This document shows positions 1 to 64,000 of a stretch of 64,000 nt of DNA, piece after piece. The stretch's first letter is position 1. Every line of letters starts with the position of its first letter. Origin of the DNA: Sporobolomyces roseus (taxonomy: Eukaryota; Basidiomycota; Microbotryomycetes; Sporidiobolales; Sporidiobolaceae); contig JADILM010000003.1 in the NCBI GenBank assembly GCA_016617785.1, forward strand, positions 1,488,001-1,552,000, in the 5' to 3' direction. The notes under the pieces were generated by a model that worked only from the letters and a program-made list of their open reading frames with translations, made no database searches and was not told where the DNA came from. The position numbers and the translations under genes were made by a program.

Positions 1-620
1 CACCCAGTTGAGGCACTCCATGGCGACATTGGATCAGTCTGCTACTGCTCAAACTACGCTCAACCTCCAACTTCACCTTGCGACGTTCTCCTCATGATCT
101 CGCACTCTGGTGCAACTGCCGAACTCATGCGACTACTCCCCATTATTCGACCACGAGTTCGATCTCTCGTCGCCGTCACTCGAGATCCCGATTCCGTAAT
201 CGCTCGAGCTTGTCATGGATGGCTCGACTCTGGAACGGGAGTTTACCCAGCTCAAAAAGGACCCGCTGGAGTTGGCACAACCGACGAAGCAGACTCGGCT
301 TTACCCGCACCTACTAGCAGCGTCGTCGCCGCTCTCGCGATTGGAGACGCCCTCGCTCTCACTTTGAGTCGAATGAAGATGGGTTGGCACGCCGATGGAA
401 AAGATCGACGGAGTCAATTCTTCCACTGTCACCCGGGTGGTCAACTCGGCATTCAGGTGAGCAGACACTCCTTTTCTTCACCACATTTAGCAAGTACTGA
501 TTCTTTTCATCGTCGTCGCAGCTCGGTCGTGAAACTCGAATCGCACCACCCCTCGAAACAGCAACCCCCTTATCGTTACCCTCGCCAGCATCGGCAATCC
601 CAGCATCACCCCTTCGTTAA
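1..620 (+). CDS. SIS-domain sugar-phosphate isomerase, KpsF/GutQ (arabinose-5-phosphate isomerase)-like, 3' part
   Basis: The gene enters from the left edge; exons 1-456 and 522-620, intron 457-521. The visible part begins in the family motif HPVEALHGDIG and continues with the SIS signature LLMISHSGATAELMRLLPII, a PAPTSSVVAALAIGDALA segment and the hallmark FHCHPGGQLG near the end. These match the KpsF/GutQ family, which in bacteria interconverts ribulose-5-phosphate and arabinose-5-phosphate. Fungi make no lipopolysaccharide, so the real substrate here is unknown. The protein ends about 30 residues after the HPGG motif, so the CBS-domain pair of KpsF is absent. The N-terminus and start codon lie outside the window. 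The family call is firm; the reaction is inferred. Confidence 0.85.
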
Positions 621-1002
621 GAAAGCACACCATATATACCCCTAGTCTCCCATCATAGATATCTCTCGATACGGCTCATCGTTCAAAAAGGAATCTCACC
701 TCGCTTGTTATTAGTTCCTCTCCCTCTCCTTTGTAACACTTCCCTCCCCTCCATTTCTCTCTCTCTTTCATACTCTACTTTGTTGCTTCCTTTATTCTGT
801 CGTTTCCTCCCCTTGTATCCTTTGTTTATAGGTCTTTTCTTGAGGGTTTTTGCTATCTCGGAAATTAGAAGTTTCGTTTTTGAGTGGTTCTACCACGCTT
901 GCTCTCTCCTCCATACCTGCCTCGGTCTCGTCCGATGTGAGATCATAGCTGGTAGATGAGTTGCAACATGCGAATGAGAGAGGGGATACATGTAGGGGAT
1001 AA
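621..1002. other. convergent 3' intergenic stretch
   Basis: This stretch lies between two stop codons that face each other. It is rich in C/T tracts, as expected of 3' untranslated regions. I see no gene, repeat or structured RNA in it. Confidence 0.5.
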
Positions 1003-3047
1003 TTAAACATAACCTCCCGTGTATTTCGGCCTCCTCGACGATCCTCCTCCCCCTCCCTTTCCGCTCGAACTTCCTCCACCTCCAACTCGATCCAGTAATG
1101 AAGGAGGTTTGCGAGATCCTGCATAACTTCTGCCTCCGCCTCTGTCTTCTGAACCCGAATTCGATTTCTTCCAACTATCCCTCTCTCGCGGGCTGTCGTA
1201 TACTCCCCGTCCAGAGTCCGATCGATCCGAGTCTCGGTAGCTTCTCGAGCTTGATGCTGATCCTCCTCCACTGTTGCTTTGAAATCGATCCCGACTAGAA
1301 TCCGAGAATCCTCCGAAATGAATATGAGTTCCCGATCCTCTCGTTGGACCTTTCCCTCGACCTCCTCCTCCTCCTACAGAAGCACTTCCGAATCCTCTTG
1401 ATCCGCCTCCTCTCGGTGTTGATGATCCAGATCGCGAACCTCCATTTCCAGCAGCAGTTCTAGCTCTCGAAGCGAACCAATCATCATCTGCTTGATCATC
1501 GTAATCGTCTCTTCTCGACGTTGATCCTCGTCCACTCGATCCTCCTCCATTCCGTCGTCGTGCTGCAGAGGACGAAGTTGGGCCACCAGCTGAGTAGGCG
1601 GGAAGTGAAGCGGCGGAAGATCCGAGGGCGTCTCGATTGAAAGCTGACGCATCGGCGTACTTCATCGGATGTCCACGAGGTAGGAGACTGTGAATAATGG
1701 AAGGAGTCAGACGGAAAGAGGTGGAGAAGAAGAGGCGTCGTTCGTACCAGTCATCGATGAAATGGTCTTTCGTTGAACCGCAATTCGCACAAGCGCAAAC
1801 TATCTTTCGTTTCTGAGGTTTGGGTCCCGATGTGTCGTATATCCGCCAGAGAGTTGAGCAGTTCTATCAAGTGAAACGAGATGAGCGATCGGAAACGTTC
1901 AAGAGTCAGAGGAAAGGTTGAAAACGTACAGTTGGATTATGATTGTTACTTTGACAAATACTACATCGCTGATGTCCTCCGTATCGACCGTGACTCGAGG
2001 CGACATCGCAGTCTCGAGCGAAATGTCCTCTTGATCCACAAGCAGAACAAACGAGCGTGACCGGACAGTTTCTTGCTTCGTGTTCGACATCGATTTGACC
2101 GCAGATAAAGCATTGAGAGTGAGTACAGTCTCTCGATGTATGACCGGATTCTATCGGAGAGGTAAGGAGATGAGAACAATAGTCAAAAGGAAGGAAGAGA
2201 GAAATGTAGAGCTCACCTCCGCAAAGAACGCAACTCTTCGTCAAGTCAGCTTCTTTGTAATATCGACCCGCGACCTGTCTCAACAATGTGAGCAACATAG
2301 GATTGATAGAGTAAATGGGGTGCAACGAACGGGTGCCGAACTGTCGTCTACGATCTTTCCTTGGATCGCTTCTTGCAGCCCTTCCTCATCATCGTAAAGC
2401 ATCATCGCCTCGATATTGATCCCTGGTCCCGTGTTGTCCTCCTCTTCACTCGAATCATCTTCCTCATCATCCGACATCGCAACCTCTTTCGCAAATACTT
2501 TCATCAAATCCTCCGCATCCAGAGATTTGTCCCCTCCTTCCCTTTTCGTTTCGTCGTCAACTAGCGTAAAGTCTGTCGCTTTATCTTTGCCTTCCTTCTG
2601 TCGACTCGGCGATCCTGGTGCTTCCTCCTCCTTCGTATAAGCGTTCTCTTTCGAGACTGCAGCGGGAGTAGTATCGAACATGAATAAATCCGAGAAATCT
2701 CCTTCGACCACCTCGCCTTCTTCTAATTCAGGTTCCTCTCCCAATTTCGCAGCTATCGCATCCCGTTTCGCTTGTTTCTTCTTGTGTCTCTTGTTGGGTT
2801 TGAGAGATTTCGGAGTTGCTGCCGCTACTGGTTCGGTTACTTGATCTATAGGACGTTTCTGACCCATTGGAGATGATCCTGTTGTTCCTGCTGGACTGGC
2901 CGAAGTAGATGCGAGGGGAGAGTCCGAATTCAATGAAGATCTTGAAAGAGGAGAGGGAGCGAAAGAGAGTGAGGAAGGTGTTGCAATTCGACTTGATAGG
3001 GTTCTAGCGGCTGGTGATGCTTTACGAGGGGATCCAGTACGTCCCAT
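1003..3047 (-). CDS. AIR1: CCHC zinc-knuckle RNA-binding protein, Air1/Air2-like (TRAMP complex subunit)
   Basis: Five exons on the minus strand: 3047-2331, 2274-2217, 2150-1930, 1863-1748 and 1687-1003, giving 598 residues. All joins keep phase and rebuild five consecutive zinc knuckles from about residue 254 (CVLCGESGHTSRDC, CFICGQ...HEARNC, CSACGSRGHFARDC, CSICQSNNHNPTNC, CANCGSTKDHFIDDC). Air proteins carry such knuckles in tandem and bridge the poly(A) polymerase Trf4/5 and helicase Mtr4 for nuclear RNA surveillance by the exosome. The N-terminal 240 residues are disordered, acidic and serine-rich; the C-terminal 220 are an Arg/Gly/Ser-rich tail like those of RNA-binding proteins. The start is the first ATG in the open frame (MGRTGSPRK). 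It is head-to-head with the PIN-domain gene. Air1 versus Air2 cannot be separated outside Saccharomyces. Confidence 0.85.
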
Positions 3048-3255
3048 TCGAATTGGTAGTTGAGGCAAGAAAGTCAAACAGTGAGAGAAAGATTCCTTCG
3101 CTTCTGACCCTTCACTTCCCCCACTCTACAGCAGTCTATTCGCAATTCTGGCGCCCTATGCTTCCAACTATCTTCCTCCGACGGACCACCCGCGTTCCAA
3201 GGGCCCGATTCATATAACTCTAGCTTTGGGAGAAGGGGAATTCGTTGATGAGGGA
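3048..3255. promoter_or_regulatory. shared divergent promoter of the AIR1-like and SWT1-like genes
   Basis: Only 208 bases separate the two predicted start codons, so both genes must be driven from here. I see no clear TATA box. The right-hand part is close to the first coding exon of the PIN gene, whose exact 5' end is not proven. Confidence 0.5.
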
Positions 3256-4969
3256 ATGGAATGGGAGGAGCTCATACCGAACGCACAGGACGTTCTCGAT
3301 GCAGTCAGAAGTTTACGAGATGGAGATGGATTGGCAGAGATGCAAGTGGATCTCCCTTGGGAGCTGGGAAACGGTTTCGCAGGATCAGGCAGCGACGAGG
3401 GATTGATGGGTGTCGTTGGTAAGTACCTGCTTTCTTGCTCTGTGTCACTATAGCTGACAAGTGAGATCAAGAAGAGTAGATACGAACATCCTTATCTCTC
3501 ATCTACCTCTTCTCCGTTCTTTCGTCGACTTCTGCACCTCTCTCCCTTCTCCCCGACGCCCAACCCTCCTCATCCCACACATCGTCCTTCGAGAACTCGA
3601 TGGCTTGAAGACTTCGGGACGATCTACCGACATCGCCGTACACTCGAATTCGCATTCCCGACCGAATCGAATGACCGCGAGCATTTCGACTCTTGCACGA
3701 GCAGCTACGAATTGGCTACTATCGGCCATTCCTTCTTCGAGTAGCTCATCCGAACCGAGCTCGATCGTTCGAGGTCAACGCAAGATGGAAACACTCCTCT
3801 CGAAACACGCGATGGTTGGCGAAAACAACGATTCACTCGTCCTCGACGCAGCCGTCTACTTCCTACAACAAGCGAAACGAGTCGTACTCTTATCGGACGA
3901 CAACAATCTGAGATTGAGGGCCAAGTTCGAACAAGTCGAGGCTTTGACTATCGATGCGAGAATAGGAAACGATCCGGAAAAGTTGTTGGCTTCGCTGGAT
4001 CCCTCGTTTCGGACATTTCCACCTCCGATGACTTCCCCCTCGAACAACCATAATCCACCAGTATCGAACGGTCACTCTCGTCCACTGCATTCTCCGCCGA
4101 CCTCCCCTCGCTCCCGACCACGGACTCGCTCGCAACAGTCCCTTCCTCCTCCTCGTTCTCCAACAAAAGCTTCACCGGTTCCATTACCCAGCACGATCGC
4201 TCGCTCAAACTCTATGGAGCTCGACCCCACCCACTCAGTCCCTCTCCACTCTTCACCTCATCCACCAACCCTCTTACCCGCAACTTCCCCTTCCTCGATC
4301 TATTCGAATCTTCTTATCTTATTCGCCCACTTCCTCGCTCTACCACTATACAAGACAGTCTATCACCATCACGAATGTCGACCAGATGGGGGAAACGTAA
4401 CGCAGAGGAAAGTGTTGGAAGATTTGGGGGATTGGAGAGAATGGGATGCGAAGAGATGTGGTGAGGTGATCAGGAAGTATTGGGATGAAGGGGGAGTTCG
4501 GATATTATGTGAGAAGGGTTATGAGAAGATGAATCCGACGACCTCAGCTCCCCCTCCCCCTCCTCCGATGCCTTCGCCGCCAACGAAGAAACCCGTCTCA
4601 ACTCCCGCTTCTCCTCCTCGATCTCGCTGGGCTTCGACACCTACCTCACCTCCACTGAAGCCACTATCTCCTCCAAGGCCACCTCTTTCGTCTCGTCCGG
4701 TCCTCTCACCTTCAGCTGCACTCTCGACTCTCCATTCGACTCTCCCTTACCTGATCTCCACCCTCTCGCTCCCGCCCTCTTCGACTTCAGCATGGTCTGC
4801 GATCAGGTTTGAGATCTTGTTGGAAGCGATAGGAAACTGGTTGATGGTGTTACTATCGGGGATTTTGGGGAGTTGCGTGAAGAGCGACGTTGAGGGAATG
4901 GTTAGGAATTGGGAAGAGGAACTGAAGAGCGCAGGGGTCGGAGTCAGTAGCGTCAAGTTGGGCCTGTGA
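3256..4969 (+). CDS. SWT1: PIN-domain endoribonuclease, Swt1-like
   Basis: Two exons, 3256-3418 and 3477-4969, 551 residues. The splice restores the PIN core VVDTNILISHLPLL (catalytic Asp about residue 56), followed by LLIPHIVLRELDGLK and a second acidic strand LLSDDNNLRLRAKFE. This order matches Swt1, a perinuclear endonuclease that removes faulty mRNPs. The middle is a long Pro/Ser-rich linker. The C-terminal part (GDWREWDAKRCGEVIRKYW and a final helical block) resembles the helical region seen in Swt1. The start is the first ATG in frame; a short upstream exon cannot be excluded. It overlaps nothing and is transcribed away from the AIR1-like gene. Confidence 0.75.
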
Positions 4970-5133
4970 ACGAGGAGCTGGACTCCAAGTACGACATCGA
5001 GGAAATCGAGGATTTCTTGAGCAAAATTGTTGGTCCGAGGAGGTTTCGGAGCTGCTTTGGATTCGCTCTAGCTTCGATCTTGCCCTTCTTCTTCTCCCTC
5101 TACCTTCGACTTTTTGAACACTCTCGCTATCTG

Positions 5134-7416
5134 ATGCCTGCTCGCAAAGCGCGACAGGATGGAGGAGGCGGAAAACGTGCAGCGACTGTCAAGAAAGCAA
5201 GAACGGGTTCGGGAAGGGGTCAAGGTCGTCAACAGAAGCGAGTCGAACTACCATACGATGTGTTGCTTCTCAGTATGTCCCTTTACTTCTGTCAGACAGT
5301 CACAGAAACTGACCTTTTGATCGAAACAGTCGCTGAGAAGCTCGATCCTCCTACTCTACTCTCTCTCACAAGAGTCAACAAATCGATGCGTTTCTTGTTG
5401 ACGTCGAAGAGTACCTCGAAATCGATCTGGAGGAAGGTTTTGAAGCCTTTGGGTTTACCTGAGCTCGAGACCGATGGCATGCTTGGTCCATCTTTGGTCG
5501 CGCTTCTCTACGAAAGAGTTTGCGAAGTGTGCGCGAAACATGGGGCACGCATGATGAGCTTCACTTTGCGATTCAGATGGCACAAGGTAAGTACTGATCC
5601 TCATCTTTCTTCTAATCTTCGCTCATTTCCTTTCTCAATTCAGGAATGCGAATCAAAGTATGTCTCGCTCTCTATGTAATAGCATGTGCCGGCTCACTCT
5701 ATGTCGCTTCACAGGATCATCATCAGAGAGAATCAGCTTCTCACCAAAATGCCAGCCGTTCGACAAGAAACCCTTCGCTGCTTGCCGCACGTCTACACTT
5801 GGGTGACGCGCGGCTATCCCGGTCAGCTTGTACATCCGCACACTTACGGAAACTTCATCGTCGATCAAATCAGGGTTGTCAATTTCGAGCTACTTGACTA
5901 TGTCGATGCATCGGAATTGAGCAAGAACGCAGCAATTCAAGCTTTCGTCGACTCGAAGAAGGATTCAATCGCTGCTCTGCATACGGTACGTAGCGCCTAC
6001 CTCGTATCTGGCTCTGAGTATCTGGCTCTGATACTGACGGCTCGTAGTCATCGATAGGATGCTGACAAGCTGGAGACTGCGTGGAGGAACGCGATTCAAG
6101 CTAGGAGAGATCGGTTCGTCCGCTTGCTCTTCTCGTAATCTCCTTCACTCGTTCTGAGGCTGTACAGTTCTTGTATCTTCATAGTCTTGATGTCACGCTA
6201 CGCGAGCAGCACATCGGAAAGGACTACTACAGGAAGTCGAAGGTGTAAGCCCGCTTCATTTCGATCACAGACCGTCTCACGACTGACCAGCTTCGCTTCA
6301 ACAGGGAGATCGACGACGTTCTCGATGCGAGTTGGCGATTCGTCGAGGTTCCGTGCTCGTTCACGTTCGAAGGTTCGCCGGGCCGAGCTCTTGCGAAGTC
6401 AGACTCTTCTCGACTGACCTCGTGTACCTCGCTCCAGAATGGAATCACGTCTATCGTCAGGTCGAATCCGTGTACATCCAACAGGTCGACAAGGTCTTCT
6501 CGAAGGCTCTCAGGAAACGTCAAGTCATTCGACGAGACGCACTTCGATCCGCTTACGACAAGCTGGACGATCCGCTCAAACACCCGATCTCGTTCCCAAT
6601 CTTCTTGGATCTTCCGATCGTTCGTCAATTCTGGGAAACGGACAACTCGCAGCACGATCTCGAAAACAGATGGACTTTGAACATTCGAAACGTTCAAAAC
6701 GGGTTCGCTTTCGCAAAACTATGGCTCCAATCCGTCTACGGTCGAACACTCTGCCAGGCTTTCTACCAGCTCGGCAAGCCACTCGTCTGCCATGATCGTC
6801 TCATCACTCCCCGTTCTCTCCTTCCTCCGCTTCGTTTCTCCGGAATTCAAGATCCCCTCAACGTTATTGGTCTGCACCTGGACACCCGTACAGCTTTGAC
6901 TTTGCAAGACAAGCTCGACATAAATTCGACCTTGGAGCGCTACTCGACTCAAGCTTGGTCTTTCGAAGGTCAGAAACCCATGCCTTACTCCGACGTCCGA
7001 TCCGAAATTCTCGCGGAGGTCAACGATCCAAACTACGAAGGACCTCTCTTCCCGACTTTCGATACGTACTGGCATCTCACTCTCCTCCAAATCCTTGAAA
7101 AGGCAGGAATCGACGACGATCTTTTCGAATCCACTTCGAAGCTTCTCGATCAGCTCGGTTCAAACTTCCTCTGCGGTATCTGCTCGTCAGTTGGAGGAGT
7201 CGACGATATCTACATGTCGCATCTTGACCTGGTACTTCCTCTCCCCCTCTCTTTGCTATCCTCTCGATGACCGACTAGCTTGTCGCGAGATAGCTCGACC
7301 ACCTCAAAGGTCACGATTTCCCTGCCGACGACACTCCTTCGTCGTCACTCATCATCTGCCGAAAGGCTACTCTCTCGAATGAAGACGGAAAGGACGCTGG
7401 AGTCGTCGCTGTCTGA
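5134..7416 (+). CDS. F-box domain protein, nine exons
   Basis: Exons 5134-5272, 5330-5586, 5644-5657, 5715-5985, 6058-6113, 6185-6244, 6305-6372, 6438-7231, 7294-7416; 593 residues, all phases agree. After a basic N-terminus comes a typical F-box (LPYDVLLLIAEKLDPPTLLS, then LTRVNKSMRFLL) and the block YERVCEVCAKHGARMMSF common in basidiomycete F-box proteins. F-box proteins bind Skp1 in SCF ubiquitin ligases and present substrates; the substrate here is unknown. The third exon is only 14 nt. The sixth intron (6245-6304) and seventh (6373-6437) were chosen because they alone join the helical region KVEIDDVLDASWRFVE to EWNHVYRQVESVY in frame. The C-terminus has cysteine pairs (CGICSS, ICRK) that may bind zinc. 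Confidence 0.7.
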
Positions 7417-8114
7417 TGAACTCTTTGCCAACCAAGTAATGTCAGTCCTTCGGTGGGTAAGTTTCCCTCTCGACTCGGCCAAAAGTGTAGCGCATACTAA
7501 GAGTACTTCTTCGCTGCAGTCGCTGTGCAGAGGTCTCAACGCTTGTCTTCTCAAACTGTTTGTCTTCTCGCTTGAATCCCCTCTCCCAAGCGTTTCTGCC
7601 TTCTTTCTCGCCTGTTTGTGTACGCTTACTGTGCAAAGTAGAGCCTTCTACGACCAAAATTGCAGACGACGTTCAAGGCAGGGCCAGTAGAGCTGTCAAC
7701 GAGGCAATCCAAGCTCCTCGCAAGGCGTCAAAGCTTCGCGTACACGCTTGAATGAGACAGTTCCCATTACATCGACAGCGGGAGCACACTTCCAGGAACT
7801 CATGGGCCGTACCTGAGCTGAAGATCGACGTTTAATGGGCGAGAATGAACCGTCGGGAGAGCCAAAAATGAACTTTGCGAAAAAAAGATGGCGTTTCCGT
7901 TTTTCGAAACGCTCCAACTCTCGACTTTGAAAGTAAGATTCTAAAGCTATGCGTTCAGCCATTACAAATTGACAGTTCCAATACGTGATTGCGGATACAG
8001 AACAACAACAAAACAGAACAACAAACCAGCCCAAAAGTTAAGAAAAGCGATCACATTTCTGTCTCTTCTCTCTTCTCTCTCTCACTTTCACTTCATCCAC
8101 CTTCACTCTCGACT
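7417..8114. other. intergenic; outer edge of inverted repeat and promoter of the zinc-finger gene
   Basis: The first 300 bases are the 3' flank of the F-box gene. From about 7725 the sequence matches the right arm. A block at 7870-7990, including the pair CGAAAAA (7878-7884) and TTTTTCG (7900-7906), and an AACAACAAAACAGAACAACAAA tract before the start codon, are almost unchanged in the right arm, which points to a retained promoter and leader. Confidence 0.6.
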
Positions 8115-9148
8115 ATGCACTTTACTTTCGACGTCGACGCTATCATGCCCTACTCGCCATCAACGACCTACGACTTCAGCTCGAGTGCTCGCGATTCGAA
8201 CAACTTGTTTGATCACATCGAACCTACGAAAGGTCGAGGCAGTATCGTCTTAGGTGGAGAAGTACACTGTCCTCCATCTCACCTCACAAAGGCCTTCGAT
8301 CGATACGAAGCACCTGGATCACCAACGAACGACTCTCTTCCGAAATCGACGAAATTGCAACGACAACTTTCGACGACGACGACGGACTCTTCTGGATCTT
8401 TGAGGACTCTGTGTAGTCAATGCGAGTCGGTCAGTCTCTATACTTGACACTCACTTGATTCGTTGCGCTGATTCGAGTGATCGCCTTCAACAGATCGCTC
8501 AATTAGAGGAACAACGCTTCTTCACTACTGTCAATTGGTCTCCTCCAATCCCGATGATGACGATGATCACGAAAAAGGTACAACAAGTCGATCCTACTCG
8601 TCGAATGAGTCAACAAGATCCTCCCCCTTGGTAAGCCTCTCTTCTCTCCTTTTGAGCTTTTCCTCGTGTGCGATCGCCTTTCGCTGACTGACCCTTTCTC
8701 TGCTTCTCTAGTAACACCTTTTACCTCAAAGACAAGTGTGCGACTGGAGCTCGGTGTCGATACGGTCACGACTATGAATTGAACTCTGCTCAACTCGAAG
8801 AGATTCGACGAGGTGCGAAATGGCATCCTTGTAGCGCTGTTCAACATGGACTACAATGTCCAGAGGGTGACTCTTGCATCTGTGAGTCTTCTACTACTAT
8901 CTTCGAAACTACTCGGGACTGATTCAAGCTCGTTTGTAGATGGTCACTCTTGTCCGAAAGGATTATATTGTCGAAAACCTGATTGTGCTTTCGGTGCCGA
9001 CGTCAACGCAGAGGTCGTCGATCTTCATGGACATCGACCTATCACTATTCGAAAAGTGATCTGGCAGCCTTCCACCGAGTACTATCGAATCTATCCTCAA
9101 CTCGTTTCTCCTATTCCTGTTTCTCCTTATTACGAAGCTTGTTGGTGA
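8115..9148 (+). CDS. CCCH-type zinc-finger protein (left copy)
   Basis: Exons 8115-8429, 8494-8630, 8712-8881, 8940-9148; 276 residues. The N-terminal 105 residues are disordered and Ser/Thr-rich. The rest holds two or more Cys3His-like fingers: CNTFYLKDKCATGARCRYGH, then CSAVQHGLQCPEGDSCIYGH overlapping CPKGLYCRKPDCAFGADV. Spacing of cysteines fits the fungal C-x8-C-x5-C-x3-H class, which binds RNA or, less often, DNA. The function is otherwise unknown. Its mirror copy is at 24381-25406. It is convergent with the DUF7918 gene. The start is the first ATG after the conserved leader, and MHFTFDVDA is identical in both copies. Confidence 0.8.
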
Positions 9149-9504
9149 TCGAGCATCCTTCGCTTCCTTCTCGTAACTTATCTAGGCATCCTATTTATTT
9201 GCAATACCATACCTATCTCTACCTTCCACCGAGATCTGAAGTGCGAGTAATCGAGAGAGTGAGCTTTTCGAGAGTGGGCGATTCTCGAATTACGCTCGGG
9301 ACAATGCAGAAAGGGAAAGGAACGACGTTACAGCTCGTAGAGAAAAGCGTTTTGGTAGGAAACAACACAGACGAAATTATTGCGAGAGAGAAGCCAAGCG
9401 AGGAGAACAGAAGCGAAAAAAGCCTGTCTCGTTCAACTCGTCAGTCAATCAGCGTGAATCAAAGACGAGAGAAGAGCGCAACTCACGACAAAAGTGAACA
9501 GCCT
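9149..9504. other. convergent 3' intergenic stretch within the repeat arm
   Basis: It lies between the stop codons of the zinc-finger and DUF7918 genes. It is clearly related to 24017-24380 of the other arm. I see no gene in it. Confidence 0.5.
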
Positions 9505-10944
9505 CTAGTCAAGCTCGATGACTACCTTTTCCTTCTTGACTTTAACCTTTGATGATCCTTTCTCTTTCTTGACTTTGACTTGTTCCCCTTTCAAAAGCTC
9601 CTTCTCATCTTCGAGTCGAGCTATTTTGACAGCCGTCGACTTTCCCTGATCATCAGAATCATCGGAGAGAACGAGAGCTCCGTCTTTGTCGATTGCGAAG
9701 TTTGATGCTTTGCGTTTCTTGCTCGACTTGACTTTCGAAGAAGAGGTTGAGGGAGGAGGACTGTGATCGATAAGCGGAAAGAGAGGTTTGACGATATCTT
9801 GTAGTTCGAGAAGATCTACAGAATTTGGAAAGTGAGTGGTGAAAATAGTCTCGATTCGAAAGGGGAACACAGCAAACTCCTCGAGAGATACTTGATCTCG
9901 AAAGTCGCGTAAGGTGCGAACTCAGAGTCAATCCAGCTCATGCCGACGCTTTCGCTCTGTGCAACCTGCTTCACGGCTCCGAATCTGTAGCAAGGTTTCA
10001 GCTGAGATCCTGTAATCTTTGGAAAGAGAGACAGTAGACTCACCCGACTTGATGAGATACGTTAGCTTTCTTCGAGCGTTCATCGACAGCCTAGGAGTCT
10101 CGAGGAGGTGTCAGCTTTGAGCGAGCGAGCGGTAAAGGAAGAAACTCACTCGATTATCAGAAACACTTTCGAACTGATTCGATTTGTAAACGGGACCAGC
10201 TTCAAATCCTCGGAGTGCTGTGACTGATATCGAACCGAGGTTCTTGATGAAATTTTCATCGTTTGAAGCGACGTCAGGATCGTCCGTGAGATTGATTTTC
10301 GAAAACATCAAAGGTCGCTTCTGAAACGCAGAGATGTAAGGTCCATCGACGACTGCGTTATCTTCGGGACGACGAGCAAGCGTTCCTCCAACTCTGCTAC
10401 ACTCGAACGTCAATCTGAACCCGACAGAACGAGAGGCAAAGGAGAGGAAGGTAGTTTACTTTGTACCGTCTACTGATCCAAAGAATCCGACACCGTTAGG
10501 GAAGAACGTTTGCAACATCTTGTTCTGTATCTTGAACTCTTTTCCTTCGATCGATTCGATGTAGCAAGTCGCTTTGTTGTCTTTGATTTGAGCTTTGTAC
10601 ATTTTGACTGGTTTGTCGTCGATCAAGATTGAAACCGACAAGTTGTTGCAGACGCTATCGATCGAGAAAGAGTCAGTACTCGTTGTATCGATCGACTATG
10701 AATGGGACGTACAGGCTCGTAGGAATCTCGGCGGAAGAAGAAGAAGTTGATTGAAGCCTGCGAAAGAAGAGAGAGGAACCGTCAAATTCAGTTTTCCCTT
10801 GATTGAACCACTGGAAGATACGGCTCCTATCTCCTAAGACCCTATCTAGTCCATCCCTGACCTGTACATAGCTTCCATTTGCCGTTGAATGGGCAATCGA
10901 CCTTGATCTCATTTGGAGGAGAGAGAAAGAACAAGAACTCACAT
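9505..10944 (-). CDS. DUF7918 family protein (left copy), start codon split by an intron
   Basis: Minus-strand exons: AT of the start codon at 10944-10943, then 10757-10713, 10654-10460, 10414-10150, 10090-10044, 9984-9878 and 9815-9505; 323 residues. The core reads NNLSVSILIDDKPVKMYKAQ, a glycine-rich turn GVGFFGSVDG, RPLMFSKINLTDD, ENLG-like NFIKNLGSI and FEIKYLSRNLLELQDIV. This is the pattern of the basidiomycete DUF7918 domain, of unknown function. The C-terminus is a lysine-rich tail with a basic SSKKRKAS motif (likely nuclear) and a short coiled segment. The last intron uses a GTTTGC donor, the only choice that keeps the conserved frame. It is head-to-head with the F-box gene. Confidence 0.75.
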
Positions 10945-11251
10945 CGTGGCTTGACACACTCTAGTCTATTCTTGAGAGTTATCAATAGTCAGTCGTTGTA
11001 GTCCAGAGCAGTTCAGAGCGTTTAGTAGTGAAAGGGAGGAAGTGAAGAAGAAAGTTCATCAAACTTTGGCTCTTCTTCTCCTCCCAAACACTTCAAGGAC
11101 TACAAAGATATCTCTATTCGAGTCACAGAGCACTCAAACAGCCGACAAACCTAACAGTCAAGCCTGAACGCGACCTCTTCCCAAATCACTCAATCCTCTT
11201 CGACTTCATTTCGCAACTTCTCGTAGCCTCGGACAAGGTTGATAAGACGCG
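10945..11251. promoter_or_regulatory. divergent promoter of DUF7918 and F-box genes (left arm)
   Basis: About 300 bases between the two start codons. The sequence is conserved, with small changes, in 22261-22568 of the other arm, including a CAAACTTTGGCTC/CTTC tract. I see no clear TATA box. Confidence 0.5.
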
Positions 11252-12836
11252 ATGGATGACTCGTGAGTACATTAATACAGCCTCTATGACTCTCGCTGAT
11301 TCCCATTCTCACGTAGAACTTCGAATCCCTCTCCTTCCCTCGCTCCTCCTCCTCGAACTCGCTCTCTCCTCGACCTCCCTACCGAACTCCTCAGCGTCAT
11401 CGTCAAGATGTGTGCAGATCAAGATGAAGCGTTCCGACATCGAGTGAAGTTGATCGAGCTGCATTACGAGGAAGTCGACTACTCTCGCAACATTCTGGAG
11501 GACCAGACAGCAAGCGGATTCGGATCTAGTCTCGATACGATCTCGAGGTCATGTCACAGGATCAGGACCCTCGCAGCACGCTATATCTTCAAGGTGCGTT
11601 TACTTTAAGAATCGTCAAAATCGGTTGAGCTGACGGGACCCCCGGAGGCAGACCCTCAAAGCATCCCGCACGAACTTGGCGTATCGTTGCTACATCGCAC
11701 CTCTGTACCAATGCCATTTTCAGCACGCCTACCTAGACACGCTGGAGCAGGAACTAGCAAACAATCTGGCCACCTCCCTCGCTTCCTTACCCAACCTTCA
11801 CGCGCTCACTCTCGACGCCGAGGCCACAAACGCTGTCTACGGGAACGAAATCACTTTCGATAGGCCACTCGCCGATAGACCGCTATTCAATATGCTCCTC
11901 AGGAAGGGACGAGATATACGAACCCTTCATCTTCGCAATTTCAACTTCTCAGTCTATCGTCCACTACACTACATCGCAAAGTTCCCTAATCTCCGGAGTC
12001 TCTCCCTTGTTGGCTCGCTCCCGACAACCTCGCCGATAGCAGTGGGTCTCGCCCAGTCAATCTCTCGTCTGGAGGACCTCAAGCTCGACCTCGGCGACAC
12101 CTATCGTATCCCTGAAGTATTCCTCCTGAGCAACTGCAAGTGGCCAAAGTTGAAGAAACTCAGCATCATCAGCGGGAACCTCGAGATCGCTACTCTCGAC
12201 TTCATCCGTATCTTCGAATCTTCACTTCAACAACTCTCGATAACGACACCCGGTGACGATACCGTTGAAGTCGGAAGTGCTGGCCTTGCTGGCAACTCGT
12301 CCTTCCCTCTCCTAGACACCATCGCAATAATCGGTTCTTCACAAGTCGCATGGCAAATTTTTGGCGATTCGAACAAGTCAACCTTTCCTTCGCTCATCAA
12401 ACTTCGTCTTTCGTACAATGAAGGTGCACTCAATGGCTTCGGGACCTCGGACGACGTACTGCATAAGGTCTTCGATACCTCAACGATTCGCTTCCTCCAA
12501 TACGATCCTCCCGATCAAGATATTCCTATCGAGCACAAAGATTACCTCAGAGGCAAGGCCGAGGAATTAGGCTTCCGAGTCAAGCTCCACGATTGTCCGG
12601 AGGAAACATTCCCAACTTCTCAAGTTCTCCTCGAACAAGCCGTATGCGTTCAAAACGCTCAAGTCGGGCGCGTGGCTTGCAACCGCGAACCTTTACAGGA
12701 ACAAGTCGAACGTGTTCGGAGCTATTTGGATGACTCGATCAAGGTTGCGGAACTCACCGGAAATCTCGTCGAGTATCAACGTATCCTCAATCTCGCTCGA
12801 CCGCTCGAGTACGATCGTCTCGCGAAGATGGACTAG
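11252..12836 (+). CDS. F-box protein with leucine-rich-like repeats (left copy)
   Basis: Exons 11252-11262 (11 nt), 11317-11593, 11652-12836; 490 residues. The F-box is LLDLPTELLSVIVKMCADQ after a proline-rich leader. The middle has repeated LxxLxL patterns (LHALTLDAE, IRTLHLRNF, LRSLSLVGS, LEDLKLDLG, LKKLSIISG) like degenerate leucine-rich repeats, the usual substrate-binding part. The C-terminus QVERVRSYLDDSIKVAELTG and RPLEYDRLAKMD is almost identical in the mirror copy at 20649-22260, while the middle has diverged strongly. The substrate is unknown. It would act with Skp1, Cullin-1 and Rbx1, whose gene lies only 2 kb away. Confidence 0.75.
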
Positions 12837-13919
12837 CTCTCGTCCATCGATTCATCGTGAGTCTCCAGTCTCTGCTTGTCTGAATCTCTCGCGATCCATA
12901 CTAACCAGACTCCCTTTACTTCAGACAACAGCCCTTCGCATTCAGCACCCTGCACTCGCGCCTTATCTCGTCTCAGCACATCACACTCTCGCATGTCTTT
13001 CTCTTCTCGTGCCCCTCGTATCGCTCGAGTGATCCTCCTTCGCCCCTCGCCCGATTCTGTCCTCTGCGAGCGCATTCTCGTCCCTCTTCGAACACCCTTC
13101 CCATCTCGTCCTCATCTCCAACACCCCTTATCTGACTTGCCCGCTTCCTCTTCACATCGTACTCTCTCCCCTCTCCTGCTCGTTCATCATTCATGTCCCG
13201 TCGTATTCACCGATATCTACCCCGTTCATCCGATTCTTCTCGCCCTTCCCCCTCACGCCTCGCTCAACACCAGCCCATTACCCTCGTCCAACTTCCTCAC
13301 CTTCATCCCTCTCTCTCGTCGTGCTCGTCCTCCCGCATTCACTCCCATCTGTTTCGATCCTTGTTCAACTCGCCTCGACATTCTCGTCTCTCCGATTCTT
13401 TCGCCTCCCTTCTCATTTCCTCCCCAACACTCGCTACAAGATCGATGGTGCTTAGAGAGTAGGGTCAAGGTCAAAGCTGTCTAGTTGATGGAAGGGTAAT
13501 GGGAGTTATCGAATTCGAGGAGGAAATGGGGGAATTTCAGCGAGAACGGACGGCTGTGATTCTGGGCAAGGAAGGGAGGCCGAGCGACCAAACGACTTGT
13601 GGTAGATCCAATAGTAAGCGAATCGTGGCTCTGATCTTGTGAAACTTGCGAAAACTGTTCGGTGATAGAAATGAAATGTCGAGAGGCGCCTTTCTCGTTC
13701 TCCACGATGTGCAGGGCTCATGACACCCAATCATTGGTCGTATGCGTTCTGAAACTGTCCAAGGCAACTCGGATCATTTTGAGCTAGAGCACGAGCGAGA
13801 ATGACGAGGAAAAGGAGGATGCGGAAATCAAAGAATCGTTCCAAGAATGCTCTTCGATGATAAAATACGAGTGCTACAACACGACATGCCCTCTATACAC
13901 GATCCTCCCTCAAATCAAA
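12837..13919. other. intergenic, 1.1 kb, no convincing gene
   Basis: The first 650 bases are C/T-rich with long chance reading frames of low-complexity Ser/Pro/Leu; they lack splice structure and known motifs. The rest is ordinary sequence. It begins where homology between the repeat arms stops, and holds the 3' flanks of the F-box gene and IMP2. Confidence 0.5.
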
Positions 13920-14775
13920 CTAAGCAAAGAAATTCTCTTTCGCTTTCACTGGAGGTTGATAAACTCTCTTCTCCCACCCAGGTTTCCCTTTCACCGGTCC
14001 AAACCGTCTAATTCCACTCCTCCCTTCATCAGCTCGATCCTCGCAAGTTCAAGTAAGTAAAGAGAGAAACATACGATAGAGGCCATAATATCCAATCCAC
14101 TCGACTCTCGACGCATCCGAGAGGGACTGGACCAAAAGTGTTTGAATCCCTCGAATGAAACTGTTCGTCCCCTTCAATCCAGCAATGACCTTGAGGAACC
14201 CTCAACGTTCGCTCTGGGTAGGGTGGGAGTGTCGTCACTAGTGAATTGGGCAGTGCGACTAGACGCTTGATGAGGAGTGTCGAGGGATTGATGGGTGATC
14301 TAGAGAGGAATGAGGCAGTATGGGGAGGTAGGAGGAGAAAGGGGAGAGAAGACGGACTTGACGGCGATCACGTCACCTGGCTGATAACCTGATTTGTCAC
14401 CGTGTGAGGCAGCTAATGCGACGTAACGATTCAGGAGTACGATATCTTTGATCATATGCGACGAATCTGGATTCAAAGTGGGCTGTGGAGGCACTGCTGA
14501 GCGTTACCATCTGCTACAGGTGAAGAGTGAAGAGTAGAGTGAGACTCACTTGCATGGATCTGAGTGAAATGAGCAAAAGAAACGAAATGAGCAAAATTCC
14601 ACTGAAGAGTCGAATGGACAACGGAAGCTCACCTGCCTGAAACTGTCGCTATTGAGTAAACATGTTGTTCGAAGAATAGAGCAACTGCTGCCCAACCCAG
14701 CACGTTGAGCGTCCGTCGAACAGGGAAAGAAGTTGAAGGAGCCAGGATTGCGAGCGATATTGACCGGATTTGGAA
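13920..14775 (-). CDS. IMP2: mitochondrial inner membrane protease subunit 2 (signal peptidase I family), 5' end unresolved
   Basis: Minus-strand exons: 14775(or higher)-14633, 14559-14550 (10 nt), 14482-14358, 14299-14075, 14019-13920. The join reads FFEQHVYSIATVSGRSMQPT, NPDSSHMIKDIVLLNRY, GDVIAVKSP, LLIKRLVALP and VPQGHCWIEGDEQFHSRDSN followed by FGPVPLG. These are the S26 family boxes: nucleophile Ser in SMQPT, general base Lys in IKR, and the SRDSNxFGP box of Imp2. Imp2 removes sorting signals from proteins such as cytochrome c1 in the intermembrane space. The tiny second exon encodes the catalytic Ser-Met-Gln. No in-frame ATG is visible after the stop at 14778-14776, so the true start is unknown. 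The 3' exon was chosen because GTATGT to GGAG restores IRRFGPVKGKPGWEKRVY. Confidence 0.8.
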
Positions 14776-14921
14776 TCAGCGGGTCGGGACTGAGAAGATT
14801 GAGAGTACGTTTAATTCGATGAGGAGTATGAGTTTTAGCGAGTCGAGTAGGAGAGAGGAAAGCGAGTTGGTTTCTCTCTGTCTCTTTCTCATCATTTCGA
14901 TTCCTCTCAACTCTCTTCAAA

Positions 14922-15820
<899 letters not shown>

Positions 15821-16222
15821 ATGGACCCCTCACGATCTCCCACCAACTCCAGCTGGACAGGGAAAAAGAGACGAGACGACCTCTTACGATACTGTCAATT
15901 TCGAACCCGAAAAACGTTGCTATACCCCCTTCTTCTGCTCCTCCTTCCTTCCCTCATCCCTCCTCTCTCTTCGTCGTTCCTCTGTCTCGCTCTCTTTCTA
16001 CACTCGCAGCTTTACTTTCCCTCTCCTCTGACTTTTCCGATTTTTTTGTCGCAATTTTCGTTTCTTTTGTAACATGTTCCTTTCCCGGCTACTTTTACGC
16101 TCTAGTCATCAGAGAGCAGCAAAATGCGTACAGAGATGCAGCTGAAGGAAGGTTCAGACTCGCTCCCGAAAATCGCTTTCATCGCCTCTTTCACTCTCAT
16201 CACCACCTTCCAACTTCCCATC
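15821..16222. other. intergenic: RBX1 3' flank and FIS1 leader
   Basis: The stretch is strongly C/T-rich (15930-16060) and then runs into the FIS1 start. It fits a 3' untranslated region followed by a pyrimidine-rich fungal promoter. I see no further gene. Confidence 0.5.
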
Positions 16223-16970
16223 ATGCCTTCGGACGTTTTACCAGGTACTCTCTCTCTCCTCTACTGTCTCAGACTCCCTGCTGACCCCTCTCCCACCCAG
16301 GCGCGATTGATGCCGCCTCTCCTCTAGAACCTTCCGAACTCGCAGTCCTCCGCGAACAATACTATTCAGAAACCTCTAAAGGGTGGTGTAGTACTCAAAC
16401 CAAATTCAATTTCGCATGGGGTAGTGTCAAGAGTGAGAACAAAGTTCAAGTGGGCGAAGGAGTTGGGTTATTAATGGGTTAGTTGTTCTCCTCCTCTTCC
16501 TCTCGCTCTGTGGTAAGCTGATATGATTTGAGAGGAGTATTGTTAGAGATCTATAGGAGTGAACCGGAGAGGAGAAGGGAATGTTTGTATTTCCTTGCTG
16601 TCGGACATTACAAGTTGGGTAATTATCAAGAAGCTAAACGATATAACGGTACGCTCCACTCTTTCTCGACGACGAGAAGAGAAGACCTGACAGGGATTGG
16701 GAGAGAAGGGTTATTGTTGGAGAAGGAACCGAATAATTTTCAATCAAAGAGTTTGAACGCTTTGATCGAGAAAGCAGTTGCGAAAGGTGAGTTTCAAGAA
16801 TCTCTCTCTCTGACGACATCGACCGTCTCAAAGATACTCTCGAGCTGATGTGGTAAGGAGGAATCTTGTTTACAGAGGGTTACGTGGGAATGGCGATTGC
16901 TGGAGGAGCTGCCGCTGCCGCTGGAATCTTATTCACTGCTTTATTGTCGAGTAGAGGAGGGAGGAGATGA
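16223..16970 (+). CDS. FIS1: mitochondrial fission protein Fis1
   Basis: Exons 16223-16244, 16301-16477, 16535-16648, 16709-16786, 16876-16970; 161 residues. The tetratricopeptide-like body shows [40 protein letters not shown] and [20 protein letters not shown], and it ends with [19 protein letters not shown] plus a basic RGGRR tail. This is the Fis1 plan: a cytosolic helical bundle and a C-terminal anchor in the mitochondrial and peroxisomal outer membrane that recruits the fission dynamin through adaptors. The acceptor of intron 3 could be 16693 or 16708; both keep frame, differing by five residues. I prefer the second because it leaves the normal LLLEKEP spacing and a proper branch point. 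Confidence 0.92.
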
Positions 16971-17274
16971 GTCATATCCGGTAGAGGAGTGAGGAAAGGT
17001 CGAGTGTAGCTAGTGCTTGTATCAACAAGGGTCTTTTGTTTTTCTCTGATAGTTGTGATTCTGCTAATAATTCCTCGTTATTTCTGTTCTATCTCTCTCG
17101 GTTTACGCTCGTGAGATTTGCGAGAGCGTGAGTAAGAGAGTGTTGACAAGGTATAGTGCAATTTCTCAAGATCTAAAAAGCGAGAGAACGGAAGGGGGAA
17201 CAGTCTGATGATACAACCGAAGAGAAGGATGCGAGGCGGGAGGGAGTAGTAGCGATGGGAGAAGAGAGAGAGGT
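16971..17274. other. convergent 3' intergenic stretch
   Basis: Between the FIS1 stop and the stop of the small zinc-finger gene. No gene or structured element seen. Confidence 0.5.
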
Positions 17275-17811
17275 CTAGGCGGCGATAGTAGCACCGGGGA
17301 AGCATTCGGCGGGAGTTTTGAGTTTCTCATGTTTCGCAGCTGTGCATCGCGAACATTTTGAGTATTTCCGCACGTCATTTCAAGAGGGACAGAAGGTAGA
17401 GCTCACCGTGATCTCTGAGGATTACAGGCATTGATTCGATGAACATGGACTTGCAAACGGTGCATTGGATTTGAGTTTTAGGGGCTTTCTTGACGACCTG
17501 TACGTTCGAAGCGATTCGCAGGTCAGCTTCGAATCCTGCCTGAGAGAAACAGACTGTTACGTACACCTCCTTTCGTTGTCTCAATCTGGAAGCGAGGAGA
17601 TGGAATTAGCGAATAAAGTCGAGCGAGAAGAGGAAGAAGAGAAAAGAATGAATCACCTTGATACCTTGTTCCTCCTTCTTCTTTTGTTCCCTTGATCGAG
17701 CGTCCTTCTTTGATAATCCCACTGCAGGAGAGGGGAGTAGATTGGGTTAGTTGAGAGATGAGATTAAAGGAAGCTACTTCAACAGAGGAAAACAAGGGCA
17801 AAGGACTAACT
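17275..17811 (-). CDS. small zinc-binding protein, ZNF706/At2g23090-like, start codon split by an intron
   Basis: Minus-strand exons: A of the start codon at 17811, then 17721-17657, 17585-17565 (21 nt), 17497-17407 and 17339-17275; 80 residues. It reads MGLSKKDARSREQKKKEEQG, a linker, then KAPKTQIQCTVCKSMF and RDHAAKHEKLKTPAECF. The N-terminus resembles the 4F5/SERF basic segment and the C2H2 pair (CxxC ... HxxxH) with the KxP ending matches the ZNF706/At2g23090 family. Its cellular role is not settled. The A|TG split is inferred: no other ATG fits upstream, and GTTAGT/CTGCAG join ACAA to TGGG. It is head-to-head with MAK11 (164 bases apart), and both are compatible with growth-related expression. 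Confidence 0.75.
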
Positions 17812-17975
17812 TGTAGCGTTTACTTGAAGTGTGTGTGAATTACTTAGAGTCTAGGAGTAGTAATCAGAAGCAGTTCAGAGTACTTGTGTGAAGTGGGAGA
17901 AGCGAGGAGAAACTTTTCAAAAAAGTTTCCCTTTACTCTCTCCCACCTCACTCCAACTACCAGTACTCGATTAGA

Positions 17976-19712
17976 ATGGCCAAGAGAAAGGCTACACAAC
18001 CTCCTAAAGCTTCGACAAGTCAAGCAAAGCCCCTTCCCAAGGCTAAGAAAGCTCGCTTCTCTAATCTAACTCCCTCCCTTCCCACTCCCAAATCACAACC
18101 AAAGAAAGCAGCACCTATCCCAAAGACCAAGATTGCACAAATAGCGGGACCCCCTAAGAAGTTTGTCATTTCAGCTGGAAGTTATGAACGATTACTGTAT
18201 GGATTAGAATGTCAATTCACTCAACCCGATAACAACTCTACCTCGACTCCTAAACTACAAGTAAACCCAATATTCTCCTTCCCCGCTCATTTATCATCAT
18301 TGAGAACTGTCGCCGCGAGTTCGAATCCGATTACTGAAGAGAGTGGATTAGGGACGGAAAGAAAGTTGGGAGGAAAGTATTTGGTTAGTGGTGGACAGGA
18401 CGAAGTCATCAAAGTTTGGGATCTACAGAGGAGGAAAGAAGTGGGTTCACTAGAAGGTGATACAACAGGTGAGTCTCAAAACTCTATTCTCAATAGATCA
18501 CTTCCGCTCACTATTCTTCTCATTAGGCACGATCACCTGTCTTCGATTCTGCCCTCATCGAAACATGCTCCTATCCGCTTCCTCAGACTCTACCATCTCT
18601 CTCTACCGAGTCCGAGATTGGGTTCTCCTCCGTTCCTTGAAAGGTCACAAAGGTCGAGTAAACTGTATCGACCCTCACCCTCAAGGTCGAGTTTGTTTGA
18701 GTGTAGGAAAGGACAAGAATCTGAGGATGTGGGATTTGGTAGCTGGAAAGTCAGTGGCTACGTTGAAATTGGGAACCGAGGGTGATGTAGTCAGGTGGAA
18801 TACGAAGGGAACCAAGTTTGGCGTGATCACGGGTTCAACTTTAATCGTTTATGGCATCGTACGTTCCCCTTTCACTGTCTTTGACGCTGGTAGCGAGCGC
18901 TGACGAAGAGATGAGAGTAATAGGACATGTCGATTCATCACACCCTCTCAGCACCCTCTCGATTCCATGACCTCCAATTCTGTATCGTCTCGGGCAAAGA
19001 GTACTTATTCGTAGGATGCGAAGATGGAAAGACTCGTGTATTCGATGTCTCGAACCCGAACCCGATCAAGCCTGGAGAAGAAGAAGACGAGGAGGAATTC
19101 GAAGGGAGAGAGAAATTGTCTGTTTGTGCTGAATTGACCGGTCATACGAATAGGTGTGTGGTTCTAGCTCTCACTCAGCATAAAGGAGACTGCTGAGCTG
19201 TTGTACCGAGTGACAGGGTGAAGATGATGGATCTCCTCGAAGTAGCGCTTCCAACTTCTACTGTCGATTCCCCTAAATCGACTATTATCCTCACAACAGC
19301 TTCATCAGACGGTCGAATCAATCTCTACGACCTCTCGCAACTCTCAACTCTCTCCTCAACATCAAAAGAGATCGAACCCTCAGCAACATTCGACACGGAT
19401 AAGAGTCGATTAACCAGTATTTGCGCAATTGGATTACTTGAGAAACGGGTCAAGGGAGCTGCTCAAGGAACAGAGGAAGAGGAGAGTGATTCAGAAGATG
19501 AGGAGGAAGATGAGGAGGACGATGATGAGTTGGTGGATGGGAAATTTGCGGGCGAAGTTGGTGGAGAAGAGGAAGAAGAGTTTGAAGGGATCATGATTAA
19601 TTTGAGTGATAACGAGATCGAAGAGGATTCGCAGGACGATGGTCAACCGGGAGAGGAGGATGAGGATGAGCTGAATTTGGAGGATCTTTTAGATGATGAG
19701 GTAGAGGAGTAA
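17976..19712 (+). CDS. MAK11: WD40 ribosome-biogenesis factor Mak11 (PAK1IP1 homologue)
   Basis: Exons 17976-18468, 18527-18858, 18924-19153, 19217-19712; 516 residues. A lysine-rich nuclear N-terminus is followed by WD repeats: LVSGGQDEVIKVWDLQRRKE, LLSASSDSTISLYRVRDW, LKGHKGRVNCIDPHPQGRVC with LSVGKDKNLRMWDLVAGKSV, an EYLFVGCEDGKTRVFDV blade and LTTASSDGRINLYDL. The C-terminus is very acidic. Mak11/PAK1IP1 acts in assembly of the 60S subunit in the nucleolus, near Rlp24 and the 5S RNP. The match rests on the motif order, the GHTNRVKMMD spacing and the acidic tail. It is longer than yeast Mak11 (468) because of the tail and N-terminus. Confidence 0.85.
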
Positions 19713-20648
19713 TTTGAGATCAAGTTCATCGGAAGCTTTCGTTCTCAACGGGGTAGGCGGCGAGAGGAGAGGGTAGTGAGATTGCTGTGCGTTGGCGCAC
19801 TGTCAGGCTCACAAGAAGCATCTCACGAACTTAACAGCGGATCGCTTTCGACTCGAACGGGCCAGCGCAGACTCACTCAGGAGAACACTCATAGCTAATC
19901 TGACATTGACAAGAGCAACAGCAGAACAATCGGCTCTGAATCGGATTGAAAGTTCCCTCCGATCGATTTCTCGTACAACTTCTCTTCCTTGACTTCGCGC
20001 CTTCTGACTCTGTCGCTTCGGAGCCTCCTCCAGTCGGAGTGCTGTGTCGACAATCGAGGGGTCGAAATGAGCGAAGAGCGGGCTGAGTGAGAGAGTAAAG
20101 GTGAGAACGGACGAAAAATGTAGGGACGAGACGAAAGAGGCGAGGAGACGCGGATTGGAAGGTGATCGGAGTTTGAAAAGGATATAAAGGAGTAGGGTAT
20201 CGAGTCTGCGTGTTATCGGAAGGAGGAGGGGGAAGCGAGCAGAACCGGAGGAAGGGGAAACGAGGATTTCTCTAAGTGAACTGGGACGATAGTGGTTGAA
20301 GCGGCGGAGAGAGGCGATCCGAAGTGATGGAGAATTATTGGCTGGCGGGACGAGAGAGGGGAGGAGAGGCGGGGGCGGGGGCGGGCTTCGATTGACAGGG
20401 TATGGGGAGTTGGAAGAAAGGGAGTTTGGGAGAAGAGAATCGGGAGCCATGCCGAAACAACGGAAACTGAGGAAGGCGGGAACGAAGAAGTGGCAGGACG
20501 TTGTAGGGACGAGAGAGGGGCATGGAGAAAGGGACAAGACGGTCGTGGATGAAGCTGCTAGTCGAGAGAGGAAAAGCGAGGTTCGTCAGTTCAGTTGGAT
20601 AGATGTTTGGAAAGAGAGAGAGAGAAACGAGGCTTACAATATTGACGA
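19713..20648. other. intergenic, 0.9 kb, no convincing gene
   Basis: It holds the 3' flank of MAK11 and of the right-arm F-box gene. It is purine-rich on the plus strand, with a G-rich patch at 20360-20385. There is an open stretch at 19800-19990 of mixed composition that might be an exon, but no start, partner exon or motif supports it. Confidence 0.4.
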
Positions 20649-22260
20649 CTAGTCCATCTTGGCGAGACGATCGTACTCGAGGGGTCGAGTCAAGTTGAGG
20701 ATCCGTTGATAATCGACGAGGTTCCCGGTTACTGCCGCAACCTTGATTGAGTCGTCTAAATGGCTCCGAACCCGCTCAACCTGTTGTGGAAGAGGCCCTC
20801 CAGGTGCTGCTCGATATCCGCTTGAATGTCGATCAACATACTCGATTTTGGCGGAGTAGATGCAGTCGTCTGGTTGATCGAGAGCTTGCAACGTAGGAGC
20901 CGCTCGTTCAGGGTAATCGTAGACTTGTAATCGGAAGCCGGAGGTGACTGACTCGGTCTCTAGGTATTCCTTGTGTTCGAGACGAATATCTTGATCAGGG
21001 GGGTCATATCGGAGAAAGTGAATTCGTGAATTGTCGAGTATCTTGCGTAGGACTTCGTCACTTTCTCCGAAACCGTGGCGAGCTTCATCTGTATACGAGA
21101 GGCGAACTCTGTCGAGCGAGGGATACGTCGACTTGGTCGAGTCGCCGACTACACTCCAGGCGATTTTGGAAGACCCGATGATGTCAATGGTGTGTAACTG
21201 CGGGAACCTGGCGCCAGGCGACATACGGGCAGGCTCTCCCCGCAAGGCGCGGTCGTCCGGTGTCGTGATCGAAAGTTCACGGAGGCAGGACTCGAATTTG
21301 CGAATGAAGTCGAAAGTCTCGGTCTGTACGTTGTGTGTGATGAGGATGAGCTTTCGCAGACTTGGCCACGAGGGATGGGAGATTTGCGTGGGGAAGTCCG
21401 TCTCTGCCTCCATGCGATTATCGAGTGTGAGCGTTTCGAGGCGAGGGATTGATCCGATCAATTTCGTGGCATTGGCGGTGGTGACATGAAGGGGACCGAC
21501 AAGTGAGAGGCTTGTAATGTTCGGGAACTTCTTGAGATAACTAGTCTGGATGGTCTGGCGGAAATCGAAATCGTGGAGGTGGAGCGTTCGTATGGCCTTG
21601 CCCTTCTGAGCGAGCATAGCAATGACTGGGTTCGAAGCGCTTGAAGGCGTGTAGTAGATATCATGACCAAAGATCGACTGGGCTACAGTTGCGTGAAGAG
21701 TGAGTTCGTGTAGACTGATGAAGGAACCGAAGGACGCGATAAGGTTGATTGCCGCCTCTTTTTCAACTTCATTGATGATCACGTGTTGATAGTGACGGAG
21801 GTACTGAGGGAAGATGAAGAAGCGGTAGGCCAAATCGACAATCCGCGAGGCTGTGAGGGTCTGCTTTCGATCGTTTCGTCAGCAGCTTGATCTCGACGCA
21901 AAACAGATCAACTAACTCTGAAGATGTACGGCGCTGCTAGCTCTTTGGTACGACGGCACAACTGGAACATCGCGTTCGAACTGTAACCGTATCCGCTGGC
22001 GACCTGATCGTCCAAGATTTTGTCGGTGTGAGGAGTCTCGAGATAATGCGACTTGATCGATTTCACTCGATGACGGAATGCTTCATCTTGATCTGCGCAC
22101 ATCTTGACGATGACGCTGAGGATTTCGGTAGGGAGGTCGAGGAGAGAGCGAGGTCGATGAGGAGGACGGAGGGAAGGAGAGGGATTCAAAGTTCTACGGA
22201 GGAATGAGAATCAGTCAAGAGCTCATAGAGGCTGCAGTAATGTACTCACGAGTCATCCAT
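20649..22260 (-). CDS. F-box protein with leucine-rich-like repeats (right copy)
   Basis: Minus-strand exons 22260-22250 (11 nt), 22193-21917 and 21860-20649; 499 residues. The F-box exon (LLDLPTEILSVIVKMCADQ, then DEAFRHRVKSI) and the C-terminal 60 residues are nearly the same as in the left copy. The middle differs at most positions while keeping the leucine pattern (LHELTLHAT, IRTLHLHDF, ITSLSLVGP, LETLTLDNR, LRKLILITH). The second intron uses a GTTAGT donor. A likely SCF substrate receptor whose target is unknown. The reading frame is intact, so the copy is not an obvious pseudogene. Confidence 0.75.
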
Positions 22261-22568
22261 AGCGTCTCGTGATCTTTCTGCGAAGTTGCGAGAGGTTGAA
22301 AGGTGAAGTCGAGGAGGATTGAGCGAGATGAGAAGAGGGCGTGTTGAGGCTTGACTAATAGGTTTGTCGGCTGGTTCAGTGCTCTATGAGTCGAATAGAG
22401 ATATTTTGGAAGTCCTTGAAGTGATTGGGAGGAGAAGATGAGCCAAAGTTTGATGAACTTTCCTTTTCGCTTCCTCCCTTTCACTACTACAAAGCTGTGA
22501 ACTGCTTTGGACTACCACGACCAACTACTGATTACTCCCAAGAATAGATTAGAGCATCTCAAACCGCG
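22261..22568. promoter_or_regulatory. divergent promoter of F-box and DUF7918 genes (right arm)
   Basis: This is the counterpart of 10945-11251. Both keep the same spacing and many short identical blocks, so both copies are probably controlled alike. Confidence 0.5.
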
Positions 22569-24016
22569 ATGTGAGTACTCGTTCTTTCTCTCTCCTCCAA
22601 ATGAGATCAAGGTCAACTAGAGCTTTCACGGCAGATGGAAGCTACTTGAAGGTCAGGGTAGGATTAGATGGGCTTACTGAAGTAATAAGATCGAGCTCAG
22701 CTCACAGAACGAGGTAGAATAGCTGACTTTACTGCTTCGTCTCCTTTCTCCTTTCGCAGGCTTCAACCAACTTCTTCTTCTTCCGCCGAGATTCCTACGA
22801 GCCTGTGAGTACACTTATAAGACGCGAAGTATGATCTGTACTGACTCTCCCTCTGTCGATAGCGTCTGCAACAACTTGTCGGTTTCAATCTTGATCGACG
22901 AGAAACCTGTCGAAATGTACAAAGTTCAAATCAAAGACAACAAAGCGACTTGCTACATCGAAGCGATCGAAGGGAAAGAGTTCAAGATACAGAACAAGAT
23001 CTTGCAATCGTTCTTGCCTTACGGTGTCGGATTCTTTGGATCAGTGGACGGTACAAAGTAAACTTCCTTCCTCTCCTTTGTCTCTCGTTCTGTCGGGTTC
23101 AGATTGACGTTCGAGTGTAGCAGAGTTGGAGGAACGCTTGCTCGTCGTCCCGAAGATAATGCAGTCATCGATGGACCTTATATTTCTGCGTTCCAAAAAC
23201 GACCTTTGATGTTTTCGAAAATCAATCTCACGGACGATACTGATCTCGCTTCGAACGATGAAAAGTTCATCAAGAATCTCGGTTCGATATCAGTCACAGC
23301 ACTCCGAGGATTTGAAGCTGGTCCCGTTTACAAATCCAATCAGTTCGAAAGTGTTTCTGATAATCGAGTGAGTTTCTTCCTTTACCGCTCGCTCGCTCAA
23401 AGCTGACACCTCCTCGAGATTCCTAGGCTGTCGATGAACGCTCGAAGAAAGCTAACGTATCTCATCAAGTCGGGTGAGTCTACTTGTCTCTCTTTCCAAA
23501 GATTACACGGTCTCAGCTGAAACCTTGCTGCAGATTCGGAGCCGTGAAGCAGGTTGCACAGAGCGAAAGCGTCGGTATGAGTTGGATGGACTCTGAGTTC
23601 GCACCTTACCCGACTTTCGAGATCAAGTATCTTTCGAGGAGTTTGCTGTGTTCTCCTTTCGAATCGAGACTATCTTCACTACTCACTTTTCAAATTCTGT
23701 AGATCTTCTCGAATTACAAGACATCGTCGAACCTCTCGTTCCGCTTGTCAATCACAGTCCTTCTCTCTCAACCTCTTCTTCGAAGGTCAAGTCGAGCAAG
23801 AAACGCAAAGCATCGAACTTCGCAATCGACAAAGACGGAGCTCTCGTTCTCTCCGATGATTCTGACGATGAGGGACAGTCTATGGCTGTCAAGATAGCTC
23901 GACTCGAAGATGAGAACAAGCGCTTGAAAGGAGGAGAAGGAGTCAAAGTCAAGAAAGAGAAAGGATCTTCGAACATCAAAGTCAAGAAGGAAAAGGTAGT
24001 CATCGAGCTTGACTAG
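22569..24016 (+). CDS. DUF7918 family protein (right copy), start codon split by an intron
   Basis: Exons 22569-22570 (AT), 22760-22804, 22863-23057, 23103-23367, 23427-23473, 23534-23640, 23703-24016; 324 residues. It is nearly identical to the left copy through the whole DUF7918 core (SVSILIDEKPVEMYKVQIKD, LMFSKINLTDDTDLASNDE, FEIKYLSRNLLELQDIV). It shares the KKRKAS basic motif and lysine-rich tail. Every exon has the same length as in the left copy except the last, which is one codon longer. The first intron, which splits the start codon, is kept in position although its sequence differs. The function is unknown; a nuclear location is inferred from the tail. Confidence 0.75.
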
Positions 24017-24380
24017 AGACTTTTCACTGTTGTCGTGAGCTGCCCTGTTCTCTCGTCTTCGATTCACGCTGATTGACTGACGAGTTGAACGAGACAGGCT
24101 TTCTTTCGTTTTCTGCTCATCTCGCTTGGCTTCTCTCTCGCATCTGTCATTTGTGTTGTCTCCCACCAATACGCTTTTCTCTACAAGCTGCAACGTCGTT
24201 CTCTTCTTCTTCCCCTCGTCTTGAACGTACCTCGGAATTCGCTATCTCCAGTCTCGAAAAGCTCACTCTCTCGATTACTCGCACTTCAGATGTCGGCGGA
24301 AGGTACGGGTAGGTATGGTATTGCAAATAAATAGGATGCCTAGATAAGTTACGAGAAGGAAGGAAGGGAAGGACGCTCGA
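24017..24380. other. convergent 3' intergenic stretch within the right arm
   Basis: Counterpart of 9149-9504. No gene seen. Confidence 0.5.
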
Positions 24381-25406
24381 TCACCAACAAGCTTCGTAAT
24401 GAGGCGAAACAGGAATAGGAGAAACGAGTTGAGGATAGATTCGATAGTACTCGGTGGAAGGCTGCCAGATCACTTTTCGAATAGTGATAGGTCGATGTCC
24501 ATGAAGATCGACGACCTCTGCGTTGACGTCGGCACCGAAAGCACAATCAGGTTTTCGACAGGAAAATCCTTTCGGACAAGAGTGACCATCTGCAAACGAG
24601 CTTTAATCAGTCTTAAGTAGTTTCGAGGAGAGTAGTAGAGGACTCACAGATGCAAGAGTCACCCTCTGGACATTGTAATCCATGTTGAGCAGCACTACAA
24701 GGATGCCATTTCGCACCTCGTCGAATCTCTTCGAGTTGAGCAGAGTTCAATTCGTAGTCGTGACCGTATCGACACCGAGCACCAGTAGCACACTTGTCTT
24801 TGAGGTAGAAGGTGTTACTAGAGAAGGAGAGGAGAGTCAGCGAAAGGCGATCGCAAACGAGGAAAAAGCTCAAAACGAGAGAAGAGAGCTTACCAAGGAG
24901 GAGGATCTTGTTGACTCATTCTACGTGTAGGATCAACTTGTTGTACCTTCTTCATCATCATCATCGGAAGTGGAGGAGACCAATTGACACTCGTGAAGAA
25001 GCGTTGTTTCTCGAGTTGAGCGATCTGTTGAAGGCGATCACTCCAGTCAGCGCAACGAATCAAGCGAGAGTTAATCGTAGAGACGCACCGATTCGCATTG
25101 ACTACATAGAGTCCTCAAAGATCCAGAAGAATCCGTCGTCGTCATTGAAAGTTGTCGTTGCAGTTTCGTCGTTTTCGAAAGAGAGTCGTTCGTTGGTGAC
25201 CCAGGTGCTTCGTATCGATCGAAAGCTTTTGTGAGGTGAAATTGAGGACAGTGTACTTCTCCACCTAGAACGATACTGCCTTGACCTTTCGCAGGTTCAA
25301 TGTGATCAAACAAGTTGTTCGAATCGCGAGCACTCGAGTTCAAGTAGTTGGTCGTTGTTGATGGGGAGTAGGGCATGACAGCGTCGACGTCGAAGGTAAA
25401 GTGCAT
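24381..25406 (-). CDS. CCCH-type zinc-finger protein (right copy)
   Basis: Minus-strand exons 25406-25089, 25024-24894, 24817-24648, 24589-24381; 275 residues. It carries the same finger array as the left copy (NTFYLKDKCATGARCRYGHD, QCPEGDSCIYGH, CRKPDCAFGADVNAEVVD), with a few substitutions and small whole-codon length changes in exons 1 and 2. The preservation of frame through these indels suggests selection on the protein. Confidence 0.8.
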
Positions 25407-25978
25407 CGTCGAGAGTGAAGGAGGATGAAGTCAAAGTGAGAGAGAGAAGAGAGAGAAAACGAGAAATGTGATTGCTTTTCTTAACTTTTGGGCTGGTTTG
25501 TTGTTCTGTTTTGTTGTTGTTCTGTATCCGCAATCGCGTATTCGAATTGTTAGTTTGTAATGGCTGAACACATAACCTGAATCTTACTTTGAAAGTCGAG
25601 AGTTAGAGCGTTTCGAAAAACGGGAACGCCATCTTTTTTTCGCAAAGTTCATTATAGCTCTCCCGACGGTTCAGTCTCGCCCTCTCGCGTCAATCTTCAG
25701 CTCTCGTGGTCTTTCCATGCGTGGTCCCGCTGTCGATCTGAAATGTCCTGACATTTCGGGCTTGTATGCGAAGCTTTGACGGTTCGACTCAAGCCAGTAC
25801 TTCGCCCTCTACAGAACCGATAGTACCTGAAACTCACGAGCTAATCTTTGGTATGTCTACAGCTTTCGTGACTGCGATCGTCAAAAGTCCGAGACTCTCC
25901 TCGGATAAAGCTTTGACCTTTCTTTTCTAATCTCGCTTGAAGCTCTCTCTCCCCTCCTCCCTCTCCAGAACATCGAGC
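25407..25978. other. intergenic; zinc-finger promoter, repeat boundary and upstream region of a membrane protein
   Basis: The conserved leader and the CGAAAAA...TTTTTCG pair (about 25617-25645, opposite strand) lie here. Repeat homology ends near 25782. The remaining 200 bases belong to the next gene's promoter. Confidence 0.5.
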
Positions 25979-27194
25979 ATGTCCTCGAGTCGAGCCTCAA
26001 GCGTACGCAAGCCCGTCGGACCACCCTCAGAGTCAAGCTCAGAGGATGAAGGCTCTCCAGCGATTCAACAACCTTCGACAGCGGGAAAAGGCAGCGATTT
26101 ACGAGATCCACTCTGGGGTCTGAGGAGAGTGAATACGCTTGTTGGCCTGCTTGGAGCTGGAGCATTGAGTATAGGCTGTTCGTCGTAACGTTCTCCCATT
26201 CTGAGCTTTCCTCTTTCGCTGACCCTTTCGAGCCAAATTTATAGCTGGTCTTGTGATCGCGCTCTACGTGATAGGTCCACCTCGATTGAATGATCTCGCC
26301 ACGAGCGTGACGGCAATCTCGTTTCTGACCCTAGTCGGAGGTTGCGCTGCTTGTTTACCTTCTTGGTTCGTTTCGTCTCTCTCTCGCTTCACCTCGACTG
26401 GACTGACAGTATCCAGGTGCGATAGGATCGGAGCTATGATTGTGCTGTGTGGCGCGAAACCTCGACCAGATATGCCTCCTCCTCATGCGAAACTACTCCG
26501 AGTGCTTTGCTTAATCGCTACGGTTCGTATCCTTCTTCCCTAGAATCTGGTTTGAGGTCGCTGACGGTCAGACGATCCAGCTTCTTGCGATGATCTACGC
26601 GATCTTGGGGCTCGTTATTTATGTCCTGCTACAAGAAAAGGAAAGCTTTGTCGATTTCTGGTCAGTTTCGTCTCTTTAGTTCACTCTCTCTTCAGCAGTC
26701 TCAACAAGCCGGTTCTCGACCTGTAGTCTTCTGAATCTCCCAAACTCGACGAAGGAAGACTGCACATCTAGGTGGAATAGAAACTGGTTGATCATCCTTG
26801 CTGTTGCGTGAGTCGAATTTGCGATCTCTCGACTTGAACCCTCGAGCTCACTGCATCCCCTCGACAGTATCGTCCTCCTTTACCACATCGCTTTCGGGTT
26901 CCCTTTGTATCGATACACTCGTATGTCTCGCTCCTCTCCAATGAAGTGCGCTTCGCACCGGCTGACATTGGTGAAACAGGTGGACCGCAAGGAGGAACGC
27001 AGCTGAAAGAGGGCTACCTCCTTGAGTTAGCTCGCCGGAGAGATGAGGAAGGACGTAGAAGGTCTTGGAGCAATGGAAGCGAGAGCGAAGACGATATGGA
27101 TTCGAAGCGACGGTCAGGTCGCGTTCGACGATCAGACTCGCGAGGTAGTAATCGCAAGTCGGAGCGCTACAGACTGAAGGAGGAGTGGCAGTAA
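25979..27194 (+). CDS. multi-pass membrane protein of unknown function
   Basis: Seven exons: 25979-26177, 26245-26365, 26417-26522, 26581-26660, 26772-26807, 26868-26920, 26980-27194; 269 residues. A Ser-rich cytosolic-looking start is followed by about four hydrophobic segments (LVGLLGAGALSIGSAGLVIA, then SFLTLVGGCAACL, LLAMIYAILGLVIYVLL, WLIILAVAIVLLYHIAFGF). It ends in a charged, Arg/Ser-rich tail. The splice joins were chosen because each restores a continuous hydrophobic segment in phase. I do not recognise the family. Topology suggests a small integral membrane protein with both ends in the cytosol. Confidence 0.6.
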
Positions 27195-27258
27195 GCTGGG
27201 TAGTATGATATTGCGTTGGTTTCAGTAGTTACAAAGTGAAAAGCGGAGTTCCGGAAAG

Positions 27259-28908
27259 CTAGGGGAAGAGTTTGCCAGACACGACTTGGTCGAAGCGGGG
27301 CAGTTTCTCAACGACGGCTTTGAGGAGGGTGAAAGGATGTCAGTCGAATACGAGCCATAGGACAAGAAGAAGAGACTCACGAGAGATTTCATTGGAACGA
27401 GCAGCGGCTGACGAAGATAGCGCTTCGAAGAGGCTAGCGAAGAGTGAAGCATACCCCAGGTCACCACTACTGGCTAGATCGAGCGTATGGGTGTACCCAG
27501 GCGATTGAATGACCTTCTGCGAGTGCTTGACGACGTAATCGAGGGCAGTTTTGCGAATTTCGGGATAGCAAGATGCTTCGTGCGAGAGGAATTCGTAAAT
27601 TGCGCCTTGGGGAGTGAGTCGTTGAGAGAATGCGAGTAACGCTAGTTCCTTGAGTGCGAGTATGTCGAGGAAATGAGCAAGTCGATAAAGGGATTTCGAT
27701 GAGACTGGGTAGGGGAGCGAAGGATCCGATTCGGCGATTCGACGAGTTTCATCCTGCTGTTGTTTCTTGACCTCTTCGACTGAAACGGGATCTTTCGACG
27801 TCATGCTGAGGAACGAAGAGGTGAGTGGAGCGAAGCGAATGAAGCCGGTCTGTTGCCAAATGAGAGTAGCTTTGTACGTGACGAAAGCGGTTTGAGTGAT
27901 GGGGATAGTGTGGAAGGAGTGCGTGGGTGATTCAGCGACTGACAACTTGCCGTCCTTCTTTAGGGTTTGATCAGATTCATCGTCTGAATCGTCGAAATCG
28001 TCGAAATCGTCGAAATCGTCGATAGTCTTTCCCTTTCTTGACGAGGTCTCGCCTTCTCCGTTCTGCTCATTCGTGTTCCCGACGTCTACTTGAACTTCTC
28101 CTTCGCTGAACCCAGAGGACAAACAGTCTTCGAAGAAGGGAGAAAGGGCGGAAAGCTGTTTCGAATCGACCCAGATTTTGACGTCTCGAGAGAAGGAAAG
28201 ACAGACTCCGTTGGGTCCAGGAGATGACGACAAAGCTAAAGCTAGAGATAGGATAAGGGTGAGTTCGAGATGGATCGAAGATAGGTGCTGACCTGACATC
28301 CTACGAGCTATAGCAGCCTCGCGACCAGAGGGAATCGAAGGTTGAGCACCATCGCCTTTATACTCAAGGACCACACGGTATGATCGAGGGTAATCGTGCG
28401 AGGTAAGCGGTTTGTCGGAATGCTTCGAAAACAAGACTTGCCCATTAGAAATGTCGAGAGAGAAAGAAGAATTCGACGTCCAAGGTATAGCAGCAACGCG
28501 CCAGAGTTTCGAATCGATCGGAAGCGGAGGGTCGTTTACATCGTCAATTCGAGCGATCGACACGAAGACTTGAGCATTCGTTGCGTATTGACCGACGATT
28601 CCCTCGATTGGATCAAGTCGGACTTGAAAATTCTCTCTCGTCAAGTTTTCCACTTCGAGTCGCCATTTATGATCACTGTGATCAGCCGAGAGGTGTACGG
28701 AGAGACGAGCGCCAGATTTGAACGGGTCAAGGTCGATGTCGCAGGTGAAACGCTGAGAAAAGGTCGAAACGAATTCTTGGGTGATAACAGGGGATTTGAG
28801 TTCTGAACCTTCTGCTCCTTCGGTTCCTTCTACTTCTGTTTCTTCGTTGTCTCGAGCGTTGTTGCTTCCGCTGTTACTCGGTCTGGAGAGAAGAAAGAGA
28901 GGTGTCAT
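27259..28908 (-). CDS. BTB/POZ-type protein with MATH-like N-terminal half; 5' end unresolved
   Basis: Minus-strand exons 28880(approx)-28293, 28241-27381 and 27317-27259. A 51-nt intron (28292-28242) is probable but in frame, so it may also be retained. The N-terminal half resembles a MATH-like fold (LEVENLTRENFQVRLDP). Then comes VKIWVDSKQLSALSPFFEDC with a BTB pattern, and a C-terminal LYRLAHFLDILALKELALLA typical of basidiomycete BTB proteins, which often link to cullin-3. An acidic (DDF)n stretch is encoded by a 9-bp repeat. The ATG at 28908-28906 is usable only if the intron-like sequence before ACCGAG is retained. More likely an upstream exon near 29057-29113 (SEPQGLLEYTLRSVQGVGLD) is the true start region, but no ATG is visible there. 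Confidence 0.55.
27987..28022. repeat. 9-bp tandem repeat, four copies
   Basis: Four exact copies of AATCGTCGA inside the BTB gene. They encode the acidic repeat Asp-Asp-Phe on the minus strand. Length variation between strains would be expected. Confidence 0.8.
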
Positions 28909-29542
28909 TAAGGATTCGAGCGAAAGTTGGTGCTATCGAGGTCGAGGATCAGGATAGAAGCCAGTACAAACAGAAAGGTGTCAGCGCACATCCCATGGAC
29001 AGTCCTACTTGATTCGGAGAGCTGCAGCGATAGAGCGAGGTGGTTCAATAAACTCACTTGATGAGATCTAGTCCAACTCCTTGCACACTTCGTAGCGTAT
29101 ACTCGAGTAGTCCTTGAGGTTCCGAGTCGGTCTAGGAAGCTTTCGTAGCTATTTCCGTGGTTTCGAGTTGACTCAAGCGAGTTGAAGGAAATCAAAAGAG
29201 AAATATCCGCTTTCGCAATCTCTTCTTCTCCCTGTCAATGGAACCACTGAACAACTCTCTCTTCTCAGACCGTGACAAACGACAAGGTCTCTCTGTGATC
29301 TAAGCGTTCGTCTCAAACGTTTTCAAGTTTTGTTTTCGCAAACTCTCAAAACCAACTCAAAACTAACCACCTCTGACAGATGCTCAAAATCGATCGCCTC
29401 AACCCCGTATCATCTCGCCCAACATCACTTGACGTCTCTCGAATCCCACCTTCTTCCGACTCCTCCAAACTCTCTTCAAGTTCCTGCATTCCTCTCAAAT
29501 TCTCCCCTTTCCTTACTCTACCACCTCTTCCCTCATCCGGGT
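28909..29542. other. 5' region of the BTB gene and 3' flank of the antiporter
   Basis: A coding-looking minus-strand block at about 29057-29113 probably belongs to the BTB gene. The remaining sequence shows no other gene. Confidence 0.4.
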
Positions 29543-31266
29543 TCAACCCCATCTACCCCTCAGCACCCCTCTCCCCCACTCACTCCTAACCAACCTCGCA
29601 AACCCAACCGGACCAACAATAGTACACAACGCGACTGCCCAAATAGCAATCAAATAAGGTTCAGTTGTTAAAACTGGATTCTCCTCTGTCGAAGCATTGT
29701 AAGCTACTTGTAATACCAGAATCTATTAATACTCATCATCATCGAAAAGAGTTAGTGGGGGAGTAAAGAGAGGGGAGGAGGAGGAGAGACTTACACCGAT
29801 TTCTCCACGTGCTACGAGTGCGAGTCCGAGGAAAACTGAGGCGGGTAAAGTATCGGATTTGAACGATCCAGACGAGGAAGAGGGAGAGAGTTTCGAGTCC
29901 TTCGAAGTAGTAGTGAGTGGTAAGGATCTTTCAGCATCCGTGTTATCCCTAACCGATTCCGTCGAATTCAATTCTTCTTTCTCTTTTTGTGTTGTTTCGC
30001 CTCCCACATTCTTTCCTCCCGAAACAAGATCGAACCCAACGACACAAACTCCGACACTCAATTTACCCAATACCATCAATAAAGAGTAAACGATTCCACG
30101 CCAAATGACTCTTCCCGTCCAGAGTTGGAGGAAGGGGATTGAGTAACCGATCGAGGCGAAGAAGAGTGGTACGAGGATGTGGTTTTGGATTGGTACGAGG
30201 AGTGTGTCGTAGGTTTGTAGGAAAGAGGTAGGAGACGAGGGAGAGAGGGAGGGGGAGAGAAAGGGAACGGTTACTCCTGCTAGGAAAGCACCGAGGAGTA
30301 CAGTAGTTCCTGCGTAGTAGGCGCTATTCAAGCGTGGATTGATGTCAGAGAGAGAAGCAAACAGAGGATAAGTTTAGTGAGGAGTGTGAGAACTTACATT
30401 GCGAGGAAAGCGCTCAAAACGACGACTCCCAAGAATAATTTCATAGATTGACCACCTCTCTCTACCCATTTCTCTAACCTTTCCAACCTGAACACGGGTC
30501 TCAAGATATAGAGTATGACGAGAGGAGTGACTAAACACATCGCGATACTAGCGACAATAGGTCTTCCAATCGTCCAACCCAAACTCCCTCCTCCTCCTCC
30601 TCCTTCTTCTCCAGCTAAACTCGATATAACTGACAACAAGACCAATGCAATGATATCGTCCACTAAAGCAGCACCTTTCAAGACCTGGGCGATCCTAGTC
30701 GCGTCTAAACCTTGTCCCGCCGATTTGAGGACGAAGAAAGTCGTTCCGAGTGAAGTGGAAGCTAGTGCGGAACCGGCAGTGAAGGCTTGGATTGGAGGAT
30801 AGTTGAAGGTGGGAGCTGAGAAGAGAGCGAACGTGAATGCGAGTGGGAGGAGGATACCGATGAGTGCGCTGAATAATGCGAGGGGGAGAAGGGGTACGAA
30901 GGAACGCAAATTCAAAGTTAAACCTCCCTCTGAAAAAACACTCATGCCATTGGAATCAGTTCTCGCGGTTCTATTCTATGGTGAGGGAGTGGTTGAAGGA
31001 AGAGTTTTACCGAATACGATGAGGATCAAACCGATGTAACCTATTGCGAGAAAAGTTTCTTGCCATTCAACGTTGAGAATCTTTGCGAGTGGTCCATAAA
31101 TGACTCCGATACTGATCTCTCCTAGTAATCCAGCACCTAATACGGTATCGCAGATGTTTCTAGCGACTTGGAGGAAGTAGAGGAATGAGATCAAGGTGAG
31201 GAGGGAAGGGAGGGAGGGTTCGTGGTATGGGATCGTTCCTTGGGGTTTAAGAGTAGTGGACGACAT
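29543..31266 (-). CDS. monovalent cation/proton antiporter (Na+/H+ exchanger family)
   Basis: Minus-strand exons 31266-31011, 30929-30398, 30323-29795 and 29722-29543; 498 residues. It has about 11 hydrophobic segments, with LLGEISIGVIYGPLAKI near the start, TAGSALASTSLGTTFFVL, the paired-aspartate motif KGAALVDDIIALVLLSVISS and VFLGLALVARGEIGILVL near the end. These are the landmarks of the CPA2-type Na_H_Exchanger fold: a positional GxxLGPL-like entry, an ion-binding DD pair and the ARGE box. It probably exchanges Na+ or K+ for protons at the plasma membrane or an endomembrane. A Ser-rich loop interrupts the last third. It is head-to-head with the NCS1 calcium sensor. Confidence 0.85.
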
Positions 31267-31434
31267 GAATACATAACGTGGAAAACTTCAGCAGTTGGGG
31301 GTTTCGAAGGGAGAGCGAGATGAGAGTTGTTTGAGATTGGAAAGTGAATGGAAGAGAAACAAGAAACGTCTTCAAATCTTCAAAGGTTTCCTTCCACTCG
31401 ACCAACCACCTCAAACTACCGAAAGCTATCTAGA
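31267..31434. promoter_or_regulatory. shared divergent promoter of the antiporter and NCS1
   Basis: 168 bases between the two start codons. No clear TATA box or known element is seen. Confidence 0.45.
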
Positions 31435-32922
31435 ATGGTTAGTAACCACTCTCCATCCCCTGCCTGATACGCTCGCTGATCCCCTCTCACACTCCTCGCT
31501 CTTGTTTCTCTTCCCCCCATCTCTCCTGTTCCCCCGTCACCTCAACCTTCATCTCTCTCTCTCGTTCAAACAGGGGAAATCACAATCGAAATTATCACCA
31601 GAAGATCTACACGACTTGCAAAAGAACACTTATTGTCAGTCTACAGTCCGATGAGTCGAGCAACGAGATGGAAAATTGCACCGCATTGCTCTCGTATTCT
31701 TTCCAAGAGAATCAGCAGTGCGATTGGATGGAATGAATTCAAGGCGACGGAGCTACGAAGGTTGGCCAGTGGGAGACCCACGAGGGGAGATGAACGACGG
31801 AAGCTCTCGCCGATGAAAACGACCCTCGGCGAGTGATGGGTTGAAACCTTATTTCAAGAGGTGTCGGGAGTATCGAAGCAACTGCAGGAGAGGCGAAAGA
31901 CGTGGACGTCGACAACAATGAGCTCTACGTAAGACGAATCAAGCTGACATCCCTTTTCGTTTTTCCCCCTCGCATCGTAGTCGACAAGAAAGAACTCCAA
32001 CAATGGTCCGCTTACCCCACCCCTCCCTCCTCTTCCCCCTCTCCCATACTAACGCACTCCTCGTTCATGAGTATAGGTACAAAGGATTCGTGAAAGATTG
32101 TCCATCTGGTCAACTCAACCAAGAAGAATTCGCTCGAATCTATAAACAGTTCTTTCCATTTGGTAACCCGAAAGCTTTTGCTCAACACGTGTTCAAAGTA
32201 TTTGGTACGTTCTTCTCTCTAATCTCTGCTTAGTGGAGGGAAGAAGCTGATTGAGGGAGAAGGGAGGGATGATCAGATAAGAATGGGAATGGTACGATTG
32301 ATTTCCGTGAATTCATTGGAGCTTTGTCAATCACATCTCGAGGTAAACTTGATGAGAAATTACAATGTACGTTCTCTCCTTTCCCTTCTCCTCTCGCTTC
32401 AGAAGAGAAGAGAGGAAAAGCTGATGCAAAAAAGAGAGGAGAGGATTCGTAGGGGCTTTCCAATTGTATGATATAAACAATGATGGTTTGATCACGTATG
32501 ATGAGATGCTCAAGATTGTTCAATCAATTTATGATATGACGGGAGATATGGTAAAGTTACCTTCGGATGAAGATACTGCTGAAAAGGTACGCTTCAATCT
32601 ACACTCTCTATCTCATTTCTGTCGAGTAATGTGTACTGATTCAGTACCTTTGACACGTACAGCGAGTGAACAAGATCTTCGCGCTAATGGATCTGAACAA
32701 GGATCATCAACGTGAGCTCTTTGATTTTTTTTTTCCCCTCGAATTTTGGCTTCTTCGGCCATCCATCCTTCCTCCCTTCCCCTTGTCTTACGAAACAGAT
32801 AAGGATCAGAGACTGATAACTCTTAATCCTTATGTACAGTCACATTCGAGGAGTTCAAAGAAGGATCAAAGAAAGATCCTACCATCGTTCAAGCCCTCTC
32901 ACTCTACGATGGACTCGTCTAA
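31435..32922 (+). CDS. NCS1: neuronal calcium sensor 1 / frequenin, EF-hand protein
   Basis: Eight exons: 31435-31437 (ATG only), 31574-31634, 31981-32005, 32077-32204, 32277-32366, 32453-32586, 32663-32711, 32840-32922; 190 residues, exactly the usual length. It begins [20 protein letters not shown], where Gly2 is the myristoylation site. Four EF-hands follow: a degenerate first around [13 protein letters not shown], then [26 protein letters not shown] and DLNKDHQLTFEEF. It ends ALSLYDGLV. Frequenin binds Ca2+ and activates phosphatidylinositol 4-kinase (Pik1) at the Golgi. Intron 1 sits directly after the start codon. Intron 2 is 346 nt, far longer than others here. Intron 3 uses a GTCCGC donor and a perfect TACTAAC branch site. 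Confidence 0.95.
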
Positions 32923-33628
32923 ATCGCCGCTTCCCTCATATCTCTTTTTACCTCCTTCTGCCCCAATCCTAGTGAGCATCGTCTCGAGAATATTCGACGA
33001 CCCACGCAAAATAACTGTAACCTACTATTTCCAATGCTTTCTCTTTTTCCCCTTTGAACCCTACTCTACCTCCTGGGAGGGCCCACACTCGAGTCCGGAT
33101 CTTACCTACCCCTGACTCTCCTCACTCTCTCTCTCCCCATTCTTCGTCCTCATCTTTCTTCAAGTCTCCATCTTTTTCAGTAGAAAACTCGCCCCCTCAG
33201 TTCCTCTCAAATCTTGTCATAACTATCCAAATTCTCGCCTGGCTTCTCTCTTTGACCTGATCACTCCGAACGAGGAGCGCGAGAGGACATGCTCGAGTCA
33301 AAGATCGGATATAGAGAGTGAAAATTGGGGTTTTTAACATCGTCGAGAGTAATCTGAAGGGAAAGAGTATGGAAAGCACAGCTTAGCAAGAGAGAGAGCG
33401 AGCGTGATGGAGGGGGGTGTAGTGGAGAGCTCGGGAATAGAAACAAGGAAGAGAACGAAAAGACGAAATGTGTACAAGATTGGAGAGGAGCGCAAAAGGA
33501 GATGTACTTGGTCGAGAACTGTAGAGGGAGATTCGATCAGAGCGAGACTTGTGGGAGGTAGAAAGTAACGAACAACTGAACGAGGAGAAACCACCCTTTT
33601 ACCGAAACCTCTTCCCATTGGCCAAACC
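32923..33628. other. convergent 3' intergenic, 0.7 kb
   Basis: Between the stops of NCS1 and GLC8. The first half is C/T-rich. No gene recognised. Confidence 0.5.
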
Positions 33629-34681
33629 CTAGATCCCATTCCTTTCACCTCGCTCGACAAACCTGTCTGGAATTCCCGGTACAGGCGGCGGTACTCTTCG
33701 ACCATTTGAACCATTCAAAGGAGGATTACCAGGATAACTATCTTCCTCTTCTTCATCATCGATCGCTTGTTCCCCTCCGATTCCTCCTGTTGATGCTTGG
33801 TCATCTTCATCATCCTCTCGTTCCATTAATGCTTGTGCACGCTTCATTGCTTCTGCTTCATTACTGTTTCTCACGCCACACTTTTCGTGTCAGGTCAAAG
33901 AGAAGAAACAGAAGAAAGGGAGGGATCAGGAGGAGAGAGAAGAGGAGGTTACCTGTAGTGTCTCCCTCGTTTCTGTGCGAATTGTTTTCGATGTTCTTTC
34001 GCTAAACATCTCACTCTTTTCGTCAGCTCCTTACTCATTGCTCTTAGTGATATAGAGGGATGGAGATGGAGCTCACTCTCCTCATCTGCAGGTTCATCAT
34101 CACTATCCGATCCAACTTCACCCGGTCTCTCAACTTCCACCTCATTCCCTCCACCATCCACCTTGATCCCTTGCTCTGATTGGGCATTATTGAAAGAGTT
34201 TGTTCTTTCAACCCTAACCATTTTCTCTGAACCTTCTGAACCTCTCCTAGAAGTGTGACTCGAATCCTCAGTCTGTTGTGGGGGAGATGATTGTTGAGAA
34301 TTGAACGAAGTTTGACCCAATTCAAACCCTGGAATCTCTACACAAACTCTCCCACTCATCAAAAATCAGTTATACTGTACGAATCTAGGGGTGGGAGGAG
34401 AGAGTGGAGAGAGAGGATTTACTGTCTAAATCCATTACTTCATCAGTTTCTGCGTTGTAACGAACATAAGGAGTTTTAGGTTCATCAATCTTCATGGTTG
34501 AATCTTTTTGTAAATCGTTCAATGACAAATTGGCTTCGTCCCATGCTAGACCTGAATGAGTGGTGGTGGGAGGTGACGTTGAGGAGGAGGTGGAAGAGTT
34601 CTTGAGGATACCTCGAGGGGGAGGTGGACGAGTCGAGGCAGAGGATAAAGGTTGTTGTTGTTGTTGTGAGTCTAGTTGCAT
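33629..34681 (-). CDS. GLC8: protein phosphatase 1 inhibitor-2 homologue (Glc8)
   Basis: Minus-strand exons 34681-34423, 34337-34077, 34001-33953 and 33863-33629; 267 residues. It shows the inhibitor-2 landmarks in order: RGILKN near residue 23, [44 protein letters not shown], and then [20 protein letters not shown]. Inhibitor-2/Glc8 binds PP1 (Glc7) through the ILKN and HYNE-like segments and can activate it after phosphorylation of the threonine in the KTPY motif. The C-terminus is acidic, then proline-rich. The third exon is just 49 nt and completes the HYxNE-like box. It is head-to-head with a PP4 regulator. Confidence 0.88.
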
Positions 34682-34827
34682 GATTGTGTAGTGTAAGTGA
34701 GTGGGTAGAGAGAGATGAGGGGAGGAGAGTGTTTTTAGGGTTAGCATTCATTCTCTCCTCCTTCTCACTCTCTCACTTCGAACTTGATCTCTTCTTCCGG
34801 AGTGAATCTACTAAAGACCGGCACTCA
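34682..34827. promoter_or_regulatory. shared divergent promoter of GLC8 and PSY2
   Basis: 146 bases between the start codons. The transcripts may overlap at their 5' ends. No clear TATA box. Confidence 0.45.
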
Positions 34828-35344
34828 ATGTCAGGGGATGCAGATATACCCTCATCGTCGTCTAGTAGTGCATCGACTATTGATCATTCACACGACAACA
34901 CTTCAACCACGAGTAACACTACAAGCAGCACCGATCAGACAACAAGGGAGACTACACCACCTCGAACCACTAGCCAAGATACAAACAAGGATCCCTCGAC
35001 TCGATCACCTAATTCCTCCTCTCCTACTTCGACTACTTCCCCTCACTCTTCACCCTCTCAACTCTCTTCGAATCAACCTCCTTCACGTCGAGTCAAAGTG
35101 TACAAATTGAAAGATGATGCATGGGTAGATTTGGGTACTGGAACTTGTCAAGGAGTTTTAATTCAACAAAACAGTCCACCGGGGGATATGGAGGTGGATC
35201 TATCCGAACAAAAGAAAGAGAAACTAGATCCTGCTGAAGAAGGCGCTTGGATTGTCGTAAAGAGGGAGAAAGTTAAAAAGGAGGGAGGAGCAACGGGAGC
35301 GAGTAGTGACGATGAGGGAGAGAATGAAGCAGAGGCAGAGGTAC

Positions 35345-35375
<31 letters not shown>

Positions 35376-38300
35376 GAAGAATGTGATTTTGAAAACTAGG
35401 GTTCAACCATATCCTCCAGGTTATTCCGAAGATTTCGATGAGGAGGAATTAGTCGAAGGGGAAGATGGACAAACTTTGGATGTAGGAGGGTATCAGAGAC
35501 AACAGGATACGTTGATTGTCTGGACCGAGAGAGGAGATGGAGATGAAGAGATGGAGATGGCATTGAGTTTCGCGACGAGTACAGGGTGCGCAGAAATGTG
35601 GGAATTCATCAAAGCTGCAAGGAGATTCACAGGTGAGGAGCGAAATTACGATTCCATCAGCTCACGACGAAAAGCTCATCTCGTTTTGTACTCCACACAG
35701 CTGAACAAGCTTTATTATCACCTTCACCTTCGCCCTCTCCTTCTTCCCCTCGAACTTTCCCTATGCACGCCAATTTCACTCCCCTCTCGACCCAACTCCC
35801 GACTCCCTCACTCGGTACGATCCCTCAATTAGAAGCGACGATTCGACAATTATCTCGTACGACAGTCAGTAGGGAGAGAACGGCGTTACAGATCGTCAAG
35901 AGTCAGTTTGTCGAGAAATTGATCGGCGTTCATCAGGAAGCAGAAGATTTGGAGAGTCTCGAGGATCTGCATGCGTTGTGTAGGGTAATGCAAACTATTC
36001 GTAAGTCGCGCTCTTTCTCAGATTTGAGGATTTAGGGTTGCTGATTGAATCCTTACTTGCAGTGTTGCTCAACGATAACTCGATCTTCGAACTCGTACTC
36101 AAGGACGAACTGATTCTTGGAGTAGCTGGAATCCTTGAATGTACGTCGCTCATCTCATCAAATCTCATCCGATCTTTTCGAACTGAAACGACCCACTCTC
36201 ACCCACGTTTAGATGATCCCGATTTCCCAACGATGAAAGCATCCTACCGATCTCACCTCTCCTCTCCAACATCCTTCATCTCACTCGTCCCGATTCGTTC
36301 CCCTTCCCTCCTCTCGAAAATCCACCAAACTCATCGACTCCATTACCTGAAAGACGTGATCCTCGCACGAATACTCGAAGATTCGACATTCAGCATGCTC
36401 AATTCGGCGATCTATTTCAACGAGGTCGAAATCGTGAACGAAGTAGTTGGGGAACGAGAATTGATTAGGGATGTATTTCAAATTTTGGATGATTCTGAGG
36501 GAGGAGACAAGAGGGGGAATCTCAAGGGGAAGGGGAAAGAGAGGGAGTTGGGACCTCAACGAACTATCGGACCCGATTTACCACAAGATTTGGAAGAGCA
36601 GAGGTTGACGAAGAAACCGAAATTGGACGAGGAAACTCGAGATGGGATCCTCCAAGTTGATCCTTTTTCGTCAACTGCCGTCGCTTCCTCTTCTACTACT
36701 ACTACTACGACTAGTAGAGCTGCCGACTCTTCCAGTTCAGAACTCGAACAATCACAACAACAGAGGAAACAACATGCGATTCAATTCCTCGCTCAACTCA
36801 CTCAAATGGCCAAGAACCTTCAACTACCTCTCCGAACCTCCCTTTATCGTACTCTCGTCGAACGAGGTTTGCTACCTGCTCTAGAGAAGGCGTTGTACTT
36901 TGCGAACGAGTTGAAGGATGTTGGATTGAGAGCGAGCGTCATTGGGATTTGGATGAGCGTCGTCGATTTGGATGCTAAGGATGTTAGGGCTTATTGTTTG
37001 AGACAGGGGAATGAGAAAGAGAAGGATAATGAGGAGGATGAGACGGGTCAGGAAGAGGAGAAGAAAGAAGGGGGAGAGAAGGAGAAGGAAGAGGAGAATA
37101 AGTTGGAGAGTACCATGTTGGGTGGATTGATCGATACTTTCAAGGTTGAAGAGGATTTGGGAATCAAGACGCAACTGGCTGAGGCATTGAGAGTGTTGGT
37201 GGATGCAGCGGGAGATGGTGGTCCACTAGAGGTACGTCTCTTCTCTTTCACTTTTGCACTGATGAGTAGTTCAGGCTGACAGGGACGATTCGTAGGCACC
37301 ACCTCGATTGAGAGCGCCGGAAGATCCAGAAGCGGAGAAGTTCTTACAGTACTTTTACGATCATTGCATTCTCACTCTCTTACAACCTCTCATTGACCTA
37401 CCTGAACGACAAGCTTCCGGTATGCTCTCGGATTCTTCTCCTCTGTCGTTTCGAATTCACTGACTCAGATGGACACTGCGTAGATCCACCACTAGAACTT
37501 TCTCCCTCCCGAACCGCACTCCTTTCCCACCTTTGCGACCTCCTCTGTTTCTTCATCGCCCACCACACCTTCCGTTCGAAATACCTCATCCTCTCTTCCC
37601 CTCAGCTCGCCAAATCAGTCTCCTTCCTCCTCCGACCACGTCCTCGACTAACTCGACATACTCACCTTCGATTGGCAGCTTTGAGGTTCTTCAGAGCTTG
37701 CGTTGCGAGGAACGATGATTTCTATAATCGATTCTTGATCAAACATGATTTGATCCGGTGTGTGATTGAGACGGCCGAGGATGAAAAGGATAAAGATAAT
37801 TTGTTAGGGAGTGCTTGTCTCGAGTTCTTCGAGTACATCAGAGGGGTCAGTCTTTCAATTCTCTCTGTCACGCTCTACACAGCGGGACTGATGAGAACAC
37901 GTTGTGGCATTGACAGACGAACGCGAAAGCTTTGATTAATCACGTTATGGATCGAAGTGGAGATCAAGTTCGAAAACTCGCTCCGACGTTCAAAACTTTC
38001 GAAGGGTTTGTCGCGAGGTGGGAAATCAACAATGAACCTCCACCTTCTACTACGACTCTAAAGGAATCGACGTCGTCAGGTTCGGGAGAAACAGGTTCGA
38101 ACGGTTCAGCTGGAGCTATGTCAGAGTCAGTTCAAGCTTTCTCTCACATTGGCGGAGAGGTGGAGCTGATCAAGAGAGTTGTTGAGTACAGAGCTATGCA
38201 ACGACAAACTTCGAAACCTGGATGGCCTGGATCCGGTCGAATGGATATTGAAGAGGAATCCTACTTCAACACGGACGACGACGACGAAGACGAATCGAAA

Positions 38301-39098
38301 GAGAACTCTACGACGACTACGAACACTTCGGAAACTTCTACTGCAGATCCGCTCACTCCAGCTATTCCGACCACCTCATTCCACTTTGCCTCTTCTCGAC
38401 GGAAACGAGAACCTACCTCGAACCCTGCCCTTTCGAGCTCGCTCAACGAGAGTAAGCGAGTGAAACTGGATGATGAAGTTGATGACGAGGAAGAAGAGAA
38501 GAAGAAGACGGGTTCATTACCGAGGAGTCAAACTTGGCCTCAAGGTGCTGAAGGGAAAGCAGGAGCTGGATTAGTCGATTACATGGACGAGGACGAAGAG
38601 GAGGCATTAGGGGACAAGTCAAAGGGAGAGGATTTGGATACGAAGGTGGAAGGAGGATTCATTCGAGAAGACGAAACACCTTCATCGACGGCAACAAGCG
38701 AATCGACTCCTCCTTCGAAAGGTAATTCCGATACACCTCCAGCTCCTTTCGTACCCTTACCTCTACCTGGGTCTCTCAAGCGGAAACAAGAGGAGGAAGA
38801 AGAAGAGGAAGGTTTAGGTGGATTACTCCGATCGAAATCAACCAAGAAAGAAACTTCTTCACCACCCAAATCAAAAGCAAAATCTCCTATACCTACCTCT
38901 AATTCCGCTCCCTCTCTCGCGGCGTCGGCGAAACCTGGTGGATTCAAGATCTCGTTTGGGTCGTCAGTTTCAAAACCTGCACCTGCGAAAACGGCGATGG
39001 GAGAAGATGGGAAACCAGTTAGTGGATTCGGGAAGTTTGGGGGAGGAAGCGGGAACGGAACAACAAAACGAAGCAGTCCAGAAGCGGATAAAGGGTGA
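34828..39098 (+). CDS. PSY2: protein phosphatase 4 regulatory subunit 3 (Psy2/SMEK)
   Basis: Seven exons: 34828-35632, 35701-36000, 36063-36140, 36213-37231, 37296-37419, 37484-37845, 37917-39098; 1289 residues. After a Ser/Thr-rich leader comes an EVH1-like fold (RRVKVYKLKDDAWVDLGTGT ... DTLIVWTERGDGDEEMEMAL, then SFATSTGCAEMWEFI). The SMK-1 region follows (TIPQLEATIRQLSRTTVSRE, DLESLEDLHALCRVMQTILL, VAGILEYDPDFPTMKASYR), then armadillo-like helices and a long acidic/disordered tail. Psy2 targets PP4 to substrates such as Rad53 and phosphorylated H2AX through the EVH1 domain. Intron 5 has two acceptors 15 nt apart in the same frame (37468 and 37483); I use the second. A GAT microsatellite encodes nine aspartates. 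Confidence 0.92.
35347..35373. repeat. GAT trinucleotide repeat, nine copies
   Basis: Perfect (GAT)9 inside PSY2. It encodes nine aspartates in the acidic loop of the EVH1 region. Confidence 0.9.
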
Positions 39099-39467
39099 AT
39101 CGAACGTGAATCGAACGAGCGATCTCTCTGTCTTTCTCTTTCCATCAGCACTCGCAATCATCAGCATATTCGCATTTCTCGATCATTCATTCTGTTCTTC
39201 TCGTCGCGAGATTGTCGTATGTGAGAGTGGTCAATCGTAAAGAGTTCAGAGATGCATTCCATTCCTTTCCTCTCAGCTTGACCGGCAAGACTCGAGGAAA
39301 GAAACTACAGAGAGAAATCAAGATAGGTAAGATGAGGTGAGGGATACGACAAGAGTGGGCAGAGGTATTTCCAGTGTCTATAGGGATGGTAAGGAGGATG
39401 AAGCTGATTTAGGGTACTATCACGAGATTAAATAGGTGTGCGAAACGAAAAAGATCCTCGAAGCTCA
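39099..39467. other. convergent 3' intergenic stretch
   Basis: Between the stops of PSY2 and the phosphatase. No feature seen. Confidence 0.5.
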
Positions 39468-42455
39468 TCACTCCTTCTCTTCCCCTCCAGAATGCAGCGA
39501 GTGAGACGACCAACTCGACTTGATCGCATTCGGAACCGAGATCGTCTCGCTGAACACTCTTCGATGGGACGCCCTTCTTTCGCTCTTGCTCTGCGCTCCG
39601 AACTTCCTGTGCCCGTTCGTCGTGATTTGACCCGTCGAGTTCCCGCTACTGTCAGATGATGTGGTGACAGCCGAATTGGGCGAAGGCGCGTCGGATGAAG
39701 TCGCTGGGAGGGAGAGGGAAGGAAGTCCTGATGTCTGCAGAGCGGGTAGAGAGGTGTTTGGCGTAGCTCGAGTAGGATGAGGAGATGGGAGCGTCGTCGG
39801 TGATACCACGAGTCCGGGGGATCTGGAAGTCTGGCCATTGATCAAGAGAGGAGGAGGTCGACGAGCAGCTCGAGTTTTCGAGGAGAATTCGAGAGGTGAG
39901 GGAGCCGGTGAGGGATAACTCGCGATGGTCGGCGACAGGACGTCCTGTCGTGGAGCATCGTCGTGGGAAGGGGAAGTGCCAGTTGGAGGAGGAGAGAGGA
40001 CGAAGACTGCAGGTTCTCCTTTGAGAGTTTCGGAAGAGCCATGTCGTTCTCGAGAGGGTAATCCGAACTCCGATTCATCATTGTCTCCGACTTGAGCGAT
40101 CCGAGGTCCATCCGAGAGCTGTAGAGAGATCGGGGTCGAGGTGACGGAAGACTGCTGAGTTCCGCTGCTGAACGTAGGCGAAATAGGGTGATGAAGATCG
40201 GGAGTAGAGAATTGCGAATGCGGAGTGTGACCGTCGAGCGAGATGGGAGTCTGAGGACCTCTGAAGGACTGCGGCGACGCAAATGATAGCTTCGACGTCG
40301 AGTCTTTCGGAAGAAGTCCATTCGGCGAAGATGAAACCGGTTCAGGGGGATATTTCGGATAAGCGGGTTCTTCATCGTCGGCCAAATCTGTCGAGTCACC
40401 ACGAAGGGTTCGTTCGTACGCGACGAGCTGGAAAACGAGTCCGAGATTCGGTCCGACCCATTCACTCTTTTCTTTGACGAAAGAATCTAGAGCGAGCGAA
40501 AGAACGAATCAACTGCTGTCGACGAGAGGAAGGATGAGAGTGTCAGGAGACTCACAGGTATCGTGCATCCCCGTACAGCCAGCCAATTCCTTTGCGTCTC
40601 GTCCTTCTTCGAGAGCTTTTGCTGCTTCCCGCATGCAATAAGCGATAACTACCGTCGCACTCCTCGATACACCGCATTGACAATGTACCAGCACCTTCTC
40701 GTTCCTGCTTCTCGCCTCATCGAGGAAATCGAAAGCAGCCTGGAACTTTTGCGCCTCGACGAGATCCGCTTCATCGTGTCCCCACTTCAACCAGAGGTAT
40801 TCGAGTGATGGTCGACCAGATTGACGGTTCGAAGGGAATCGCACGACTCCTTTCGAGCGACAGGTGGATTGAGTTTGAGCGGAAACAGGAGGATTGTGAG
40901 GGTGAATTCGAACTCGAGGTGGACTGCGACGAGGAACAGGGTGGGAAGAAGCGGGTGGACTTGAGGACATCGACCGAAGCATACCTTCGCTAGTGTCTTC
41001 GGTCACGGGAAGGTGAATTGAAGGAATCGGAGGAACAGGAGGTGCGGCGTTTGTCGAAGAAGAGGAGGAACGAAAGACGGATTGGAGATTGGGTGTAGAA
41101 GCGGTAGGGCGAATGAAGGGGGGTCGAATCGGTCGAGTAGTGCCGTTTGATGCTGTTGTAGAAGAAGGCGAGGCTGCGCTGGGCGAGTTGACGTCGATCG
41201 CGGCTTGCGTCTTTGTCCTTCGATGCTTGTGTTTCCGAGGTGGAGATATCGGTAGCTTCGACAGAGACCCTTCGACCTCCTTCTCATCTCGATTCACTCG
41301 CTCAGTAACCTTCCCCATCTCCTCACTGACCTCCTCATCGACCCAGGGACACTCCACCTCTTTCGCAACGTTCAATACGAATCCAAACTTCCACTCCCTC
41401 AGAACTTGCGGATCCTTCGCATTCTGTTCACTCCCGAGATAGATCCCCGGCAAGATCTCCCTAGGTCCCAAAGCATAAGGGAACTCTTCGACTTCTCCTT
41501 CTCCGTCATCCAATTCACTCGTTTCCCTCCTCAAGAATTGAACCGCTGAGCTACCCATCGTCGACAATGTTGGCTTCGACTTTGTGTTGCCGTTATTGGA
41601 CGGAGATGATCCGGTTTGACCGGTACTGCTCGAAGCGAGACTCAATCTCGGTATCGAAGTTCTCCGTTTCATTCCTCTTCCACCTTTCATTTGTTCCCTC
41701 ATCTCATCCGCTTGCTGCTTCAACATCAACCTCCCGATAGTTCGATCAGGCGCTTCTGAGCCTTCTGTCCCGATGAAAGTAACGAGCGAAATCGGGGAAG
41801 GAGGAAGAGAACGAGTTTCGGCTTCGAGAAGTTGATCCTCCTCCTCAGTTGTGGTCGTGCGAAGATGCGAAGGAGTTGTAGGCGAGAGGAGAGAGCTGTT
41901 CGCAGCAATGTGATTCGAAGTAGGGACGACTAGTGATAATCGTTTCTTGCCTAGTTTTGCGGCTCGACGTGCAGCAAGTCCACCTCCGGGAGACGGAGGT
42001 GCGAGTGGTAGAGAAGTGTTGATTCGAGGAGGGGAAGAAGAGGAAGTCGAGGGGATCGGGAGCGGAAATGGAGTGTTTGAAGGGAAAGTGGTCGAAGTCG
42101 GGGAGGCAGCGAACGTGGTAGATTCTGCGGAAGTCATAGCGGGCGATGCGGGCTGAACGAACAAGACAGGTCCTCCCTCTAATCGTTCATGTTCCCGCCC
42201 TCTCGCTGTCGAGCCGACTTCACCTTGATCACCTTTGTTGCTGTCGAATCTTCCGGTTGCCGGTAAACTGAGTCGAGGAGGGCTTGGTCGGGGTCTTCGA
42301 GAGGTACTGGGCGAGACTGAGGTACTGAGACTAAGTTCTGAAGAGGCAGAGATAGATAGACGAGAGGAGGTATCGAGGGATAAGGAGGGAGACGAATTTC
42401 CGGGTAAATCTGAACGAAGGTCGGCCGCGAAAGTCGAAGCGGGGTCCAATGCCAT
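39468..42455 (-). CDS. dual-specificity (MAPK-type) protein phosphatase, Msg5-like
   Basis: Two minus-strand exons, 42455-40556 and 40486-39468; 972 residues. The catalytic P-loop VHCQCGVSRSAT (Cys about 592, Arg about 598) follows LEYLWLKWGHDEADLVEAQK. It is followed after the intron by MHDTYSFVKEKSEWVGPNLG, the usual end of the domain. A split first half of the domain (LGPREILPGIYLGSEQNAKD, FGFVLNVAKEVECPW) is separated from it by a long Ser/Pro-rich insert. The long N-terminus is a docking-type disordered region, as in yeast Msg5 and fission yeast Pmp1, which switch off cell-wall-integrity and pheromone MAP kinases. The start MALDPAST is chosen because upstream sequence ends in an intron-like CTGTACAG; an ATG at 42542 is in frame but lies in that stretch. 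Confidence 0.8.
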
Positions 42456-43312
42456 GACGGTATTGTACTGTCCGGCTGTACAGGAGAGGGAGGTCCAGGA
42501 AGAGAACAAAAGAGGTGAAACGAACGCCGTCTTGATCAGCATCTACTGTCGTGCGCTGACGTTCCGAGGAGCAGAGAAGACTCACATGAATGAATCAGAC
42601 TCTACTTTATTCAACCTCACTACTTGTTCAGCTCCTTGTCGAGGCGTGGCAGCTGTACTAGAATTGGCGGCTCCAATTTGCACTGCGTGAAGGTAGTGAA
42701 GGCTACGCGTAGACCAGATTGAACAACTTGAAGGTGGTGATAGAGCTACTGGTGGCTCGATGGTACGCGAAGCTTTGCGGGTAGAGACAGTCGAAACGAG
42801 GGGAAAGAGAGAAAAGAGAGGAAGGGCGAGCAACGAGAGGAAGCGAACAACCACAAGGAGAAGTGTGCGGTTCGGATGGAGATCGAGTATGTGTAAGAGA
42901 AGTGTGCAGGAAATTAACGGTAACGTGGTTTCGTAGATGCTCGGAGAGGGTTTGGTGCAGGAGAATTGCCTCTCTCCTGCGAAACTCCTTTCGAGAGCCC
43001 CTCTCCCTCTTCCCCGGCACTAGAAGGGAGTTTGCATCGAACGACGATCTCTCGCTTACCAGAAGACGTCACTGGGACTCGAGAGAAGAAGTCTGAAGAT
43101 TACGTTGGAAGATGAAACGATACAAAGTGTGAAATTTTACGAAGGAAACGCATGGAATGAGTATAAACAAGGCAAACAAAGAGAGATCACAATGAGAACG
43201 ACAAAGATAAACGACACACACACATACAAAGATAGAAAGCAAAGGAAAGGTAGAACACAAACAAACGAGGGAAAAACGAAAACAAAAAGAAAACTTATTG
43301 ATCATGAACGAG
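42456..43312. other. intergenic, 0.86 kb: leader of the phosphatase and 3' flank of next gene
   Basis: A pyrimidine stretch ending in CTGTACAG (minus strand, about 42479-42510) looks like the end of a 5' untranslated intron. The part 43100-43300 is A-rich with ACAAAC-type repeats. No gene recognised. Confidence 0.45.
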
Positions 43313-44564
43313 CTACCGTGTAGCTTTGGCTTGAACCTCCCTCACCAACCCATAATCCTCCAGCTCGCAAGCACCACTCTTCATCCGTCTCGCCAAATCG
43401 TCAAAATCCAATTCGGTGACTCCGCTAGTTTTCTGCCAGCTTCCTCCATCAGTCTCCAACGATGGCTCGAGATTGACTTCGACTTGGAACTCGAGTTCAT
43501 CTTCTTCGTCATCCGCCTGAACGTCTTCCCCCTCCTCTTGTTCTACCCCGTTCGAAGCTGGTACGAAACCATCATCCATCGTTCCCGACTCGAGAGCATG
43601 TTCCAACTCCCACCTCCTCATTCGATCGACAAACCCTTCTTCATCTTCCTTTGTCGCTTTCCTAAGTTGTTCGAATGCGACATGATGCAACCTTTCCGCT
43701 TCGATCTCGTCTGGAGACTTGTCGCATTTCATTGTCTCCTCTTCTCCTTCATTCGAAGTTGCGCTTGTGTCGAGGGAAGGAGTCCGCGAGGAGAGGAAAG
43801 TGAAGTTGGGTGGAGAAGGAGGGGAAGTGGCAGCTGAAGGAGGAGAAGGAGGTCCCGAAGAGGAATGGAAAGATGAGAAAGAGGAATCGGTGAATATTGT
43901 TTCGTAGGCGGCGGTCAAAGAAGGGTTCGAAATGAAGTTTGGGGGAGAGCCGGAAGAGGTGGACGAGATAGAGAAGGGATGAGGAAGCGAATTCGAGGGG
44001 AACGACGTCGTTCGATTTCGAGGTATTCTTTCGATTGTTGTCGGTCTGGTCGAAGTCGAAGGGAGAGAGAAGTCGAAAGGAGAAGAGGTAAAAGTGGAAG
44101 AAGGTATAGGGTTCTGAAATCCGAACGAAGTCGAAGAAGACGCTAGTGTATTGTTGTTGTGAGAGAGGGAGAAGGGGGAGGAACAATTCCATTCTGTTGG
44201 TTGTACTGGAAACGCTACCGTTGGGAATACATGTTGTGATTGCTTGAGAGGGGAAGAGGGCTGTCAGGCGAGGATGCGATGGGTTGAATACATGCGGATA
44301 GAGAGGGCAGAGGAGAAACAAAAGGTTCAGCGATCTCTCGAATCACCAGCGGATAGAACAGTGGGACGTTGTACTCACGTTATGGTTGACTCTACTCCGC
44401 TTTGTACTCTTGCGGTCTGACCGGATGTGAGAGGAGAATTGGCCGTTTCCTTGGTCAACTTCTGGAGATGAATAAAGCGCTGAGAGAGAAGAGGACCGCC
44501 GACGAGTACGATTCAGGGGTCTTAATGGGATTGGTGCAGGTGGTGTTGGATTCGTAACGCTCAT
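43313..44564 (-). CDS. disordered Ser/Thr-rich protein of unknown function
   Basis: Two minus-strand exons, 44564-44379 and 44260-43313; 377 residues. The join is in phase (SRVNHN to PSSPLKQSQ). Most of the protein is low-complexity Ser/Pro/Thr/Phe. A more ordered segment near the C-terminus, CDKSPDEIEAERLHHVAFEQ then LRKATKEDEEGFVDRMRRWE, looks like a helical hairpin, and it ends TELDFDDLARRMKSGACELE DYG. I do not recognise a family. The start is the only ATG at the head of the frame (MSVTNPTPPAP). It is divergent from a mitochondrial carrier, 370 bases away. Confidence 0.6.
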
Positions 44565-44934
44565 CGGAGAGCTAATGGGGAGGGAAAGAGAATCTTGTCT
44601 CCTTCGACAATGACATCCTCACCCTGGCAAAATTCTGCTTTAGTTCTCATCGGAGATATACCACGATCATAGACAGAATCCTACAGCTCGAATCAGCTCA
44701 AGTGACTGTCGAGTTTTCGCTGAATTTCGACAAGATTCTGCCGGAGTTTTCTCGCCTTCAACCTCACCCGCTTCTTCGCTCTGTACCTCGACAAGTCTCC
44801 TGAACCGGATTCGAATCTCTCTGCTACTTCTCCTTTCGCCTCTCCCTCTAGTTGTTCCCCACGCATCAACTCCTAATAACCGACCTCTTCCGACTCCCTT
44901 TCCTCCATATTCTCTCCTCCTCCATGCCCTACCG
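44565..44934. promoter_or_regulatory. divergent promoter region between the unknown gene and the mitochondrial carrier
   Basis: 370 bases between the start codons. No clear core-promoter element recognised. Confidence 0.4.
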
Positions 44935-46658
44935 ATGAGCAAACCTACACAAATAGATCATCAGACGAGGGCGTCCTTACCCGACGCAGTTCAAGCTCCA
45001 ACTCCCGCGGCTTCAACCATTTCGTCCCCTTCTCCTTCCCCTCCTTCCTCGTCCCGAATTTCAAGAGAATCAAGACCGCTGTTTACACCGAGATCATCGA
45101 AACCTGAAGATCAACCTCTGTTTCCTTTACCGCCAGCTAGCGCTTTCCTGGGTGAGTTTCTGCTCCCCTCGTTTGTTTCGTTTCGTTTCGCAGGCTCACA
45201 CGACCTTTCTCCCTCGATGATTCGCTCTTTGTAGCTGGAGCAGTGGCAGGTGCAGCATCAAGAACCGTCGTTTCACCATTGGAGAGACTGAAGATTATCT
45301 TACAAGGTTCGATTTCGCTTCGCTCCATTCATCGTTTCGTCGACTGATTGGATTCTTCTCGCATCGAACAGTTCAAGGATCTTCAGCGCAATATAAGGGA
45401 GTCGTACATGGATTGACAAAGATGTGGAAGGAAGAAGGACTTCGAGGTACGCTCATTGACCCGCTCATTTGACCCGCTCACTGACCCATCCAATGACATC
45501 GCTTTCGACTTCTGACCAACCCCCCTCGTCGTTTCTCAGGTTATATGGCAGGAAATGGTATCAATGTGATACGAATAGCGCCCTATTCAGCCGTCCAATT
45601 CTCAACTTACGAATTCTTCAAATCCGCCTTGATCTCGTCCTCTTCAGACCATACGATCGATACACCACGGCGGCTACTAGCTGGTGCTCTCGCAGGGATC
45701 GCTGCGGTCGGCTCAACATACCCGCTGGATCTCGTCAGGTCGAGGTTGAGCGTCGAGAATGCGAGTTTGGGAATGAAGGATGGCCGGGAAAACAAGAAAA
45801 GTACAGGGATCTTAAAGATGTTAGTGAGAGTGTACAAGGAGGAAGGTGGAGTCAGAGCACTGTATAGGGGACTCGTGCCGACGTAATTTTTTTCTGTTTT
45901 TTTTTTTTTTTTCTCCTCCCTCGACTCGAACTGATACGAGTACCAGCGATCTTCTACAGGAGTATGGGAGTAGCACCATACGTTGGATCAAATTTTGGAA
46001 GTCCTGCTTTCAGCCCATCTGATCGTATTGGCCTTGTGAGCTAACCTGTTCGCGTTTCGATCGGTTACAGGCTACTTATGAGCTGCTGAAGCAACAATAT
46101 ACGAAGTTCATGGGTGGAGGGGAGGCTGCTCAACCACATACACCTATCAAGCTTGTGTGCGGTGCGATAGCTGGAGGTTTCTCTCAAACAGTAAGTTTTC
46201 GCTCTCATCGCACGGATTCGTCTGCGTGATCGCCTCGAATGCGTCATACTGATCTGACTGCAATGTACTGATCCACGTCACGTGATAACTCTGCTACAGA
46301 TAACATATCCGATGGACTTGCTACGACGGCGAATGCAAATGGTTGGCCTGAAATCGCAAGTTTTGGGTTACGAGTATACGGGATCTTGGAACGGTACGCT
46401 TCTCCTCATCCATACTCTCGCAGTGATACCGTCGTTGCCCATCATAAGACTTTGTACTGACGCTGTCTTTGTGCTCGCTTAGCTATCTCGACCATCGTTC
46501 AGAAAGAAGGGATTCGAGGATTGTACAAAGGGATCGTTCCTAACCTAGCGAAGTGTGCTCCCGCTTCATCAGTCTCCTTCGCCGGCTACGAGTTTACGAA
46601 AGGACTGATGGACAAGTTCACGGGCGAGGATGATGAGGAGGAATACGTCGAGGAGTGA
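44935..46658 (+). CDS. mitochondrial carrier family protein (SLC25), YPR011C/SLC25A42-like
   Basis: Eight exons: 44935-45151, 45235-45306, 45372-45446, 45540-45882, 45960-45996, 46071-46190, 46300-46393, 46483-46658; 377 residues. All three carrier signatures are present: SPLERLKIILQVQG, YPLDLVRSRLS and YPMDLLRRRMQ, each followed by a GxxxxYKG-type motif (LRGYMAGN, RALYRGLVP, RGLYKGIVP). PLERLKIxLQ and the AGNGINVIRI block place it with nucleotide or CoA-related carriers; the substrate is not certain. The N-terminal 70 residues are disordered and the C-terminus acidic. Exon 5 must end at SNF to rebuild the fourth helix (VAPYVGSNFATYELL). The following intron then starts GGAAGT instead of GT. 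Confidence 0.85.
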
Positions 46659-47071
46659 AGAGATAGAGATACATTTTATTCTTATACCCCATTTCAATTA
46701 TTTCCGATCTGTCACCGACTAATCGTAATCGATACCACGAGTTGCATCCACTTTGTTTCGAGCTAGCGAAGTAGAGTTGCGAAACTCTGCGAAAGCGAGC
46801 TAGCGAAAAATTCGGACTTCTTCACCTCCTCCTTCAACTTTGCGCTGCTCCTCTGGCTCAGGCAAAGACATGCTCGACAGCGGCTAACGACAGACATCGG
46901 CAACGTCAGAATCGCGCTGGCTCTGAATTGAGGATCTCTTTATCAAACAAATTTCGCTCTCCCTTTCTTCTCCTCTTCACACAAAAGGCCGACTACAGCA
47001 TCTCATTCGAAGCATAATCACCACCACCGGGTCATCACGGCACCGACTCATTCAGGCAATTCGCTCGAAAA
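46659..47071. other. intergenic, no feature recognised
   Basis: Carrier 3' flank and promoter of the next gene. A GCTAGCGAA motif recurs at 46763-46769 and 46799-46807. No gene seen. Confidence 0.45.
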
Positions 47072-49189
47072 ATGCGAAGTGGGGTGGAATTGAAGTTTGT
47101 CCTATCCTGCCTCTCCAAGCTGAGCTTATAAGCTAACACTCCAGTTCACAGTACAAACAGCCCATCACCTTCCGCTCAGCTTAGCTCCCTTTCGCTCGGA
47201 CCTGAACCGCTTTCCTACCCAACTTTCCGACCCTCTCCCAAATCAGCTGGATCTGCCTCTCTCCCGTCTGCTCCTCTCAACCGGAGTAGATCAGCAACCT
47301 GGGAGAGCGATGACAAGCGAGGAAGAAGCGGGACGAAGAAATCGTTGGGATTGACGAAACTCGAAGTCGACGAGGGACCTTTCTCGGATCCTCTGAGGAG
47401 TCCTTCTATCAATGCACGAGAGAGAAAACTGGTGAGCGCTACCCATTCACCTTCAGCGAAGACGGAGCTGAGATCGTGTCGTTTCGCAGTCTCTGCTTTC
47501 GACAGCGAACGATCCCTTATCCTTGCCTCCAACTCCCGACTGTAACTACGCTCGACGCAACTCGACTCTCTCCACTTCGTCGATGTCACACTCTCCGAGC
47601 TCTCCCATGGTAATCTATGTCCCTTCGACCAGTCGACAACGTTATTCGATCGCTTCTTCGTCCTACGCAAACACGATCGGAGATATCAGTACTTCCTCGA
47701 TGCCTCTACTGCGTCAGTCGAAAGGCGGAGATGAGACAAGTTCGAGCAACGGAATTGACTTGAGTGGAATGGGAGCCGGTCATGGAGGAAGCGGTGGAGC
47801 AGGAGGTTGGACGAATCGAGCATCATCTTACGCTGCGAGTTCTTCTTCGAGGGTTCACATGGCAGAATCATCAAGAGCTTCGATATATTCCGACGATGCT
47901 TCTTCGGTTCATTCGTATCCTCCGAAGCCGAGGCAGAGAACTGGATCGACGTGGACAACGAGTGAGAATGGAGATGGATCTAGAGGGAGCTGGGCGAGAG
48001 ATTTCGAATCACTCGGTGCCACAAGTCAGGTACAAAGACGAGGCGTAAGTCGGAAAACCAATGAGTCGGCTTCGAGCGCGAGCTGATAACCTTTCTCTTC
48101 TAACAGAGCGCCGATTCTCGAACGGATCCCTGGCCACCTTTCGTCTCGAACAGCTACCTGCATCAACCTATCGCTCGACCGACACCCGCTTACCTCTCTC
48201 AACTCTCGAACTACTCCTTTCCTCCAGTCTCAGCAAAGACGTCGCCTCCTCGCTCATCTAATCCTCCTCCCGCCGTTCGAACGGGAGGACTAGGAAGCTC
48301 GAATCCACTAGCGCCTCTCCGGAAACGGCTCGCTCGGTCTCTCGCAGGCTCTGGTGGACAGCTGCATACCGAGGTACAATTACTGCTCGAACTGGTCGAC
48401 GCACTCGACCACTGCATCACCCTCTTTTCGACTCAGCCGTCGATGGACCCTTCTTCCCTATCGCCAATGTCTCGCCCATCACATGCTCCATTATTTTCTT
48501 CTCTACCCGTTCCTTTCGATGAATCGGCAACACCTTCGATCGGTCCGACCAGGAGTTCGAAAAGTGCACTTCTCGACGAAGTTCGACTCCTCGTTCGCGA
48601 GCTTGTCGAACTTGTTCCGGACGCTCAGAGATGCCTTACAAATGGTCAATACGGACCTCTCGCCTTCCCCAACACGACGACGATTCGACTCATGCAAAGT
48701 CTCGAAAACAAAGAAATTGTCGAATCACCTTCTCCCTCTCCTCCGATTCTCAAAACTCCTCGACCTACTTCGTGGAAATCTGGAACACACTCTTCAGAAT
48801 GGTGGCCGAGTCGATTAGCGAGGGATTGCAGGAGTTTACTCGTCGAAGCGGGACTTCCAACGGGAAGAGGATCGACCGTTTGGCAATTGGCTGCGAGGTT
48901 GAGTGAGGAGGGACTCGAGGAAACGGTTTCGCCTTCAATGTCAATCGATCCTGCCAGTACGACGAGTCAAGGAGGAGGAGGAGGAACAGCGGATACAGAA
49001 GGACAACAAGAGGAGTCGCCGACTTTGCTACCTTCTGCTCGATCGGAATCTGCCAGGAGGGATGAATTACTTGAACAAGGAAAGAAACGGTGGGAAGCTT
49101 ACAGACAGAAACAACAGCAGAAAGGTCAGAAAGCAGGAGGAGGAGGTCAACTTGTCAACTTGTCAGACTCTTTCCGCGTGAATCGATAA
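47072..49189 (+). CDS. Ser/Pro-rich disordered protein with helical C-terminal region, unknown function
   Basis: Exons 47072-47094, 47152-47431, 47490-48044, 48107-49189; 646 residues. All joins are in phase. The first 400 residues are low-complexity (Ser, Arg, Gly, Tyr). From about residue 420 a more ordered block appears: HTEVQLLLELVDALDHCITL, LLDEVRLLVRELVELVPDAQ, EWWPSRLARDCRSLLVEAGL. It ends with a basic coil WEAYRQKQQQKGQ. I do not recognise a domain; it might be a cortical or signalling scaffold, but that is speculation. The first exon is placed at MRSGVELN because the GTTTGT donor and CTAAC branch site fit and the frame then stays open. Confidence 0.6.
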
Positions 49190-49893
49190 CCTTCGCATTT
49201 TTAAGCCGTTTCCTTTGCGAGCGGGAGAGGTATTTCCAATCCATGCATTCCGTCACAGAGAGGAGTTAACCGAAATCTCTTGATCAGCATGCGGAGAGAC
49301 TTCTTCCCGCCGAGGGCGAGGGCTCGATCGGGAACCTCGACGTTTTTTCACATTTCGTCGCAAGAACGACTCGGACTTTGCACAGGCTTCGCTCCTGCTT
49401 TCGATTTCTTGCTCTTTCCTCTTGACCGCAATGCGTGTTTTTTCTAGAAGAGGACGAGATTTGGGGTCGGTGGAAATCGACCCCCCCCTTCCTTGACCTC
49501 CCTCCTGAATCAAAGCGATTTCGGCTCGACTTGTTCTCCACATAGACAAATCAGTGAGTTGCTGCTCATTCTCCTGCTCGAGAAAGCTTTTCCTTTCATC
49601 TGACATCTACTTATAATGCCCTCGCATCCTGTTGCATCTCATTCAGACTTTAGTCTCCCTCCCCTCCTCCTCCTTTCTTCCTCTCTCTCCTTCAACCCCC
49701 ACTTTGGATCTCGCAAACCTCGCTTTACAACTCTAATCAACTTGAGAGGATAGTGATTCATGCTATTGTCAGAGTAGAACAAGGGTGAGTCCTCTTCGCT
49801 TTCCTCCTCCAGCCAAAACACATTCACTCACCTCTCTCAATACTGTTCTATCTTGCTCTCGCCGTGTTATAGCCGCCATCTTTCAGCTAGGCT
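49190..49893. other. intergenic, 0.7 kb: SWI1 promoter and leader
   Basis: It contains a C8 run near 49481 and a long C/T tract at 49655-49700. A GTGAGT at 49784 and a GTTATAG at about 49865 suggest a 5' untranslated intron just before the start codon. No coding gene supported. Confidence 0.45.
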
Positions 49894-52800
49894 ATGTACC
49901 CAAACTCTAGCAGCTATCAATCAAATCAGTATCAATCAACAGATCCTCCCTCTCAAAGACCCACTTCTGCTTCTCAATCAACTTTCACAAACGGCGGCGC
50001 GTTTAATCAACAGCAAGGTGGAACACTACAGGGAGGAGGAGGAGATCGTTCGAATTACGCTGCGATGTACGCGCAACAGCAGAATGGATTAGGACCGGGA
50101 GGAGGAGGTCAATGGGCTCAAAATGGAGGAGGAGGTCAATCTTTCGCACAGCAAGCTCAGTACGGTGGGAACGGTTCAATTCAACAGCAACGGCAGTACA
50201 GTCAGGGTCCTTCTGCGACGGCGAATCTCTTTCAGCAACAACTCGCTCAACAATCTTCGATGGCTCCCTCGCAGAATTCTCTCGCTCAACCTCCTCACGC
50301 CGGAAATAGCTATCAGTCATCGGCTCAAGCGTACATGCAAACTCAACAACAACTCGCGCAGGCTCGAGGTGCACCACAAGGATCTCCTCACCCTTCCTCC
50401 TTTCCCACTTCTTCGCAATCTCCCGCTTCGAACTTCTCTCAGATCCCGAATCAAACCACGACACAGTCTCAGCAAACTCCTTCTCACGACCCGTCGAATC
50501 AGCCAGCACCATCGAGTTCGATGCAGTCAATGTCGGGACCGCAACTTATGGAAATCCTTAGAGGAGTCAGTCTGCAAGGGATGACTCCGCAAATCTACAG
50601 CACTCTCACGCCGTTACAGCAACAAGCCGTTCAAGAGATCATGATTCGTACGAGGTCTCGTCAAGCACAACAACAATCTCAACTCGGATTAGGACTTCCC
50701 GGATCTCCTGCTGCTCCTCTGAAACCTTCTCCCTCTTCGACTCAGCCTCCTTCGAATGGTTCTCCCGCACCGAACTCAACTACGCTCAATCGTCCGAACG
50801 CGACTCAGCCGCCTACTCAACAAGCGACGCCTAGTCAATTGGGATTCCTCAAAACTTTGAGCGATTTCTATGCGAAACGGGGAATTACTTTCAATGGTCC
50901 ACCTGTTATCGAGGGTCGACAAATCGATTTGCCTCGGTTCTATGCTGGTACGAAACCTTCCTCCTCATTGCGATGATTTGAATGGTTTCGCTGACCCATT
51001 TCTCCCTCTTCTTTGACGAAAATAGCGGTTAGCGCTACGGGAGGTTTCGCAAATGTGAGTTGACTATCTCACACACATGATTTGTACATCTCAAGCTCAT
51101 ATCGATCCTTTGAACAGACGAATGCGAGGCGGTTATGGGGAACGGTCGCAAGCACTATGCAATTTCCGGCCGCGTCTGTCGACGATCATCCCGAACAAAG
51201 GCTTCAGCAAATCGCCGCCGTGAGTCTTGAACCACTTCTACATGATCTTCGAGGGGAGCTGACCTGATTTCGCGCGCCTTGCAGGCTTATCATGGCGCAC
51301 TCTACGCTTTCGAACAAACGATTCAACAGATGCAGTATCAGCGACTTCAAGCGGCTCGCGCTGCTGCCGCTGGACAAGCACCTTCGACTCCTGTTGCCAA
51401 CGGCGTCCCTGTTCCCTTTCCAAATTCTCAATCTCACGCTCCAACTCCCTCCGCTCAATCAACTTCTCACGCCTCTCCCGCTCCTCAAGCAATACCCCAA
51501 CCTGTTGCTAACTCACCTCTTACTACTCAACCTTCCCGCCCAGCTTCTTCCGGATCAACATCGACTTCAACCTTTCAAAATCCCTCGATGCAGACGCAAG
51601 CGAACATCGATTCAAAGATCCCACCACCTTTCGAAACGAGACCGGGATCGGCTGCTTCGAGGAAAGATAGTGCAGTGGTAGTAGAGGATGTGAAAGGGAA
51701 AGCAAAAGCTGTGGAAATACCCGATACTTCGATCAAAGGTGCGAATCTTCGCTTTTCGACTCTCTTTTCTTCTGCTCAATCTTCTTTCCTCACAGTCGAG
51801 GACTTTGTCACTGGTGGAACTGAAACTCCCAAGAACCCCATCCTCGACCTGTCCGATTCAAACATCTCTGCTTCTCCTCGACCGATTACCGCCGACTCAT
51901 CAAAAACGAAACCCACGATTTCTCAGCCTCCTCCTCCGCCTCCGCCAGTCGAACCTCCTCGACGGAAACGGCAGAAGATCGAATACGTCCCTTACAATAA
52001 GACTCTGGATACTGTCGCTGGATATGATTTGGGCGGGGTCGAAGAAGTGTTTCAACAAACTGCGAGACGGAAACGACCGAGAACTGCTTACGACTTGGGT
52101 GAGTCTCCTTCATCTGTACTGATGTCTGTATGTCGCTCATTACAAGCTGTTTATGTAGGCCTCGTCGACCTACATTCTCTCACCATGTCGATCCGTTCTC
52201 GACTCGCTTCAGAAGTCTCCTTCGCACTCAACTCTCTCACTCTCATCTCTATGTCAATTCGAACTCATCCACAAGAAACGAACTCGATTCCATTCCCTCT
52301 ACGACGTTGTCAGAACCTTTACGACGAGTTGGTCGATTTACTGGAGGAAACGGCATTCGGTTACGAAGATGAAGACGAGGAGGAGGAGGATCAGCCAGCG
52401 CACGACGATGAGCAGCCAATAGCTCCTGAAACGTACAGTGATCTGTTTCAGACAATCACGGAAGAAGCTGGTCAACTTCGACCTCCGGACCCTAATGAAC
52501 GAAATCGAAACGCTCAACTCGCCGATCTAGGCCAAACCCCCCTTCGACCTATCGATACCATCCTCTCTGTTACGAATATCCTACGGAACTTTTCGATCGC
52601 CGATGATAATGCGACTTTTCTCGGAAAAGACCCTCATCTTCTCGAAGTTCTCGCTCGTCTCACAAAACTGCCTCTCGAAACATCAGCATCAGGAGGAGGA
52701 CCGAAACGACCTCTCTGGCCTATCCGAGTCTCACCTTTGGATTCGATGACGCTCAAAAAAGACGTCGTCGAATTGCTCGTCAATTTCGGCCTCGATGTTC

Positions 52801-53651
52801 GGTTGGATCAGCAAAATGTCGGAACTTCCCAATCCATCTTCAACCTCCTCACCTTCTTCCTCCTCGACGCTCACCGACACTCCCACACCCACTTTGACCT
52901 CTCACAAACTCCCGGAAACTCTAGCCGAATCGCTCAGTCCACTTCAATACGAATCGCTCACTACGTCGACCTCGGACTCGCGGCATTCTCTCGAGTCACT
53001 CTCTTCGACTCGAATCGTATCGCCATCTCCCGATTAGCTTCCCACTCTACCCTCGATCGCCTCTTCGACTCCCTGATTCGACTCGTCCCCATCTCTGAAT
53101 CCGATTTCCAACTCATGACTCTCGAATCCGGACTCGTCTTTGTCGAGAACCTCGTCATGTCCCTTTACAACCTCGTTTACCTCGCCACTCCCGAACTCAA
53201 ACTCGAACTCCGATCGAAACCAGCCTACATTCGAAGTTTGATGAGGGTAGTTCGAAGGCTCTCTGGATCTCACTCCGCCGATTCTGCCGCCGCAGCTTTC
53301 CAACCTCTCATCGAACGGTGTATCGCTACGCTTCAACTCTTGAGTTCGCTGGGAGGAGTGACAGTGGGTTCGACTGGAATTGAATCGACAGAGGTACCTT
53401 GGTGGGGAATGTCGATGAGTGGTTACGAAGAAGATGAAGTAGGAGAAGGAGGGAAACAAGTGATCAGACCTGCTCAACCGACAGAAGCAGATCGAGGAAT
53501 CGTCAAACAGAGGTTACCTCCATCAGCGTCGACTGCAGCAGGCTTGGATCCAGGTTTACCGATACTCTCTGGAGAAACGAAATCTTTATTCGAGTCGTTG
53601 GCAGCTGGTTCAATGTCGAGTGTATTTGGTTCTTTAGTGACGCTGTTGTAA
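49894..53651 (+). CDS. SWI1: ARID-domain subunit of the SWI/SNF chromatin remodeller (Swi1/ARID1 homologue)
   Basis: Exons 49894-50947, 51026-51054, 51118-51219, 51285-51738, 51796-52098, 52159-53651; 1144 residues. The N-terminus is Gln/Asn/Ser-rich, like prion-forming yeast Swi1. The ARID domain at about 314-395 reads GFLKTLSDFYAKRGITF, PPVIEGRQIDLPRFYAAVSA and NARRLWGTVASTMQFP. The C-terminal half has the Swi1/BAF250 helical repeats (LVDLHSLTMSIRSRLASEVS; ILRNFSIADDNATFLGKDPH). Swi1 holds the core module of SWI/SNF and contacts activators. Polyproline and acidic stretches sit in the linker. Splicing keeps the ARID domain intact across three introns. Confidence 0.93.
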
Positions 53652-53948
53652 GGGAAGTGATTGTGTCGTAGGTAGTTTTCAATGTTTGGATAGATTTCGC
53701 AATGTTAGCGAGCATGCACTCGTTCGTAGACTATTTTCGTGCGAAGGTATAGCGAAGTCGTTGAGATTTGTGAGCGAACTAACGAGGCAAGCGCGGCGAA
53801 CAGTGAACGAGCGAGCAGGTCAGAGTGGATTCGAGCGTTTGCGAGAAACTGCTAGAATTTTCTAGCAACAAATTACGTCGAGGTATAAAAAGGACCGGTT
53901 TCGCTCCTTCGTCTCGCTCTTCACTGTTCTCAATCAAACGTTACAAGT
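53652..53948. other. SWI1 3' flank and HSP104 promoter region
   Basis: About 300 bases. The proximal 100 carry the heat-shock element and TATA box listed separately. Confidence 0.6.
53844..53890 (+). promoter_or_regulatory. heat-shock-element-like palindrome and TATA box of HSP104
   Basis: GCTAGAATTTTCTAGC at 53851-53866 is a 7-bp inverted repeat with two central bases. It contains nGAAnnTTCn, the head-to-head unit bound by Hsf1, with another GAA 9 bases upstream in GAGAAAC. TATAAAA follows at 53884-53890, 59 bases before the start codon. The spacing fits a strong, stress-inducible fungal promoter. Confidence 0.65.
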
Positions 53949-56900
53949 ATGGACCCAAACAAATTCACCGAAGCTACTACGAAAGCCCTCGAATCAGCAA
54001 TCAACTTGGCAAAGGAGAATTCAAACTCTCAACTCTCACCCGCTCACCTCGCCTCGGCTCTCCTCTCGCCTACTCAGAATGCGACTGGAGCTAGTCAGGC
54101 TACCCTCTTCTCTTCTATCCTCAACAAAGGTGAGTTCTCGCTCTCTTTTCTTTCCTCCCCTTCCTCCCTTCTTTACCCCACTATTTCCCGAGACTGACTG
54201 ACTCCCTATGCTCCCCTGTGCTCATCTACGTCTGCAGCTGGTGCCAATCCTGATCTAGTGAACCGCGGATTGGCCAAATTCATCGTACGCTTGCCTGCTC
54301 AAGAGCCTGCTCCCGACGATGTTTCCCTCTCACCAGCGACCGCAAAAGTTTTACGAGAAGCTGAAAAGATCATGAAGGACAAGGTGAGTACATTATAGAG
54401 CTCTACATTACCGAGGGAGACTGACATTCGAGACTGCCATCGATTAGAACGATTCCTTCGTCGCTCAGGATCATCTCATTCTCGCACTCTGTCAAGACAA
54501 CTCGATCGCTTCAATCCTCAAAGAGGCTGGAGTCACTCCCGAACAAGTCAAGTCAGCGGCGCAACAGATCAGAGGAGGGAAGAAGGTGGACAGTCGAGGA
54601 AGTGAGGAAGGATTCGACGCTTTGAGGAAATACGCTCGTGACTTGACGGCTGAAGCTGAAAGCGGCAAGCTCGACCCAGTCATCGGCAGAGACTCTGAGA
54701 TTCGGCGTTGTATCAGGATATTGAGTAGGAGAACAAAGAACAACCCTGTTGTAAGCGCGTTTACGCTTTCCTTGCCTCCGCTTCTTCACTGACTAACTCC
54801 TGCCACATTTTCCAGCTCATTGGAGAACCGGGTGTTGGGAAGACAAGTGTGGCTGAGGGCTTAGCTCTACGAAGTAAGTGGAAAGAGTTGTCTGCCGCGA
54901 TTCTGAGCTGACCTTGAATTTTCACTTTTTTTTTTTAGTTGTCGCTCGCGATGTACCACCAAATCTCCTCGGTCGACTCTGGTCTCTCGATATGGGTGCC
55001 CTCACTGCTGGAGCTAGCTACAAGGGACAGTTCGAGGAGAGGCTCAAGAGTGTTTTGGAGGAATGTGAAAAGGCAGGAGAGGAAGGAGCTGGAGTCATTC
55101 TCTTCATCGACGAGCTTCACACCGTCATGGCCGGTCAAGGAGGAACCGGAATAGGAGCAGGTGATCTCCTCAAACCCGCTCTCGCTCGAGGCAAACTTCG
55201 AACTATCGGCGCCACGACTCTCAACGAATACCGTCAGGTAAGTCTCACCCCCTTCTCTACCTCTCCACATGTTGTCCAGATGTCTCTTGACTGACGCTGC
55301 TCCAACGCCGACAGCACATCGAGAAAGATGCCGCTTTCGAACGTCGATTCCAGCAGGTCATGGTCAACGAACCCACAGTCCCCGAGGCTATCTCTATCCT
55401 ACGTGGTATCAAAGAGAAGTACGAAGTTCATCACGGAGTCACCATTCTCGATGCTTCCCTCGTCGCTGCGGCAACTCTCGCTCACAGATACCTCACTTCT
55501 CGCAAACTCGTATGTCTGCGTTTCTTCCTGCTTCTCGACTGCCCATCGTGATCACTGACGACCCATACAATGACTCACAGCCCGACTCTGCTATCGACTG
55601 TATTGACGAAGCTTGTTCCGCCGTTCGAATCGCTCGCGAATCTCGACCTGAGGAGATTGATCAACTCGAACGTCAGAAACTCCAATTCGAAATCGAACTC
55701 CACGCTCTCTCTTCCGAACTCGCTCGTGACAAGAAGGACGAAGTCGCAAAGGCCAAGATCGAAGAAACGAAACAAGCCATCTCAAGAATCGATGATCAAC
55801 TCGCACCCATCAAAGCCAGGTTCGAAGCGGAGAAATCAAAATCCGACGAGATCAACAATGTCAAGAGGAGGATCGACGAGCTTACTGCCAAAGCAGCAGA
55901 TGCTGAACGACGATACGAGTAAGTTTCAATGTTCATGTTCGCTCTTTCTTTCGCACCGAGACTGACCATCTTCTCTTTCTCGGTCTAGTCTCGCTACCGC
56001 CGCCGACATCACTCACGGTGCTCTTCCCGATCTTCGCCACCGTCTTCTCCAACTCGAAGAGGCAAAGAAGGAGGAGGAAAAGATGATGAGGGCAGCTGGA
56101 GGAGAAGCTCTCGCAGGAGACACTGTCACTCCCGAAGCGATTCAACAAGTCGTCGCTCAATGGTCTGGAATTCCTGTCACTTCGATGAAGGTATGCTCCT
56201 CTTCTTTCGAGCTTCATTTCCCCTCGCAGGACCGATACTGACTCCTCGGATCTTTTGAAACATTTCTAGTTGTCCGAGAAGCAGAAACTTCTCAAGATGG
56301 AAAAGACTCTCCGCAAGGAAGTAGTCGGTCAAGACGAGGCAGTCACTGCAGTTTCAAACGCTATCCGTCTCAATCGTTCCGGACTCTCCAACACCGATCG
56401 ACCAATCGCCAGTTTCCTCTTCGTCGGTCCCTCTGGAACTGGTAAAACTCAACTCGCCAAATCTCTCGCCAAATTCCTCTTCGACTCTCCCGATGCCATG
56501 CTTCGAATCGACGCCTCAGAATACTCAGAGAAACACACTGTCGCCAAACTTCTCGGAGCTCCGGCAGGTTACGTCGGCTACAATGAAGGAGGTTTACTTA
56601 CGGAGTTCGTCAGGAGGAAACCTTACTCGGTTGTGCTCGTCGATGAGCTTGAAAAGGCTTCGCGGGAGTTTGTTCAAGTTTTCCTCCAAGTTCTCGACGA
56701 TGGACGAGTTACCGATGCTGCTGGTCGAGTTGTCAACTTCAAGAACACTGGTATGTCTATCTACGCTGAATCGTTCTGTCGCCAGAACGCAGACTGACCC
56801 GCTTCTCTGAAAACAGTGATCATCATGACTTCAAACCTCGGATCCGCCTTCTTGAACGAACTTCCCGACGATGGCTCACCTGTTCCCGACTCAACCAGGG

Positions 56901-57424
56901 AGCTTGTGCAAGGTGCAGTTCGAGCCCACCTCCCTCCCGAATTCATCAACCGTATCGACTCGATTGTCATCTACAACCGCCTCTCTCGCTCGGATGTTCG
57001 CTCAATCGTCGAAGTTCGTATCGCAGAGGTCCAAAAACGCTTGCGCTCAAACGGTAAAGACATTACGTGAGTCGTGTACTTCATTGTTCACGCTGTTCGA
57101 TCGAAACTGACCGTGTTTTGTGAAATTCCGACTCACAGGCTTCAGATTTCCAAACCTGCTCTCGACTTCCTCGCCAGCGTTGGCTATCACCCATCTTACG
57201 GAGCTCGACCCCTAAACCGTGCCATCCAGAACGAACTCCTCAACCCTCTCTCTCGCTACATTATCGACGAATCAATCCGTGATGGTGAAACAGCTCGAAT
57301 CGAATTCGATGCTCCCGCAAACCGTCTCGTCTGCATTCCGAATCACGAGTCGTCTGTTCCGGTACACGATGATTCCGATGAGGAGATGGGGGACGACTCG
57401 ATCGAAGTTGAGGAATTGGATTGA
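53949..57424 (+). CDS. HSP104: Hsp104 disaggregase (ClpB/Hsp100 AAA+ ATPase)
   Basis: Eleven exons: 53949-54129, 54238-54383, 54448-54750, 54816-54873, 54939-55237, 55315-55509, 55581-55918, 55989-56190, 56270-56750, 56817-57066, 57139-57424; 912 residues (yeast 908). It has the N-terminal Clp repeats, Walker A GEPGVGKT (213-220) with Walker [10 protein letters not shown], pore loop [12 protein letters not shown], and the coiled-coil middle domain ([20 protein letters not shown]). The second AAA module carries GPSGTGKT (about 627-634), the GYVGYNEGG pore loop and SNLGS sensor 1. It ends with the acidic VEELD tail that binds TPR co-chaperones. Hsp104 pulls proteins out of aggregates with Hsp70/Hsp40. 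The TGA stop is followed in the same frame by 35 further sense codons (see findings). Confidence 0.97.
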
Positions 57425-57760
57425 GAAGACGGTCAAGCGCCAAGGGAGATGAGCGTGGAGGCCTCACCGCCTGCGAAACGATCAGGAGGTGTCGAAGAGG
57501 AAGATCATAGCATGAAGAAGAGGAAGCAGTAATTGGCTAGTGTACATAGATCAGATTTCGTTTCGTTTCGTTTCGTTCAAGTAGTTTTTCGTCGTTTTTT
57601 TTTGTGTCCTTCTGTTTACATCCTCGTTCCCCTCCACTTTGGAATTGTTACTCGCAATTGTGTGTCAGTTTACCTCCTGCGAGCGAGCGAGAAGCGAGAG
57701 AATTGCTTGCGAAGTTGATTGCGTTCTTCGACTTCCTTCCACCTACACTCTATCTCAAAC
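57425..57760. other. HSP104 3' flank and SHR3 promoter; contains a short in-frame extension and a TTTCG repeat
   Basis: 57425-57532 continues the HSP104 frame to a TAA with coding-like content. A TTTCG pentamer is repeated four times at 57556-57575. The rest is T-rich promoter sequence. Confidence 0.5.
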
Positions 57761-58821
57761 ATGGGATTCCTCACCTCGTAAGCATTCTCTCTAGCGACAC
57801 CACGCTATCTGAAGCTTATCCGTTCCTTGTTTCTAGATCTGCGTTGGTATCTTCATCTTTCCTTTTGGGAAACTTGTTCACTGGGTACGCTCTCCTAGCC
57901 CTTCATACTCTTACCCAGTGCTCACATAGCTTTTCTATTAGACTTCTATGGGATTCCAACGTCTTGTTCGGGCTGAAGGAGCCAATCTCTCGTGCAACTA
58001 TCGAAGCGATTGAATCTTATTATTTGACTTGGTGGAACGGTCCTATGGCCGTGAAGATGTTCTTGCATGTCATGGTGAGCTCACTCCTTATCTCCACTCG
58101 AAAGAAGCGCTCAAGAATCGTGGTTTCCTTAGATGCTCGTCCTCTTCCTTTCAATCGTAGCCAAATTCGCAAGATACACTGAAACCGCTTACTACTTCTC
58201 GGGTGGATCCATTCGTGAGTTCTTTTCATCATCAGAAAGGGGGGGAGAAAGAGGCTGACCTTTCTCGTGCGGACAGTCATGCTCATTTTAACTGCTTCGC
58301 TTTACATCGTTATCACGGTTCCTTCAATCCGTACCATTGCTGCGTGAGTCGAGTCCGACTTAGCATCAACATCATGTATGACGCTGAGTCGTTCTCGGGT
58401 TCACAGTGATCCTCTCGATAAAGCCCTCCTCGTTCACTCGGGAGAAGATCTCTTCTCTCGTTTCCAAAGCTATTTCGTCAAGCGTGGATCTGGAACTCTC
58501 GCTGAACGAGCGAGGGAGACTGCGAAGAGGGTGGCAGAACTTGGGCCTATGACTTGGGACGAACGAGTCATGCACGTTGAAGTTCTTTGCGCTGCGAACG
58601 TTCTCGCAATGGGATTACTCGTCGGTGTTGTCCTCCTTCAGGTACGTTCTCCTATACGACTTCTCTATCCTTGCACTAGCGCTTATATACAGATCGACCC
58701 GCAGGCTTCGGAATGGTACGTAGAGGAGGATCTTCGCAACGAAACGATTGCCGAACTTCGCAAGGAGGGAGTCGCTTCAGCTACCACTGCTCCCGTCACT
58801 GAGGAGAAGAAGACGCAATAA
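57761..58821 (+). CDS. SHR3: Shr3 endoplasmic reticulum chaperone of amino-acid permeases
   Basis: Seven exons: 57761-57777, 57837-57884, 57942-58074, 58133-58214, 58277-58343, 58407-58641, 58705-58821; 232 residues (yeast Shr3 210). Four hydrophobic segments are visible: MGFLTSSALVSSSFLLGNLF, MAVKMFLHVMMLVLFLSIVA, LMLILTASLYIVITVP and VLCAANVLAMGLLVGVVLLQ. A lumenal-type LLWDSNVLFG and YYFSGGS lie between them, and a charged cytosolic tail ends EEKKTQ. This layout is that of the Shr3 family, which shields permease segments in the ER membrane and helps pack them into COPII vesicles. The final KKTQ is close to a di-lysine retrieval signal. Confidence 0.85.
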
Positions 58822-59098
58822 ACTGTTGTGTAGCTATCATATCAGTATGGCAGTGCAGGAAAAAAAGTTCGAAATCAGGTCAACTGCAGACTTGATCAGA
58901 CTGCCGAATGACAAGAGAGAGTACCGTTCTCACTTGCGCGCTCACTCGCCATAAGACCGAGAGATGCGACGAAGTTTTGGGGAAAGCAAAGACTGCGTAA
59001 TTTCAGTATCGAAAGCCGAGAGAGTGCAAAAACAGATGGGGGGGGGAATCTAGTCAACTTCAATTTCGTTTAATCATTTGGGGAATCATTCGAGCCGT
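58822..59098. other. convergent 3' intergenic stretch
   Basis: Between the stops of SHR3 and CDC48. It includes a G9-10 run near 59038-59047. No gene seen. Confidence 0.5.
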
Positions 59099-62258
<3,160 letters not shown>

Positions 62259-64000
62259 GATTCAAGTTGCTGTAAGGGAGTGTTGAGTAGGAAGAAGGTG
62301 TGTGAGGGAAGTGTGCTGGGGGTAAAGGTGAAGTAGCTGGGTTGAGGTGAGTAGAAACCTCGGATTGTAAGAAAGAGAGAGGAAAGGAGGTGACTTACGA
62401 GGCGAGGGACTTAGCCAAATTTTTGAACAAAAATGGGTTTCGTTCCTTCGCATTCTTTCGCCATCAACTCTTTGAAAATCGTATGCTACTTTCGCCTTGG
62501 GCATCGTGCATACTTATTCCAAGACACCTGAGCTGGTCGCGTCGACAGACCTTCACTTGAGAATCGAGTTGCTTCGACGAAACGACGCTTCTCGCGAACG
62601 TTTCGCTCGCACTTTCGCTGTTATGCCTCTCGTCTTATCCTCCTCTCTAAGCTTCGAGCTTCAAAGTCCTGACAGTGTCACATTTCGCAATCTCTGCTCT
62701 CTAGCTAAGTCGCAATGGATCGCTCGCGTTGCGCTTCGTTGAAGATTTCGCACAGAGTCCCGTAACTCGTCGGCTTCGCTCGATTCGAAAAGGGGCAAAT
62801 CTCAGCTCAGCCGAGTCGACTGATAGCCTATGCTCGAGTATGCTGTTTGGAATCAGGGGCATATGAGTGCGACCCTACTAGGGAACGAAGAGAGTCGCCT
62901 TTGCGCCTTGTGGCGTCTCGTAAAAGCTTCAGCCGTTCTCGAGGGGGTCGTGCTATACCTCTCTATGGTTGAAGAGCTCGAACGCTTGGTTGTCTACTGA
63001 CACCAGGAAACCTTCAGCGGTGAAGATTTGCTCAGATTTCGTTTGCGTTGTCGTTTACCCGATCAAATGAAAGCTCGATCTCCGGCCTACTGCCTTCCGA
63101 TCACCTGAAAATCCCTCGCAGGGAGCTTCAGGGTGAGAATCGCACAAGAATGCTTTCGAGTAAAGCGATCTCACGGCATTTTGTTTCGGTGCTGTCGACG
63201 TTCCGCCAGAGGAGCGAGCTTCAACACAGCGCAGACACTCCTGTGATCTCAACGTAGAACTTCCGATGCGTGAGGTCGAGCAAAAGAGCCGTGTAACGCT
63301 CCTGTGACCTCGATCTTCTATACCCGGACTTCGAGACACTCACTTCACTTACCTCCTCTGCTATCGAGCCCCTCTATGGGAGCGCGTCGGAATGAGAGCT
63401 TTGTATGTACAGTATGCATAAGGTGCTAACTCGGTACAAAGCGGCTGTCAGGGAATATCGCGATCGCTGCAGATGCGGCTGAGTGAAAACTCGTCCTGCG
63501 TCCCCGAAGCTTGATCTGATAAGGGCTTCCTCGCTGTTATATATACTGGGGAATATAGTGGAGTGGTCTCACAGAGTAGCGAGACCAAGGCCAGGTCAGA
63601 AGGCGGGCAGAGAGGCAGAGGAGACTTTCGTGCCTTTCCTTCTATGCATAGCGGACGTGTTCTTATCGGAGGCTCACTACGCTCGAGGGCAGTCTAGTAC
63701 AGTCCAAGAGGACGATAGAAGCCAGAATAGCTCGTACTAGTCGCCGTGGACGATCGTAGAACGTTTCCGCGGGCTGCACTCGATTTCGCGATGCACTCGT
63801 CAACATACCCTGTATCGACTCCTGCACTTCGACGGCCTGGGCGTCGGAAGTCTGAAACTCCCGCTCTCGTCGAAAAGAGTATCTAGAGCGGCACGTCGCA
63901 CTTCATTCTCGCATTTTCGTCTCTCGTGTCTCTCAACTCGCCCGTGTTCTCGTAGAGCTCGACCGACGATCTACCGCCGACGAATTCGTGTATCGTTGAC
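62259..64000. other. CDC48 promoter and 1.7 kb with no recognisable gene
   Basis: The first 250 bases are the CDC48 leader and promoter. From about 62500 to the right edge there are only short, broken frames with no splice pattern or known motif. A short motif, CTCCTGTGAYCTC, appears at 63238 and 63299, about 60 bases apart. No tRNA, rRNA or transposon end is recognised. It might be the upstream region of a gene beyond the window or degraded sequence. Confidence 0.4.

Follow-up and report, generated by a model that had tools for sequence, protein, structure and literature searches.

Does the likeness of two mirror-image arms, each carrying the same three genes (A, B and C) around a 7.8-kb core, come from a recent duplication or from gene conversion between old copies, and can the core between them flip? 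This question is raised by a locus of the pink yeast Sporobolomyces roseus CGMCC 2.4355, which was analysed in a stretch of 64,000 nucleotides (the window). Among the titles and abstract beginnings of open-licence papers, no report of this S. roseus locus was found.

Layout of the inverted arms and their core

Self-BLAST of the window gave a single dominant inverted match between 7815-11466 (+) and 22044-25703 (-), with 89.3% identity over 3695 columns (E 0.0), and two short inverted matches at 12700-12836/20649-20785 (85.5%) and 12483-12552/20958-21027 (80.3%). An alignment of more than 80% identity between the arms, on which the sequence-only reading had staked its proposal, was therefore present. 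The longest identical run between the arms was 155 bases. Outward of both arms, the identity profile had a weaker stretch, about 60% alike, which extended to about 7725/25782, the limits set by the earlier reading. In the whole genome, the 3.65-kb arm gave two full copies and, in a further F-box gene, one match of 101 bases. The features of the locus are as follows.

7815..11466, + strand: left high-identity arm, 89.3% identical to the right arm (self-BLAST)
8115..9148, + strand: gene A left, CCCH zinc-finger protein, 276 aa; exons 8115-8429, 8494-8630, 8712-8881 and 8940-9148 (splicing, Pfam, homologs)
9505..10757, - strand: gene B left, DUF7918 protein, six exons found besides the start exon: 9505-9815, 9878-9984, 10044-10090, 10150-10393, 10460-10654 and 10713-10757 (Pfam, splicing)
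10655..10872, no strand: low-identity stretch, comprising B intron 1 (10655-10712, 60%) and the B 5' end (10758-10872, 62%)
11252..12836, + strand: gene C left, F-box/LRR protein, 490 aa; exons 11252-11262, 11317-11593 and 11652-12836
11467..12699, + strand: LRR body of left C, outside the putatively homogenised part, 56.7% nucleotide identity in coding bases
12700..12836, + strand: C-terminal tail of C, 85% alike (counterpart 20649-20785), silent divergence intermediate
12837..20648, no strand: core, found once (genome-wide DNA search, Pfam)
~14.0-14.5 kb, - strand: S26 peptidase, IMP2-like
~14.97-15.7 kb, + strand: RBX1
~16.3-16.85 kb, + strand: FIS1
~17.1-17.6 kb, - strand: small gene, no name given
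17976-19709, + strand: WD40 gene taken for MAK11
20649..22260, - strand: gene C right, F-box/LRR protein, 499 aa, 53.7% amino acid identity to left overall
20786..22043, - strand: LRR body of right C, the other body type (identity profile, silent sites)
22044..25703, - strand: right high-identity arm (self-BLAST)
22760..24016, + strand: gene B right, same exons as left (start exon excluded), 90.7% amino acid identity to left
24381..25406, - strand: gene A right, 275 aa, four exons as left, 92.7% amino acid identity to left

Gene content, orientation and intron positions match between the arms (four exons for A, six found for B and three for C), and the spliced frames of the arm genes are open to one terminal stop on both sides. 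The self-BLAST result, the shared gene order and the intron positions bear out the inverted three-gene module that had been proposed from the letters. The arms had also been described as alike over ~5.1 kb. The inverted repeat stands, but the high identity covers 3.65 kb only, and the arms are not alike throughout, since the gene C proteins are 45.6% identical over residues 51-440 (88% in the first 50 residues).

In the Pfam scans, gene A was slightly below the cut-off for both zf-CCCH_12 and zf-CCCH_tandem. Gene B was assigned to the DUF7918 family (PF25534), with 96.6 bits against a gathering score of 27 (E 2.9e-27). The predicted fold of gene B has a confident, beta-rich N-terminal region of ~200 residues, and no PDB entry matched the predicted structure at E 0.001. 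None of three window proteins matched NCBIfam.

As DNA, the core (12840-20640) matched itself alone in the whole genome. The domain scans and the genome-wide DNA search agree with the earlier claim that it holds single-copy IMP2-like, RBX1 and FIS1 genes and a WD40 gene taken for MAK11; at the protein level, single-copy status was checked for one WD40 exon. Core genes of the IMP2, RBX1, FIS1 and MAK11 types are essential or near-essential. A candidate second inverted module at C3:1650-1690k was rejected, as it is a divergent F-box pair only, and neither A nor B had a match there among those listed by the genome-wide searches; its comparison with the window (DNA and six-frame) gave F-box genes and weak short matches only.

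Divergence along the arms

Shortly after the F-box of gene C, at 11466/22044, the high identity ends, falling from 91% (11367-11466) to 50% (11467-11566). Four-fold sites differed between the arms at 16/119 in A, 12/134 in B and 2/25 in residues 1-53 of C, which is one level of silent divergence (8-13%), and at 57/94 in the C body (pooled, 30/278 versus 57/94; Fisher 9e-21). The NG86 dS was 0.19 for A, 0.14 for B and 0.12 for the F-box part of C, and the pS of the C body was 0.75; the four-fold and dS counts of B included 21 surplus bases in exon 3. Silent sites in the LRR bodies are close to saturation. With exon 3 of B shortened by these 21 bases (as also in the tree and AU analyses below), the differences between the arms were clumped, none of 2000 shuffles being as extreme for all sites or for noncoding sites alone, and B introns 2-5 were 93-98% alike whereas intron 1 was 60% alike (Fisher 1e-11), although intron 2, at 97%, adjoins it. 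RIP-like mutation was considered and rejected, as between-arm transitions in the TCG context were not in excess (28 observed, 31.6 expected).

We consider it probable that the locus is an old inverted duplication of three genes, of which the outer 3.65 kb was homogenised patchily by gene conversion while the LRR body was spared. A CCCH, DUF7918 and F-box/LRR module would have been duplicated inversely long ago around the core, and non-allelic gene conversion would have homogenised the outer 3.65 kb in patches, at different times. The homogenised part would end inside gene C just beyond the F-box. Since the alike stretch ends past the F-box, the two C proteins would have a near-common F-box head and two old, distinct LRR bodies. 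We infer that the likeness of the arms arose by conversion rather than by a fresh duplication, and that crossovers between them may invert the core, which would give the two orientations put forward by the sequence-only reading. A fuller version is tentative and rather unlikely: the arms would share the F-box head and the neighbouring CCCH and DUF7918 genes through conversion, selection would act against conversions reaching into the LRR body and so preserve two ancient substrate-reading bodies, and crossovers would flip the core within the species. The C tail counts against conversion, with 7/19 four-fold sites differing and a weak contrast with the body (p 0.08).

The main rival is that A, B and the 5' part of C (3.65 kb) were copied once across an older inverted F-box/LRR pair, via homology in C. 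Both the edge inside gene C and the single level of silent divergence in A, B and the F-box part fit such an event, but the uneven divergence of the arms, seen in the clumping and in introns 1 and 2 of B, speaks against it, and we regard it as rather unlikely. A single duplication of the whole module followed by rapid adaptive change in the LRR bodies alone, with no gene conversion, is very improbable. Fast evolution is common in the LRR regions of F-box proteins, and the divergence of the C proteins is mainly confined to the LRR body; selection on the protein, however, cannot easily yield the difference in silent sites between the body and the rest, and C intron 2 is likewise 57% alike.

Strong constraint on the arm DNA, which would maintain the likeness with no conversion, is hardly credible. 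The dN is well under the dS in A (0.035 and 0.189) and in B (0.042 and 0.143), and the short exon 10713-10757 is 98% alike amid two stretches of ~60%, which may reflect constraint rather than a tract edge. However, introns (88-89% overall) are nearly as alike as exons (94%), and in the related strain JCM 5353, 24-37% of the residues of B and of A exon 1 are different (7 of the 14 A homologs were included for this exon). Inverted repeats are a known source of broken or merged assemblies, according to excerpts of PMC9731477, but an assembly artefact or mis-joined haplotypes can scarcely be believed here, since the arms differ by 10% (over 3632 columns), the published assembly combined Illumina with Nanopore reads (Nanopore ~200x), and the flanks and C bodies differ between the two sides.

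Relatives and the age of the gene pairs

The C-body tree was built from four of the five C homologs and the two in-genome copies; P0019, which equals the second in-genome copy at 416/417 residues, was omitted. The right copy (C_R) was placed with P0018 (100/99) and the left copy (C_L) with P0015, P0017 and JCM5353_005647 (84/97). Because the two copies fall in separate groups, the tree indicates that the C pair is older than the divergence from JCM 5353. The left body is 71% identical to its JCM 5353 counterpart and 54% to the right body. It is therefore unlikely that the whole module was duplicated recently, one of the two origins offered by the sequence-only reading, as the LRR bodies are near saturation, the C pair appears older than the JCM 5353 divergence and the B copies still group. 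The other, gene conversion between the arms, is the likelier cause of their likeness in view of the silent sites, the identity mosaic, the B trees and the AU test. Each C-body type was present in some relative. Two observations count against conversion: no one relative among the C homologs in the tree had both body types, and gene A of JCM 5353 formed one cluster (2 member sequences).

Of 29 B homologs, 12 were taken into a larger and 6 into a smaller tree together with the two window copies. The left and right copies (B_L and B_R) grouped together with supports of 94/93 in the larger tree, and the within-genome pairings received 85/84 and 81/87 in the smaller one. The AU test rejected B_L with 005646 (p 0.008) and B_R with 002975 (p 0.011), and 12 alignment columns were split by genome, the cross pairings being backed by 1 and 0 columns. 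With the 21 surplus bases in exon 3, B_L was 91% identical to B_R and 71% to 005646. The JCM 5353 tags 005645-005647 correspond to A, B and a left-type C, all on a 12,477-base contig, and the position of B in that strain was deduced from the locus tags of this one arm. Support for the within-genome pairings is not strong, and separate duplications would give them too.

The grouping of B_L and B_R would also follow from a single copying of A, B and 5' C, and the frequent duplication of DUF7918 genes in relatives favours it as well: S. johnsonii JCM 1840 has four, and neighbouring tags are found in Rhodotorula toruloides (000407/000408 and 0204/0205) and R. mucilaginosa (005416/005417). However, two B copies are also present in JCM 5353 and S. 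salmoneus, and a single copying would then require additional independent duplications. The tags of S. salmoneus run B (7061), A (7062), B (7073), an order that differs from the window layout. Since the two B copies of JCM 5353 are just 69% alike, homogenisation in that strain would be weak or absent.

A mosaic was seen in gene A exon 1 among environmental reading frames, in which P0012 matches A_R in one stretch and P0011 in another; it was not counted as proof.

Known invertible regions and the F-box/LRR gene

In the flip/flop (FF) region of Saccharomyces chromosome XIV, ~4-kb gene-bearing inverted repeats flank single-copy genes, and copies within a genome are closer than positional orthologs between species, which is credited to gene conversion in the available excerpts of Salzberg et al. 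2022 (PMC9731477). The S. roseus locus likewise has gene-bearing inverted repeats around a core that is single-copy at the DNA level, and for gene B the arm copies are closer to each other than to their positional orthologs, with moderate supports. By the same excerpts (PMC9731477), the FF core is 24 kb with 15 genes and the repeats are almost identical, with both orientations among strains, whereas the S. roseus core is 7.8 kb with other genes in a basidiomycete, its arms are 89% identical and a second orientation is proposed. Unlike in the FF region, part of one arm gene appears to escape homogenisation. A mammalian X-linked inversion with homogenised inverted repeats (Caceres et al., as cited in the excerpts of PMC9731477) has the same proposed combination of conversion and occasional crossover; there, recurrent inversion is reported, in another kingdom and with other sizes and genes, whereas in S. 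roseus inversion is proposed.

If the core does flip, the locus would correspond in a basidiomycete to the Saccharomyces flip/flop region. That would suggest independent origins for inverted gene pairs homogenised by conversion, and an ability of such pairs to cause recurrent inversions around housekeeping genes. The invertible stretch of another yeast, Ogataea polymorpha, is reportedly bounded by inverted repeats. At this mating-type flip/flop locus, a 19-kb chromosome stretch inverts, according to excerpts of PMC5720833. Unlike there, no mating-type gene was recognised among the S. roseus arm genes and the subset of core reading frames scanned with Pfam.

The sharp edge inside the F-box/LRR gene would offer a testable case of selection or mismatch limiting homogenisation. 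Homologs of gene C are lineage-restricted, and weaker in-genome relatives are found on C9. Exchange with other F-box genes as the source of a C body was rejected, as the nearest copies (C3:1662k and 1671k) are only ~31-34% identical to either body. In Pfam, gene C matched F-box-like_2 with 22.0 bits against a cut-off of 21.6 and fell just short for LRR_4 (25.3 against 27). Its predicted model is of the LRR type (mean pLDDT 73.6), with low query-normalised TM-scores of 0.19-0.47 among the 50 matches listed. The PDB matches listed include D3, TIR1, COI1 and FBXL2 complexes, and also Toll-like receptors, NLRP proteins and ribonuclease inhibitor. With an F-box barely above the cut-off and a predicted LRR solenoid, gene C would share the architecture of the FBXL substrate receptors of SCF ubiquitin ligases.

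Arms, core and assembly

The inverted structure has the following main parts:
7815-11466, plus strand, left arm
12837-20648, core
22044-25703, minus strand, right arm

In a self-BLAST the two arms matched in opposite orientation with 89.3% identity over 3695 columns, and in a MAFFT alignment of the same 3.65-kb stretch 372 of the 3632 aligned columns differ, beside 48 gap columns. The longest run without a difference between the arms is 155 bases. From the outside inward, each arm carries a CCCH zinc-finger gene (A), a DUF7918 gene on the opposite strand (B; 9505-10757 on the left, 22760-24016 on the right) and an F-box/LRR gene (C). Introns sit at matching positions in the two arms, and each of the six spliced reading frames runs uninterrupted to its stop. 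In the 5' region of B (10757-11000 and 22600-22760), candidate start codons were seen in the left copy and stops in the matching frame of the right copy, B_R, which may start elsewhere or have a damaged 5' end. The window spans C3:1488001-1552000 of the assembly. The CGMCC 2.4355 genome was sequenced with Nanopore (about 200x) and Illumina reads and assembled into 22,396,975 bases in 15 contigs, with a longest scaffold of 4,742,556 bases (PMC8643702); the size in the abstract of that paper (21.4 Mb) disagrees with the 22,396,975 bp in its table.

When the core (12840-20640) was searched against the whole genome (22,396,975 bases, 15 contigs), its single DNA match was itself. The core carries an S26 peptidase domain, which we take to be IMP2-like from its sequence features, as well as FIS1 (Fis1_TPR_N and Fis1_TPR_C matched), RBX1 (zf-rbx1 match of 5e-25 after its exons had been joined by eye) and a gene with WD40 repeats, presumably MAK11. 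One exon of the WD40 gene, searched as protein, matched itself at 100% and then only short stretches at 40% or less, with no close second copy. An additional small gene at about 17100-17600 on the minus strand was absent from the gene list of the sequence-only reading. In its motif it is similar to small zinc-binding proteins of the SERF/At2g23090-like kind; a Pfam scan of one of its reading frames gave no match.

Identity mosaic between the arms

Identity between the left and right arms, by segment (C tail, C-terminal stretch at 12700-12836 and 20649-20785)
A upstream: 91.2%
A exons: 93.9%
A introns: 88.3%
A-B gap: 86.4%
B exons: 93.8%
B introns: 89.1%
Promoter common to B and C: 78.1%
C, F-box exon part: 91.3%
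C body (LRR part past the F-box): 56.7%
C tail: 84.7%

Introns 2-5 of B are 93-98% identical between the arms and intron 1 is 60% identical; the exon adjoining intron 1 reaches 98%, for which constraint may account, and the stretch past that exon 62%. In C, identity drops from 91% at 11367-11466 to 50% at 11467-11566. Four-fold sites differ at 16 of 119 positions in A and 12 of 134 in B, and in C at 2/25 (residues 1-53), 57/94 (54-444) and 7/19 (445-490). Since these sites repeat the identity pattern, the mosaic is also seen without selection on the protein. The differences over 3.65 kb are more clumped than chance would give: the index of dispersion is 3.6 when all sites are counted and 4.1 for the noncoding ones, and in neither case did any of 2000 shuffles reach the observed value.

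Age of the copies and origin of the mosaic

The C_L and C_R proteins are 45.6% identical over residues 51-440. In the C-body tree, the C_R body grouped with the environmental relative P0018 (84% identity), and the C_L body with the homologs P0015 (97%) and P0017 (85%) and with JCM5353_005647 of strain JCM 5353 (71%). Left and right bodies group with different relatives, and the C-body pair thus already existed when the lineages of CGMCC 2.4355 and JCM 5353 separated. The tree program warned of two outgroup copies as long branches; the grouping does not depend on these alone, because identities of 71% versus 52-54% agree with it. No single relative with both body types was found among the best 7997 F-box candidates by words in common, a search that a right-type copy in JCM 5353 may have escaped.

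B_L and B_R are 91% identical. Compared with the pair of B copies in JCM 5353, either one reaches 70-76%, and the members of that pair share 69% with each other. Constraining B_L to group with its tag counterpart JCM5353_005646 cost 18.7 log units (AU p 0.008), and B_R with the other copy, 002975, 18.2 log units (AU p 0.011). Among full-data columns of the four B sequences, 12 split by genome, 1 splits by expected position and none in the alternative way. At sites that distinguish the two JCM 5353 copies, B_L and B_R both match 002975 in 35 cases and 005646 in 19.

Non-allelic gene conversion between the inverted arms, which explains why old stretches adjoin young ones, is the simplest account of the mosaic; the same mechanism was proposed for a Saccharomyces inverted-repeat region (PMC9731477). 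Conversion would halt at the F-box/LRR edge because the bodies are too unlike for pairing (about 55% identity) or, alternatively, because of selection against mixed bodies. The data do not separate the two, and pairing failure alone suffices for the edge. A crossover in place of conversion would invert the core.

The main rival account, which we consider unlikely, is a recent partial duplication that copied A, B and 5' C onto an older C pair. The DUF7918 family does duplicate often, and separate duplications of B may have occurred: several red yeasts have multiple genes of the family, among them S. johnsonii JCM 1840 with four DUF7918 proteins among the matches listed, and Rhodotorula toruloides and R. 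mucilaginosa, where some of the genes bear adjacent locus tags. Such frequent duplication means that the presence of two B copies each in JCM 5353 and S. salmoneus is weaker support for a single common old duplication than it seems.

Predicted functions and relatives

The most likely role of the gene C protein is that of an SCF ubiquitin ligase receptor. Its predicted model is of LRR type (mean pLDDT 73.6), with structure matches including D3, TIR1, COI1 and FBXL2 complexes and also other LRR proteins, e.g. Toll-like receptors and ribonuclease inhibitor. The CCCH protein encoded by gene A probably binds RNA or DNA; its zinc-finger scores fall slightly short of the Pfam cut-offs. No mention of DUF7918 was found in open-licence literature. 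In the model of a JCM 5353 copy (P0020), the first ~200 residues are predicted with confidence to be rich in beta structure and gave no PDB match at E 0.001, and this N-terminal region is possibly an undescribed fold.

An opposed F-box/LRR pair, L044-L045, lies about 7.6 kb apart on the same contig (C3:1662285-1663831 and 1671413-1672995); its proteins are 31-34% identical to gene C, and relatives of A, B or the core were not found beside it. Named protein matches of the arm genes came from yeasts of Sporobolomyces and of further genera in the Microbotryomycetes, which places the source of the window among the basidiomycete yeasts. Gene order in relatives, inferred from locus tags only, gave no plain fit to the layout of the window in S. 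salmoneus (7061 B, 7062 A, 7073 B) or S. carnicolor (2274 B, 2280 A). Proteins of A, B and left-type C (genes at 8115-12836) are only about 60-76% identical between CGMCC 2.4355 and JCM 5353, which is labelled Sporobolomyces roseus too (PMC12584667). This low identity reflects either very fast evolution of A, B and C or two species under one label.
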